Shown here: positions 1 to 55,020 of the stretch, one piece after another | How the letters are laid out: the number at the start of each line of letters is the position of its first letter | How positions within the stretch are numbered: position 1 is the first letter of the stretch | DNA from: a virus | DNA: 55,020 bases | IMG/VR virus record: IMGVR_UViG_3300009156_000035 | Span: 1 to 55,020 of that record | Strand: one strand, 5' to 3' | Notes under the pieces: generated by a model | What the model was told of the DNA's origin: nothing | Databases searched by the model: none | The model's input: the letters and a program-made list of their open reading frames with translations, nothing else | Translations under genes and position numbers: made by a program

Positions 1-2780
1 CGTTGACCGACAGCTGGAACTGGTTACCGGTGGTCGATCGAATCGTGATCGCCCCAAGCTCACTCAGCGAGACCGTGCCGCTCGTGTAGGTCGTCTGGGA
101 GTTGGCGATGCCGGAGATCGCGGTCTGCGTCTCGACGGCGTTCGCGGCGCTGATCGTGATCGTCCCCGAAGCGCCGTTGAGCGACTGGCTCAGCGTGACG
201 TTGTTCCCGCCCGCGAAGAGGAAGCGCACCTGACCACCGGACGCGATGCCGGTCGTGCCGCTCGTGTTCCCGATGTTCGACATCCCGATGCTCTGGGACT
301 CGACGGTCTGCGCATTGACGCTGAGCTGGTACTGGTTGCCCGTCGTCGACCTGATGGTGATCGCGCCCAGCTCGCTCAGGCTGACCGTCCCTGACGTGTA
401 CGTGGTCTGCGAGTTGGCCAGGCCCCCGATGAACGTCTGGGTCTCCGGCTGCACCGACTGCGAGGCGCTGATCCGCAGCGAGCCACCCGAGTAACCGACG
501 GAGACGATCCCGTCGCCACGGAGCGAGATCGTTCGCGCGTCGAAGGTCGTCGAGGAGGACTGGCCCGTCGTGTTCCCCAGGGCGTACCAGCCCTCGCTCT
601 GGTTCGTCTGCGCGTTGACCGAGAGCTGGAACTGGTTGCCGGTCGTGGAGCGAATGGTGATGGCTCCCAGCTCGCTCAGGGACACCGTTCCGGACGTGTA
701 CGTCGTCTGGCTATTCGCGAGGCCGCTGATCGCCGTCTGCGTCTCTGGCTGCACGCTCTGGCTGGCGCTGATGCGAACCGAGCCGTTCGAGTAGCCCAGG
801 CTGACGATGCCGTCCCCGCGAAGCGAGATCGTTCGTGCGTCGAGGGTCGTGGACGAGCTTTGGCCCGTCGTGTTGCCGAGCGCGTACCAGCCTTCACTCT
901 GGTTCGTCTGGCTGGCAGCGGAGATGGTGATCGTGCCCGACGCGCCGTTGAGCGACTGCGAGAGGGTGACGTTGTTGCCGCCCGCGAGCAGGAAGCGCAC
1001 CTGCGCGCCCGAGGCGATCCCGGTCGTCCCCGAGGTGTTGCCGATGTTCGACATGCCGAACGACTGGGACTCGGCCGTCTGTGCAGCCACGGAGAGCTGG
1101 AACTGATTCCCCGTCGTCGAGCGGATGGTGATAGCCCCCAGCTCCGAGAGGCTGACGGTGCCAGAGGTGTACGTCGTCTGGCTGTTCGCGATGCCCGAGA
1201 TGGCGGTCTGCGTCTCGGGCTGCACCGACTGGCTGGCGGAGATCCGCAGCGAGCCGTTCGAGTAGCCGAGCGAGACGATGCCGTCGCCCCGGAAGGAGAT
1301 CGTGCGCGCATCCCGTGTCGTCGAGGAGGACTCGCCGACGGTGTTCCCGAGCGCGTAGAGGCCCAGGGTCTGATCCGTCTGCGCCACGGGTGCTGCGACG
1401 CTGAGATCCACCCGCTGGCCGGTGTTCGAGCTGACGGTGATGCCACCGCCGACCCCGGTGAAGCGCACGTTGCCGGACGTGTAGAGCGTGTCCGAGGCGC
1501 TGATCCCGGCGATGAAGGTCTGGGTCTCCGGCTGGACACTCTGAGAGGCGCTGATCCGGATCGACCCGTTGGAATACCCCAGCGAGACGATTCCGTCGCC
1601 ACGGAGGCTCACGGTGCGCGCGTCGAAGGTGCTGGAGCTGCTCTGCCCGGTCGTGTTGCCGAGCGCGTACATCCCGAGCGTCTGGTTCGACTGGGAGTTG
1701 ACGCTCAGCTGGAACTGATTGCCGGTGGTGGAGCGAATCGTGATCGCTCCCAGCTCCGAGAGCGAGACCGTCCCCGACGTGTAGGTGGTCTCCGAGTTGG
1801 CGAGACCGCCGATGAACGTCTGCGTCTCGGGCTGGACGCTCTGCGGGTTGACACTGAGCTGGAACTGGTTCCCGGTGGTGCTCCGGATCGTGATCGCGCC
1901 AAGCTCGCTGAGGCTGACGGTGCCGGACGTGTAGGTGGTCTGGCTGTTGGCGATCCCGGAGATGCCGGTCTGCGCGCCGCCGACGTTCGGGCCGGAGATC
2001 GTGACGGCGTTCCCGTTCTGGGAGACCGTGATGTTGTTGCCGCCTGCGAGGGTCAGCGTCCCCGACGAGACCAGCGCCTGCGCCCCGGAGGTGTTGCCCG
2101 ACAGCGTGACGGCCACCATGTTCTGCGTCTGGACGCTCTGGGAGGCCCCGATGATGGAGATGGTCGAGCCGTTGGTGCTGAGCGTGACGCCGTTCGCCCC
2201 CGTCAGCAGCGAGGTGGCGGGGGCGACGATGGAGATCGTCTCAGAGGCACCGTTCGTCGAGCCGGAGAGGGTGATGTTGTTGGCACCGGCCAGGACGACG
2301 CGGCCTGCGACCGTGCCGGTATTGCCAGCGGTGTTGCCGCCGGAGATGCCCGCGCTGAACTGGGTGCCGGTCTGAGCGACGGGCGCTGCGACGCTGATGT
2401 CGACGCGCTGCCCCGTGTTGGTGCTGACCGTGACCCCGCCGCCGACGCCCGTGAGCCGCACCGTGCCCGAGCTGTAGGTCGTGTCGCTAGCGGCGATGCC
2501 TCCCAGGAAGGTCTGCGTCTCCGGCTGCACGGACTGCGCCGGGACGCTGATCTGGATCCCCTGCCCGGTGGTGGAGCGCACCGTGACGTTGCCGAGCGCC
2601 AGCATCCGCACGGTGCCGCTCGTGTAGGTGGCGTCGCTCGCGGCCACTCCACCGACGAAGGTCTGCGTCTCTGGCTGGAGCGACTGCGTGGGCGCGCTGA
2701 TCCGGATGGAGCCGTTGCTGAAGCCGACGCTGACCGCGCCGTCACCGCGCAGCGAGATGGAGCGCGCGTCGCGGGTGGTC
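1..2780 (-). repeat. Tandem fibre-coding repeats
   Basis: Units of about 150 bases recur with high identity at the DNA level. The block coding for ELGAITIRSTTGNQ occurs near 1-60, 310-380, 610-680, 1090-1150, 1695-1760 and 1855-1920. The block coding for DARTISLRGDG occurs near 505-545, 800-845, 1270-1315 and 1580-1625, with diverged versions near 2740. The DNA similarity suggests recent internal duplication or recombination between units, which would let fibre length vary. Confidence 0.75.
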
Positions 2781-2788
2781 GAGGAGGA
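1..2788 (-). CDS. Repetitive tail fibre, distal part (runs off left edge)
   Basis: The reading frame of the 178-residue fibre start continues here without any stop for 929 codons to the window edge, so the end is not visible. The protein is built from beta-rich repeats of about 50 residues. One type contains SELGAITIRSTTGNQ, a second contains DARTISLRGDG and YSNGS, a third contains AGGNNVTLSQSLNGAS. The junctions carry SQSVQPETQT. This low-charge, Gly/Ser/Thr/Asn-rich repeat pattern is typical of trimeric phage fibres that contact the host surface. It is cut off from its start by an in-frame TAG at 2789-2791. The first in-frame ATG after that TAG is at 2605 and has no evident ribosome-binding site. 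Confidence 0.7.
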
Positions 2789-3325
2789 CTAGCCGGTCGT
2801 GTTGCCGTTCGCGAACAGCCCCAGCGTCTGATCGGTCTGCGCTGCGCCCCCGGCGCTGATGGTGATCGCGTTGCCGTTCTGCGAGAGGGTGATGTTCGCC
2901 CCGCCCGCCAGCGTCAGCGTCCCCGAGGAGACCTCCTGCAGGACGCCGAGCGTGTTCCCGGCCAGGGTCAGGTTGAAGCGGTTCTGCGTCTGCACCGACT
3001 GCGGTGTCGTCACCGCCGAGCCGGAGATGGTGATCGTCGCCCCCGCCGGGCCGGTCACCTGCGAGAGGGTGACATTCCCCTCGCCCGCGAGCACCACGCG
3101 CGTGCCCGTGACGCCCGTCTGCCCGAGGGAGTTGCCGCCGGTCGAGACGCCGAGGCTGAACGAGCCTGCGCCGCCGCCGCCGCCTGCGACGCTGCCCATG
3201 AACAGCTTCGAGGCCGAGGTCTCCCAGATCGGGACGTCGCCCTGCTGCGGCGGACTGGCGTCCGTCCGCACGAAGGAGACGTCGTGGAGCTTCGAGAAGA
3301 GCGAGATGACGCCTGCGGCTGGCAT
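2789..3325 (-). CDS. Tail fibre, N-terminal part ending at an in-frame amber codon
   Basis: 178 residues starting MPAAGVISLFSKLHDVSF. The N-terminal 50 residues are non-repetitive and probably attach the fibre to the tail, followed by a Gly-rich hinge (VAGGGGGAG) and two beta-repeats of the kind seen in the downstream frame. The stop codon is TAG. In the other copies of this repeat the same position, after NTTG or NTVG and before SSST, is Gln (CAG or CAA) or Glu (GAG), so one C-to-T change explains it. The product could be a truncated fibre, an N-terminal part joined by readthrough, or a sequencing error. It is the last gene of the right-to-left structural run. Confidence 0.7.
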   Translation of the reverse strand: MPAAGVISLFSKLHDVSFVRTDASPPQQGDVPIWETSASKLFMGSVAGGGGGAGSFSLGVSTGGNSLGQTGVTGTRVVLAGEGNVTLSQVTGPAGATITISGSAVTTPQSVQTQNRFNLTLAGNTLGVLQEVSSGTLTLAGGANITLSQNGNAITISAGGAAQTDQTLGLFANGNTTG

Positions 3326-3344
3326 CAGCTCACCCCGGTGCCGG

Positions 3345-3385
3345 GGGACGGCGGGCTATGAGAGTGCCTGTGCACCCGCCGTCCC
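3345..3385 (-). terminator. GC-rich stem-loop before the tail fibre
   Basis: Perfect 11-bp inverted repeat (GGGACGGCGGG at 3345-3355, complement at 3375-3385) with a 19-base loop, in the gap between the preceding structural gene and the fibre start. No U-tract follows on the minus strand, so it may be an attenuator, processing site or mRNA stabiliser rather than a simple terminator. Confidence 0.45.
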
Positions 3386-3399
3386 TCCCGGTAGTTGTC

Positions 3400-4068
3400 C
3401 TAAGTTGCCGTCGTCTGGTAGCCGCACTCTGCGGTCGGCTGCGCGGCCTGGTCGTACCAGAAGCCGCCCGGCGCAGCTGCAGGGATCGGCTCCGGCATGT
3501 CGCCGTACGGCCCGTCGCCCCAGCTCTCGTTGGTGCGCGAGAAGCCGTTGACGACCGGCTGCGAGAAGTCGTTGCCGAGCTGCAGGTTCCCCATCTGCCA
3601 GAAGGTGCGCGGGAAGAGGAAGTGGATGTACGGCCAGTCGGCGTCCGGCGCGTCGTTGACCCACGCGTCGGCCCAGAACTCGACCGCGACAGCCGTCGGC
3701 TCGAACTCGCAGCCGACCTGCGACGGGTACCAGACGCCGATCGGCACCGGAGACGTCGAGGCGTCTTCGATCACCGTCGCGCCGATCAGCATCTCCAGGA
3801 GCGCAGGCTCCAGAGCGCCGGAGTTGATCACGAAGTCGAACCGCTTGAGGCGATCCGGGTCCTTGCGCGTTGCGACGATGCAGCCGCAGCCGCCGATGAG
3901 GTCGGTCTCCTGACCTGCGACGACGTTCGGGTTCATCTGCACCGTGATGAGATCGTCGGACACGTAGCTGTTGTCCGGCCCTGCTGCGACCGTCCCGTCC
4001 GCGTTCAGCCGCGTCACCCGGAAGCGGCAGACGTGGAGGGGGATTGCGCAGATCTCTGGGTTCTGCAT
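3400..4068 (-). CDS. Putative major tail protein
   Basis: 222 residues; ATG preceded by AGGAGAGAC. The C-terminal half has the look of actinophage tail-tube proteins: a Trp-containing strand (AVEFWADAW), then YIHFLFPR, then a late NESWGDGPYG. The central part contains GGCGCIVA and a run resembling the 'ALEPALLEMLIG' segment of tail-tube families. Position fits as well: downstream of capsid genes and directly before the fibre. I assign it by pattern and position only; another virion protein is possible. Confidence 0.5.
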   Translation of the reverse strand: MQNPEICAIPLHVCRFRVTRLNADGTVAAGPDNSYVSDDLITVQMNPNVVAGQETDLIGGCGCIVATRKDPDRLKRFDFVINSGALEPALLEMLIGATVIEDASTSPVPIGVWYPSQVGCEFEPTAVAVEFWADAWVNDAPDADWPYIHFLFPRTFWQMGNLQLGNDFSQPVVNGFSRTNESWGDGPYGDMPEPIPAAAPGGFWYDQAAQPTAECGYQTTAT

Positions 4069-4081
4069 GTCTCTCCTCTCC

Positions 4082-4948
4082 TTACGTCCTGTCCACGAGC
4101 ACGGCCGCTTGAAGCTCCGTGTCCCAATCGACGAGGTAGTAACGCTCCGCCCTGTACGTCACGACGTTGTGCTGGCGGTCGAGTGCCTCGGCCAGAGAGC
4201 CGGGCACCATCTCTACGTTGGAGCGCCGGATCTGCACCGGGCCAGTAGCCCAGGCCCAGCTGCTGGTCGCAGCCGGAGCGCCCTGCCCATCCGGTCGCGC
4301 CCCCACGTAGCCGTAGCCGACGACGATCGGGGTGCCGGTGGCGACGGCGCGCATGTACGCGCCCTCCTTCTCAATCAGGTACTGGCTCGCCCAGGCCGTT
4401 GCCGTCGCCGGGTCGGCGTGGATCATCCCCATCTTCCCGGTCTCGGCGATCTCGTTCTCCAGGCGAGCGAGCGCCTCCATCGCCTTGAGCGTCCCCAGGG
4501 ACTGGTAGTTCGGCAGCGAGACGTCGGCCAGGTACGGGCTGCCTGTGGCCCCGACTGCGGCCCCCTCGGCGAACTCGCGCTCGACCAGCGCCGCCTCCAG
4601 CCCGTTGAGGCCGATGACCGCACGGTTGCGGAAGTCCTCGTCGTTGCCGATCCCGCGAGCGGTGCACGTCTCCGCGATGTAGACGGTGAACGCGTTGAAC
4701 TCGGGCAGCAGGTTCGAGCCGCCTTCGATCTTCTCGCGCTCCGTCCCGGTCGCGCAGCCAGCCTGCACGCCGCCGTCGTTGTAGTCGGGATCATCGGAAA
4801 GCGTCGGGTACGGGTAGACCGCCCCGCCCGCCATCCAGTGGTAGTCGAGGTCTTCGTAGATCGTTGCGTTGACGAGCAGGCTGTAGCGGGGAGGAACAGG
4901 GATCGGGCCGTCGAGGACCCTTGCTGGTCCCACCGTGACCGTCGACAT
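4082..4948 (-). CDS. Virion structural protein, function uncertain
   Basis: 288 residues, ATG after GGGGAGGAACGGG. It lies between the major capsid gene and the putative tail protein, with 29 and 13 bases between them. The C-terminal half (residues about 170-285) reads like a coat or connector fold: MIHADPATATAW, then GTPIVVGYGYVG, then YRAERYYLVDWD near the end. No signal peptide or membrane segment. It could be a second coat-like or decoration protein or a head-tail connector; I cannot decide from sequence. Confidence 0.5.
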   Translation of the reverse strand: MSTVTVGPARVLDGPIPVPPRYSLLVNATIYEDLDYHWMAGGAVYPYPTLSDDPDYNDGGVQAGCATGTEREKIEGGSNLLPEFNAFTVYIAETCTARGIGNDEDFRNRAVIGLNGLEAALVEREFAEGAAVGATGSPYLADVSLPNYQSLGTLKAMEALARLENEIAETGKMGMIHADPATATAWASQYLIEKEGAYMRAVATGTPIVVGYGYVGARPDGQGAPAATSSWAWATGPVQIRRSNVEMVPGSLAEALDRQHNVVTYRAERYYLVDWDTELQAAVLVDRT

Positions 4949-4977
4949 CCCGTTCCTCCCCTCTCAGCCTCAGCGAC

Positions 4978-6738
4978 TCAGCAGGTGATTGCCGTCGCCG
5001 TCGGACCCGTCTCACCCGTCGGGCAGACCGTGGATTCGATCTCCAGGGACTCCGGCCCGACGAACGCGACCTGCTCGAACGACTCGCCGAAGATCCGGTA
5101 GTCGTTCGTGTTGTTGAGCGTGGAGTCGCGGACGATCCCCAGCTCCAGCGTGCCCCCGTCGAGGAAGAGGAAAGACCCCTCGGGGAAGATGTACCAGACC
5201 ACCGTGTCGGGGAAGTCGAGCACCGCTCCGGTGCCCTGAGCGCCGAAGATCTGGCCCTCACCCGTCGGCGAGTCGAGGTAGAAGCTGATCGACACGCGCG
5301 CGAGCGACTCCAGGAGCTGCTCGACGCCTGCGATCGAATACTCGAAGCGGATGAACTGGCTGTTGACCAGGTCCGCCACGAGCAGGTCGGCCGTCCAGGC
5401 GGGCATGATGACCCGCAGCCGGGCGTTCGGATCCATGCGGTGCCGGGAGCGCATCCCGGCCGCTGCGCGCAGGATCGTGTAGAGCAGCGAGGACGTCGCG
5501 CCGTAGACCTTCGTCGACGTGACGGCCGTCGAGTAGCTCGCGATCCCGTCGAGCAGAGCGGTCTCCGCCACGCGCGCGTGCGCGGCCATGACCAGCTCGT
5601 TGAACTGCGCGACCTGCTCCGGCCAGGCTCGGGAGTTGAGGTTCCCGAACTGGACGCAGTGGTAGATCATGGAGAGCAGTGCCTCTTCGAAGTCGGGGCA
5701 CGCCACGATCTGGCAGCTCTTCTCGGCCGTGGTGCCACCGGCCGCGTCCTGCGCGGCGGTGCGGATCCCGACCGCTCCGTTGGAGCCGGACGTCTCGACG
5801 TCCGTCAGCACGGGCACCTGCGCGAAGCGGAGACCGCCGCGCGAGGCGATGAACCCTGCGAGCGCGTCCCGCACCGGGCGGGCCGTGGTCGAGATGTTCA
5901 TCAGGTCGTAGTACGGGGTGACCGGGGCGCAGAGACCGCCGGAGGCGACCAGTGCGTCCCTGGAGACGACGGCGTCGATCTTCTCCTGGTCGTTCGGCTC
6001 GCCACGGAGGACGCGCTCCTCCGGGAACAGCTCGCCGTACTTGACCGAAGCGACGAGCGCCTTCTCTTCGACGCCCTGCCTGGTGCCGACGCCCTGCTCG
6101 CGCTTCTTGATGATGGCCTTCGCCAGCTCCATCCGGTCGAGGTGCACGCCCTCGCCGAAGCCGGGGACCCCGGCCGAGGCGACGATCGCTGCACCACTCG
6201 GCTCCGCCGGGAGCGGCTGCTGCTCGGCGGTGGGCACCGGCAGCGGCGGCTTCTTCTCCGCCTTGCGCTTCGCGGGAAGCTCACCGGCTGCGAGCACCGG
6301 CTCCGCCTCTTCGACGATCTCGACCTCGGCCTCTGCGACCGGCTCGTCGGCCTCGGCCTCTGCCTCGGCGCTGACCGGCACGCTCTCGTCGTCGGGCGTG
6401 TCGCCCTCGGGCGTGTCACCCTCCGGGGTGTCGCCTTCCGGCGCGTCCCCTTCGACGTTGATCCCCGCGCCCTTGGCCAGCTCTTCGAGCGCAGCCTCGA
6501 ACTCGGTGTCGGCCTGACCGAGCACTTCGAGCCGCTCGGTGATCGTGTCGATGTCGGCCTTGACGTTCTTGAACACTTCGAGCGCCTCGGCGCGGCTCAT
6601 GTCTCCGAGCAGCTCCGGGTCTCGGTCGAAGATGCGCTTGCCGATCCCGCGCAGCTCCGTCAGGTGCTCCTGGAGCTTCTCGGCGTCGAGCGCCTCGAAG
6701 TTCTCCGGAAGATCGGGATAAAGCCTGTCTTCTGCCAT
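4978..6738 (-). CDS. Major capsid protein with fused N-terminal scaffold region
   Basis: 586 residues from the ATG at 6738, which has AGGAAAGG in front; an upstream in-frame start is ignored. Residues about 1-110 are helical and charged, followed by an acidic Pro/Glu/Ala-rich linker with three tandem PEGDT units, as expected of a scaffolding (delta) domain that the maturation protease would remove. The coat domain begins around residue 195. It contains SGGLCAPVTPYYDL, a long helix-rich middle and a C-terminal segment with LDGGTLELGIVRDS and DYRIFGESFEQVAFVG, the usual arrangement of HK97-fold coat proteins in actinophages. It should form the icosahedral shell after cleavage by the protease at 10.9-13.2 kb. 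Confidence 0.85.
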   Translation of the reverse strand: MAEDRLYPDLPENFEALDAEKLQEHLTELRGIGKRIFDRDPELLGDMSRAEALEVFKNVKADIDTITERLEVLGQADTEFEAALEELAKGAGINVEGDAPEGDTPEGDTPEGDTPDDESVPVSAEAEAEADEPVAEAEVEIVEEAEPVLAAGELPAKRKAEKKPPLPVPTAEQQPLPAEPSGAAIVASAGVPGFGEGVHLDRMELAKAIIKKREQGVGTRQGVEEKALVASVKYGELFPEERVLRGEPNDQEKIDAVVSRDALVASGGLCAPVTPYYDLMNISTTARPVRDALAGFIASRGGLRFAQVPVLTDVETSGSNGAVGIRTAAQDAAGGTTAEKSCQIVACPDFEEALLSMIYHCVQFGNLNSRAWPEQVAQFNELVMAAHARVAETALLDGIASYSTAVTSTKVYGATSSLLYTILRAAAGMRSRHRMDPNARLRVIMPAWTADLLVADLVNSQFIRFEYSIAGVEQLLESLARVSISFYLDSPTGEGQIFGAQGTGAVLDFPDTVVWYIFPEGSFLFLDGGTLELGIVRDSTLNNTNDYRIFGESFEQVAFVGPESLEIESTVCPTGETGPTATAITC

Positions 6739-6832
6739 GCCTGACCTTTCCTCTGAACGAGTGCGGTGCACTGCTACTCGCCCGAGGCGCTAAGGCCAGG
6801 GCTGACGACCAGCGGCTAGGCGGCTGCTCGTT

Positions 6833-6863
6833 GGCGCGAGGATAACGGGGGGAGCGGCGGTCG
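6833..6863 (-). promoter_or_regulatory. C-rich leader element upstream of the capsid gene
   Basis: On the minus strand this reads ACCGCCGCTCCCCCC followed by GTTATCCTCGCGCC. Closely similar elements lie just before the protease (13184-13216) and the portal operon (39771-39800). It sits about 95 bases before the capsid start. It may be a late promoter or a leader element; it does not resemble the TATACT promoters used elsewhere. Confidence 0.4.
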
Positions 6864-6885
6864 CTCGTTTGCAGATCCCCCGGAA

Positions 6886-6906
6886 CGGGGTAACCTCCGC
6901 CGCCCA
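6886..6906 (+). promoter_or_regulatory. Possible plus-strand copy of the GTAACCT element
   Basis: Plus strand reads GTAACCTCCGCCGCC about 20 bases before the lone plus-strand gene, matching the second half of the C-rich element found upstream of minus-strand head genes. The first, C-rich half is only weakly present. Together with 6833-6863 this makes the gap 6739-6924 a divergent control region. Confidence 0.3.
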
Positions 6907-6924
6907 AGCGAACAGGAGGCAGGC

Positions 6925-7170
6925 ATGACCGTGCAGGTGAACGTGGAGCGCAAGGCCGTAGAGGTCACGTGGGACGCCGACGCAGCTGACGTCGACACCG
7001 TCACTCTCTACGCGCAGGGGGCCGACAACGACTGGCACAACACCGTCGAGATGCCGAACGACGGCAGGGCGGCGCTCAGCTACCCGGCTGGCTTCACCGG
7101 CAGCTCGAAGGTCGAGGTGCGCGACGGCGACGGCAACGTGGTCGACGAGGGCGAGATCGAAGTCGGCTAG
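6925..7170 (+). CDS. Small plus-strand beta-sandwich-like protein
   Basis: 81 residues, the only convincing plus-strand gene. The start is well supported: AGGAGG seven bases before the ATG. The sequence alternates hydrophobic and polar residues with VEVTWDADAADVDTVTLYA and ends SSKVEVRDGDGNVVDEGEIEVG, like an immunoglobulin or fibronectin-III-type fold. No signal peptide. A head decoration or accessory virion protein is plausible from its place beside the capsid gene, but there is no direct evidence. It faces away from the capsid gene. Confidence 0.7.
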   Translation: MTVQVNVERKAVEVTWDADAADVDTVTLYAQGADNDWHNTVEMPNDGRAALSYPAGFTGSSKVEVRDGDGNVVDEGEIEVG

Positions 7171-7182
7171 CGCGTAACGCGC

Positions 7183-7188
7183 TATACT
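7183..7188 (+). promoter_or_regulatory. Plus-strand TATACT promoter
   Basis: CGCTATACTCGCG on the plus strand matches the CGCTATACT core of the nine minus-strand copies. No clear -35 box. It is followed within 25 bases by a structured segment and a terminator, with no gene, so it probably makes a small RNA. Confidence 0.45.
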
Positions 7189-7194
7189 CGCGCA

Positions 7195-7362
7195 GCACGC
7201 TCAGAGCAAGGGAGCGCCGTTAGCCTCAGAGCTTACGCCTTTGTAGAGGCAGGCAGGTCTTCTGAGCGGCCTTCCGGTGCGGACGTGGCGTACCCGGCGG
7301 CGCTCCCCGCGAACCCAGGTTCGCCCCCTAGAACGCCAAACGCCCGCTCGGAGCGGGCGTTT
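7195..7362 (+). ncRNA. Candidate structured small RNA
   Basis: Between the TATACT box and the terminator there is no open frame with a ribosome-binding site. A perfect 10-bp closing helix pairs 7210-7219 (GGGAGCGCCG) with 7298-7307. Inside it CUCAGA pairs with UCUGAG, enclosing a small hairpin GCCUU-UGUA-GAGGC. A second hairpin (7309-7324) and the terminator follow. The 10-bp end helix superficially resembles a tRNA acceptor stem, but there is no T-arm or anticodon arm. The family is unknown to me. Confidence 0.45.
7338..7362. terminator. Bidirectional terminator hairpin
   Basis: AAACGCCCGCTC at 7338-7349 is the exact complement of 7351-7362, giving at least a 10-bp stem with a small loop, flanked by A and T runs. 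It can end both the plus-strand RNA from 7195 and the minus-strand genes arriving from 7407. Confidence 0.65.
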
Positions 7363-7406
7363 GACCGTGAACGCTCAACCAACTACGGGCTAGAGCTTAC
7401 TCCCCC

Positions 7407-7727
7407 CTAGCGGTCAGTGCCAGGGCGGACCCGTCGGGGCCAGCCGATCGGCATCGACTCCTCCAGCGTCGGGCCGTCGCTCGACTCAGACTCCTCCTCG
7501 GCGACAGCCGTCTGCAGCCCGTCGAGCACGCCTCGCAGGTACGAGAGGCACTCACGCTCGGAGCCTACGACGACCATCAGCCCGCCGTCGTTCGCTCCCT
7601 CGGTGTAGCGGTACACGCGGGCGCTCCCCGACTCGGTGTCTCGCGAGACGTAGGCGTAGCGGACGCCGTGGAGGAGCGAATTCACCCCCTCGGCGGCTGA
7701 CGTGACGAGTGTGTCCTTGACGTTCAT
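7407..7727 (-). CDS. Hypothetical protein
   Basis: 106 residues from the ATG at 7727, preceded by AGGGAGG; the longer frame upstream overlaps another gene and is not used. Contains ARVYRYTEGANDGGLMVVVG and an acidic Ser/Glu-rich C-terminal third. Soluble, no recognised domain. Last gene of the 8.1-7.4 kb unit, ending at the 7338-7362 terminator. Confidence 0.6.
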   Translation of the reverse strand: MNVKDTLVTSAAEGVNSLLHGVRYAYVSRDTESGSARVYRYTEGANDGGLMVVVGSERECLSYLRGVLDGLQTAVAEEESESSDGPTLEESMPIGWPRRVRPGTDR

Positions 7728-7738
7728 GGCGGGCCTCC

Positions 7739-7894
7739 CTACGTCTTGTAGACGTTCTGCACGCGCTCGTCGAGGCGCATCCACGTACGTGCCTCGACAC
7801 GCGCCTTCTCGGCGGTCGTCGCCTGGACGCGCACGGTGCGCACGCCACCCCACTTGCCAGCGAGGGCCACGACCCAGGTTGTCTTCGTCGCCAT
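7739..7894 (-). CDS. Small basic protein
   Basis: 51 residues, starting MATKTTWVVALAGKWGGVR. ATG directly follows the TAG of the preceding gene. Basic, with a helix (TTAEKARVEARTWM) in the middle. It stops 11 bases before the next start. No recognised family. Confidence 0.55.
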   Translation of the reverse strand: MATKTTWVVALAGKWGGVRTVRVQATTAEKARVEARTWMRLDERVQNVYKT

Positions 7895-8137
7895 CTAGCT
7901 CACCTCCACCTTGACAGCCGTAACGGTCGAGAGGGTCTCCGCAACGCGCTTCGCCCCGCGCAGCCTCGAATGGAAGGTCTCGTCGCCGGTCGTCGTGTCG
8001 TGCAGCAGGTAGCCGACAGTCGTGAACCGCTCACTGCCGTCCGCGCGGAAGCCCGCCGACGTTGCCGCCAGCCGCTCGACGCGGAAGCGCCCGCCACTCG
8101 ACACGTAGCCGGTGCCTGTGCGATGCCATCGCAGCAT
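7895..8137 (-). CDS. Hypothetical protein, first gene of a promoter-led unit
   Basis: 80 residues from the ATG at 8137, chosen because GGTGGAGGTGG lies just before it and the TATACT box at 8157-8162 just before that. Contains SERFTTVGYLLHDTTTGDETFHS-like alternating strands, possibly a small beta protein. Ends in TAG abutting the next ATG. Confidence 0.6.
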   Translation of the reverse strand: MLRWHRTGTGYVSSGGRFRVERLAATSAGFRADGSERFTTVGYLLHDTTTGDETFHSRLRGAKRVAETLSTVTAVKVEVS

Positions 8138-8156
8138 GCGTACCACCTCCACCTTC

Positions 8157-8162
8157 AGTATA
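8157..8162 (-). promoter_or_regulatory. TATACT promoter
   Basis: Minus strand reads AATGCGCTATACTG, the full form of the recurrent element (8156-8169), followed by GGTGGAGGTGG and the start at 8137. No -35 consensus. Confidence 0.6.
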
Positions 8163-8169
8163 GCGCATT

Positions 8170-15567: not shown

Positions 15568-15746
15568 CAGATCACCAGCAGTAGCTTCCCGGCGCAGATC
15601 AGCCAGGCTACGTAATACGCCAGGTGCCGCAGTGATGGCGCTGGCACTGCTTCATGCTTGCGCCTCGGCTGGTTGTCAGCGGCTTCGACCAGCGGTGGAG
15701 CCTGAGTAGGCAGAGCAGGCGTCTCATGGGGGTGCCTTTCGCTCAC
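15564..15746 (-). CDS. Small C-terminally anchored membrane protein
   Basis: 60 residues; polar Pro-rich N-terminal half, then a hydrophobic C-terminal stretch (LAYYVAWLICAGKLLLVIW) at the very end. GTG start overlapping the preceding TGA. Function unknown. Confidence 0.5.
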   Translation of the reverse strand: MSERHPHETPALPTQAPPLVEAADNQPRRKHEAVPAPSLRHLAYYVAWLICAGKLLLVIW

Positions 15747-16366
15747 GGTGCAGGTGGGGGTGGAGGCGTCGTCACGGTGACGGTCACCTCGTGCGTCACG
15801 GTCACGGGCGGCAACGTGACTGTCTGAGTCTGGGTTTGCGTCTGGGTCTGAGTCTGGGTGACCGTCTCCCTTGCGGTGCGTACCTCGGTCTCCGTCTGGC
15901 TAGGAAGCGTGATCTCGCGGGTGTTGGTGATCGTCTGGCCGGGCAGCTGCACCGTGGAGCCGGGCAAGGTGGTGGTCGAGCCGGGGCGGGTGATCACGCG
16001 CTCGCGTGTCTGCGTCACCGTCTGCGTGTCCGTCATCACGACGCTGCGCGTGCGCACGGGTCCCTTGACCAGCTTCGTCTTCGTCTCCACCTGAGTGGTG
16101 GTGGGGCCGGGGATGCGGACGAGGACGTTCTTGCCGTTGCGCCTTACGGTCACGACGTGCGTCTCGGTGGGGCCGGACACTGTCTTGATCGGCAGGGTGG
16201 TGGTGATCGTCTGCGCTGGCTGGTTAGGGCGGCGGATGGTGATCACGCGCTCCGTCACCACGTAGGTGCTTGAGTCGGCAGCGACCAGCTCACCTGCGAA
16301 CAGGTAGCCGCCGATCGTCAGCACGAGCGCCAGCAGCGTGATCAGGATCAGCTTCCACTGGCTCAT
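15743..16366 (-). CDS. Membrane-anchored Thr/Val-rich stalk protein
   Basis: 207 residues from the ATG at 16366 (ATGA overlap). Residues 5-25 form one transmembrane helix (LILITLLALVLTIGGYLFAG); the remaining 180 are outside the membrane if the short N-terminus is inside. The outer part is made of Thr/Val/Gln strands, with paired P(G/S)xTxT(Q/T) units, a run of six TQ dipeptides near residue 175 and a proline tail. It resembles a fibrous stalk. A role in changing the host surface, for example superinfection exclusion, is only a guess. Confidence 0.6.
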   Translation of the reverse strand: MSQWKLILITLLALVLTIGGYLFAGELVAADSSTYVVTERVITIRRPNQPAQTITTTLPIKTVSGPTETHVVTVRRNGKNVLVRIPGPTTTQVETKTKLVKGPVRTRSVVMTDTQTVTQTRERVITRPGSTTTLPGSTVQLPGQTITNTREITLPSQTETEVRTARETVTQTQTQTQTQTQTVTLPPVTVTHEVTVTVTTPPPPPAP

Positions 16367-16635
16367 CGCAGTGGGGCTTCCGTCGTTGAGGTGAAGCTGT
16401 CGAGCGAGGAGCACCAGCCGACGACGACGTTCTCGGCCTGGTCGATGATCAGGTAGCCGTCCGGGAACGCGCCGGAGTGATGCGGGAAGCGCAGCCTCGG
16501 CAGCGCCCTGTTGAGCTGCTCCCAGTAGCCGGGTGCGTCAGGCGTGTACTCGACGATGCGGTAGATCGGGCGGGCCTTCTCGCGGACGCGGTTGACGATC
16601 AGCTCGCCGTCGCGCCGCCAGCTCAGCTCGCTCAC
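16363..16635 (-). CDS. Hypothetical protein, GWCSSL family copy 2
   Basis: 90 residues from the GTG at 16635 (GTGA overlap). Shares RALPRLRFP, FPDGYLIID and VVVGWCSSLDSF with the protein at 13383-13643. Duplicated family of unknown function. Confidence 0.6.
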   Translation of the reverse strand: MSELSWRRDGELIVNRVREKARPIYRIVEYTPDAPGYWEQLNRALPRLRFPHHSGAFPDGYLIIDQAENVVVGWCSSLDSFTSTTEAPLR

Positions 16636-17003
16636 GCCAGGCACTCCGGATGCTTCGTCTTCACGTGTCGCTGGAGGTTCACGAACGAGCGGTTGCAGTG
16701 CGGGCAGACGCCGTGCTCGGCGCGCTTGATCCGCTTGTTCGCCTTCGTCAGCGCGCCCTTCGTCGCCCGTAGCGATGCTTCCTTCTGGTCAAGCTCGGCG
16801 CGTACCGCTGCCTCGCGGTCGAGAGCGCGCTTGAGCTTCTTCTCAGTCGTCTCGGTGTAGTGCCACTGGTGCCCTCGCGGGCAGTAGATCGACACTCGTT
16901 CGCTGTCGAGCGCCAGCCGGTTGAGACTCTCGGGGATCGCGAACGCGATTCCACAGGTGCAGTGCACGACGGTCAGTGTCTCGGTGTAGTTGAGCGCGGT
17001 CAT
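16632..17003 (-). CDS. Zinc-finger protein with coiled coil
   Basis: 123 residues. Three parts: an N-terminal zinc site with CTCG (about residue 15) and CPRGHQWH (about 41); a Lys/Ala/Glu coiled coil (55-95); and a C-terminal C2H2 finger, CPHCNRSF then LQRHVKTKH (100-120). This composition recurs in phages. Probably binds nucleic acid. ATG start at 17003. Confidence 0.65.
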   Translation of the reverse strand: MTALNYTETLTVVHCTCGIAFAIPESLNRLALDSERVSIYCPRGHQWHYTETTEKKLKRALDREAAVRAELDQKEASLRATKGALTKANKRIKRAEHGVCPHCNRSFVNLQRHVKTKHPECLA

Positions 17004-17290
17004 CGACGGCTCCTTCCGTGCTTGGAGCTGTAGAGGTACTTGGTGCCGCAGCCCTCGCAGCTGTAGTGGATGCGGATCTCCTTGCCGGGTGGGACTGTGC
17101 CGTAGTCATCGACCACCTCGACGTCACCGCATCTGCGACCACGGAGGCAGACCAGGTTCCAGCGCAGCCAGCGCTTCATCCCTTCCAGCTCGCCTTCCGT
17201 TTCGATCTTGTCTGGCTCGGGCGGCTCGCTGACAGGGACCAGCTTTGTTTCACCTGGCTGCAAGCGGATCTCGGGGTCCTCTGGCCTCAT
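17000..17290 (-). CDS. Zinc-ribbon-like small protein
   Basis: 96 residues from the ATG at 17290 (ATGA overlap). N-terminal acidic Pro/Glu region, then LVCLRGRRCGD and CEGCGTKYLY, two pairs that could hold zinc, and a basic tail. Unknown function. Confidence 0.55.
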   Translation of the reverse strand: MRPEDPEIRLQPGETKLVPVSEPPEPDKIETEGELEGMKRWLRWNLVCLRGRRCGDVEVVDDYGTVPPGKEIRIHYSCEGCGTKYLYSSKHGRSRR

Positions 17291-17547
17291 GTGCGTGCGC
17301 GGGGGTTCGTTGGAGCTACCTCGACTAGCTTCCTGTACTTCTCGTAGCGGCTCCACCAGTCCTCGGCCGTCGACATGCTGCGTGGAAGGCGGTTCTTCGG
17401 GCCGTTCCAGCCCTCGCACCAGAGCCAGTACGCGTCGAGCGCCTGGAGCATCCGTCGCGTGTAGTGACGCAGGTCGTCGAGCGCCTCCTCGGCCTCGTCG
17501 GCGCGCAGGCAGGCGGCGTCGTACGGTGACAGCACGTCGTCTCTCAT
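17287..17547 (-). CDS. Hypothetical helical protein
   Basis: 86 residues, ATGA overlap at the start. Helical, with acidic N-terminal half (ADEAEEALDDLRHYTRRML) and several Trp residues (YWLWCEGWNG). No family recognised. Confidence 0.55.
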   Translation of the reverse strand: MRDDVLSPYDAACLRADEAEEALDDLRHYTRRMLQALDAYWLWCEGWNGPKNRLPRSMSTAEDWWSRYEKYRKLVEVAPTNPRART

Positions 17548-17756
17548 TCGTCATCCTTCTTCCCGAAGATCGCAGCGAAGTCGGGCATTTGGATCTGCGG
17601 CTGGAGGATCATCCGCCACCACTCCAGTAGCAGCGCCTCGACGCAGCCCTCGGGGATCGACGTCGTCTTGAGCGCCGCGTGCATGATCTCCAGCATCTCG
17701 GCCTGCTTGCGTGTCGTGTGGCGCATCTCCTGCGCCGTGTCGGCGTCAAGGCTCAT
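17544..17756 (-). CDS. Hypothetical helical protein
   Basis: 70 residues, MSLDADTAQEMRHTTRKQAE, then a Trp-containing helix (VEALLLEWWRMIL). Start overlaps the previous TGA as ATGA. No domain recognised. Confidence 0.55.
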   Translation of the reverse strand: MSLDADTAQEMRHTTRKQAEMLEIMHAALKTTSIPEGCVEALLLEWWRMILQPQIQMPDFAAIFGKKDDE

Positions 17757-18043
17757 GTCAGATCCGTGCTGCGGCCTTCGCAGCGATAGACGGCTGGGTG
17801 CAGCTTCAGCGGCTCCTTCAGGACGTGCTCGCGCCAGAGGTGAGCCGGGTGCGCGTAGCGGTTCTCACAGGTCTGGCTTGCGATGGATGCGTTCGGGTCA
17901 TGCGCAGCCGTCGCCACTGCGGTCGCGAGCGCCTGTAGCTCACCGACGTCGCGAGCGAGCGCCTTCGCTTCCTGCCCATGCCGGTACGCGCGCAGGTTGA
18001 GGTTCGAGATGGTGCCCATCAGCAGGCTCAGGTCGCTTCTCAT
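17753..18043 (-). CDS. Hypothetical protein
   Basis: 96 residues from the ATG at 18043 (ATGA overlap). Helical N-terminal 60 residues, then a His/Cys-containing part (CENRYAHPAHLWREHV, VYRCEGR). Function unknown. Confidence 0.55.
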   Translation of the reverse strand: MRSDLSLLMGTISNLNLRAYRHGQEAKALARDVGELQALATAVATAAHDPNASIASQTCENRYAHPAHLWREHVLKEPLKLHPAVYRCEGRSTDLT

Positions 18044-18186
18044 CGCAGGCGCTCCTTGAACCATTCGATCGTCCGGTCGATGTCGCTCGCCCATGGCTCC
18101 TCTCGCAGCGAGAGGCAGAGCAGGACGCCGAGGATCACGAGGGCGCTGACGGCGATGCCGTAGATGATCCAGTCGGTGGTGGTCAC
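18040..18186 (-). CDS. Small single-pass membrane protein
   Basis: 48 residues, GTG at 18186 overlapping the previous TGA, stop overlapping the next ATG. Residues 6-26 are a transmembrane helix (WIIYGIAVSALVILGVLLCL); the amphipathic C-terminus contains DRTIEWFKERLR. Function unknown. Confidence 0.55.
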   Translation of the reverse strand: MTTTDWIIYGIAVSALVILGVLLCLSLREEPWASDIDRTIEWFKERLR

Positions 18187-18455
18187 GTGCCGCTCTCCCA
18201 CAGGTACGGGTCTTCGGGCGATCCTGGGTTCGTGGGGCGCTCGTCGAGCAGGTGCAGCTGCGCTTCGAGCGCGCGGCTGCAGCGCTCCCAGAACTTGCTC
18301 GGGTAGCGAACCCCGACGCGCTTGAGGACATCGTTGGCCGCGTCCATCAGCTGGTCGGCGCGCTCGTCCGGCACGTCGCCGTGGCTGACCGCGTGCGCGC
18401 AGCTGAGCGCCACCAGCTCCACCAGGTCGTCGCCCGTGATCTCGTAGCGGATCAC
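18183..18455 (-). CDS. Hypothetical protein
   Basis: 90 residues, GTG start overlapping the previous TGA. Two helices (LVELVALSCAHAVSHG and ADQLMDAANDVLKRVG) followed by a polar C-terminus. No family recognised. Confidence 0.55.
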   Translation of the reverse strand: MIRYEITGDDLVELVALSCAHAVSHGDVPDERADQLMDAANDVLKRVGVRYPSKFWERCSRALEAQLHLLDERPTNPGSPEDPYLWESGT

Positions 18456-19252
18456 GGGTCGCCCATCATCTTCTTGATCGACGCCGCGAACATCTCGAAC
18501 ACCGGGTCGCCCTTCTTCGGCGCTGCGGGCAGCGTCTTCTTGACCGGGTCGCCCATCGACGTCACGTCGATCGGCTCGTCCACGACGCCCGTGCTCCACT
18601 CCTCCGCCGCCGTCTGCGCCAGCTCCGACATCGGCTCAGGCTCGGGTGGGTCGAGCACGACGATCGGGATCCCGTACAGCTCGGCCGTCAGCTTCAGCTC
18701 GTCGACGATCTCGTACGGCGCGAGCAGGCTCTTCGGGTAGGCGTACTGTGCGCGCACACCGTTCGACCCAGGGACGACGTTGCCCCAGAGGGCCACCTCG
18801 GCGATGACGCCTTCCGGCTTCACGTAGCTGAGGCAGTCCGACGGCTGCGAGACGGCGTAGATGCCGCAGGTGCAGCCCTGCGCCGGGGCCTCGTGCGTCA
18901 GCGGCTCCCAGCTCCAGCTCCAGCCGGGGGGCAGCGGGTTGCTCGGCTTGACGTTGACGGGCGCTTGAGTCGGCATGCTGGAGGAGGAGGAGACGACCGA
19001 AGTAACCGCCACGAGACGACCAGCGGGCACCGTCTTCGTCGCGTCCATCTCGCGCGGCTTGCCCTCGACCGGCACCCAGCTCCACTGCGACAGCCCGCGC
19101 GTGCACACCGCCTCCAGGCGGTGCTTCGCTGGCCACTGGATCGACTCGCTCGGGGACCAGAGCGTTCCGTCGCGGCTGATGTTGAGCGCCTTGAAGCCCT
19201 TGTACGGTTCGATGCTGTCCGGGACGACCGGCAGCTCCAGGATCTCGCTCAC
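18452..19252 (-). CDS. Conserved CTCGIYA-type protein
   Basis: 266 residues from the GTG at 19252. Follows a pattern seen in many actinobacterial and phage proteins of unknown function: FKALNISRDGTLWSP, W-x-P-x-H, then HEAPAQGCTCGIYA at about 125, then VALWGNVVPGSNGVRAQYA. The Cys pair may be structural. The last 60 residues are a low-complexity tail containing SMGDPVKK. The biochemical role is not known. Confidence 0.65.
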   Translation of the reverse strand: MSEILELPVVPDSIEPYKGFKALNISRDGTLWSPSESIQWPAKHRLEAVCTRGLSQWSWVPVEGKPREMDATKTVPAGRLVAVTSVVSSSSSMPTQAPVNVKPSNPLPPGWSWSWEPLTHEAPAQGCTCGIYAVSQPSDCLSYVKPEGVIAEVALWGNVVPGSNGVRAQYAYPKSLLAPYEIVDELKLTAELYGIPIVVLDPPEPEPMSELAQTAAEEWSTGVVDEPIDVTSMGDPVKKTLPAAPKKGDPVFEMFAASIKKMMGDP

Positions 19253-19512
19253 GCTGTCACCGCCTCGGCGCAGAGGTGCCTCAGCCCTCGGGTGATCGTG
19301 CAGGTCGGACACCCGCAGCCGAAGTCGAAGTCGTCGGGCAGAGCTGCGCGAATCTCAGTCGCCCACTCCCCCACGAACGTGGAGAGCGCGTCGTGGCTCA
19401 TCTTCTGCAGATCGGCTTCCTCCACCCACGCGAGCAGGTCGGCGCTGCCGGTCTCGTCGATCAGCTTGCGCACGGCGAGCCGACGGCGGGCACGCTCCTG
19501 GTATGCGCTCAC
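19249..19512 (-). CDS. Hypothetical protein with Cys cluster
   Basis: 87 residues from the GTG at 19512. Helical, with CGCPTC followed by RGLRHLC near the C-terminus, possibly a zinc site. Unknown function. Confidence 0.55.
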   Translation of the reverse strand: MSAYQERARRRLAVRKLIDETGSADLLAWVEEADLQKMSHDALSTFVGEWATEIRAALPDDFDFGCGCPTCTITRGLRHLCAEAVTA

Positions 19513-19697
19513 AGCAGCGTCTCCTGCTTCGGCGCGATGCCGAGCTTCATCAGCCGGATGCACGAGTCGTGGGCGAGCTGGCCCGTCTGGGTGGCGAGGG
19601 TCATGCCCTTCGCCCCGTGCGGGCTGACCCAGCCGATCGACTCGCGCCAGGCCTGCCTCGGCTCCGTGATCTCTTCACCGCAGAGCTTGCAGGTCAC
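19509..19697 (-). CDS. Small zinc-ribbon-like protein
   Basis: 62 residues from the GTG at 19697 (GTGA overlap). CKLCGEEI at the N-terminus and HDSCIRLM later give C-x2-C and H-x2-C pairs suited to one zinc. Unknown function. Confidence 0.55.
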   Translation of the reverse strand: MTCKLCGEEITEPRQAWRESIGWVSPHGAKGMTLATQTGQLAHDSCIRLMKLGIAPKQETLL

Positions 19698-19879
19698 GCG
19701 GCCTCCCAGTCGGTCCAGCTCCAACCGCACTCGGTCTTGCTGGTTCCCATCACGGGCTTGTGCACGTAGCCCTTCGGCGAGACGACGTACGGACGGATCA
19801 TCCGCGTCGGCGCGGTCACGTCCTCCAGGCTGACGGCGTGGCCGTAGCAGCGGCGGCAGACCTTCTTCGGGGTGGTCAT
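19694..19879 (-). CDS. Small Cys-containing protein
   Basis: 61 residues, MTTPKKVCRRCYGHAVSLED, with C-x2-C near the start and a C-terminal TECGWSWTDWEA. ATGA overlap with the upstream gene. Function unknown. Confidence 0.55.
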   Translation of the reverse strand: MTTPKKVCRRCYGHAVSLEDVTAPTRMIRPYVVSPKGYVHKPVMGTSKTECGWSWTDWEAA

Positions 19880-20019
19880 GCGGGCACCGCCGCAGGCACC
19901 GGCTCCTCGACGGGAGCTTCGACCGGCTCGGCCTCGACCGGCGCAGGCTCGCGCTCAGCGGGCACCGGGTCCTCGACCGGTTCGATCACGATCATGGGCT
20001 TCTCCGTCCCGATCTCCAT
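19876..20019 (-). CDS. Pro/Glu/Val-rich small protein
   Basis: 47 residues; TAGGAGG lies before the ATG. After MEIGTEKPMIVIEP the chain is a repeat-like series of PVE, EPA and EPV units, probably unfolded and extended. Function unknown. Confidence 0.5.
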   Translation of the reverse strand: MEIGTEKPMIVIEPVEDPVPAEREPAPVEAEPVEAPVEEPVPAAVPA

Positions 20020-20027
20020 CACGCCTC

Positions 20028-20096
20028 CTACCAGTCGCGGATCCCGCCGACTCCTCGGCGAACCCAGGTTCGGATGGTCTCGACGAGCCGTCTCAT
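20028..20096 (-). CDS. 22-residue micro-ORF
   Basis: MRRLVETIRTWVRRGVGG and four more residues. Start overlaps the TGA of the SPFH gene as ATGA, and the ribosome-binding site of the next gene follows its stop. Basic amphipathic helix. Real translation is not proved. Confidence 0.4.
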   Translation of the reverse strand: MRRLVETIRTWVRRGVGGIRDW

Positions 20097-20986
20097 CGAC
20101 CGGCTCCCGGCACCACAACCGCGCCACTCCCTCCAGGCCAACAGCTGAAGCCTGCCGGAAGAGGGGTGCCCTTGGCAACCATGTCGAGGCACTTCGAGAC
20201 GAGCACGTTCGGCTCCCTGGAGATCGTCGCCGTCAGCGCCTTGTTCGCCTCGGCCTCCTTGATCGCCGTCTGCACCCGCTGGCCAGCGATCCGGGTGTCC
20301 GCCTTCGCGGCCTGGTACTGGTTGATCTTCGTCTGCGTCTGCTTGTCGTGGTGCACGATCGGGATGAACACCGAGAGGATCTCAATCTGCTCGCCCACGC
20401 GATCGACGAGGGTGTCGTGCGTCCGCTTGCTCAGCTCTTCGAGCGATGGCCCGGCTGCAGGCGCGTCGGTGTTGACCGCCGCGAGCGGGTTGTAGTCGAC
20501 GAAGACGTCGTTGAGAGACTGATTCAGGTCGCGGACGACCAATGACTCGCGAACGTGCTCGAAGCCCCTGTAGTCGCGATACAGCGCCTCTGCGGCTAGC
20601 TGACGGATGCGCCAGCGGATGGTCACGTCGAGGCAGGCGACCGACTGGTTGCCGATGCGGACGTCGATCCCGTTGTTGTCGCGCCCGCCGTCCTCGCGGC
20701 AGAGGAAGTTGTCCGTCTGGATCGCGCCGTCCATCTCGTGCACCTTCTGCCACGGCCACTTGTGGTGCAGCCCGTTGTCGAGGTTGCCGACCGGCTTGTT
20801 GAAGGTCGTGACGACGCCCACCTGCTTGGTGTGGACGATCACGAAGTTGGAGACGATCAGGCAGGCCAGCGACAACGCGGCGACGCCGATCGTGAGCGAC
20901 CACTTGTAGTTGACCGGCGGGTTCGGGAGCGCCAGGCAGATCAGCGCCACCACTCCCAGGATCAGCGCGAAAACGAAGAGGTACAC
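20093..20986 (-). CDS. SPFH/Band 7 (prohibitin-like) membrane protein
   Basis: 297 residues from the GTG at 20986. Two transmembrane helices (residues 1-20 and about 30-52), then the SPFH domain: VHTKQVGVVTTFNKPVG, followed by GLHHKWPWQKVH, the stretch that marks prohibitin-like proteins. A helical, Ala/Lys/Glu-rich region follows (QYQAAKADTRIAGQRV, IKEAEANKAL). SPFH proteins form ring assemblies on membranes and often control proteolysis or membrane stress. Phage copies are known; their task in infection is unclear. Weak start context, so an upstream start is possible. Confidence 0.8.
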   Translation of the reverse strand: MYLFVFALILGVVALICLALPNPPVNYKWSLTIGVAALSLACLIVSNFVIVHTKQVGVVTTFNKPVGNLDNGLHHKWPWQKVHEMDGAIQTDNFLCREDGGRDNNGIDVRIGNQSVACLDVTIRWRIRQLAAEALYRDYRGFEHVRESLVVRDLNQSLNDVFVDYNPLAAVNTDAPAAGPSLEELSKRTHDTLVDRVGEQIEILSVFIPIVHHDKQTQTKINQYQAAKADTRIAGQRVQTAIKEAEANKALTATISREPNVLVSKCLDMVAKGTPLPAGFSCWPGGSGAVVVPGAGR

Positions 20987-20991
20987 GACGG

Positions 20992-21390
20992 CTACCGGTA
21001 CGCCCGCGAGCGCGGCGAGGTGCCGAACAGGAACTCGCGGCGCAGCAGGTTCGCCATCATCGGGTCGCCCAGCCGGTAGCGCGCGGTCACGTGCGACATC
21101 ACGTCGACCATCGACTCGTCCGGCACCCGCTCGACCGCGCCCAGCGCAGCCGCCTGCCGCTTCGCCTTGACGACCCGCTGGCCCGACGGAGTGAGGATCC
21201 AGCACTTCGCCTGCTCGTCGAAGTCGAACATGCCGAAGCGCCGCATCCAGGCCGCGCGTACCGCCGCGCCCTGAACGCCCGCGCCTCCGAGGCCAAGCGC
21301 CTCGCTCAGGCCGTGCGACGTCAGCCCGCCGTCCTTCTCGACCGCGAGCATCAGGTCAAGGTCGCGGAACTCCATCAGTCCAACGCTCAT
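20992..21390 (-). CDS. Winged-helix-like protein
   Basis: 132 residues, ATGA overlap. Residues 8-75 resemble a winged helix: helix pair DLDLMLAVEKDG and SHGLSEALGLG, then a wing (FDEQAKCWILTPSGQRVVKAKR). Likely DNA-binding; may regulate nearby genes. Confidence 0.5.
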   Translation of the reverse strand: MSVGLMEFRDLDLMLAVEKDGGLTSHGLSEALGLGGAGVQGAAVRAAWMRRFGMFDFDEQAKCWILTPSGQRVVKAKRQAAALGAVERVPDESMVDVMSHVTARYRLGDPMMANLLRREFLFGTSPRSRAYR

Positions 21391-21791
21391 CGGATCACCT
21401 CGTAGGTCTTCTGGCCTCCACGGCCGGTCTTGACGAGCCGCAGCTCGCCGTTCTCATGCATCACGCGGAGCGCCTGGGCCACGGTGGCCTCCGACGGCAG
21501 CCGCTGGGTGTAGGTGCGCGCCAGGCCTGACGGCGTGAACGGAGCACCGTTCACCTCGGCGACGACCGCGCGCACCAGCTCCACGCTTGCGGCGCTGACC
21601 ACGTACTTCTTCTTGTCGCTCGGCTTCGGCTTACGGTCGGACGGCCCGATCGCCTCCGGCGCGAGCGAGGAGACCGCCCGCCGGAGCTTCTCGCGCTTCT
21701 CGCGCAGGCCCACGATCGTCTCCATCGCCGCCTTGTACTCGGCCTCGACGCGCTCGTACTCCTCGACGAGCGGCTTGACGTAATCATCCAT
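21387..21791 (-). CDS. Coiled-coil plus winged-helix protein
   Basis: 134 residues. A coiled coil (residues 5-42), a basic linker (SDRKPKPSDKKK), then a winged-helix-like domain (SVELVRAVVAEVNGAPFT, then LRVMHENGELRLVK). Likely a DNA-binding dimer. Starts with an ATG and overlaps the next gene upstream by eight bases. Confidence 0.55.
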   Translation of the reverse strand: MDDYVKPLVEEYERVEAEYKAAMETIVGLREKREKLRRAVSSLAPEAIGPSDRKPKPSDKKKYVVSAASVELVRAVVAEVNGAPFTPSGLARTYTQRLPSEATVAQALRVMHENGELRLVKTGRGGQKTYEVIR

Positions 21792-22092
21792 CGCGCTCGT
21801 CCTCCCGCTCGTAGCCGTTGGCGCGCATCCACGCCTGCCACCGGGGCAGGAGCTGGTGGAGTAGGTAGCGCGCGGCCAGCAGGATCTGAGACTGCCGCCA
21901 GAGGTCGGCCTCGCCGCCCCCGACGCTCATCGCCGACCAGCCGCCGCGTGGCCCGACCCTGCCGATGGACGCGCGCGGTGGTGCGCCGTTGTTCAGCGAC
22001 ACACGGATCGTGAGTCCCTCGACCGTCTGCTCGACGCCATCGTCCGTCACAACCCCGTCGATCCCGTCGTAGTCGAACGGCACGAAGCCCAT
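21784..22092 (-). CDS. Hypothetical protein
   Basis: 102 residues from the ATG at 22092, which overlaps the preceding TGA. Beta-rich first half with DDGVEQTVEGLTIRV, helical second half (LLAARYLLHQLLPRWQAWM). No family recognised. Confidence 0.55.
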   Translation of the reverse strand: MGFVPFDYDGIDGVVTDDGVEQTVEGLTIRVSLNNGAPPRASIGRVGPRGGWSAMSVGGGEADLWRQSQILLAARYLLHQLLPRWQAWMRANGYEREDERDG

Positions 22093-22232
22093 CACGCGGC
22101 CTCCGCGCACTCGGCGCAGACGTTCATGTTGCTGGTCGTCTGAGTGACGAAGTGCCGCCACAGGCCGGTGACGAAGCGCCGACACTGCGCGCAATGGTTG
22201 CGGTAGCCCGCGCACCAAACCCAGCCGGTCAT
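22092..22232 (-). CDS. Small zinc-knuckle protein
   Basis: 46 residues, MTGWVWCAGYRNHCAQCRRF, with a second pair CAEC near the end: two C-x2-C pairs for one zinc. TGATG overlaps on its downstream side. Function unknown. Confidence 0.55.
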   Translation of the reverse strand: MTGWVWCAGYRNHCAQCRRFVTGLWRHFVTQTTSNMNVCAECAEAA

Positions 22233-22426
22233 CAGACCTCCACCTCCTCTAGCACTTCGTCCGGGAGCAGCACCAGGACACGTCCCGGCCTCCCGGTCTC
22301 ACGGTGATGGCTGATCGCATCCTTGAGCGCGTCGACCAGGAGCTGCGGCAGAACGCGGCCGTCGGCAATCGCGCTGGCGACCTCGGGGGTCATGCACAGC
22401 TCGGCGTTGATCTCCCACGGCTTCAT
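22232..22426 (-). CDS. Hypothetical protein
   Basis: 64 residues from the ATG at 22426. Contains MTPEVASAIADGRVLPQLL and ends with an acidic DEVLEEVEV. Mostly helical; unknown role. Confidence 0.5.
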   Translation of the reverse strand: MKPWEINAELCMTPEVASAIADGRVLPQLLVDALKDAISHHRETGRPGRVLVLLPDEVLEEVEV

Positions 22427-22758
22427 CACAGCCCCCCGTCCGCGTCGGAGTAGACGGTGCCGGACGCCATGTCGACCGCGCCTCCGGCTGAGCGAGCGAA
22501 CTCCTCCAGGTCCTCGACGGCCCCGAGGTTGACGCCGTTGACGGCGAAGCGCCCGTCGCGCTCAGCGGCGCGCTCGGCGTAGGCCTCCCGCTCCAGCTCG
22601 TTGACGAGGTTGAGCGCCGTGAGGAACGCCGCCTGCCGCCCGGAGGCGAACTCTGCGTCAGCATCCCTACCCTCGGCGCGGCGCGTAGCCGCAACCTGTG
22701 CTGCAGCGTCAGCCGAAAGCCGCAGCCGCTCCCTAAGTGCTGTCACGTCGATCGTCAT
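22426..22758 (-). CDS. Hypothetical helical protein
   Basis: 110 residues from the ATG at 22758, preceded by GGAGGTGGTGAG and a TATACT box. Arg/Ala/Glu-rich helices (LRERLRLSADAAAQVAATRR). First gene of a unit that runs down to the SPFH gene and beyond. No family recognised. Confidence 0.55.
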   Translation of the reverse strand: MTIDVTALRERLRLSADAAAQVAATRRAEGRDADAEFASGRQAAFLTALNLVNELEREAYAERAAERDGRFAVNGVNLGAVEDLEEFARSAGGAVDMASGTVYSDADGGL

Positions 22759-22776
22759 CTCACCACCTCCACCCAC

Positions 22777-22782
22777 AGTATA
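22777..22782 (-). promoter_or_regulatory. TATACT promoter
   Basis: Minus strand CGTGCTATACTGTGGGTGGAGG, in which the box is followed by the ribosome-binding site of the gene starting at 22758. Confidence 0.6.
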
Positions 22783-22798
22783 GCACGATTGGCTTAGC

Positions 22799-23083
22799 TC
22801 ATTCGCAGCACCGGTCGCAGACAGAGACGGTTGTGAACTGGCCGCAGACCATGCAGGTGCCGCGCCTCGCGCCTTCCGGCCCCAGCGCCTTCTCGTACAG
22901 CTCGTACCGATCGCGGAAGTCGTAGCGCTGCTGGAGCTGTCGCACGAGGACGCGGTAGTCCGTCATCTCGACCGGGGGCTTGTCCAGCTCGCGCCGCACG
23001 CTGCCGACGACTACGTAGAGCACCAGGCCGATCAGGAACCAGAAGCCCAGGGCAGCGAGCAGGCCGAGGAGCGCGATCATCAT
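22799..23083 (-). CDS. Membrane protein with C-terminal zinc site
   Basis: 94 residues. N-terminal transmembrane helix (residues 2-26, LLGLLAALGFWFLIGLVLYV), a cytoplasmic charged part with ELYEKALGPEG, a variant of the LYxxALG motif, and a C-terminal four-Cys site (CMVC and CDRCC). Unknown function. Confidence 0.55.
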   Translation of the reverse strand: MMIALLGLLAALGFWFLIGLVLYVVVGSVRRELDKPPVEMTDYRVLVRQLQQRYDFRDRYELYEKALGPEGARRGTCMVCGQFTTVSVCDRCCE

Positions 23084-23376
23084 CCGAGGAACCCGAAGCG
23101 CCGCTGTAGCGGTCCCGCCGTCCAGGGTGCCTGCTGGTCAGCGATCAGCTGCGCGCGCTCGTCCTCGGTCAGCGTGATTCCCTGCTCAGCGAGCGCCGCT
23201 TCGAGATCCTGCATCGCGGGCACCGCGTGCTTGCCGTCGCCGATCCACCAGATGCACTCCTCCTCGTCCTCGGGCTGCGTGGCGGCGAAGATCTGCGCGA
23301 AGAACGTCCCCAGCGGGGGATCCCAGCCGACGGCGACCTCGCGCCGTCCGGTGTCTTCGATCACATAGCGACTCAC
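23080..23376 (-). CDS. Hypothetical protein
   Basis: 98 residues from the GTG at 23376, chosen because AGGAGGGAGG precedes it. Contains REVAVGWDPPLGTFFAQIF, a pattern seen in small uncharacterised actinobacterial proteins, and ends PLQRRFGFLG. Function unknown. Confidence 0.55.
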   Translation of the reverse strand: MSRYVIEDTGRREVAVGWDPPLGTFFAQIFAATQPEDEEECIWWIGDGKHAVPAMQDLEAALAEQGITLTEDERAQLIADQQAPWTAGPLQRRFGFLG

Positions 23377-23424
23377 TGTGCCCTCCCTCCTCACTGGATT
23401 GTTCTCCAGCTCCTCGTATCCCAC

Positions 23425-23667
23425 TCAGATCACTCCGCGCGTCGTGTGGCGCTCCGGGTAGTCGAGCTGCGAGTCGAACGGCTCGCGGCGCTTGCTTGCC
23501 GTCAGGAAGTCATCGACCGCCTTCCCGAGCGTCCTCCCGGTCGTGCCGACGTAGGTCACCCCGTCGCGCATGTACGAGTAGAGCTGGACGCCGTCAAGCC
23601 AGCCGCGCTCGTAGGGCGTCAACGCGTCCCAGCCGCCGTGCTTCTTGATCGCCTCCTCCAGCCTCAT
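23425..23667 (-). CDS. Hypothetical protein
   Basis: 80 residues, MRLEEAIKKHGGWDALTPYE at the start. ATG overlaps the previous stop by one base. Mixed helix and strand with GVTYVGTTGRTLGKAVDD. No family recognised. Confidence 0.55.
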   Translation of the reverse strand: MRLEEAIKKHGGWDALTPYERGWLDGVQLYSYMRDGVTYVGTTGRTLGKAVDDFLTASKRREPFDSQLDYPERHTTRGVI

Positions 23668-23984
23668 CAGCCCCTCCTCGCCGTGTGGCTCAGGTCGACG
23701 CCCTCGCCGGTCGCCTCGTTCCAGGCCTCGACCGGCTCGCGCACGGCGGTCTCATGGTCGCCGTCCTGCCAGGTGAAGGTCGCCCCCCGGCCGAGACTGG
23801 GATGGTCGACCTGCTCGTCGCTCAGCTGCGACTCGTTCGTCTTCCAGTAGCGCCCCATCGCGAACGTGGTGTACGCGCTGGACAGCCCCAGCACCAGCTC
23901 ACCCGGCAGCGGCCAGATCTCGTCTGGCGTCTGGTGCAGCTGGCCGTCGAGCGGCCCTCCCTCGAAGCGCGCGTAGTTGCTCAT
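23667..23984 (-). CDS. Small protein with GGPLDGQ motif
   Basis: 105 residues. The N-terminus YARFEGGPLDGQLHQ matches a motif common in short phage and actinobacterial proteins, usually beta-rich. Start overlaps the previous TGA (ATGA). Function unknown. Confidence 0.55.
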   Translation of the reverse strand: MSNYARFEGGPLDGQLHQTPDEIWPLPGELVLGLSSAYTTFAMGRYWKTNESQLSDEQVDHPSLGRGATFTWQDGDHETAVREPVEAWNEATGEGVDLSHTARRG

Positions 23985-24112
23985 CTCTTCGCCCTCCTCA
24001 GAGCCTCCTGGATCTTCTCGTATAGCGCGGCGACCTCTGGGTCGGTCACGCTTGGGTTCTCAAGCGCAGCCAGGATCAGCTCCGCTTGTCGTCTTGTCAG
24101 TCTCACGGTCAT
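23981..24112 (-). CDS. Small helical protein
   Basis: 43 residues from the ATG at 24112: MTVRLTRRQAELILAALENP, then an acidic/basic helix. GAGGCCGGAG precedes the start. Unknown function. Confidence 0.5.
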   Translation of the reverse strand: MTVRLTRRQAELILAALENPSVTDPEVAALYEKIQEALRRAKR

Positions 24113-24123
24113 CTCCGGCCTCC

Positions 24124-24429
24124 TCAGCAGTAGCAGTCCCAGATCGGCCGACGGCAGAGGCCGCAGACCCGGCTGTTCGCCTTCTTGTACGCCTCCCAGG
24201 CCTCCGCGCAGTACAGCCCGGCGAAGCGCCGACCGGCGTGCGGCTTGGCGTGCCACTCCTGGTGGCCGGTGCAGAAGAACTCGTCGCCGTTCTCGTAGCG
24301 CTCGACGGAGGCCTCGGCCTCCTCGCGCGTGGTCGCGTTCGGGAGCGCCGTCCCGCCGTTGTCAGCCCAGAGGAAGCCGGAGTGTGCGCCCCACCATTTG
24401 CCCGTGCTCCCGATCACGACACCGGTCAT
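24124..24429 (-). CDS. Cys/His-rich protein
   Basis: 101 residues. Contains DEFFCTGHQEWHAKPHAGRR and ends VCGLCRRPIWDCYC, so one or two zinc sites are likely. ATG start; three bases separate it from the gene upstream. Function unknown. Confidence 0.55.
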   Translation of the reverse strand: MTGVVIGSTGKWWGAHSGFLWADNGGTALPNATTREEAEASVERYENGDEFFCTGHQEWHAKPHAGRRFAGLYCAEAWEAYKKANSRVCGLCRRPIWDCYC

Positions 24430-24432
24430 GCC

Positions 24433-24618
24433 TCAGCCCTCCCTGCGCATCCAGATGATCTGCCCCTTGGGGATCATGTAGCGCACCGTCTTGTCGTCCT
24501 CCTCGACGTCGAGGTGGATCGACAGCCCGTCGCCGCCGACGACCACCCCGCGCATCTGCCCCAGGCCACCGCCCAGCTGGATGGTGACCTGCTCGTGCTG
24601 CACGTCCTCGTACCTCAT
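24433..24618 (-). CDS. Small beta-barrel-like protein
   Basis: 61 residues. Alternating strands (VTIQLGGGLGQMRGVVVGG, then RYMIPKGQIIWM) recall an LSm-like barrel, but I would not assign it. Starts with ATG overlapping the previous TGA. Confidence 0.5.
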   Translation of the reverse strand: MRYEDVQHEQVTIQLGGGLGQMRGVVVGGDGLSIHLDVEEDDKTVRYMIPKGQIIWMRREG

Positions 24619-25079
24619 GCGGCCCTCCAGTCGTCCATCGTGTAGGTGCCGCCTGCCCGCCGCTCGGCATCGGCAACCGCCTCGTCGATGGTCGAGCCGA
24701 ACGAGTACAGCTCCAGGTGCTCGCCGTCGTCGTTCGTCAGGTCGACCCGAACCCCGACGCCGTCGAGCCGGACGAAGCCGATCCCGGCCACCGCGAAGCG
24801 CGTCCCGAGCACCTCCAGGACATCGCCGACCGAGAGCGAGCGCTCCGCGTAGACGTCGTCGCCGACGAAGACGCCCGAACCCCGGTTCGTCATCGCGTAG
24901 GCGCGGTTGAGCACCGCGTTGGCCCGGTCGCCGGTCACGTCGGAGACGTCGACGTTGAGCGTCACGACGTGCTCCAGCTCGTCGTCGGCCTGGTAGGTCG
25001 ATTCCCCTCCACCGAAGCGCGAGAAGAGATCCTCGGCCCGGTTCAAGAACACCTTGACGTCGACTGTCATCGTGCTCAC
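24615..25079 (-). CDS. Hypothetical protein
   Basis: 154 residues from the GTG at 25079 (GTGA overlap); an in-frame ATG lies nine bases later. Contains LEHVVTLNVDVSDVTGDRA and a C-terminal part with DEAVADAERRAGG. Beta-rich middle. Unknown role. Confidence 0.55.
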   Translation of the reverse strand: MSTMTVDVKVFLNRAEDLFSRFGGGESTYQADDELEHVVTLNVDVSDVTGDRANAVLNRAYAMTNRGSGVFVGDDVYAERSLSVGDVLEVLGTRFAVAGIGFVRLDGVGVRVDLTNDDGEHLELYSFGSTIDEAVADAERRAGGTYTMDDWRAA

Positions 25080-25267
25080 CCCTTCCCCTCGCTTGTCAGC
25101 CCCTCGCGCCGCGCGGTGGTCTCGTACACGCTGACCTCCACGCCCGAGTGGCCGATCCCGGCTTCGATCCTGAGCAAGCGGCCGTCCTCCGTTCGGACGA
25201 CCACTTCAGCCCACCCGACCGAGACGACCGTTGCCCCAATCGCCTCGCCGTTGCTAACCATCGCCAT
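25076..25267 (-). CDS. Small beta protein
   Basis: 63 residues with GGAGGGACCG before the ATG. Strand-rich (GATVVSVGWAEVVVRTEDG). No family recognised. Confidence 0.5.
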   Translation of the reverse strand: MAMVSNGEAIGATVVSVGWAEVVVRTEDGRLLRIEAGIGHSGVEVSVYETTARREGLTSEGKG

Positions 25268-25276
25268 CGGTCCCTC

Positions 25277-25618
25277 CTACCCGTACCGGTCGTAGTCGCG
25301 CTGCTCCAGCTCGCGGTAGAGCTGCTCGCGGAAGTCGCTGCCCGCCTCCGAGATCGCGTGGATCTGGGCGACGTCGTGGTAGCCCTGCTGGTACTCGGCC
25401 TCGTCGCGCCGCGCGAGCTGCGCGTCGACGTCGACCTCGTAGTCGCCGATCGACCCACCGTCGCCACCGCGCGTCCGGCTGAGGCCGGTGTCCGCGTAGC
25501 AGCGATCGTTGTCGTGGAACGCGCCGGTCTGCTTCGACCAGAGGATGTCCGAGCCGACGGCGATCACCTCGCCGCAGCCCTTACAGCGCCCTCGGAACTT
25601 CGCCTGCATCTTGCGCAT
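25277..25618 (-). CDS. Zinc-site protein, paralogue 1
   Basis: 113 residues from the ATG at 25618 (overlaps the previous TGA). AKFRGRCKGCGEVIAVGSDI and TGAFHDNDRC form a C-x2-C plus H/C zinc site. The protein at 26321-26578 has the same arrangement. C-terminal half is helical and acidic, ending YDRYG. Function unknown. Confidence 0.6.
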   Translation of the reverse strand: MRKMQAKFRGRCKGCGEVIAVGSDILWSKQTGAFHDNDRCYADTGLSRTRGGDGGSIGDYEVDVDAQLARRDEAEYQQGYHDVAQIHAISEAGSDFREQLYRELEQRDYDRYG

Positions 25619-25791
25619 CACTCACCTCCGTCGTCAGCCACGATCGTGACGATGTAGCCGCGCTCGGCGGTCATCGGATCGACCCGCCGCGCCTTCACCG
25701 CGCGCCAGCCCTTGTAGACGTACTCGGCGCGGCGCTTCGCGCTCCGCGCGGTGCGCTCGTCCGAGTAGTGGACTTCCTTGCGGCGCTTCAC
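25618..25791 (-). CDS. Small basic protein
   Basis: 57 residues from a GTG at 25791 preceded by GGAGGTGGTGACGA and a TATACT box. Strongly basic first half (RTARSAKRRAEYVYKGWRAV). May bind nucleic acid. Stop overlaps the next ATG. Confidence 0.55.
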   Translation of the reverse strand: MKRRKEVHYSDERTARSAKRRAEYVYKGWRAVKARRVDPMTAERGYIVTIVADDGGE

Positions 25792-25811
25792 TCGTCACCA
25801 CCTCCACCTGC

Positions 25812-25817
25812 AGTATA
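25812..25817 (-). promoter_or_regulatory. TATACT promoter
   Basis: Minus strand ACGTGCTATACTGCAGG, starting right after the TAA of the upstream gene and leading to the gene at 25791. Confidence 0.6.
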
Positions 25818-25823
25818 GCACGT

Positions 25824-26030
25824 TTAGTCCTCGACCACCGTCCAGCGGCCGACCGTGTTGCCGTTGCCGTCGCGCACGTGGAAGGAGTCCCCGGCCCGAA
25901 GCGTCGAGCTGTCGCCCGAGAATCCGAGCGCCGACTCGGCCGCGTCCAGGGACGCCGCGATCGCGCGCTTGACGTCGACGAGATCACTCATCGCGTCATT
26001 CCCCAGTGTCAGTTCGAGCACAAACCTCAT
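25824..26030 (-). CDS. Hypothetical small protein
   Basis: 68 residues, GGAGGTGGCGAG before the ATG. Helical middle, then RAGDSFHVRDGNGNTVGRW, a short hairpin-like end. No family recognised. Confidence 0.55.
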   Translation of the reverse strand: MRFVLELTLGNDAMSDLVDVKRAIAASLDAAESALGFSGDSSTLRAGDSFHVRDGNGNTVGRWTVVED

Positions 26031-26078
26031 CTCGCCACCTCCGTAGCGGTTGGGGGCTGGCCGGAGCCAGCCCGCCGG

Positions 26079-26306
26079 TTAGTCAGTGAGCAGTGCGCGG
26101 AGCGCCCTGTGGGGGCCACCGATCGACTGGAAGTCGATCCCGCGTCGCTGCGCCTCGTGGTACGTCCGCATCATCGCGTCGCTGTCGGCGAGGAACTGCT
26201 CGACCTGCCCGTGCTGCTTGAGCGACTCAGCCATCGCGATGATGCCCGCGTCCTGCTTCAACCGCGCCTCTTCCTCGCGGTAGTGGTTGGCTTCGAGAAC
26301 TGCCAT
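26079..26306 (-). CDS. Hypothetical helical protein
   Basis: 75 residues, AGGAGGTGGCAG before the ATG. Mostly helical (REEEARLKQDAGIIAMAESL). No family recognised. The 48 bases before the next start hold only a ribosome-binding site. Confidence 0.55.
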   Translation of the reverse strand: MAVLEANHYREEEARLKQDAGIIAMAESLKQHGQVEQFLADSDAMMRTYHEAQRRGIDFQSIGGPHRALRALLTD

Positions 26307-26320
26307 CTGCCACCTCCTGG

Positions 26321-26578
26321 CTAGTAGTCGTTCCCGACCTGGACGCCGCGCTCGTAGTCGCGGTCGGCGTAGTACTGCTCGGCGGAGAGACCCGCCATCC
26401 GGTACTCCGCCTGCGTCTCCAGCTCCATCTCCGCGCGCTGCGTGAGGTAGGAGTCGCAGACCTCCTGGTCCGCGTGGAGAGCGCCCGTCGCCCGCGAGTA
26501 GCGGATCGTGTCGCCAGCGTAGAGCTGGCCACCACAGTCGCGACAGCGCCCGTCGTACCTAGCTGTCATGCGCTTCAT
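26321..26578 (-). CDS. Zinc-site protein, paralogue 2
   Basis: 85 residues from the ATG at 26578 (GGGAGGTGGCAC before it). ARYDGRCRDCGGQLYAGDTI and TGALHADQEVCD correspond to the paralogue at 25277-25618. The C-terminus contains DRDYERG. Function unknown. Confidence 0.6.
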   Translation of the reverse strand: MKRMTARYDGRCRDCGGQLYAGDTIRYSRATGALHADQEVCDSYLTQRAEMELETQAEYRMAGLSAEQYYADRDYERGVQVGNDY

Positions 26579-26600
26579 GTGCCACCTCCCTTCCACACAC

Positions 26601-26606
26601 AGTATA
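26601..26606 (-). promoter_or_regulatory. TATACT promoter
   Basis: Minus strand CTAATGCGCTATACTG, then GGAAGGGAGGTGGCAC and the gene at 26578. No -35 consensus. Confidence 0.6.
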
Positions 26607-26626
26607 GCGCATTAGAGGGAGCGCCG

Positions 26627-26818
26627 CTAGTCGACGCTCCCTTCGTTCATGCGCTTCGCGGCAGCCTGGGCCTGGCGGAAGGTCTTGTGGAACGAGACCC
26701 GTCGCGCGCCCTTGCCGCCCTGCTTGTCCTGCGTGTCGATGACGGCGAACTTCTTGCCGTCTCGCTGGCCAGCGGATCCGGATGCACGGAAGCGCCAGCT
26801 CTTCTGCTCGTGCATCAT
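26627..26818 (-). CDS. Small basic protein
   Basis: 63 residues from the ATG at 26818, GGAGGTGGCGAG before it. Lys/Arg/Gln-rich, with KFAVIDTQDKQGGKGARRV and a C-terminal helix FRQAQAAAKRMNEG. May contact DNA; unknown. Confidence 0.55.
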   Translation of the reverse strand: MMHEQKSWRFRASGSAGQRDGKKFAVIDTQDKQGGKGARRVSFHKTFRQAQAAAKRMNEGSVD

Positions 26819-26829
26819 CTCGCCACCTC

Positions 26830-27048
26830 CTAGACGTACTCGACGTTGACCCACTGCTCGACGACGTGCAGCAGGTTGTCACCAGCGGCCGTGGCCTCCT
26901 TGACGAAGTCCCGGATCGCGTCATCACTAGCCCCCGCCCGGCGGAGCGCAGCCTGAACGCGCCCCATCAGAAAGTGGGCGTTGCCATCCGCGCCCATCAG
27001 GGTCACGGTCAAGGTGACGTCGTAGAGAGCAGCCTGTCTGACTGCCAT
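26830..27048 (-). CDS. Hypothetical protein
   Basis: 72 residues from the ATG at 27048; a GTG six bases earlier is an alternative. Beta strand LYDVTLTVTLMGADG then helix AIRDFVKEATAAG. First gene after the TATACT box at 27077. Confidence 0.55.
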   Translation of the reverse strand: MAVRQAALYDVTLTVTLMGADGNAHFLMGRVQAALRRAGASDDAIRDFVKEATAAGDNLLHVVEQWVNVEYV

Positions 27049-27076
27049 CGTCACCACCCCCTTCACCTCCACCCAC

Positions 27077-27082
27077 AGTATA
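27077..27082 (-). promoter_or_regulatory. TATACT promoter
   Basis: Minus strand TATTGCGCTATACTGTGGG, followed by GGTGGAGG. It lies behind the hairpin at 27117-27168, so that hairpin and this box separate the head-protein operon from the small-gene block. Confidence 0.6.
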
Positions 27083-27116
27083 GCGCAATACGCTACAATG
27101 TGGGAGCCGGACAGGC

Positions 27117-27168
27117 GGCGGGAGGGGGGATGTCGCGGCGCTACCAGGGCCGGAGAACCCCTCCCGCC
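27117..27168 (-). terminator. GC-rich stem-loop closing the head-protein operon
   Basis: Perfect 11-bp stem (GGCGGGAGGGG at 27117-27127 with 27158-27168) and a 30-base loop. Same design as 3345-3385. It follows the stop of the 24-residue gene, so it may terminate transcription arriving from the portal side. Confidence 0.5.
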
Positions 27169-27184
27169 TAACAGCCTACTCCTG

Positions 27185-27259
27185 TCAGCGCAGTGCGCGG
27201 AGAATGGCGACGACGAGCAGGATGATCAGCAGGATGATCAGGATCGTGCCGAGCGTCAT
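27185..27259 (-). CDS. 24-residue membrane microprotein, DUF3309-like start
   Basis: MTLGTILIILLIILLVVAIL plus four residues. ATGA overlap with the gene upstream argues that it is translated. The first 18 residues match the N-terminal pattern of DUF3309 membrane peptides, but the protein stops after the helix. Function unknown. Confidence 0.5.
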   Translation of the reverse strand: MTLGTILIILLIILLVVAILRALR

Positions 27260-27441
27260 GGGCGGCGCATCCTCTCCTTGAGCTTCTTCGCGCCCGCCTC
27301 GGCGCGCTCCAGCTCCTCCGGCGTCATCTTCGAGAACGGCTTGCGGTCGCGCACGTCGATCTCGCCCCAGTCGGCCACGTCGCTGGGCTTGTCCGGCGCG
27401 TAGCCCGGCTCGCCCCAGGGCTTGTCCTGGTCCTCACTCAT
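27256..27441 (-). CDS. Small charged protein
   Basis: 61 residues from the ATG at 27441, overlapping the stop of the zeta gene. Acidic N-terminal part with DKPWGEPGYAPDKPSD, basic helix at the end (EAGAKKLKERMRRP). No family; possibly an antitoxin by position next to the zeta kinase, but it has no epsilon-like features. Confidence 0.5.
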   Translation of the reverse strand: MSEDQDKPWGEPGYAPDKPSDVADWGEIDVRDRKPFSKMTPEELERAEAGAKKLKERMRRP

Positions 27442-28822
27442 TCGCCTTCGCCTCCATCTGCGCGTACCGCTTCCGGTCAAGGATCTCAATCGGGCCACCC
27501 GCCACCCGGTGCGCGATCATCCGTCGACCACCCTGGGCGTCGTCGTCGTTGGCCCAGACCTCCCAGTCGCTGGCCATGTCGCGCCACTCCAGGTGCCGCT
27601 GAGTGACGTTCTTGTGCAGGCTGCGGATCGCCGACTCGGAGACCTTACGCCCAGCGCCGCCGTACTCCTTCGCCTCGTCCTCGGTGCGCTTCTTCGCCCG
27701 CTTGATCGCCTCGTCGGTGGGGATGTCCACCATCACGATCTTGGTGCGATAGCCAGCCGCCTCAGCGGCGCGTACCTTGTCCATGAACTTGCCCTCGGGG
27801 TAGCGCTCCGACGGTCCCTGCGCGTCACCCGTGCCGTCGACGACGATCGGGAAGCCCGCCTCTTCGGCGTCCTTCTTGATGCTGGCCGCGATGTAGCTCG
27901 ACTCCTCGTGCGAGAGCATCGCCCAGCGCCAGTCGTTGCTCTTGATCAGGTCCTGCGCCTCATCCGACAGCGGCTTGATCTCGTCCGGATTGACGAGCAC
28001 GTTCCCCTCGCCGACGTCGAGCAGCCCTTCCTTGAACTCGCCGCTGCCGTCCATCTTCGGCTTGCCGACGATCGAACTCTTGCCGGAGGCCGTGCCGCCA
28101 GCCATGAACAGCGCCATCGGCTTCTCCCCGGCGGGCGGCTGGTGGCCCTCTCCGATGAAGAAGGCGCGCGTGGCGGCGTGGAACTCCCGGCGCTCGGGCG
28201 TGTACTCGCCGTTGGGCGCGAAGTTGTGGTGGAACGCCTCCTTGTGGGCGTCCAGCTCAATGGCGAGGAAGGCTTCGTAGCCGTCGGGGAAGTGCTGGTT
28301 CATGGCCTCGACCACGCCGACGGCGTTCAAGTCTTCGAGCGGGATGCCGTGCATCTCCGTGACACCGTTCTCGGTGAGCCAGCCTCGCGCGTCTGAGATC
28401 GCCTCGCGCGGGCGCAGCGCCTTGTAGTAGCCCGCTGAGGCGTCGTCGTCGGCTGGCCCCTTCAGCCAGGCGGGGCGCTTGTGCCCGCGCTCCTCGTCCT
28501 CGCCGGAGGGTGCGCTCGTGTCGTCCTTGCGCCGGAACTCCCCGCCTGCCTCGCTGCCCTTCGGGTGGCGGGGGTGATCGGCCTCGACGAACGCGGCTGC
28601 GGTGATGGAGGCGACGATCCCGACCACCTCGTCCTCGTCACCCTTGAACGGCGTCCAGTAGCCGCGCGAGAGGATCGACTGCACGTAGGCAGGCTCTGAG
28701 ACGGTGCGGCGGCGGGTGTCGACGATGACACCGCGCGTCTGATCGAACGGCGTCTCACCGCTCGGGTCTGGGTCGATCTGCACCAGCACGATGCTGCTGT
28801 TGCGCTCAGCTACGGCCTTCAC
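27434..28822 (-). CDS. Zeta-toxin-like kinase with HPRHP tag
   Basis: 462 residues from the GTG at 28822 (AGGAGGTGG before it). Residues 1-75 are an unassigned N-terminal module; the tag DHPRHPKGSEAGGEF is at about 78-92. The zeta domain follows at about 235-430: Walker A GGTASGKSS near 245, then VNPDEIKPL, AMLSHEESSYIA and VVDGTGDA. Zeta kinases phosphorylate UDP-N-acetylglucosamine and so block cell-wall synthesis, normally held by an epsilon antitoxin; none is recognisable here. A phage could deliver it with the head. ParB-like and ART modules share its tag in the next genes. Confidence 0.8.
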   Translation of the reverse strand: MKAVAERNSSIVLVQIDPDPSGETPFDQTRGVIVDTRRRTVSEPAYVQSILSRGYWTPFKGDEDEVVGIVASITAAAFVEADHPRHPKGSEAGGEFRRKDDTSAPSGEDEERGHKRPAWLKGPADDDASAGYYKALRPREAISDARGWLTENGVTEMHGIPLEDLNAVGVVEAMNQHFPDGYEAFLAIELDAHKEAFHHNFAPNGEYTPERREFHAATRAFFIGEGHQPPAGEKPMALFMAGGTASGKSSIVGKPKMDGSGEFKEGLLDVGEGNVLVNPDEIKPLSDEAQDLIKSNDWRWAMLSHEESSYIAASIKKDAEEAGFPIVVDGTGDAQGPSERYPEGKFMDKVRAAEAAGYRTKIVMVDIPTDEAIKRAKKRTEDEAKEYGGAGRKVSESAIRSLHKNVTQRHLEWRDMASDWEVWANDDDAQGGRRMIAHRVAGGPIEILDRKRYAQMEAKANE

Positions 28823-28846
28823 CGCCACCTCCTCCTTCTATCGAGC

Positions 28847-31462
28847 TTAGCTGTCATCCATGTCCCCTGGCTCCTCGCCGTTCTCGTCGACGACCTCCAG
28901 CCTGATCCCGCGCGCCGCGAGCCGCTTGCGGTAGTCGCGAAGCTGCGCGAAGTCGGCGCTGTCCCACGCCCCGTAGCTCGCCGTCTCCACGCGGACGGCC
29001 TCGACGTCGTCGAGCGTGACGCCGCCGTGGTACTGCGTTTCGATCGCGTCGCCGTCGAAGAGGCCCGTCTCGTTGACGTGGTCGCTGACGTCCACTATGC
29101 CCAGCCCCGCGTCTCCGTAGCCGGGCGGCACGGTCGAGCGCCAGCCGGGGTTCCTGAGCGGCCCTGGGACAACCGGTCGCGAGAGGCTGTCCACGAACGT
29201 GACGGTCGTGCGCGACTTCAGCTCCGGCTTCAAGAACCACGTCACCTCGCCGTACTGGCTGAAGTCGTTGTCGTCTTCGGGGTGGTCGAGCCAGCCGTAG
29301 ATCGGCCTCTGCTCGGCAGGCAGGTCCTGCGGGTAGCCGAAGAACATCTCCTCCTGCGCCGCGCGGATCGGCGGGCTGAAGAAGCCCCCGGAGCTGGCCG
29401 TCTCGAACTGCGTCTTGAAGCGCGGCTCCTCGTCCATCATCGACTGCATCGCCTCGAAGGTGGTCGTGGTGCGTAGCTCGCCCTCCTCGCCGATCTCGCG
29501 CATCCTCTCCTCGACGTCGTCGCGGTAGGTCGCGAGCTGCTTGTCCCACTCGGGGCCACCGACCTCGACCGGCTCGTCGCGCGTCCAGTAGTCGCGGTCG
29601 ATCGTCTCGCGCATGTAGTCGAAGTCGACCGAGTACGGCATCGCCGGGTTCAGGTCGCCTCTCCAGGCCGTGTCGGAGTTGGCGACCATGTCGTAGGTCG
29701 CGCCCCGGTACTCGGCCTCGCGCGGCAAGACGGCCGGGCCTTTCCAGCTCGGGTCACGAGCTGAGCCGAGCGTCTCTGGTGCGACTGGTTCAGCTGGGCC
29801 AATCCTCAGCGGGACAGGCTCTCCTGGGAAGAAGCCTTCCGGAGGCACCGGCCGCTCGTAGATTCGGCCGGTAGGCAGCACCTTGAACCACACGCCGGAC
29901 TCCTGCTTCTCCCACACGCCGGGGTTCGGCCCCCCCGTCACTCGGATCCTTGTTCCCACCGGATAGCGGGTCAGCTCCTCCGAGTCGAGCGCGCCCACCT
30001 GCGGCGGCTGTTCAACCCCACCTCCATCCTTCGGCCTGAACTCACCACCGATGCCGCCGGGGGTGCCCGCTGGCCAGCGCGGGTGCTCGCTCTCGACGTA
30101 GCCAGCCGCGCCTAGCTGCCGCCGGAGCACCGGCAGGTACAGGTGCTGGTGCCCGGCGCGCATCGCTGCCGCCACGCGGTTGTGACCGTCGGCGATGTAG
30201 AGCCGCCCGTCGTCCCCCTCTGCGACGCGCACCGAGTCGAGCAGCTCCGGCAGGTTGCCCTCCTCGCGCAGCTCCTGCAGGTACTCCTCGACGCGCACGG
30301 CGGAGACGACGTCCTGTGTCGGCACCAGCTGGCTCACGTCAACGGTCTCCATGTCCGGCCGCTGCTCTCTGAGCTGCCCCCAGTCGCTCACAGCGGCCTC
30401 CAGGGACGTCGCGGGCGCTTGGGCGAAGATCTCACCGACCGGCGTGCGCGGGCGCTCTCCTTCGATCCTGACGCGTCCTGGGCCACGTTCGAAGCCCTGC
30501 AGCCCGACGAAGGTGTCCTGGACGCCCTTCGGGGCGAACTCGCCACCCTCCGGCGTGCCCGGCGCGTGGCGCGGGTGCTTCGCCGGATCCCAGCCTGCGG
30601 CGGTCACTCCGGCCAATCCCTCGACGAACCGACGCATGTGGCCAGCCCACTCCGGCCAATCCTCCTCCCGGAACTTCGGGTCGGTCACCACCGCGAACGC
30701 CTCCGGAAACTCCTCGTCCCCAGTGATGTCCGAGTAGGTGGACAGCTGCTCGCGGATGTCCGGAGAGCGCGGCATGAACGAGCGGAACTCCTCGCGCTGC
30801 TCAGGCGTAAGCTCTGCCTCCACCTGGTGGCCGTATTCGTGCCTGAGCGTGGCTGGAGCGCCGCCTGTGTCGTTCACATACGACTGCCCCGGCTTGATCG
30901 GACCCGAGACCGCCTGGTCGAGGCCAAGCTCGCGCACCACCGACATCCGGTTGCCGGTCAGCCGCTTGGCCGTGCCCGGCGGCGTCAGCAGGTTGGTCGC
31001 CTCGTCACTCGCCTCGCTGACGATCGGCAGCACCTCGTCCGGCCCGAAGATCTTCTCCACCTGGACGAACAGATCCGAGCGGCGGTTGTACTCAAGCGCC
31101 TTCGCGATCTGCGCGTGGATCCGGGGGTCCTGGGAGATCGCGGTCTCCGCGAACCGCGCCCAGTTCTCCTCCGCCTTCAGCACATCAGCCGGGTCCGTGG
31201 TCTTCCCCCTGCGCCGGGCCGTCTCCTCAATCCCCTTGGCCAACCGCTTGCCCACGTTCTTCGGCGCGAACTGCCCGCCTTCCGCCACGCCCTCGGGATG
31301 GCGAGGGTGCTTCGACTCGTCCCACCCGGCAGCCTGCAGCCGGTCTCCGGTGACGTCCTCCAGCGGCTCCGCCTTGAGCAGCTCGTACGCCTCACCGAAG
31401 GCGACGCCCAGCCAGTCCGCGTAGGCGGCGACGAAGTCGTCTGTGAGCTGGTCGACTGCCAT
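28847..31462 (-). CDS. Multidomain effector: zincin, ParB-like, DUF3626-like, three HPRHP tags
   Basis: 871 residues; ATG overlaps the previous TGA. Tags at about residues 50-64, 291-305 and 458-473. Module 1 has a metallopeptidase signature, RHEYGHQVEAEL, near 207. Module 2 has ADGHNRVAAAMRAGH near 424, the ParB/Srx-like nucleotide-binding loop. Module 3 (about 520-865) resembles DUF3626: RPIYGWL, then SQYGEVTWFLKPEL, RTTVTFVDS, ETQYHGGVTLDDVEAVRV. DUF3626 occurs in toxin-like proteins. The protein is probably carried in the head and injected, judging by its tags and its position in the portal/MuF operon; this is inference. Confidence 0.7.
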   Translation of the reverse strand: MAVDQLTDDFVAAYADWLGVAFGEAYELLKAEPLEDVTGDRLQAAGWDESKHPRHPEGVAEGGQFAPKNVGKRLAKGIEETARRRGKTTDPADVLKAEENWARFAETAISQDPRIHAQIAKALEYNRRSDLFVQVEKIFGPDEVLPIVSEASDEATNLLTPPGTAKRLTGNRMSVVRELGLDQAVSGPIKPGQSYVNDTGGAPATLRHEYGHQVEAELTPEQREEFRSFMPRSPDIREQLSTYSDITGDEEFPEAFAVVTDPKFREEDWPEWAGHMRRFVEGLAGVTAAGWDPAKHPRHAPGTPEGGEFAPKGVQDTFVGLQGFERGPGRVRIEGERPRTPVGEIFAQAPATSLEAAVSDWGQLREQRPDMETVDVSQLVPTQDVVSAVRVEEYLQELREEGNLPELLDSVRVAEGDDGRLYIADGHNRVAAAMRAGHQHLYLPVLRRQLGAAGYVESEHPRWPAGTPGGIGGEFRPKDGGGVEQPPQVGALDSEELTRYPVGTRIRVTGGPNPGVWEKQESGVWFKVLPTGRIYERPVPPEGFFPGEPVPLRIGPAEPVAPETLGSARDPSWKGPAVLPREAEYRGATYDMVANSDTAWRGDLNPAMPYSVDFDYMRETIDRDYWTRDEPVEVGGPEWDKQLATYRDDVEERMREIGEEGELRTTTTFEAMQSMMDEEPRFKTQFETASSGGFFSPPIRAAQEEMFFGYPQDLPAEQRPIYGWLDHPEDDNDFSQYGEVTWFLKPELKSRTTVTFVDSLSRPVVPGPLRNPGWRSTVPPGYGDAGLGIVDVSDHVNETGLFDGDAIETQYHGGVTLDDVEAVRVETASYGAWDSADFAQLRDYRKRLAARGIRLEVVDENGEEPGDMDDS

Positions 31463-34400
31463 CAGCTGGTCTGCATCTGCTTGAGCTTGCGTTCGCGCTC
31501 AGCGTAGACCTCGGCTGCTGCGTCGCTGACCTTGGGCTTCGCGACACCGGCTGGCACCTTGAGCAGGCCGCGCTCTTCGAGCACGCGATCCCAGGCGGCG
31601 TTGACGTTCTCCAGGTCCTTGCCCTTGAGGTAGCCGGGGTACTCCGGCGGGAAGAGGTTCGTCTCCTGGCTGAACGCGTGGCGGGTGGTGCGGGCGATCT
31701 TGCTGCCAGGATTCTTCGCGGCGATGTACTGCTCGAACGAGCGTGCCACCATCTCCTCCGGATTCATCAGGTACTGCACGTGCCTCGGCCCCGGCCGGAA
31801 GTAGCGACCGCCGTACTGGAACTCCGCGCCCTGCATGCCGCCCGCCAGCCCTCGGTACATGTCCGTTTCCTTGATCGCGGTGACGACCGGAGCGAGGGTG
31901 CCGTAAGGATCGGAGGACGAGTAGTTGAACCAGTTCTCTCGGCCCTTCTCGCTACCGACGTACTTCGGGTCGGCCCAGGCGTCCTGGCCGAGCAGCGAGT
32001 CGAGGTAGTGGCCCAGCTCGTGCGTAGCCGAGCTGATGGGGTTCACGCCGTCGGGCGCGAGCGTGATCCGGTCGGGCTTCATCGTGCCCTCGTAGCGCCA
32101 GAAGACGCCCTGGTTCGCCTTCCCTTTCTGCCCCGGCCCCACCTTCAGGCCCGGCTCGCCGGGCACCGCTGGCCAGTGCATCGTCTGGTCGATCGTCTTC
32201 GCGGCCTCTAGCACCGGCTCGACGATGTCGGGGCCGCTGATGACCAGCTTGTCGAGCACCGAGCGGACCTCGCCGCGCTGCATCGGCCCAGTCGAGCGCT
32301 CGCCGGGGTCCGGGAGCCGGAGCAGCTCGCGCAGGTTGAACGGATCCTCGGAGACCTCACTGCCGTTCTTGGCGCGGAACTCGCCGCCGCGCTCCGACCC
32401 CTTGGGGTGACGGGGGTGGTCTGCCTCGACGAAGGCGGCTGCCCGCACCGGCTGCTCCTTCAGGTCGCGGTCGCCGACGAGGATGACCTCCTCCGACTCC
32501 GGCTCACCGATCCCTGTCCAGGGCAGCGACCAGACGTTGCTGGCCGGGGTCACCATCTTGCGGACGACGCCGTCGGCGGGCTTGCCGTACCAGTTCGACA
32601 TCCCCTTTGCGTAGTCGTCCGCCGTCTCGCGGCGGAGCGCCGTCGCGGACGCGGGCCACAGCCCTTCCGGCTGGCGCGTCGTGTCGCCCCGGTAGAGCGT
32701 CAGCTGGTCGATCCCGAGCCTGTCCAGCTCCGCCTGTGTCTCGCCGTACACGGCGCGCACGAACTTCCGCAGGCCGGGGTGCCCGTAGGCTGGCCCCATC
32801 TGGCTGTAGTACGAGTTGTTGCGCCAGCGATCCTTGGCCAGCATCGCGGCGGGCTTGTCCAGCCCGAACTCGTCAGCGACCGCGTCCTTGATCGCCATCG
32901 CCGTGAAGGTGTCCTGTCCGTTGGCCCAGCCCTGGTGGAGCGCCTGCACCTTCTCCAGCGTCGTGCCGAACGGCATGTAGCGGTCACTCTCGTCCCCGAC
33001 CTCCAGCGCGAAGATCTCTGGCAGCTCAGCGAAGTCAGGGTCACCCTCCAGCCGATCGGCGAGGCGCTGGGTGACCTTCGTGTAGTACGCCTTGCGGTGC
33101 TTCAGCTGCTCGGCGCGCGCTTCCCGGTTCTCGGGCTTCCAGTAGTCCCCGGTGGGGATCTTGACGCCCCCGCTGGCCTCCTCGACGTTCTGCTCCATGA
33201 CCGCCAGCAGCCTGTCCTCATCGAACTTCTCGCCCTCCGGCCGCGTGTGCGGCTCCTCCTCCTTCCGCTTGACCGCCTCCGCCGACTGCTGCTCGCGGAC
33301 GGCCACCCAGTCGACCCACTGACCGCCGTGCTCACCACCGGGGTCGCGCGGCTGCGCCGGGTTGTAGCCTGCGGCGCTCAGCGCCTCGACGAGCGCCAGC
33401 GCGGCGTCGCGGATCTCTGTCCCTGCAGAGGCGCGGACGGTGTCGGCCGGTTCGATCGCGCCGTTGCGCAGCCGCGCCTTCTTCTTCAGCTGGAACTCGT
33501 GCTCGCCGGTCTGCATCAGCATGTGCCGGGGGATGCGGAACGAGCGGAGCGTCGGCGGCTCGCGGTTGATGTCCTGCGCGAACTGCGCCGTCGGGATCCC
33601 AGCGAACCACTTGCCGGTCGGGATCTCGTCGCCTTCGAGCCAGGCGTCGTACTCGGTGTCGGACATCCCCCGGTAGATCGTCACGAACCCAGGTTCGTCC
33701 GGCAGCCCACGGGCGGCATCGACGGCACGCGCGTAGTCACCGGCCAGGTCTGAGTCCGGCCCGTCCGGGAAGAAGTCCGTGTCGGTGATGTCGAGGACCT
33801 CTTCGACCTGGACGCCCTCCGGTTGCTCGAACCAGTCCTCGTCGGTCTCGTGCCGCTTGTTCGCTCCCTCCGGGTACGTCCAGACGGTGAAGCTCGGCTC
33901 CATCCCTCCCTCGGCGGCGGGCAGCGTCACCTCGAAGTCAGGCCCGCTGTCGGCGGCGCGCTCCGGGTCGAGCGCCACGTCCATGTCGCCGTCCGTCTGC
34001 GGGTTGAGCTGCGGCGTGATCTTCAGGCCAGCCACCTGCGCGCCGTTCAGGCGTGCCTGCAGCTTGGGCAGCTCACGGTTGACCCAGTCCTGGTACGTGC
34101 CCCAGGCCTCTTCCTGCAGGCCCTCGAAGTAGCCCACCGGGTAACCCTCCGCCTCGGTGTAGTAGGGGCGCATCCCCTCCGACCAGTCTCTGAACTCCTT
34201 CTCGGCCGTCGACCAGTCGACCTGCGCGCCAGCGGCGTTCTCGGCTCCGGACTCTGCGTCCTGCGCCTGCCGCGCGTCCTCGGCGGCTTCCTGGTACGTC
34301 TCGCGCACCGGCCCGGCCAGGGTGCGGCCTTCGTGCTTGCCAGGCACGTCGCGGTCCATCCGAAACGCCTGGTAGCCGATCGGCTTGTCGTTCTCGTCGC

Positions 34401-37400
34401 GGGCGATCATCGCGCCGTGGTAGAAGCCCTTCGGGGCGAACTCGCCGCCCTCGGGTGAGCCAGCCGGGTGGCGCGGGTGCTTGGCCGGGTCCCACCCTGC
34501 TGCCGTCAGGACTCCGACGATGTCCTCCTCGCGCAGCTCGACCTCCACCCAGACCGCTGCCGCGAGTCCTCCCTCGACGATCTCCTGCGCGTCTCGGATG
34601 TCCTTGCGGTGGCGGGCGGCGACCTGCTTTGCGATCTCCTCGTCGTCGTAGTCGTTGGGTGTCATGCCGTGCCCGGCCATGATCTTGTTCCCGAAGTTGA
34701 CGTCCCCGACCGGTAGTCCGAGCGCCGCCGTCATGTGCGAGTGATGCGGCTTCCCGTACTTGTCGACGAACCAGAACGCCAGCTCGTTGCCAGCGTGGTC
34801 GGTGATCGCCTTCCAGACAGGCTCCCCGTGCAGGGTGCCCATCCTGTTGGGCCAGAACTTGACGCTGTCCTTCGGCTCGAAGATCCCCATCGGGAAGTGG
34901 TCTGGCATCCGGCCCTGGCCGTACGTCTTCGCCCGCTCTGCCCGCTGGCGCTGGATCTCCTTCTCCAGCTGCGCTCCGAGTGGGCGGGATTGGCCGATGA
35001 ACTTGGGCGCGAACTCGCCGCCCTTGTCGGTTCCGGCGGGGTGACGGGGGTGCTGGCCCTCGACGAACGCGGATGCGTCCAGACCGCTGGGGCCGGTCTT
35101 GTGCGTGGCGCGCTGCTCGCGAGGCTTCTCGGTGATCGTCGTCTTCGTCTTCGGCATCGGCCCACCGGCCTTGCGCGGCAGCGGAGCCTTGTATTCGATC
35201 GTCACGAAGAAGTCGCCGCCGAAGTCGGCTGGCTCGTCCTGGCCGGTGAACGGGTTGGCGACGGTGCCGGGGTGGCGCACGGTCGCGTCGGCCTTGAACG
35301 AGGTGACGTGGCCGTACTTGACGTTCGTCCGCAGCGGGTGGATCTCGGTGATGAAGAACGGCTTCCCGAGGGGCATGATCCGATCAGCCGTCCCCCACGG
35401 GTCGTAGACGCCCTTCGTCTTCAGGTACTCGCCCAGCCCGGAACGGATGTCGCCGCTGATCGTGCCCTTGCGGAACTCCCCGCCCTCGTCGCTGCCCTTC
35501 GGGTGCCTGGGGTGCTTCGTCTCGTCCCAGGCCGCAGCAGCGAGAGCACGATCCTGCTGATTCTCCGGCAGCATCGCGTTGGCATCACGGATGTCGCGTC
35601 GGTGACGCTCGACGATCGCGTAGGGGTCTTGCTTCACGTAGTTGATGCTTGAGACGACCTCCCCGTAGCCAGAGGGCAGGAAGTAGAAGGCCCGGTCCTT
35701 TGGCAGCCCGAGGGCGTCGATCATGTGAAAGTGGTGCGGGCTGCCGTTGACGTTGACGAACCAGAACGCCTTCTCCTCTCCGGTATCAGCGTCGATCAGC
35801 GCCTTCCAGAACGGCCCGTACGGGGCGTCCTGCTGGAAGCCGGAGTAGGCCCCCATCTTCTCCGGCCAGAACTTCACGCTGTCCTCCGGCGTGAACTCGC
35901 CGGGCGGGAACCCCCGTGGCGCGTCGGTGCCCGCGCCGGTCTTGACCCACTGGCCCCCGCCTTCTCCGCCGGGATCTCGGGGCTGCGTCGGGTCGTAGCC
36001 AGCGGCGCTCACCGCCAGGTCGCCCTTCATCACGATCTGCTTGATCCCCGGAGGCCCGAACGCGTCCTTGCCGTAGATCAGCGTGCAGCGGCAGTTGATC
36101 ACGTTGCCGTCCGAGGCCGAGGGGTCGCCGGGGTAGAGCAGCTGCTCGCCGCCGACTGTGAACGGCTGTGAGATCGGCACCGTCTGTCCGTGCGCGTGGC
36201 GGTGGTCCATGCGGGTGCGCTCGTCCGGGGTCGCCAGCCAGGTCTTGAACTGCAGCTCCGGGCTGTTGACGACCACGGCTCGCTGCTGGCTTGCGCCGTT
36301 GGCGAGCGCGATCAGGTCGGTGCGCGCCAGCATCGTCGCCTGCCAGGGGGCGATCCCGTCGATCTTCTCCGTCAGTGCCTTCGCCGTCTGCGGGATCGAC
36401 CAGCCCTCGTGGAGGGAGTCGAGCATCACGTTGGCGGCGGCGTCCTGCACCCCGGCCACGAGGCGCTCTGCCTGCACGCCGACCTGCTGCTCCAGCAGCT
36501 TCGAGTACTCGGCGATTGCCTTCAGCTCGGCTGCGCGCTCCTCCGCGTTGAGGCCGTAGATGATGAGCAGCGCGTTGAGGATCTCGCGCAGCAGCTCGCG
36601 GCGGGCGACTCCGGTCAGACGGAGGAAGCTCTCGACGAGCGCAGCGGCCTTGACGACCTCCTCCGGCAGCGGCCCTCCGGCAGCCTGCACCACCACGCTC
36701 GCGGCCTTGTAGTCGACGGCGGCGCGACGGGCGGCGCGGCGGTAGACCTTCTCGTACTGGCGCTGCAGGCGCTCGACCGCCTTGAGCAGCCTCTCGTCGT
36801 CGAGGAGCGCTGAGGCAGCCATCGCCGGGGCGACGGAGATGATGTTCGCGTCCTTGATGTCCTTCTTGTGCCGCTTCGGGACCTCCTCGACGGCGTCCAT
36901 GATCAGCGAGTGCAGCTTGTTGCCGGTGCCCTCCAGCCGCATCATCTCGTCCTTCTTCACGCCCAGGTCGTTCGCGAAGTAGGAGGCCATCCAGCCCATG
37001 TCGGTGCTCGGGCCGAAGCCGCTGACCCGCAGCGGCCCCACGAGCACCTCGTCCATGCTTGGCGGCGTGATCCCGAGCGCGTGCGCCATGTCGAGGTGGT
37101 GCGGAGCGCCCATGTCGGTGACGAACCAGAACGCCAGCTCCTTGCCGCTCTTCGGATCGACCCATGCCTTCCAGGCAGCGCCGCCGGAGCCTTTGCCGAT
37201 CGGCAGCCCCCGGCCGATCTTCTCCGGCCAGAACTTGACCGGCCCGTCCGGGTCGAACTCGCCGGGCGGCAAGCGCCGGATCGGCTGTACGTTCCCCTCG
37301 CGGTCGACGAACCCAGGTGCGCCCTTGGGCGCGAACTCGCCGCCGGTCGAGCCGGGTGCGCCAGCGGGATGCCGGGGGTGCTTCGCCGGGTCGAAGGCGA

Positions 37401-37410
37401 CGACGGTCAC
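31462..37410 (-). CDS. Giant MuF-type head protein with toxin-like modules
   Basis: 1,982 residues from the GTG at 37410 (GTGA overlap). Seven HPRHP-type tags, two of the QPRDPGGExGGQW form. Order: tag; unknown domain copy 1 (about 50-185); MuF domain (about 205-450, with WLATPDERTRMDHRHAHG and VINCRC near 440); tag; copy 2 (515-620); tag; an unassigned domain; tag; copy 3 (840-945); tag; ADP-ribosyltransferase-like domain with IYRGM (about 1241) and GEHEFQL (about 1300); tag; second such domain with LTLYRGD (about 1567) and ESEEVILVGD (about 1640); tag; zincin with ATHELGHYLD (about 1800). MuF proteins sit at the portal inside the head. Confidence 0.75.
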   Translation of the reverse strand: MTVVAFDPAKHPRHPAGAPGSTGGEFAPKGAPGFVDREGNVQPIRRLPPGEFDPDGPVKFWPEKIGRGLPIGKGSGGAAWKAWVDPKSGKELAFWFVTDMGAPHHLDMAHALGITPPSMDEVLVGPLRVSGFGPSTDMGWMASYFANDLGVKKDEMMRLEGTGNKLHSLIMDAVEEVPKRHKKDIKDANIISVAPAMAASALLDDERLLKAVERLQRQYEKVYRRAARRAAVDYKAASVVVQAAGGPLPEEVVKAAALVESFLRLTGVARRELLREILNALLIIYGLNAEERAAELKAIAEYSKLLEQQVGVQAERLVAGVQDAAANVMLDSLHEGWSIPQTAKALTEKIDGIAPWQATMLARTDLIALANGASQQRAVVVNSPELQFKTWLATPDERTRMDHRHAHGQTVPISQPFTVGGEQLLYPGDPSASDGNVINCRCTLIYGKDAFGPPGIKQIVMKGDLAVSAAGYDPTQPRDPGGEGGGQWVKTGAGTDAPRGFPPGEFTPEDSVKFWPEKMGAYSGFQQDAPYGPFWKALIDADTGEEKAFWFVNVNGSPHHFHMIDALGLPKDRAFYFLPSGYGEVVSSINYVKQDPYAIVERHRRDIRDANAMLPENQQDRALAAAAWDETKHPRHPKGSDEGGEFRKGTISGDIRSGLGEYLKTKGVYDPWGTADRIMPLGKPFFITEIHPLRTNVKYGHVTSFKADATVRHPGTVANPFTGQDEPADFGGDFFVTIEYKAPLPRKAGGPMPKTKTTITEKPREQRATHKTGPSGLDASAFVEGQHPRHPAGTDKGGEFAPKFIGQSRPLGAQLEKEIQRQRAERAKTYGQGRMPDHFPMGIFEPKDSVKFWPNRMGTLHGEPVWKAITDHAGNELAFWFVDKYGKPHHSHMTAALGLPVGDVNFGNKIMAGHGMTPNDYDDEEIAKQVAARHRKDIRDAQEIVEGGLAAAVWVEVELREEDIVGVLTAAGWDPAKHPRHPAGSPEGGEFAPKGFYHGAMIARDENDKPIGYQAFRMDRDVPGKHEGRTLAGPVRETYQEAAEDARQAQDAESGAENAAGAQVDWSTAEKEFRDWSEGMRPYYTEAEGYPVGYFEGLQEEAWGTYQDWVNRELPKLQARLNGAQVAGLKITPQLNPQTDGDMDVALDPERAADSGPDFEVTLPAAEGGMEPSFTVWTYPEGANKRHETDEDWFEQPEGVQVEEVLDITDTDFFPDGPDSDLAGDYARAVDAARGLPDEPGFVTIYRGMSDTEYDAWLEGDEIPTGKWFAGIPTAQFAQDINREPPTLRSFRIPRHMLMQTGEHEFQLKKKARLRNGAIEPADTVRASAGTEIRDAALALVEALSAAGYNPAQPRDPGGEHGGQWVDWVAVREQQSAEAVKRKEEEPHTRPEGEKFDEDRLLAVMEQNVEEASGGVKIPTGDYWKPENREARAEQLKHRKAYYTKVTQRLADRLEGDPDFAELPEIFALEVGDESDRYMPFGTTLEKVQALHQGWANGQDTFTAMAIKDAVADEFGLDKPAAMLAKDRWRNNSYYSQMGPAYGHPGLRKFVRAVYGETQAELDRLGIDQLTLYRGDTTRQPEGLWPASATALRRETADDYAKGMSNWYGKPADGVVRKMVTPASNVWSLPWTGIGEPESEEVILVGDRDLKEQPVRAAAFVEADHPRHPKGSERGGEFRAKNGSEVSEDPFNLRELLRLPDPGERSTGPMQRGEVRSVLDKLVISGPDIVEPVLEAAKTIDQTMHWPAVPGEPGLKVGPGQKGKANQGVFWRYEGTMKPDRITLAPDGVNPISSATHELGHYLDSLLGQDAWADPKYVGSEKGRENWFNYSSSDPYGTLAPVVTAIKETDMYRGLAGGMQGAEFQYGGRYFRPGPRHVQYLMNPEEMVARSFEQYIAAKNPGSKIARTTRHAFSQETNLFPPEYPGYLKGKDLENVNAAWDRVLEERGLLKVPAGVAKPKVSDAAAEVYAERERKLKQMQTS

Positions 37411-37631
37411 TCTTCCTCCACGGGCGTCTCGGTCGTCACGATGCTCCAGCAGAGCAGCAGCAGCGTCAACGCCTGGAGCACGCGCAGGGCGACCGTCTTC
37501 TCGACGGACGTCCAGGTGAGGATCGTCGCGAGCACGAACACGACGCCCAGCCAGAAGCCCCACGCGCGTCGCTCGCGGGCGCTCGTCCGGGAGGCCAGCC
37601 AGTCGCTGGGTCCGAAGAAGATCCGCTTCAC
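37407..37631 (-). CDS. Small membrane protein, two helices
   Basis: 74 residues from the GTG at 37631, which overlaps the portal stop. Two transmembrane helices (WGFWLGVVFVLATILTW and VLQALTLLLLCWSIV), acidic tail. Sits between portal and MuF genes. Function unknown; could help DNA or protein passage through the host membrane. Confidence 0.55.
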   Translation of the reverse strand: MKRIFFGPSDWLASRTSARERRAWGFWLGVVFVLATILTWTSVEKTVALRVLQALTLLLLCWSIVTTETPVEEE

Positions 37632-39601
37632 AAGACCCTGTCGAGGTAGGCCCGGAGACGCGGCGGGAGCGGCGGCGGGTTCTCCTCGAACAGCGTCTTG
37701 GCGGCGTGCTCCTCCAGCATCAGCGCGATGCGGCGACCGATCGCCGGATCGACACCGAACTCGGCGGCTACGTCGGCGAAGCCGTCCCCGGCCCCCTTGA
37801 CCAGCTCTTGCGGCGTACCCAGGCTCGCGCCGGAGCACTTCTCCATCCCGAGCAGCGCCGCTACGCCGGTCGTCCCCGACGGGGGCACGCTGGCGACGAG
37901 CGCGTGCAGCCCCTCGTCCTTGCGCACGCGGGTGCGCAGACGTGACCCGGCCAGCTCGCGTGCTCGGCGGGTAGTTGCCCTAGCAACACCGGCCAGCTCT
38001 GCGGCGTAACCGGAGGCAGCGACGGAGCTGTTCCCGTTCTTCTTCACCGTCTTGTCGTCGACCTGATCGACCTGCGACTCCTCCTCGACCTCGGCGCTGT
38101 CGTCCTTCTCCGGAGGCGGCTCCCCCTCGGCGGTGTCGTCCTGCAGCAGATCGTCGACCGACGGCTGCGGCATGACCGGCTCCGGCTTCTCCGGCCGGTA
38201 CTTCTCGGGCAGCATCTGCGGATCGTTGAACTGCTTCGCGAGGGCGATCCGGAACTCCTCGTCGTCGGGTTCGTCGTCGTCGTTGAAGCCGCCCGCGTCG
38301 CGCCAGGTCGCCCCGCTCAGCTCTCCCTGCGCATACAGGGCGGCGGCGTCCTTGTTGCGGTCGGGGTTGTTGATGACCTCGGCCGGGTCGTACCAGATCG
38401 TGTAGTCGGCCCAGTTCTCGACGCCCTGCTTCTTCAGGTACGGGCGCAGGTAGACGCCGGTCAGATCCTCGACGAAGAGGTTGGCCATCGGCTGCAGGTG
38501 GGCGCTCCAGGTCTGGTCATCGACCAGCCAGGCGCTCCAGTGGTTGGCGTCGCCCACGCCGAGCAGCTGCTCCTTGGGGAAGTCGAGACCGATCGCGATC
38601 CGGCTGATCAGCTCCGTCCGCAGCCCCTGCTCCTCGTACTTCTCGTTGGGACTGCCGATCGGGATCCAGCGCAGCTCCTTGAGGTGCTCGGCAGGACCCT
38701 GGATCACGATCGGCACCACTGCGGCGGCTGAGCCAGGGTCGCGGATCGCGGTGGTCGCCGCCCTGTGCAGCAGCTGCATGACCGGCGACTTCGTCTGGTC
38801 CTGCTCTGCGCCGGTCGGCATGTTCGCGAAGATGATCTCGGTCGGCACGGCGAGGATCCCGGCCCCGTTGAGGCGGGAGCGCGCGCGGGCACGGACGGCC
38901 AGCTGGAGCAGCTGTAGCTCCTCGAACAGCGTCAGGCAGGCCCGCATCGGCGCGTCGGCGAGCATGGAGTAGCTCGGGTGCCTGCGCCAGAGGCGGTAGA
39001 CGACCGCCGTCTTCTGGTTCCCCTTGTCGACCGGCTCGAAGTCGTCGTCGGGTGCAGTCAGCAACTCCTCCGGCGAGACGGACGGCGCGGCGTAGCGGAC
39101 GTAGCCCCGGCCGGGCGCGAGCCGCAGCTCGTTCGAGGACAAGCACTCCCAGACCTCCTCCTCGGTGTCCGGGTTCTCGGTCACGGTCAGGTAGGTCTCT
39201 CCGGTGAGGAACATCAGCCGTGCCCACGCGGCCTGGAACTGGGAGCGGCCCCCGCTCGGGTCCTTGATCCGCTCCAGCGCCTGGACGCCGGGGTCGTCCG
39301 GCTCGTCCTTCAGCTCCGTGACCTCGCCCTGCTCGTCCTTCTTGGCGATGTAGAGCCTCAGCTTGCCGATCGCGCGCGCGTAGAACTGGGCCGCGTACCA
39401 GGCCTCACCGCAGCTGTCGTACATGGTGAGCGCCTCGTTCTGCCACAGCTGGCTGAGGCGGCGGTACTGCTCGGCGCGCGAAGGGTTGACGCGTTGCCCA
39501 CCCGCAGTGAGGGCCTTGCGGTCTGCGCCAGGAACGAGCGGGATGTCCTCCTCGGGGAAGAAGACGCCGCCGTTCGTAGGCAGCTTGCGTGGGCGTGCCA
39601 C
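37628..39601 (-). CDS. Portal protein
   Basis: 657 residues from the GTG at 39601. Follows the usual actinophage portal pattern: AEQYRRLSQLWQNEALTMYD near the start, then FLTGETYLTVTE, LRLAPGRGY, ARSRLNGAGILAVP, and QLLGVGDANHWSAWLVDDQT near residue 390. The C-terminal 150 residues are acidic then helical. Forms the dodecameric ring through which DNA is packed by TerL. Its neighbours downstream are the membrane protein and the MuF protein. Confidence 0.85.
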   Translation of the reverse strand: MARPRKLPTNGGVFFPEEDIPLVPGADRKALTAGGQRVNPSRAEQYRRLSQLWQNEALTMYDSCGEAWYAAQFYARAIGKLRLYIAKKDEQGEVTELKDEPDDPGVQALERIKDPSGGRSQFQAAWARLMFLTGETYLTVTENPDTEEEVWECLSSNELRLAPGRGYVRYAAPSVSPEELLTAPDDDFEPVDKGNQKTAVVYRLWRRHPSYSMLADAPMRACLTLFEELQLLQLAVRARARSRLNGAGILAVPTEIIFANMPTGAEQDQTKSPVMQLLHRAATTAIRDPGSAAAVVPIVIQGPAEHLKELRWIPIGSPNEKYEEQGLRTELISRIAIGLDFPKEQLLGVGDANHWSAWLVDDQTWSAHLQPMANLFVEDLTGVYLRPYLKKQGVENWADYTIWYDPAEVINNPDRNKDAAALYAQGELSGATWRDAGGFNDDDEPDDEEFRIALAKQFNDPQMLPEKYRPEKPEPVMPQPSVDDLLQDDTAEGEPPPEKDDSAEVEEESQVDQVDDKTVKKNGNSSVAASGYAAELAGVARATTRRARELAGSRLRTRVRKDEGLHALVASVPPSGTTGVAALLGMEKCSGASLGTPQELVKGAGDGFADVAAEFGVDPAIGRRIALMLEEHAAKTLFEENPPPLPPRLRAYLDRVL

Positions 39602-39603
39602 GG

Positions 39604-39741
39604 TTACTTCTTGGCCTGCGTCTTGTTGACGCGAGCGGCGACTTCCTGCCTGCGGGCCTCGCGCTGAGCAGCTCTGCGCTCCATGCGAGCCTGCATCTCC
39701 GCCTGCTTCTCCTCCCTCGTCTTGCCACAACCACAACCCAT
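39604..39741 (-). CDS. Small charged protein with CGCG start
   Basis: 45 residues, MGCGCGKTREEKQAEMQARM; GAAGGAG before the ATG. A short Cys pair at the N-terminus, then a Lys/Arg/Glu helix. Two bases separate its TAA from the portal start. Unknown role. Confidence 0.55.
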   Translation of the reverse strand: MGCGCGKTREEKQAEMQARMERRAAQREARRQEVAARVNKTQAKK

Positions 39742-39770
39742 GTGTGCTCCTTCACGTTGGACTAAGCCAG

Positions 39771-39800
39771 CGCGAAGGGTACGGCGGGGGGCGGCGGTGG
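39771..39800 (-). promoter_or_regulatory. C-rich leader element before the portal operon
   Basis: Minus strand ACCGCCGCCCCCCG, then CCGTACCCTTCGCGC, about 30 bases before the gene at 39741. Related to 6833-6863 and 13184-13216. Confidence 0.45.
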
Positions 39801-39802
39801 CC

Positions 39803-40111
39803 CTAGTGGTCGAGCTTCGCGATCAGAGCGACGGTGGCGCTGAGTGCCCAGGGGAACGCCAGGCCGATCGTCCAGTCCGGCGACAGCAGCCACGCCAGCC
39901 ACACGATCACGCCGAGCCAGAAGCCCAGGCACCAGGGGCAAGTGATCAGCTTGTCGAGCTTCTCCAGGCGCTCCTCAGCGAGCTTGTCGAGCGCCCACTC
40001 GCGCGGCCGGTCGGCGATGTCGTCCTCCGCGATCAGCCGATAGACGCGGAACACGGCCAGCGCCAGGATCAGCGCCCCCCACCAGTCCGGTATGTGGTCA
40101 GGCCAGCTCAT
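39803..40111 (-). CDS. DUF1360-like membrane protein
   Basis: 102 residues from the ATG at 40111. Typical DUF1360 order: first helix LILALAVFRVYRLIAED, then ADRPREWALDKL, then CPWCLGFWLGV leading into two more hydrophobic helices. A small membrane protein common in actinobacteria, their phages and bacilli; function not known. Confidence 0.7.
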   Translation of the reverse strand: MSWPDHIPDWWGALILALAVFRVYRLIAEDDIADRPREWALDKLAEERLEKLDKLITCPWCLGFWLGVIVWLAWLLSPDWTIGLAFPWALSATVALIAKLDH

Positions 40112-41027
40112 GTGCCGACCTCCGCCACCAGTCCTCCCTCGGTAGCCCATCATCACCCAGCGTCCGCACCCACTCCAGCGTGCGCTCCATCCCCTCTTCC
40201 AGCTCGACCTCCGGTGCCCAGCCCAGCCTGCGAATGCGCTTGGTGCTGAGCCGCTTGACGACCGTCTGGTTCGAGGGAGCGCGGATCTCCTTGATCAGCG
40301 AGTACGGAGCGTCCGTCAGCTCGCAGGCGATCCCGGCCACACGGCGCATCAGGACGGCGGCGTCGTCGCGGCCGACGTTGTAGACGCCCGCCTTCCAGTC
40401 TTCGATCACGAGCCGAGCTGCGCGGACGGTGTCGCCGATCCAGCACCAGGAGCGCTCCGCCCCCAGGTGGACGGGGATCGTTGCCCGGCGCTCCGCCTGC
40501 CAGAGCATGTTGACGATCGCCGCCCTGCCCCGGCCTGCCGGAAGCCCCGGCCCGTAGGGCATGCTGAAGCGCAGGATCGCCAGGTCGCGGGGGGCGTAGA
40601 GCTGACAGACGTGCTCGCCCCAGTACTTGCTCAGGCCGTAGATGTTGTGCGGCAGCACGAACGGCCCCTCGACCTCGTCGCACTCCCGGTCACCGTTGTC
40701 GCCGTACACCTCGCTGGTCGAGGCGTAGACGAGTCGTGCGCCGCAGTTGGCGGCTGCTTTCGCCACGAGCGCTGTCATGCAGGCGTTGTCGGCGATCGTC
40801 TCCGCCGGGTTGTCCTCGCCGAACAGGCGACCGACCTTGGCAGCCAGGTGCACGACGCAGTCGGGCAGCCAGGCCTCGACGACGCGCTCCGCAACACCGG
40901 GGAGCCGCAGGTCGTCGGTCGGGTCGGTGAGCATGTCGATCCCGTAGACGGTGTGGTCGTGCTCCTCCAGCTCGCGCGTCAGGTGCTGGCCGATGAAGCC
41001 CCGGTAGCCCGTGACCAGGACCCTCAT
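40098..41027 (-). CDS. NAD-dependent sugar-nucleotide epimerase/dehydratase
   Basis: 309 residues. Extended short-chain dehydrogenase: TGYRGFIGQH near residue 7 (NAD-binding loop), VYASTSEVYG near 100, and YGLSKYWGEH, the active-site Tyr-x3-Lys, near 130. The family makes or interconverts nucleotide sugars such as UDP-glucose and dTDP-sugars. With the glycosyltransferases upstream it could supply the sugar for glycosylation of phage or host structures. ATG start overlaps the previous TGA. Confidence 0.85.
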   Translation of the reverse strand: MRVLVTGYRGFIGQHLTRELEEHDHTVYGIDMLTDPTDDLRLPGVAERVVEAWLPDCVVHLAAKVGRLFGEDNPAETIADNACMTALVAKAAANCGARLVYASTSEVYGDNGDRECDEVEGPFVLPHNIYGLSKYWGEHVCQLYAPRDLAILRFSMPYGPGLPAGRGRAAIVNMLWQAERRATIPVHLGAERSWCWIGDTVRAARLVIEDWKAGVYNVGRDDAAVLMRRVAGIACELTDAPYSLIKEIRAPSNQTVVKRLSTKRIRRLGWAPEVELEEGMERTLEWVRTLGDDGLPREDWWRRSAHELA

Positions 41028-41329
41028 ATGCCGTACTCGTTGAGCAGGCTCTGCAGCTGCTCGTCCTCGCTGGGTGGTCGGTACACCGCCAGCTGCGCCT
41101 GCAGCTCCTGGATCACCGTGCGGTAGCCCGCGCAGCGCGACTCCAGCTTGCGCTGGTACTCCGCCGTCTCCTCCGCCAGCCGCACCATCGTCGCGAGCCG
41201 CTCCTCCAGCTCGTCGAGGACGGAGAGCGCCTCCGGCGTCAGGTCGAGATCCTGCGCACTGCCTGGTGCGTCGCTATGCGCCAGCGCCTCGCAGGTATCG
41301 ACTGATGACGTGATCTTCGGTGGTGTCAT
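41024..41329 (-). CDS. Coiled-coil protein
   Basis: 101 residues if it begins at the ATG at 41329, overlapping the next gene by 56 bases; a later start near 41187 is possible. Residues 40-90 form a Leu/Glu coiled coil (VLDELEERLATMVRLAEETA). No family recognised. Confidence 0.5.
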   Translation of the reverse strand: MTPPKITSSVDTCEALAHSDAPGSAQDLDLTPEALSVLDELEERLATMVRLAEETAEYQRKLESRCAGYRTVIQELQAQLAVYRPPSEDEQLQSLLNEYGI

Positions 41330-41480
41330 CGACCCGCAGGATCGCACGCTCTCCGGGCTTTGTCATGTAGAAGCCCCGGTCGTCCTTCTCCAGGGTCGCC
41401 CCCGCCGCTGCGGCCTGCGCCTCCAGCCGCTTCTTCAGCTCGCTCTTGCTCTCCTTCTTCGGTGCCTTCGTCTCGGCCAT
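41274..41480 (-). CDS. Small basic protein
   Basis: 68 residues, AAGGAGG before the ATG. Lys/Glu-rich N-terminus (KAPKKESKSELKKRLEAQ), then a strand-rich end (GFYMTKPGERAILRVDD). Unknown. Confidence 0.55.
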   Translation of the reverse strand: MAETKAPKKESKSELKKRLEAQAAAAGATLEKDDRGFYMTKPGERAILRVDDTTEDHVISRYLRGAGA

Positions 41481-41534
41481 GACTGCCTCCTTGGTGGGTT
41501 TGCCGCTGCGCTCCTACCCGGATTCGGCCTACGC

Positions 41535-42146
41535 CTATCGTCGGCGACCCTGCCGCCGCGTGTACTGCTGGAACCTGACCGAGTCGGCGGCGAGGCGCTC
41601 GTCCGCCATCTCGCGGCGCTCCGGGGCCAGGTGGTGCGTGAACAGGTAGTCCTGCTTGACGCGCGTGTCCGCCGCGCCGCTCTGTCGCGCCGCCCAGGTG
41701 AACCAGTTGTCCGTGTAGTAGTGCATGTCCTCGGGGAAGGGGCCGATCTGCTCGAACAGCTTCTCCGGCCCCCAGGGGATGCGGCAGATGTCGGCGCGGG
41801 TGCCGTCGGGCACGCGCTGGGTGCCATTGCCGCAGGACTGCGTCGTGCCGTCGCTGTTGAGGATCAGCGGCGAGGGGATGTAGCCCTGCGCCGAGGCCTC
41901 CACTCCGGCGAGCCACCACCCGTCGTGGGGGACGATGTCGTCGGCGGTCAGGTGGATGTAGGCCCCCTGCGCCAGGGCGATCCCTTCGTTCCAGGCGATC
42001 GCGCAGGTCTCCCGGTCGGTGATCACGATCCGCTCGGTGTGGATGGAGCTGGTCGTCTCGACGTAGCCCGCGATGCACTTCTCCAGCCAGTGACCGCGCT
42101 CGCTGATCGTGGGAATGACGATGGAGATCAGCGGCTGCTCGTTCAC
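41535..42146 (-). CDS. Glycosyltransferase family 2-like
   Basis: 203 residues from the GTG at 42146. SIVIPTISERGHW at the start, WNEGIALAQGAYIHLTADDI near 60 with the Asp-Asp metal site, and a C-terminal part with DNWFTWAARQSG. Shape of a GT-A enzyme. Part of a group of four such genes; target unknown. Confidence 0.7.
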   Translation of the reverse strand: MNEQPLISIVIPTISERGHWLEKCIAGYVETTSSIHTERIVITDRETCAIAWNEGIALAQGAYIHLTADDIVPHDGWWLAGVEASAQGYIPSPLILNSDGTTQSCGNGTQRVPDGTRADICRIPWGPEKLFEQIGPFPEDMHYYTDNWFTWAARQSGAADTRVKQDYLFTHHLAPERREMADERLAADSVRFQQYTRRQGRRR

Positions 42147-42481
42147 GTGACGACCTCGACGGGAATGCCATGCGCTCTCGCCTGCGTCAGCATGTGCGCC
42201 GTGCCCGTCGAGCGGCCGTCCCAGAACGCGATGCAGAGATCCGCGCCCATCACGGCCATCTGCTCGTTCCGAATGAGGCCCGCGCGCTTGCCGTGCGCCT
42301 CCCACATCGCGGGCCAAGGTTCGACGAGCAGCCCGAGCTTCTCCGCCTCCTGGGCGGCGATCCGGTCGGCTCCGCCCGCCGCGCCGTGAACGATCGTCGA
42401 GTCAGGGGGGAGGTCGAAGAGCCTGCTGGCGATCTGCTGGCGGTCGGTCCAGCGACGCGAGCCGCAGACGATGACCCTCAC
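42143..42481 (-). CDS. SLOG-family protein (YspA/DUF2493 type)
   Basis: 112 residues from the GTG at 42481. MRVIVCGSRRWTDRQQIASR, then VHGAAGGADRIAAQ, then ADLCIAFWDGRSTGTAHML: the Rossmann-like SLOG fold that binds nucleotides or related ligands. Phage copies are common and may sense signal nucleotides. Starts with GTGA overlap. Confidence 0.75.
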   Translation of the reverse strand: MRVIVCGSRRWTDRQQIASRLFDLPPDSTIVHGAAGGADRIAAQEAEKLGLLVEPWPAMWEAHGKRAGLIRNEQMAVMGADLCIAFWDGRSTGTAHMLTQARAHGIPVEVVT

Positions 42482-42594
42482 GCGGTCCGCCGCTCGTGCA
42501 GCCAGTCGCGAAGGATCCTCTGCACGAGCACGCGCAGCTCGACGGACTCCTCCTGAGCATGGTCTTGTAGTTCGATCACCTCGGTCGGCTTCAT
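42478..42594 (-). CDS. Small helical protein
   Basis: 38 residues from the ATG at 42594. One amphipathic helix (QEESVELRVLVQRILRDW). Stop overlaps the next GTG. Unknown function. Confidence 0.5.
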   Translation of the reverse strand: MKPTEVIELQDHAQEESVELRVLVQRILRDWLHERRTA

Positions 42595-42613
42595 GCCGAG
42601 CGAGAGCAGCTGC

Positions 42614-43303
42614 TTAGACGCGAGCTTCACCCTTCTCCCACTTTGCCCGTTCCAGCAGCTTGCTGATCCCGCGCTCTGCGTAGGTGCGCTCGTAGTAGGG
42701 GTCGTCGAGGTGGATGTGCGGCAGCATCTTGTCGCCGATGTGCACGATGCACGGCTCGGTGACGCGGCTCCACTGGAAGCCTGCGGCGCGTACGCGCTGG
42801 TTGAAGTCGCCGTCCTCCCAGGGAACCGACGACCACGGCTCGGACGTGTAGCGCACCCCGGCCTCCCAGACCTCGCGCTTGATCACGTTGTTGCCGCCGA
42901 CCGCGTCCTGGAACAGCTCCTCGACATCCGTGCGCAGGCTGATCTGCCCCAGGTTGTTGATGGGGGTGAACTCGAAGGCGAGCCGCACCTCGCTCGGCCA
43001 GCCCGGCAGGTATTCGATGTCGTTGTCCGAGCGGTGCAGGTAGCGCGCACCCAGGTTCGCCAGCTTCCAGCCTCGGTTCGTAGCTGCACCGGGGTAGAGG
43101 TTCTCGCCGTAGTAGACGACGTTCGCCATCCCGCAGTTCTCAATGTCGTCGAGCAGCTTGAGCGTCTCCGGATCGCTGCCGTTGTCGACGATCAGCAGCT
43201 CGCAGTGGTCGTCCTTCGTCTCGGTGTAGCTCTTGACGGTGCGCCAGAGCAGCTCGGGTCGGTCGAGGCTCACGAGCACGGTGAAGATGTCGGTCCGCAT
43301 CAT
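42614..43303 (-). CDS. Glycosyltransferase family 2-like
   Basis: 229 residues. FTVLVSLDRPELLWRTV, ELLIVDNGSDPET near 36, GAATNRGWKLANLGARYLHRSDNDI (metal site DND near 92) and VPWEDGDFNQRVRAAGF in the acceptor part. A GT-A transferase. ATGA overlap with the gene upstream. Confidence 0.75.
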   Translation of the reverse strand: MMRTDIFTVLVSLDRPELLWRTVKSYTETKDDHCELLIVDNGSDPETLKLLDDIENCGMANVVYYGENLYPGAATNRGWKLANLGARYLHRSDNDIEYLPGWPSEVRLAFEFTPINNLGQISLRTDVEELFQDAVGGNNVIKREVWEAGVRYTSEPWSSVPWEDGDFNQRVRAAGFQWSRVTEPCIVHIGDKMLPHIHLDDPYYERTYAERGISKLLERAKWEKGEARV

Positions 43304-43527
43304 GCGGGCTTCCTCCGCTTCCTGGTCAGGTCATGGTGCTCTATCCGGCGGATGCCCCGGAACAGCACACCGTTCTCGAACATCACGTAGGCCTTCGTGT
43401 CGTTGCCGTGACCGCAGCAGGCCTCGACGACACCGGGGAGCATCCCGATGCAGGGGTCCGGCTCCGCGCTCGGCGCGTACGCGCGCCCGCACTTCTTGCA
43501 GTCGACGACGAGCAGCTCATCGGTCAC
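43300..43527 (-). CDS. Small Cys-rich protein
   Basis: 75 residues from the GTG at 43527. CKKCGRAYAP, CIGMLPGVVEACCGHG, then YVMFENGVLFRGIRR: a pattern seen in other phage proteins and likely zinc-binding. Function unknown. Confidence 0.6.
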   Translation of the reverse strand: MTDELLVVDCKKCGRAYAPSAEPDPCIGMLPGVVEACCGHGNDTKAYVMFENGVLFRGIRRIEHHDLTRKRRKPA

Positions 43528-43967
43528 CTTGGGTTGCCGTCGCGATCTAGCCCGTGCTGGCGGTAGCGCTCGCGGTGATCCAGCGAGTAGCTGCCCTCCC
43601 ACATGTCGATGCGGTCGGCGCGGGCGAGCACATGCGCTTCGTAGCTCTGCGCGCGGCTGCTCTCGTGTCCCAGCGAGCGCGCGTGGGTCAGGTCGCTGTA
43701 GATGGAGAGCGGCGTGCAGATCGTCCGGATCTTCCAGGTGCCCGGCCAGCTGTCGGCCTCGCGGCACAGCCGCCGGATCACGTCGAGGAACGAGAGCACG
43801 TGGCGGGTGCGGATCTGACGGCCGCGTGGCCCCACCTTCGACTCCCAGGCGAAGCCTGCGCGATGGACGGTGCGCAGCTCGTCCTCGTCGTCGAGGTTCA
43901 CCAGGGTCACGATCGCGCCGTCGTACGCGCGCGAGTCGCCGTTGCCCTCCATCGCGTTACCTCTCAC
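43524..43967 (-). CDS. Hypothetical protein
   Basis: 147 residues from the GTG at 43967, seven bases after GGAGG; an ATG at residue 6 is an alternative. Contains HRAGFAWESKVGPRGRQIRT and LDVIRRLCREADSW. No family recognised. First gene behind the TATACT box at 43988, leading to the glycosyltransferase at 43303. Confidence 0.55.
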   Translation of the reverse strand: MRGNAMEGNGDSRAYDGAIVTLVNLDDEDELRTVHRAGFAWESKVGPRGRQIRTRHVLSFLDVIRRLCREADSWPGTWKIRTICTPLSIYSDLTHARSLGHESSRAQSYEAHVLARADRIDMWEGSYSLDHRERYRQHGLDRDGNPR

Positions 43968-43987
43968 CTCACCACCTCCAGGCGAGG

Positions 43988-43993
43988 AGTATA
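43988..43993 (-). promoter_or_regulatory. TATACT promoter
   Basis: Minus strand CTAATGCGCTATACTCC. It contains the TAA stop of the upstream glycosyltransferase, so the element directly follows that gene. Confidence 0.6.
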
Positions 43994-43998
43994 GCGCA

Positions 43999-44598
43999 TT
44001 AGACGGCCAGGCCGTGCTTCACCCGGATCTGATGATAGGTGTGCGCTGCGACGCGGCGGTGTCCGGGGGCGTTGCGCGACACACGGCTGACGTGCGCCTT
44101 GTAGACCGCGTCGGGCACGTAGACGATCGGCACCCCGCGCAGATGCACGGTCAGGAACAGATCCCAGTCCTCGTAGCACGGCCACTCCTGGAAGCCGCCC
44201 GCCTCGAAGAAGGTGTGGCGACGGATCAGGGTGCCGATCACGCAGCGGTTGATCGCGCGCATGTCGCCAGGCTCGTTCGGAAGGCAGGCCGGAGCGGTCT
44301 TCCGGCGGGGGTCGATGTACTTGACCGCCGGGGCCAGCAGCGCCTCCCCCCCATCCACGTAGCGGCTCATCGCGTCGACGTAGCCGAAGTCCAGCTCGTC
44401 GTCAGCGTCGAGGAAACAGAGCCACTCCGTCTCCACCTGCTCGGCGGCGAAGTTGCGCACCTCAGCGAGCGTGGCGTCGGGTAGGTGGAAGACGTACGTG
44501 TTCGCCTGCCCCGTCGCCGACGGGTACGCGCGTGAGAACGCCAGGTCGCGCCAGCGTTCGTCGCCGTGCGAGCAGATCAGGATCGTGAGGTCTTCCAC
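43999..44598 (-). CDS. Glycosyltransferase family 2-like
   Basis: 199 residues from the GTG at 44598, 22 bases inside the gene upstream. LTILICSHGDERWRDLA at the start, LCFLDADDELDFGYVDAMS near 63 with the DxDD metal site, CVIGTLIRRHTFFEAGGF, and CYEDWDLFLTVHL with the likely catalytic ED pair. Complete GT-A domain. Confidence 0.75.
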   Translation of the reverse strand: MEDLTILICSHGDERWRDLAFSRAYPSATGQANTYVFHLPDATLAEVRNFAAEQVETEWLCFLDADDELDFGYVDAMSRYVDGGEALLAPAVKYIDPRRKTAPACLPNEPGDMRAINRCVIGTLIRRHTFFEAGGFQEWPCYEDWDLFLTVHLRGVPIVYVPDAVYKAHVSRVSRNAPGHRRVAAHTYHQIRVKHGLAV

Positions 44599-45290
44599 AG
44601 CCGCTCTCGCTGGCGGAACAGTCGCAGGTCGGTTCGCGTCTTGGCGGCACCGAGCTGGTAGACCTCGTCGCGCTTGCCCTTGCGCCAGACCGGGTGCAGG
44701 TGCTCGACGACCGCCTCCTGGCAGTAGCCGTACTCGCCGCGAGCCTGCGCCGTCCACATGAACTCGGTGTCGACGTAGGTGTGGTCGTAGCCGGTGTGGA
44801 AGATCGCGTTCGGCTCGTCTGCTGTGCCGCGCTCGAAGTACGAGCGCGCCACGAGGAAGTGGGGGGCCGGGGGGATCTTGTGCCGCGAGGCCCAGCGACC
44901 CAGGTCATTCACGCCCATGGCGTGCTTGCCCTGTGTCTCGGCGCAGGCGATTGCCTTCTCCGCCCAGCCCGGTTCGAAGTGCAGGTCGTCGGCGGCGGTG
45001 AAGATCCACGGCTCCTTCGTGAGCGCCGCGCCGAGGTTGATCTTGCGCGCGTAGTCGCCGGGCCTGCGTCCCTCGTACAGCTGCACGTAGTCGCAGTCGA
45101 GGGCCTTGACCGCCGCCATCTCCTTGCGGTCGTGGAGGCTGACCATGAACACCGGCCGCAGGGCCACCTCGACCACCGACTCCATCAGAGACGAGTAGAC
45201 GAGGAGCGCGCGCTGCGGCCTGTAGAGCACAGGGAGGACGACGCGAACGCCGTCCTCCCTGGTGTCGAGACGCTGCTCGGCGATGCCCAC
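44577..45290 (-). CDS. Glycosyltransferase-like protein
   Basis: 237 residues from the GTG at 45290. RPQRALLVYSSLMES in the first quarter, then KINLGAALTKEPWIFTAADD with the Asp pair near 115, GVNDLGRWASRH, and YVDTEFMWTAQARGEYGY. Resembles GT-A proteins of phages, though with a short N-terminus. Substrate unknown. Confidence 0.65.
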   Translation of the reverse strand: MGIAEQRLDTREDGVRVVLPVLYRPQRALLVYSSLMESVVEVALRPVFMVSLHDRKEMAAVKALDCDYVQLYEGRRPGDYARKINLGAALTKEPWIFTAADDLHFEPGWAEKAIACAETQGKHAMGVNDLGRWASRHKIPPAPHFLVARSYFERGTADEPNAIFHTGYDHTYVDTEFMWTAQARGEYGYCQEAVVEHLHPVWRKGKRDEVYQLGAAKTRTDLRLFRQRERLWKTSRS

Positions 45291-45292
45291 GT

Positions 45293-45355
45293 CTACAGGC
45301 ACCAGCGATAGCCCTTCATGTTCAGACCGCCCCACCAGGGGACGCAGTCGCTCAT
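45293..45355 (-). CDS. 20-residue micro-ORF
   Basis: MSDCVPWWGGLNMKGYRWCL. The ATG overlaps the stop of the lysin-like gene (ATGA) and the next GTG follows its TAG by two bases. Its end, MKGYRWCL, recalls the MKFYGKEGCHWCLG end of the protein just upstream. Translation not proved. Confidence 0.4.
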   Translation of the reverse strand: MSDCVPWWGGLNMKGYRWCL

Positions 45356-46212
45356 CCCAAACACCAGTGGCAGCCCTCCTTGCCGTAGAACTTCATGTAC
45401 CCGGCCGTCAGCGCCTGCGCGAGCGGGTCGAGCCACGGCTGGTACTCGGCGGGGCCACCGCGATCGGGCCACCTGGGAAGGGTGAAGCCGTGAGCGCGCA
45501 TGTCCTCGACCATGTGCCGATAGTAGGGCGCGAAGGTGCTGAAGCGAAACTGCATCCAGCCGCCCACGGTGTCGGCTCCGAGGAAGTCGTCGCCGATGTG
45601 GTAGCCCCGCCAGGGTCGTCCTCCGTACCAGACCCAGTCGCCGTGCCCGCCCTCGCGATCGGAGGTGCGCAGGAGGAAGTCGCAGACGTCCTGCCTGGCG
45701 TAGACCTTGCTGCAGACGTAGCGGACGGCGGTGACCCAGTCGTTGATCAGCGGCAGCTCGTGGTCAAGCCTGTACTCGGCTGCCTCCGCCAGCCGGTGGT
45801 GCAGGTGGAGCTTCGCGCGGGCGAGTGTGCACGAGCGCTGCCAGGCCACCGACCAGCACTTTGCCTTGTTCGGGGCCAGCACCCAGCGGTGCCTCGGGTT
45901 CTTGAAGAACGCCACGACGGACAGCGACTTCCGCATCTGCGGCGCAAGCCACTTGCGATCGGCGCGTCCCAACTTCCAGACGCGTCCGAGTGTGTCGGGG
46001 AGGACCAGCGCCGCCTGCCGCTTGGAGGCGGAGCTGAGGCGGATCAGAGTCGGGGGGGCCTGCGCTTCCGGCGTGAACGACACGGGCGGGAAGTGCATCT
46101 GGCGTTCGATGACATCGTCTTCATGCTGCTGTGCTGACGTTGACGGTGAGGCCCAGGCCGCTGATGCGGATAGCGCCAACACCGGTAGAAGCAGTGCGAT
46201 GGCCCTCTTCAC
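45352..46212 (-). CDS. Secreted lysozyme/transglycosylase-like protein
   Basis: 286 residues from the GTG at 46212; AGGAGGATGACCA precedes it, which decides the start. Residues 1-22 are a signal peptide (KRAIALLLPVLALSASAAWA). The C-terminal 110 residues look like a lytic transglycosylase-type fold: LLRTSDREGGHGDW (possible catalytic Glu), GGWMQFRFSTFAPYY, then DPLAQALTAGYMKFYGKEG and CHWC. It would act on peptidoglycan outside the membrane. The middle region (60-170) is unassigned. Could be an endolysin exported by Sec or a virion-associated enzyme. Confidence 0.6.
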   Translation of the reverse strand: MKRAIALLLPVLALSASAAWASPSTSAQQHEDDVIERQMHFPPVSFTPEAQAPPTLIRLSSASKRQAALVLPDTLGRVWKLGRADRKWLAPQMRKSLSVVAFFKNPRHRWVLAPNKAKCWSVAWQRSCTLARAKLHLHHRLAEAAEYRLDHELPLINDWVTAVRYVCSKVYARQDVCDFLLRTSDREGGHGDWVWYGGRPWRGYHIGDDFLGADTVGGWMQFRFSTFAPYYRHMVEDMRAHGFTLPRWPDRGGPAEYQPWLDPLAQALTAGYMKFYGKEGCHWCLG

Positions 46213-46552
46213 TGGTCATCCTCCTGCTCGGGGACGGGATAGGCACGCTTCGGCGTGCTGCGCCGGGGTGGACCATCGACGCGATCTCAATCACCTCGTG
46301 GCGAGAGAGACCGGAGTCGTGGAGCCACCAGTCGGCGTACTCCTCCGTCTGGTCCGGCGTGCAGGGTTGGGCCGTCTCGACCCGGCGACAGGTCTCACAG
46401 AGCCGTCGCGTTTCGCCCTTCTGGATACGCCGTGCCTGGCGGACACTTGTCTCGTAGTACTCCTTGCATTCGCCGCAGCGGATCAGCGCCACCCGCGCGT
46501 CGCGGGGGCGCTGGTAGTCCCTGCGCTTGACCTCCCACGTTTCCGCTTCCAT
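46121..46552 (-). CDS. Zinc-finger protein next to TerL
   Basis: 143 residues from the ATG at 46552 (overlaps the TerL stop by one base). N-terminal half with CGECKEYYETSVRQAR and LCETCRR, a four-Cys zinc site between basic helices. The last 30 residues overlap the lysin-like gene in another frame. Likely DNA-binding. Confidence 0.55.
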   Translation of the reverse strand: MEAETWEVKRRDYQRPRDARVALIRCGECKEYYETSVRQARRIQKGETRRLCETCRRVETAQPCTPDQTEEYADWWLHDSGLSRHEVIEIASMVHPGAARRSVPIPSPSRRMTSEEGHRTASTGVGAIRISGLGLTVNVSTAA

Positions 46553-48096
46553 CAGATCTCGCCCTCCGGGATGAAGATCCCCCCCAGGCCTACGTGAGGG
46601 TTGGCGTTGACCCAGTTGATCGCCTGGCTCCAGGCGTCGACCTGGTCGTCGTTCGCGCCCCGGTTGAACTGGGCGCACTCTTCGATGAAGTCCTGCACCC
46701 AGCCAGGGGTCTGGGCCGAGTCGCAGTCGGTCTGGTTGGCGTTCGCGACGCCCGGCAGGAAGCAGTTGTTCGACTCCAGGGTCGGCTGCGCCGTGCTCGC
46801 CCGCAGGTACTTGTCCGTGCTCACGGTGACGTCGACGACGCCAGTGATCTCGCGCTTCAGCTCGGCGATGATGTCCGCGCCGTTGCCCGACTTCTCAATC
46901 AGGTGGTTGAGCGGCAGGTAGGGCCAGATCCCTCGGATCCAGCCGTTGAACTCCTTCATCGCGCGCTTGGTCGCGCCGTAGAGCATCTGCTCGCGGTGGC
47001 TGCGGAGGAGGAAGAAGTCGGCCCCCTTGACGCCCCAGACCTGGCCGACCACGTAGTCGCTCGACGTCTTGTCCTTGAAGGCCGTGTCCCAGCTCGTCAC
47101 GATCCGGTCGAAGGCGAAGCTGCTCGGCTTCTCGTCGAAGCGCTTGCGGTCGAAGTAGCGCCAGTCCGCGCGCTTGAGCAGGTCGCCCTCACGGGCGGAC
47201 GGGCGCTGCTGCAGCTGCCCTGCCGCCTCGTGCGCGCCGAGCTTCTTGGCCCGGTTCTTGTTCTCGCGATCGCTGACGCGGGCAGGCCAAAGCAGCTCCC
47301 CCTCCTGCACGCGCTCGTCCTGCGGCCAGACGAACGGATGCGACGGCTCGTAGCGCTCCGGCAGGCAGACGATCTCCCAGTCGTCGTAGTACTGCAGCGC
47401 GTAGCCCGCCAGGTCGTTCGTGTGGAGGCGCTGCATGATGATCACCTCGGCCAGCTCGCCGGGGTCGGCTGCTCGGGTGGCCAGCGTGCCGGAGTACCAC
47501 TTGTTCGCCTTCTCCAGCTTCGAGCCGGAGGCGATCTCCATCGGCTTGAGCGGGTCGTCGATCACGATCCTGTGCGCGTGACGGCCGGTGACGCCGCCGT
47601 CGGGGGAGGTGACGTAGCGGCGACCGCCTGCGGTCGTGACGTAGTCGCCCTTCTGGTTGGCGTCCTCGCGCATGCTGACCTGCCAGCGGCGCTGGTACCA
47701 CTCGCTGAGCACGACGTCGCGCGTCTTGGCCGAGAAGTCGAGGCCGAGGCTCTCCTCGTAGGAGCCGGTGATGTAGCGCAGCCACGGTCTCCGCGTCCAC
47801 TCCCAGGCGGGCCACAGGATGCTGGCGAGGATGCTCTTCATGGAGCCGGGCGGCACCCAGATCTGCAGGTGCCTCACGTCACCGGTCGAGACCCAGGTGA
47901 GTGCCTCGCAGATCGCGGGGATGTGCCAGTTGTCCTTGAACGGCGTGTGTGGCTCTATCTCCCGCCACGCCGCCTTGACGAAGGCGTAGTAGCTGTGGCT
48001 GAGCAGCTCCGCCTCGGTGCGGAGCTGGTCCTCGGCCTCGAAGCGGAGGCGCATCTCCCCTGCGGTGAGGGGGCGCTCCTCCTCGGTGATCGTCAC
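46552..48096 (-). CDS. Terminase large subunit
   Basis: 514 residues from the GTG at 48096 (GTGA overlap). ATPase: Walker A-type PPGSMKS at 82-88, an altered form of the usual PPRHGKS, and Walker B IVIDDP at 177-182. Nuclease: TSWDTAFKDK near 335-342 with SSDYVVGQVW after it, and GANDDQVDAWS near 485. Powers DNA packaging through the portal and cuts the concatemer. TerS and the two small capsid-like genes lie directly upstream. Confidence 0.9.
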   Translation of the reverse strand: MTITEEERPLTAGEMRLRFEAEDQLRTEAELLSHSYYAFVKAAWREIEPHTPFKDNWHIPAICEALTWVSTGDVRHLQIWVPPGSMKSILASILWPAWEWTRRPWLRYITGSYEESLGLDFSAKTRDVVLSEWYQRRWQVSMREDANQKGDYVTTAGGRRYVTSPDGGVTGRHAHRIVIDDPLKPMEIASGSKLEKANKWYSGTLATRAADPGELAEVIIMQRLHTNDLAGYALQYYDDWEIVCLPERYEPSHPFVWPQDERVQEGELLWPARVSDRENKNRAKKLGAHEAAGQLQQRPSAREGDLLKRADWRYFDRKRFDEKPSSFAFDRIVTSWDTAFKDKTSSDYVVGQVWGVKGADFFLLRSHREQMLYGATKRAMKEFNGWIRGIWPYLPLNHLIEKSGNGADIIAELKREITGVVDVTVSTDKYLRASTAQPTLESNNCFLPGVANANQTDCDSAQTPGWVQDFIEECAQFNRGANDDQVDAWSQAINWVNANPHVGLGGIFIPEGEI

Positions 48097-48311
48097 GCGC
48101 CGTCGCCGCCGTTCACGAACGCGACCCCTTCGAACACCTCGCCGAAGATCTCGTAGTCGCTGACGCCCTGCAGCTGCGAGTCGCGGACGAGGCCCAGGTC
48201 GAGGGTGCCGCCGTCGAGGTGGATCCACGAGCCGCCGACGGGAACGTCGTCGACCATCGCGAGCGGCTCTGGTAGCCCGAGCGCGCGCCGGTAGAGCGCC
48301 TCACGGTTCAC
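48093..48311 (-). CDS. Mini-protein resembling the C-terminus of the capsid protein
   Basis: 72 residues from the GTG at 48311. Residues 1-15 carry the LYRRALGLPEP motif. Residues 28-68 (LDGGTLDLGLVRDS, then DYEIFGEVFEGVAFVN) closely match the end of the major capsid protein (LDGGTLELGIVRDS, DYRIFGESFEQVAFVG). The rest of the coat fold is absent. Overlaps its neighbours as GTGA on both sides, so it is kept as a real small gene and not a random remnant. Confidence 0.65.
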   Translation of the reverse strand: MNREALYRRALGLPEPLAMVDDVPVGGSWIHLDGGTLDLGLVRDSQLQGVSDYEIFGEVFEGVAFVNGGDGA

Positions 48312-48544
48312 TGGTCAAGCTCCTCGGGGATCGGCAGGAGCAGCTCCGGGGGGAGGTCGAAGCCGTGGGCGATCTTCTTGATCGCGTCCATGCGGATCGT
48401 GTGGAGCTGGTAGACGGGGCTGAGTGGAGCGCAGATTCCCCCGGTCGCGAACTCGAAGCGCAGGTCATGGATCCGGTCTCGCAACCCGAGCGCCTCCCGG
48501 TACTGCCGCTGGCGGTGGTACAGCGTCAGCGAGTCGAGGCTCAC
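48308..48544 (-). CDS. Mini-protein resembling an inner capsid segment
   Basis: 78 residues from the GTG at 48544. Contains RQRQYREALGLRDR, then FATGGICAPLSPVYQL, similar to VASGGLCAPVTPYYDL of the major capsid protein. The C-terminus (HGFDLPPELLLPIPEELDQ) is unrelated. Together with the next gene it looks like two ends of a capsid gene with the middle lost. Confidence 0.6.
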   Translation of the reverse strand: MSLDSLTLYHRQRQYREALGLRDRIHDLRFEFATGGICAPLSPVYQLHTIRMDAIKKIAHGFDLPPELLLPIPEELDQ

Positions 48545-49044
48545 TGCGTGATCTCCCTGACCACCTCGGCGTCGATCACCTTGTCGTCGGGCAAGGTGGC
48601 GAGGATGTCACGGATCGCGCGCAGCTGCTCGGTCGGCAGCGAGCGCGGGTCGAGCACCAGTCCGTGCTCGTGCCGGGTGCGCTGGTCGATCCGCCGGGTG
48701 CGTTTGTAGTCCATCTCCCCAAGCCGCGCCTCCGCCATCAGCACCAGCAGGCGGGGAGAGGCTTCGTCCCTGCGGTCGAAGGCGCGCTCCATCACCTCGT
48801 GCCGGATCCGCTCCTGCACCTGCTCCTCGAAGTCCGGCAGCAGCTGGTTGTAGAGCGCGCGGAACTCCTGATCGTGGCGCAGCAGGCTGACGAAGCGACG
48901 GCCGGTGGAGCCGACCGCGCGCGCTGCAGCGACGTGAGACATCCCCTCTTCGCGGCAGGCCAGGTAGCGAAGCTGCTGCTCCCGAGTCGGCTTACGAGAG
49001 GCTGGAACCAGTCGCGTGTACGTCTCTTGGAGAGTTTCGCCCAC
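48541..49044 (-). CDS. Terminase small subunit-like
   Basis: 167 residues. N-terminal helix-turn-helix (QQLRYLACREEGMSHVAAAR, then STGRRFVSLLRHD), central helices for oligomerisation (FEEQVQERIRHEVMERAFDR), and a C-terminal part with LPTEQLRAIRDILATLPD. Position before TerL and size fit TerS, which recognises the packaging site. No other family fits as well. Confidence 0.7.
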   Translation of the reverse strand: MGETLQETYTRLVPASRKPTREQQLRYLACREEGMSHVAAARAVGSTGRRFVSLLRHDQEFRALYNQLLPDFEEQVQERIRHEVMERAFDRRDEASPRLLVLMAEARLGEMDYKRTRRIDQRTRHEHGLVLDPRSLPTEQLRAIRDILATLPDDKVIDAEVVREITQ

Positions 49045-49083
49045 GGATGGGAGTAGAGATTAGCGCTCTGACCGGCGGTTTAG
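49045..49083. other. Short gap, no gene seen
   Basis: Only AT-poor spacer with tagcgctctgac; no promoter consensus or stem found. The packaging site could be in or near this region but nothing shows it. Confidence 0.3.
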
Positions 49084-49914
49084 CTAGAGCGGCAGGTCGT
49101 CTTCAGGGGAGGCCGGAGGGGTAGGGGCGTCAGCTGACGCGGCACCGCTCTCCCCCTCCGGGGCTGGTGGCACAGCCACTTCCTCCCCCGAAGTCTCGGG
49201 CACGGGCGCGGCGTGGCGCTCGTAGGCCTCGTTGAGCGCGGTCACGATCACGTCCTTCGCGCTGCGCACCTTGTAGGCCTGCTTCAGCAGCCGCACCTGC
49301 TCCTCGTACCGGTCGTGCTCGTCCTGCGTCAGGTCGATCGGCACCTTCTTGTAGCTCTTGGTCGCCCGCACGCGCGCGGCTGCTTCCTCGGCGGTCTCGG
49401 CGGGAGGCCCCTTCCACGGCTCGACTTGGGCCGGTGGTGCCTCGACTCCGGATTCGGCGCGGAGCTGCTCGACGGTGTCGATGTCCCAGCCGGTGCCCTG
49501 CAGGTTGTCGCCGATCAGGTCGAGTAGCGCGAGCTGCTGCTGCACGGAGGCGTCCTCGTCGCCCACGCGCGCGAGGCGGTTGTCCGCCATCAGGTAGGCG
49601 AGCGCCTCCCCTTCGTCGGAGAACTCGGCAGCGATCGCGGCGATATGCGTCCAGCCCAGCTCCTCGGCGGCGCGCGTCACGTGGTGGCCGGTGCGGATCG
49701 TGGTGCCGTCGGAGGCGTCGATCGTGATCGGCCTCGTCTGGCCAAAGCGGGTCAGGCTGGCCTTGAGACGGCCGACGTGCGCCTTGCCCTTGTCGGGGTT
49801 GCCCTCGGTCGGCTGCAGCAGGCTGATCCGGCACAGGTACGGCCGCAGCTGCTCAGCGCCGCGCCAGGTGTGCTGATCGTCGGTCTTCGACTGAATCTCA
49901 GTCTGTTCGCTCAC
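49084..49914 (-). CDS. ParB/sulfiredoxin-like protein
   Basis: 276 residues from the GTG at 49914. N-terminal ParB-type domain: LQPTEGNPDKGKAHVGRLKA, RFGQTRPITID, IRTGHHVTRAAEELGWTHIA, then LAYLMADNRLARVGDED. Residues 170-230 are helical; the last 50 are Pro/Ala/Glu-rich. Such proteins in phages sit before terminase genes and often bind or modify DNA. Confidence 0.75.
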   Translation of the reverse strand: MSEQTEIQSKTDDQHTWRGAEQLRPYLCRISLLQPTEGNPDKGKAHVGRLKASLTRFGQTRPITIDASDGTTIRTGHHVTRAAEELGWTHIAAIAAEFSDEGEALAYLMADNRLARVGDEDASVQQQLALLDLIGDNLQGTGWDIDTVEQLRAESGVEAPPAQVEPWKGPPAETAEEAAARVRATKSYKKVPIDLTQDEHDRYEEQVRLLKQAYKVRSAKDVIVTALNEAYERHAAPVPETSGEEVAVPPAPEGESGAASADAPTPPASPEDDLPL

Positions 49915-50315
49915 TTCGCCACCTCCAGTGGGAACTTCCGTTCGATGTAGTCCGCCGCCGCTTCCTCGCCCAGCTTACTCACCAGGTAGGCGTACTCCGC
50001 GTCGGTCAGCTTGACCCCTTTCAGCACCCCGGTGCCGTGGTACTCGTCGTGGGGCTTCTTCGAGAGAGGGAGGATGTTGTCCTCGACGTCATCGCCCCCC
50101 TGCGAGCGCAGGAGGATGTGATGCCCATCCGTAGCGCGTTTCCCTGTCGCGCGGCAGGTCTGGTCGCTCGCTAGCTTCCTGTCGCGAGCGGCCGAGTCCA
50201 GCTTCCTCCCCCTCCCTGTGCGCGCCTGGCGTTCCGGGCGCGTCTCTTTCGCTGGCTGGGGCTGGCCAGGTTCCTTGCCACCCTTCCAGTCAGGCTCGTA
50301 GCTCCGCTTGCCCAA
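49911..50315 (-). CDS. HNH endonuclease
   Basis: About 134 residues if it starts at the TTG at 50315; start uncertain. Basic N-terminal 50 residues, then the nuclease centre CRATGKRATDGHHILLRSQG, DNILPLSKKPHDEYHG. The His-His pair, Asn and final His fit the HNH fold. HNH enzymes near terminase genes often help packaging. Last residues overlap the ParB start. Confidence 0.7.
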   Translation of the reverse strand: MGKRSYEPDWKGGKEPGQPQPAKETRPERQARTGRGRKLDSAARDRKLASDQTCRATGKRATDGHHILLRSQGGDDVEDNILPLSKKPHDEYHGTGVLKGVKLTDAEYAYLVSKLGEEAAADYIERKFPLEVAK

Positions 50316-50320
50316 GGCGC

Positions 50321-50482
50321 TCAGTACATCTCCTCGCCCTGGCGGTTGTAGTTCTTCCGGTTGCCGCACCCCTGCTCCATGCACTGGAAGATGCTGACCG
50401 GCTTCTTCTCGCCTCGGTTCTTGCGGCCCGTGCGCTTCATCTCGACGCCACAGCTGGGGCACTTCGGGATCGGCTTGATCAC
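50321..50482 (-). CDS. Small zinc-ribbon protein
   Basis: 53 residues from the GTG at 50482. PKCPSCGVEMKRTG and FQCMEQGCGNRK give a four-Cys zinc ribbon, with basic residues between. Starts with GTGA overlap on the RusA gene. May bind DNA or RNA. Confidence 0.6.
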   Translation of the reverse strand: MIKPIPKCPSCGVEMKRTGRKNRGEKKPVSIFQCMEQGCGNRKNYNRQGEEMY

Positions 50483-50967
50483 GTGACCATGACCGCCACC
50501 CGCACCTCCGCTCGCGGCGGGTCGCCGTAGCGCTTCCTGACGATCTGCTCGACGATCTGGGCGTCGTCGCGCCAGAGGATGCCGCTGAGCGCGTCTTCGA
50601 GCGGGCGCAGCAGCTTGGTCGTGTCGGGGCGGACTGCCGGGTAGCGGGGCGCGCGGTGCTTGACCCCGTGCACGCCGAAGTGGGCCTTCGGCCGGGGCAT
50701 GTAGAAGTCGACGACGAGCATCAGCGGCCCCTCGTACATCGGCCGGGTGCCGATCAGACTGGAGGCCACCATTTCGATCTCGTTCTTCCAGGGCTTCAGC
50801 CGCTTCTCGTTCATGTCGACGACGACGACACCGACTTTGCCGCTCTCCTTGTTCTTGCGGGTGAAGGCGCGCTTGGAGCCTCCGGGCTGCGGACGTCCGT
50901 AGACGGTGAACTCGCAGCCGAGCGCGGTGAAGCGGAAGCGCTGCTGCTCTGGCGCGAGGAGGCTCAT
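50479..50967 (-). CDS. RusA-like Holliday-junction resolvase
   Basis: 162 residues. RusA layout: VYGRPQPGGSKRAFT at the start, LMLVVDFYMPRPKAHF, then PDTTKLLRPLEDALSG and WRDDAQIVEQIVRKRYG with the acidic residues that bind metal. Resolves branched DNA before packaging. ATG start after GCGCC; overlaps the next gene upstream by four bases. Confidence 0.85.
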   Translation of the reverse strand: MSLLAPEQQRFRFTALGCEFTVYGRPQPGGSKRAFTRKNKESGKVGVVVVDMNEKRLKPWKNEIEMVASSLIGTRPMYEGPLMLVVDFYMPRPKAHFGVHGVKHRAPRYPAVRPDTTKLLRPLEDALSGILWRDDAQIVEQIVRKRYGDPPRAEVRVAVMVT

Positions 50968-51164
50968 GCGACCAGGCCGAGGTCACGCACGAGGCCGTCA
51001 ACGACACGTATGGGTAGGTCGGTGAGAATCCGCCCGTCCGAGAGGTAGACGTCGAGCAGACCGGGGATGTTCGTGACCTCAATGCGTGCGTGCTGCCAGG
51101 GCTGTCCGCACGACTGGCATGGCGTCCACAGCACCTCGGCCTTACAGCGTGGGCAACGCGTCAT
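50964..51164 (-). CDS. Small zinc-site protein
   Basis: 66 residues from the ATG at 51164 (ATGA overlap). TRCPRCKAEVLWTPCQSCG at the start gives two C-x2-C pairs, followed by a strand-rich C-terminal half. Function unknown. Confidence 0.55.
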   Translation of the reverse strand: MTRCPRCKAEVLWTPCQSCGQPWQHARIEVTNIPGLLDVYLSDGRILTDLPIRVVDGLVRDLGLVA

Positions 51165-51403
51165 ACCTCCTCCCCTCTGAGTGCCCTCTCCGCGATCACG
51201 CGCGAGCGGACCTCGTGCACGTAGCGCGCCTGGCCCGAGACGCCGGTTGTCTTCTTCACCGGCACCCGCTCCCGTTCGTCGCGGATTCGCTCCAGCGCGC
51301 GCTCGGCCAGCGAGAGGCGGCGGACAAGCTCGTCGAGCGGCCACTCTGGCCCCTGCCACACGCCCCAGGTGCGGATCTGGTTCGCCAGCTCCTCGGGGGT
51401 CAT
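51161..51403 (-). CDS. Hypothetical helical protein
   Basis: 80 residues from the ATG at 51403 (ATGA overlap). Helical (DELVRRLSLAERALERIRDE), basic C-terminal half. No family recognised. Confidence 0.55.
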   Translation of the reverse strand: MTPEELANQIRTWGVWQGPEWPLDELVRRLSLAERALERIRDERERVPVKKTTGVSGQARYVHEVRSRVIAERALRGEEV

Positions 51404-52023
51404 TCGACGATCGGGTCCTCGACCCCGAGGGCGTCGGCGAGGTTGTGGATCGCGCGGCTCTCGACGAGGTAGTACTCCGGCGTCTCGCTTACCTTGGCGC
51501 TGGCGTACACCTGCTCGGCGGCGGAGAGGACGCGCTCGACGACGTAGTTGCTCGGCAGGAAGGCGGTCGGCGGCGGCTCCGGGATCCGGCCCTTGGCGGC
51601 GTCCTCCAGCTGCTGCTTCGTCCAGCCGTTGTCGATCGCCAGCTGCAGGAACTTGTCGCACTCCTCCGGTTCGAGCATGCAGACGGCGCGGTGATGCGAC
51701 CAGTGCAGCTCCGGCACCCGACGGCGCGGCCCCGGCGGGATCTTCTCGGCCACCTGCATCAGGTACTGACGCATGCGGACGCTGAGGTTGAGCACCTCGC
51801 TGTACTGGTAGAAGTCGTCGCCGAAGATGCCGTGGCCCTGGATCAGCCAGTCGCCGACGGCCCAGCGCCAGCCCTCGCCCCAGGCGTAGAGCAGGGTGCC
51901 GATCGCCTCGTAGCGGGCGGGGGTGATGTCGGCCGGGAGGATCAGCCCGGCAGGGCTGAGGTTGCCGGTCTCCTCCAGCTGCGCGAGGAGTGCGTGCGGC
52001 CTGAGCTGCAGTTCCTGGCTCAT
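51400..52023 (-). CDS. DNA-binding-type protein, actinophage regulator-like
   Basis: 207 residues from the ATG at 52023, which overlaps the stop of the gene upstream; a longer frame is not needed. Contains WRWAVGDWLIQGH, then SVRMRQYLMQVAEKIPPGPR, ELHWSHHRAVCML and NGWTKQQLEDAAKG: the pattern of a family of helix-turn-helix proteins found in actinobacterial phages and mobile elements. Probably a regulator or replication factor. Confidence 0.55.
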   Translation of the reverse strand: MSQELQLRPHALLAQLEETGNLSPAGLILPADITPARYEAIGTLLYAWGEGWRWAVGDWLIQGHGIFGDDFYQYSEVLNLSVRMRQYLMQVAEKIPPGPRRRVPELHWSHHRAVCMLEPEECDKFLQLAIDNGWTKQQLEDAAKGRIPEPPPTAFLPSNYVVERVLSAAEQVYASAKVSETPEYYLVESRAIHNLADALGVEDPIVE

Positions 52024-52199
52024 GGTTCGAGCGCCCTTCGGTAGAGGTCTCGTCTCGCACTGAGGATGTGGCGCTGGCGCTTCCACTCGCGCTGGCGCAC
52101 CTGGGTTCGCCGCTCCCAGTCGGCCTTGCGCTCCTCCCGCGTCTTCCTCGGCACGCGGCCAGCCAGCCAGTCGTCGAGGGTGGCCCGCTCGTCACCCAC
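52020..52199 (-). CDS. Small basic helical protein with LYRRAL end
   Basis: 59 residues from the GTG at 52199. Arg/Glu/Lys helix (TREERKADWERRTQVRQREW) ending DLYRRALEP, a variant of the LYxxALG motif. Stop overlaps the next ATG; the start overlaps the gene upstream by eight bases. Confidence 0.55.
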   Translation of the reverse strand: MGDERATLDDWLAGRVPRKTREERKADWERRTQVRQREWKRQRHILSARRDLYRRALEP

Positions 52200-52419
52200 C
52201 GAGCGCCGCCTCGTACAGTCGCATCCGATCGTTCGCCTGCGTCCAGAGCGTGAAGCCGTTGACGACGCTGTCGCGATGAATCAGGAACCAGTGGTCGCCG
52301 ACCTTGGAGATGCGCGGCTTGCGCTCGCGGACGACCGGCGTCGGTGGATCCTCGCGCAGCTGGTGCGCGCGCATCTGCTGCAGCCGGTGCTCAGCGGCCT
52401 TCCGCTCCCAGTTCCTCAC
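52192..52419 (-). CDS. Small protein with LYEAALGG end
   Basis: 75 residues from the GTG at 52419. Basic N-terminal half, then WFLIHRDSVVNGFTLW and a C-terminal LYEAALGG. GTGA overlap. Function unknown. Confidence 0.55.
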   Translation of the reverse strand: MRNWERKAAEHRLQQMRAHQLREDPPTPVVRERKPRISKVGDHWFLIHRDSVVNGFTLWTQANDRMRLYEAALGG

Positions 52420-52625
52420 GCCACCTCCTTGGGGCAGGGAATGTGCACCGTATACCTCGGCACGTCGCTGGCGATCGTCTCGTGTCGGTGGTGGAGCACG
52501 CCTTCGGCGTCGAGGAAGTGATCGCCCTTCGGGTCCTGCTCGACGGCGATCGGCACGCGACGACCGTTCTCCAGTGGCACCCAGCTGATCAGGGCCTTGC
52601 AGCCGGGGCAGCGCATCATCCTCAC
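52416..52625 (-). CDS. Small Cys-containing protein
   Basis: 69 residues from the GTG at 52625; an ATG follows six bases later. RCPGCKALISWVP near the start, HHRHETIASD in the middle, IPCPKEV at the end. Could bind zinc through C-x2-C and His/Cys. Unknown role. Confidence 0.55.
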   Translation of the reverse strand: MRMMRCPGCKALISWVPLENGRRVPIAVEQDPKGDHFLDAEGVLHHRHETIASDVPRYTVHIPCPKEVA

Positions 52626-52828
52626 GCGCCCAGCGCCTCTCGGTAGAGGACCTGCCTTCGATACTCGTCGGTCGCGATCCCCATCAGCTTCCGGGCGTGC
52701 GCGTTGGAGATAGCGCCTTGCTTCAGCAGGGCCTGCAGGTGGTCGAATGCCTGCTGTGCTTGCACCGCGTCGGCGGCGACGTGCACAACGACCGAGCCGT
52801 CCGGCTGGAAGTCGATCCCGACGCTCAC
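52622..52828 (-). CDS. Small protein with LYREALGA end
   Basis: 68 residues from the GTG at 52828 (GTGA overlap). Strand GSVVVHVAADAV, then helices with LLKQGAISNAHARKLMG, ending VLYREALGA. Carries the recurring LYxxALG motif at its C-terminus. Function unknown. Confidence 0.55.
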   Translation of the reverse strand: MSVGIDFQPDGSVVVHVAADAVQAQQAFDHLQALLKQGAISNAHARKLMGIATDEYRRQVLYREALGA

Positions 52829-53211
52829 GGCTTCGGGTTGCGCCCACGCCGCACCAGCTCGTAGGGCAGCTGGTAGTGCGCGCTCAGCACGTGGATCACC
52901 GACGACGACTGCGTCGTCTTCCACTCGCGTGCGGCGCTCCAGAACGACGCCCAAAGAGGGTGGTAGTGCGGGATGCTCAGCTGCAACTGGTCGCTCAGCG
53001 TCGGCTCCGAGCGCGAGCGGTTGCCGGTTGCCGGACACTCCGTGCCGAAGTGCTCCGCAAGGATGCAGAGCGCCACGTCGCTCACCGACAGCTCCTGCCG
53101 CTCGGCGTCCGCGATCAGCGCCGCCTTGACGCCCTTGGGGACGTTACGGATGTTGAGCAGCCGATCGCGTCCCAGGTCTGTCGTGACCGCCTGTGCCTCT
53201 TCGTCTGGCAC
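52825..53211 (-). CDS. Ribbon-helix-helix-like DNA-binding protein
   Basis: 128 residues from a GTG at 53211, GGAGG upstream. Residues 18-56 (LLNIRNVPKGVKAALIADAE, then LSVSDVALCILAEHF) fit a ribbon-helix-helix fold. The rest is unassigned with several Trp/His residues. Possible regulator. Confidence 0.6.
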   Translation of the reverse strand: MPDEEAQAVTTDLGRDRLLNIRNVPKGVKAALIADAERQELSVSDVALCILAEHFGTECPATGNRSRSEPTLSDQLQLSIPHYHPLWASFWSAAREWKTTQSSSVIHVLSAHYQLPYELVRRGRNPKP

Positions 53212-53359
53212 GTTCCACTACCTCCGTGATCCTTGCTGCATGGTTGTCCAGGTCTATGCCAGGAGCGCCCGTGCAGGCCGCACGGACGCGCTCGAATGTC
53301 GCCTTCCAGGAGGCGGGGAGCGCCGCAGTGCCCCCCGCCCCGGTCCCCCTCCGGATCAC
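53144..53359 (-). CDS. Possible small protein
   Basis: 71 residues from the GTG at 53359, overlapping the DUF932 stop as GTGA, but its last 68 bases overlap the RHH-like gene. N-terminus GTAALPASWKATFERVRAAC, basic end. The coupling supports it; the overlap makes it uncertain. Confidence 0.4.
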   Translation of the reverse strand: MIRRGTGAGGTAALPASWKATFERVRAACTGAPGIDLDNHAARITEVVERARRRGTGGHDRPGTRSAAQHP

Positions 53360-54474
53360 GCTGCCGCCACTGCGACGCGCGTCCAGTCCTGCTTCGTGAA
53401 CTCGGCCAGCTCTCCGGCCTTCTCCTCCAGCTCGGCGAGCCGGTTGAAGGTCGTCGCCTGCTTGGCCGTCTCGGTCAGGGCGTTGATCGCGCCCCACTGG
53501 CTCAGGTCGCCGTCGGCCCGCAGGAAGTTGAGCACCGACTGGCCCTCGCCCTCTGTCAGGTCGAGCCGCTTGCTGAGCACCTGCACCGCTGCGACCGGCT
53601 CCGCGATCTGCTCACCCGTGGCCGTCGCCCGCAGCTGCTCGACGATCCGGCCGAAGGTGATGTCCGAGAGTGCCGCCCGTGCCATGTCCGCCGCCTTCAT
53701 AAAGAAGGCCTTGTCGTCCTGCGCGATCGTCTCGTCGCGGAAGATCCCGAGCACGTCGTCGGTCTCTTCGATCCGGCGACCGGCGTGGTACTTCCGGATC
53801 GCCACCTTCGACGTCATGCCGTTGAGGCAGTCGAGTCGAAGGATCCAGGGGCTGACCGTGAGCGAGCCTCGGCCGACCTCGGAGTTGGAGATCTCCACTC
53901 CTGCCTGGACGGTGTCACCGACCCGGATCTCGCCGGTCAGCCGGGGCAGGGTCGCCCGGATGAACATGCGCTCCGGCGTCAGCGAGGTAACGAAGAACTC
54001 CAGCCCTTCGACTTTGAACAGCTCCGGGAGCACGTATTCGATCAGGTCGACGTTGTCGAGCGGCCGGTAACGATCCGAGAGCACCGCGCGCACGTTGCCG
54101 TCGAGCGTACGGAACATCCGCTTCTCCGGATCGTTGACGAACCAGTGGTCGACGTTGCGCTTGAGCAGAGCTGGAGCCTCGCCCCGCATCCGCTCGTAGT
54201 ACTTCTTCGGGATCCCGAGCCGCGTGCCGATCTGCTCGTGCGCGATCTCGTTGATCCCGAACGCGCTCGGCGCACCGACCTGGTCGTTGATCCCGTCGAT
54301 CGTCAGCTCGAAGTCGCTGGCGGAAGCCCCATCGCTCCCAATCACCGGGACCTCGTGGAAGCCGACCCGGCGCGTGTCCGCGACGTAGTCGTGCTTCGTG
54401 TCCTGCTGCGCGTGAACGCGCTCGGCAAGCTCTCTGATGTTCAGAGCCTGCGCATGATCACGTGCTGTCCTCAC
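53356..54474 (-). CDS. DUF932 phage/plasmid-like protein
   Basis: 372 residues from the GTG at 54474, chosen because GGAGGTGGTGAG lies before it. Matches the DUF932 (TIGR03299-type) pattern: FGINEIAHEQIGTRLGIPKK, YYERMRGEAPALLKRNVDHW, RTLDGNVRAVLSDRYRPLDN, then VSPWILRLDCLNGMTSKVAI. Found widely in phages and plasmids, exact task unknown. Led by the TATACT box at 54512. Confidence 0.8.
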   Translation of the reverse strand: MRTARDHAQALNIRELAERVHAQQDTKHDYVADTRRVGFHEVPVIGSDGASASDFELTIDGINDQVGAPSAFGINEIAHEQIGTRLGIPKKYYERMRGEAPALLKRNVDHWFVNDPEKRMFRTLDGNVRAVLSDRYRPLDNVDLIEYVLPELFKVEGLEFFVTSLTPERMFIRATLPRLTGEIRVGDTVQAGVEISNSEVGRGSLTVSPWILRLDCLNGMTSKVAIRKYHAGRRIEETDDVLGIFRDETIAQDDKAFFMKAADMARAALSDITFGRIVEQLRATATGEQIAEPVAAVQVLSKRLDLTEGEGQSVLNFLRADGDLSQWGAINALTETAKQATTFNRLAELEEKAGELAEFTKQDWTRVAVAAA

Positions 54475-54739
54475 CCTCACCACCTCCAGTGGCTGTTGCG
54501 TCATTGCGCTCAGTATAGCGCATTTGATCCGACTCTGCACGCCGCCGCTTCGCCTTCACTCCTGGCTTCGTGCCCAGGTGGTAGTAGTCGCAGTGCGGGC
54601 AGAGGTAGGCCATCATGTCGCCGCGACCGGCGAACGTCCGCGCGCGTCTGAGGTGCAGCTTCGCCCGCTTCTTGGTCGCGAACTTGAACTTGCCGAAGCA
54701 CTGACGCTCCGGCGCGTCGATGTAGCCGTTCGTGCTCAT
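54458..54739 (-). CDS. Zinc-finger-like small protein
   Basis: 93 residues from the ATG at 54739 (GGAGGTGGGTGAG before it). CFGKFKFATKKRAKLHLRRA, then YLCPHCDYYHLG: a C-x2-C..H-type zinc site in a form common in phages. Its C-terminal part contains the promoter and ribosome-binding site of the DUF932 gene. Confidence 0.6.
   Translation of the reverse strand: MSTNGYIDAPERQCFGKFKFATKKRAKLHLRRARTFAGRGDMMAYLCPHCDYYHLGTKPGVKAKRRRAESDQMRYTERNDATATGGGEGEDST
54512..54517 (-). promoter_or_regulatory. TATACT promoter inside the upstream gene
   Basis: Minus strand AAATGCGCTATACTGAGCG. It lies within the coding end of 54458-54739 and leads to the DUF932 start 38 bases further. Confidence 0.6.
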
Positions 54740-54740
54740 C

Positions 54741-55020
54741 TCACCCACCTCCGTCCTCGTCGATCTTGATGCCCAGCTCCTCCTCTATGACCTCCTTGAA
54801 GATCAGGCGGTATGCCTCCCGCTCGACGGTAGGCCAGCACTGCCCGCAGTAGGCGATCGGCTTCCCGGCATCCTGGTATCCGGTGGGAACGGCGCTGCGA
54901 CCGATGTACGCGATGGACTCGCGCGGCAGCTTCCGCCTGCACTCCAAGCAGAGGATCAGGTCAGACCGGGACGCCCCGAGCGAGCGGGCGAGGCCGGACT
55001 GGCGTGCGGATCTCTTCGAC
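54741..55020 (-). CDS. Small zinc-site protein, cut by the right edge
   Basis: The frame is open to the window edge, so the start is missing; at least 92 residues. LARSLGASRSDLILCLECRR and AYCGQCWPTVE give two C-x2-C pairs, with an acidic helical end (VIEEELGIKIDEDG). Function unknown. Confidence 0.5.
   Translation of the reverse strand, partial: SKRSARQSGLARSLGASRSDLILCLECRRKLPRESIAYIGRSAVPTGYQDAGKPIAYCGQCWPTVEREAYRLIFKEVIEEELGIKIDEDGGG

Follow-up and report, generated by a model that had tools for sequence, protein, structure and literature searches.

What are the two very small genes that lie between the terminase genes of this phage, and what could copies of its own head proteins do there? 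The window, i.e. the whole 55,020-base stretch of DNA analysed here, encodes a head module of the HK97 type (capsid, portal, TerL and TerS), all of it in minus orientation, and its open reading frame list shows that the gap between TerS and TerL is filled by two genes, A and B. The earlier note had described two intact, coupled frames in front of TerL, 41 kb from the real capsid gene, and the layout of the locus bears out both statements:

46552..48096, minus strand, TerL, the downstream coupled gene (phrog_38 terminase large subunit, E 3e-86)
48093..48311, minus strand, gene B, 72 amino acids, a start helix and a capsid C-terminal hairpin (ORF, tblastn, HMM, shuffles)
48308..48544, minus strand, gene A, 78 amino acids, a start helix, a capsid N-arm-like piece and a portal-like piece (ORF, base composition, HMM, shuffles)
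48541..49044, minus strand, TerS, the upstream coupled gene (phrog_4044 terminase small subunit, E 0.005)
4978..6771, minus strand, major capsid gene, its protein placed at 4978..6735, with an N-terminal scaffold-like part and an HK97 fold (phrog_777, E 4e-82)
37628..39751, minus strand, portal gene, its protein placed at 37628..39736 (phrog_776, E 9e-108)

Both A and B start with GTG, and the same four-base overlap, GTGA, is found at each of the TerS/A, A/B and B/TerL junctions. The G+C content at the successive codon positions is 0.70/0.38/0.91 in A and 0.78/0.41/0.92 in B, the G+C of the window being 0.68. These profiles resemble those of TerS, TerL and the capsid gene, thus indicating that both genes are coding. 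The two proteins give no matches in a Pfam scan, an Rfam scan gives no match at the A/B locus and no tRNA is found within the window. The gene after that of the capsid (4082..4948, minus strand) encodes a second conserved protein, phrog_779, of unknown function, which may be a vertex or minor capsid protein.

The same pair is kept in one relative, which was reached through a TerL search. Its contig, IMGVR_UViG_3300035168_000023 (L013, L145 and L163), encodes a TerS 75% and a TerL 68% identical to those of the window. Relatives with frames broken by mutation or replaced by a whole capsid gene would have counted against the earlier note; in this relative (L013/L163) both small genes are intact, at the same TerS-TerL site and coupled by overlaps, which argues that A and B are real, working genes:

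L013:4556-4783, A ortholog
L013:4780-4998, B ortholog

The orthologs are 39% (A) and 45% (B) identical. At the four-fold codons of kept residues the third base agrees at 5/15 and 5/17 positions in the small genes and at 26/77 in TerS. Synonymous change is thus saturated, as in TerS, and yet the proteins are kept. The overlaps and a short start helix are also retained in both lineages, and the conservation evidence comprises these two. The sequences L163 and L172, which come from different metagenome samples, show no difference over 5,051 bases (100% identity) and represent the same phage seen twice. The relative additionally encodes a 26-residue hydrophobic peptide (SIPDGLMLVIVLLMILVVIHLLVAH) between TerS and A, overlapping TerS (L013:4476-4556).

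The segments of A and B that resemble head proteins, and their counterparts in the capsid and portal genes, are located as follows:

48114..48233, minus strand, capsid P-domain hairpin-like piece of B, residues 27-66 (capsid HMM positions 526-565)
5059..5178, minus strand, capsid residues 520-559, the hairpin copied in B
48395..48448, minus strand, capsid N-arm-like piece of A, residues 33-50 (ATGGICAPLSPVYQLHTI; HMM, shuffles, invariant residues)
5908..5946, minus strand, capsid residues 264-276, the N-arm signature copied in A
48335..48394, minus strand, portal-like piece of A, residues 51-70 (RMDAIKKIAHGFDLPPELLL; portal HMM positions 311-336, phrog_776)
38558..38623, minus strand, portal residues 372-393, the signature copied in A (alignment of 13 portals)

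Residues 27-66 of B display 67.5% identity over 40 amino acids with the C-terminal beta hairpin of the phage's own HK97-fold capsid protein, in agreement with the earlier assignment of the 72-residue product to the capsid end. The own capsid gene aligns with B at E 2.8e-14 (63% identity over residues 25-67), and tblastn retrieves capsids of Arthrobacter, Gordonia and Microbacterium phages at 60-70% identity (best E 5e-10, 70% over 40 amino acids). Scored with a capsid HMM built from 59 full-length capsid proteins, with the small genes left out, B reaches 63.7 bits and its ortholog 44.7 bits, while the 5,000 shuffles of each stay at or below 7.5 bits; an earlier capsid HMM may include the L013 ortholog of B, and the model of the shuffle test is free of it. 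The residues retained in the hairpin were compared by aligning it with 37 capsid segments, columns below 90% being taken as variable. B keeps 14/17 of the capsid-invariant columns, its ortholog 13/17 and both jointly 12/17, and none of the 26 variable capsid columns is kept by both orthologs. Thus retention in the B orthologs tracks the residues that are immutable in the capsid, as would be expected if B must still occupy a capsid-like contact. The predicted structure of B consists of a helix (residues 3-11) and a hairpin (37-43 and 53-59), at moderate confidence (mean pLDDT 64).

The match between A and the capsid is short and, for A alone, weak (blastp E 0.003-0.02, HMM E 0.14); with the ortholog the capsid HMM value is E 0.001. 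The matched region spans HMM positions 275-292 in A and 268-292 in the ortholog, and for either protein 0/5,000 shuffles equal the real capsid score. Both orthologs display the N-arm signature A.GG..AP....Y and retain A264, G266, P271 and Y276, residues that are invariant in the 59 family capsids. The ortholog HMM, the shuffle tests and the retention of invariant residues make the A-capsid match firm, and the earlier placement of the 78-residue product in a more upstream capsid segment therefore stands. In six-frame searches the best match of the A profile is the capsid gene in 3 actinobacterial genomes with such a capsid, at weak scores (E 0.015-0.25).

The earlier note rightly recognised separate capsid pieces and overlooked the portal piece. 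Residues 45-70 of A match the signature helix of the portal protein, at the same 25 portal positions in both A orthologs. In PHROGs both proteins match phrog_776, the family of the phage's own portal: A at positions 312-335 with E 0.1, the ortholog at 316-336 with E 0.15. Similarly, a portal HMM built from 13 portals scores A at 13.0 bits (positions 311-336) and the ortholog at 14.5 bits (316-337), with 0/5,000 shuffles as high. The portal consensus at the copied site approximates R.EA..R.A.G.D.P.E.LLG, and the corresponding A sequence is RMDAIKKIAHGFDLPPELLLP. Of 1,225 open frames in the window plus two relative contigs, the portal model matches only the portal itself, A and the A ortholog. 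In the phage collection the sole tblastn match of the A ortholog falls at the same place in the BruhMoment portal (E 6), which the window's portal also matches. A search of solved portal structures found no relative. With capsid and portal matches in one short frame, A is, as read from its sequence, a chimera that joins a capsid N-arm piece to a portal piece. The saturation of synonymous sites, the 39-45% of residues kept and the retained capsid invariants indicate that A and B are proteins under selection and not debris.

The predicted model of the capsid protein adopts an HK97 fold (mean pLDDT 77, Z 14.5 to 1ohg), with residues 268-570 aligning to HK97 gp5 116-383. The segment copied in A belongs to a poorly ordered, flexible N-arm, and the segment copied in B forms the long C-terminal strands 522-536 and 546-558. 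In the model, capsid residues 1-179 form a long N-terminal coiled-coil and an acidic linker, resembling a built-in scaffold domain. Residues 27-66 of B and 33-50 of A are thus homologous to the hairpin and the N-arm of the phrog_777 capsid and contain the invariant residues of the copied segments. In contrast to that capsid, of approximately 585 amino acids, the 78- and 72-residue proteins belong to the terminase operon and contain approximately 18 (A) and 40 (B) capsid-like residues; the spine helix, A-domain and E-loop that complete an HK97 fold with the N-arm and P-domain are missing, consistent with the earlier remark that the middle of the coat is absent. Likewise, A shares with the phrog_776 portal only the one segment, positions 311-336 of 612, and the next portal signature, nHW.A, is missing.

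A and B begin with the same short helix (LYxxALG), and similar motifs sit at, or close to, the termini of several unrelated small proteins, in a single reading frame, and in the relative (L163:3861-4475). The copies in the window are:

48482..48502, minus strand, YREALGL helix motif, A residues 15-21, common to B and other small proteins
48273..48296, minus strand, LYRRALGL helix motif, B residues 6-13 (predicted helix 3-11)
9106..9125, 22881..22900, 52027..52046, 52199..52218 and 52629..52648, minus strand, LYxxALG-type copies

The corresponding DNA pattern occurs 10 times with up to 2 mismatches, against 1.4 expected (0/100 shuffles). The genic copies share one frame, and a protein motif, possibly a docking tag, therefore seems more likely than a DNA-level Shine-Dalgarno or binding site. 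Another peptide, similar to HPRHPKGSEAGGEFRPK, recurs across at least five large head-region proteins, with several copies in the largest (9799..13183 and 27434..37563, minus strand; L003:5255-7435), and is perhaps a cleavage or capsid-targeting signal.

The distribution of the pair is narrow in the collections covered. In L147, whose TerL is 47% identical, TerS abuts TerL and A and B are absent, and the A/B motif is not seen upstream of TerL in the inspected non-syntenic relatives L015-L025 without L016 (29-39%). Scanning IMG/VR with single-protein patterns for A, B and the capsid revealed no A or B relative. In a wide capsid-motif scan the open-frame matches listed are either capsid proteins or fragments at contig ends, and among the matches listed the only tiny complete genes of the pooled set are the window's B and its L013 ortholog. 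In the phage collection (50,697 records) whole capsid genes match B and no further mini-gene B is found; neither A nor B is seen in the other phages there with this capsid family. Similarly, a scan of 396 actinobacterial genomes detects whole capsid genes and no third A/B pair, and scanned plasmids give no A/B match. A 527-residue match of the A profile (L188) was rejected as chance, being glycosyltransferase-like and without a portal-model match. The absence of the pair from the TerL-47% relative and from the other capsid-family phages seen indicates that head assembly does not generally need A and B.

Known structures relate the copied pieces to one another. In phage D3 the end strand of the scaffold extends the P-domain sheet and the N-arm takes its place after cleavage; SaPI1 CpmB competes with the 80-alpha scaffold for the N-arm of the capsid (PMC12749128). 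The wing loops of the 80-alpha portal contact the P-domains of the capsid (PMC10541612). The pieces of A and B thus appear to belong to one contact region. In an HK97-type prohead the P-domain is contacted by the scaffold, by the N-arm following scaffold removal and, at the portal vertex, by the portal. A, as a copy of the N-arm and a portal segment, would represent the partner side, and B, as a copy of the C-terminal hairpin of the P-domain, the receptor side. We therefore tentatively favour a role in head assembly, in which both sides of the P-domain contact are copied. A and B would be small soluble modulators co-produced with the terminase; in both lineages their translational coupling with TerS and TerL suggests that they are expressed along with the packaging genes. 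We infer that they could associate with subunits of the capsid, scaffold or portal, and perhaps with one another, and could thereby determine when heads assemble, how large they become or how the portal is used, ahead of packaging. Counting against such a role are the mean pLDDT of 64 for the B hairpin predicted alone and the phages, noted above, that lack the pair. Binding to the P-domain or N-arm during assembly would make A and B similar to the P-domain-associated region of the HK97/D3 scaffold, SaPI1 CpmB and P4 Sid; those are scaffolds or satellite proteins, whereas A and B copy the phage's capsid and portal. The lambda Nu3 scaffold, an in-frame part of protease gene C, is likewise a fragment of another head protein that acts in head assembly, but it is nested inside its parent gene, while A and B are a distant, separate pair.

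The location of the pair also bears on other explanations. Two lineages place A and B between TerS and TerL with coupling on either side, and A carries a portal signature, as might be expected of packaging regulators that bind TerL, TerS or the portal vertex through their portal-like and capsid-like pieces and tune motor docking; the relative with a 47% identical TerL packages without them and a capsid hairpin such as that of B has no known terminase role, and we consider such regulators improbable. Placement with the terminase genes would in turn be late for immune decoys, an equally doubtful alternative in which A and B would show capsid and portal signatures to host sensors, bind them without triggering and delay abortive infection. 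Bacterial sensors of this kind exist, CapRel being activated by the capsid protein (PMC9712102) and Thoeris sensing the major head protein (PMC11312562), so that hosts can sense capsid surfaces as a decoy would require. The copying of signatures from two proteins and the faster evolution of A and B than of their neighbours (39-45% against 68-75% identity) would suit a decoy; the kept residues are the structural invariants of the capsid hairpin and not new ones, CapRel and Thoeris are host proteins to which nothing in the window links A or B, and no such decoy was found in the literature searched.

The same sequence evidence would accommodate a structural rather than a regulatory role, with A and B as minor virion components built into the shell or at the portal vertex, since a hairpin that keeps its invariants could occupy a lattice or edge position. 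With so few capsid-like residues in B, and fewer still in A, we regard this as rather unlikely. Least probable, and disfavoured by the sequence comparison, is a neutral remnant of duplicated head genes that stays open by chance. Partial duplications occur in phages and G+C-rich DNA, such as that of the window, has few stops, but the frames are intact in two lineages rather than decaying, a substantial part of the residues is kept despite saturated synonymous sites, these residues follow the capsid invariants, and the overlaps and start helix persist in both lineages. The proposal in the earlier note of a kept remnant of duplication does not fit either, because A combines segments from two separate genes within a single short frame and shares its start helix with B.

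Head assembly remains the tentatively preferred setting for A and B. Phages make scaffolds and are parasitised by proteins that redirect capsid assembly; we know of no tiny independent genes built from a phage's own capsid and portal signatures and kept by selection, and no description of such mini-genes was found in the literature searched. The pair might, still more tentatively than the assembly role itself, represent a class of self-mimics, namely a coupled pair that copies the P-domain hairpin and its partners, has a common start helix and either tunes assembly or shields the phage from sensors. Should A and B act in assembly, they would reveal the short segments of an HK97-type head that suffice for binding and for steering assembly; should they be decoys, phages would be seen to shield the most recognisable parts of their virions.
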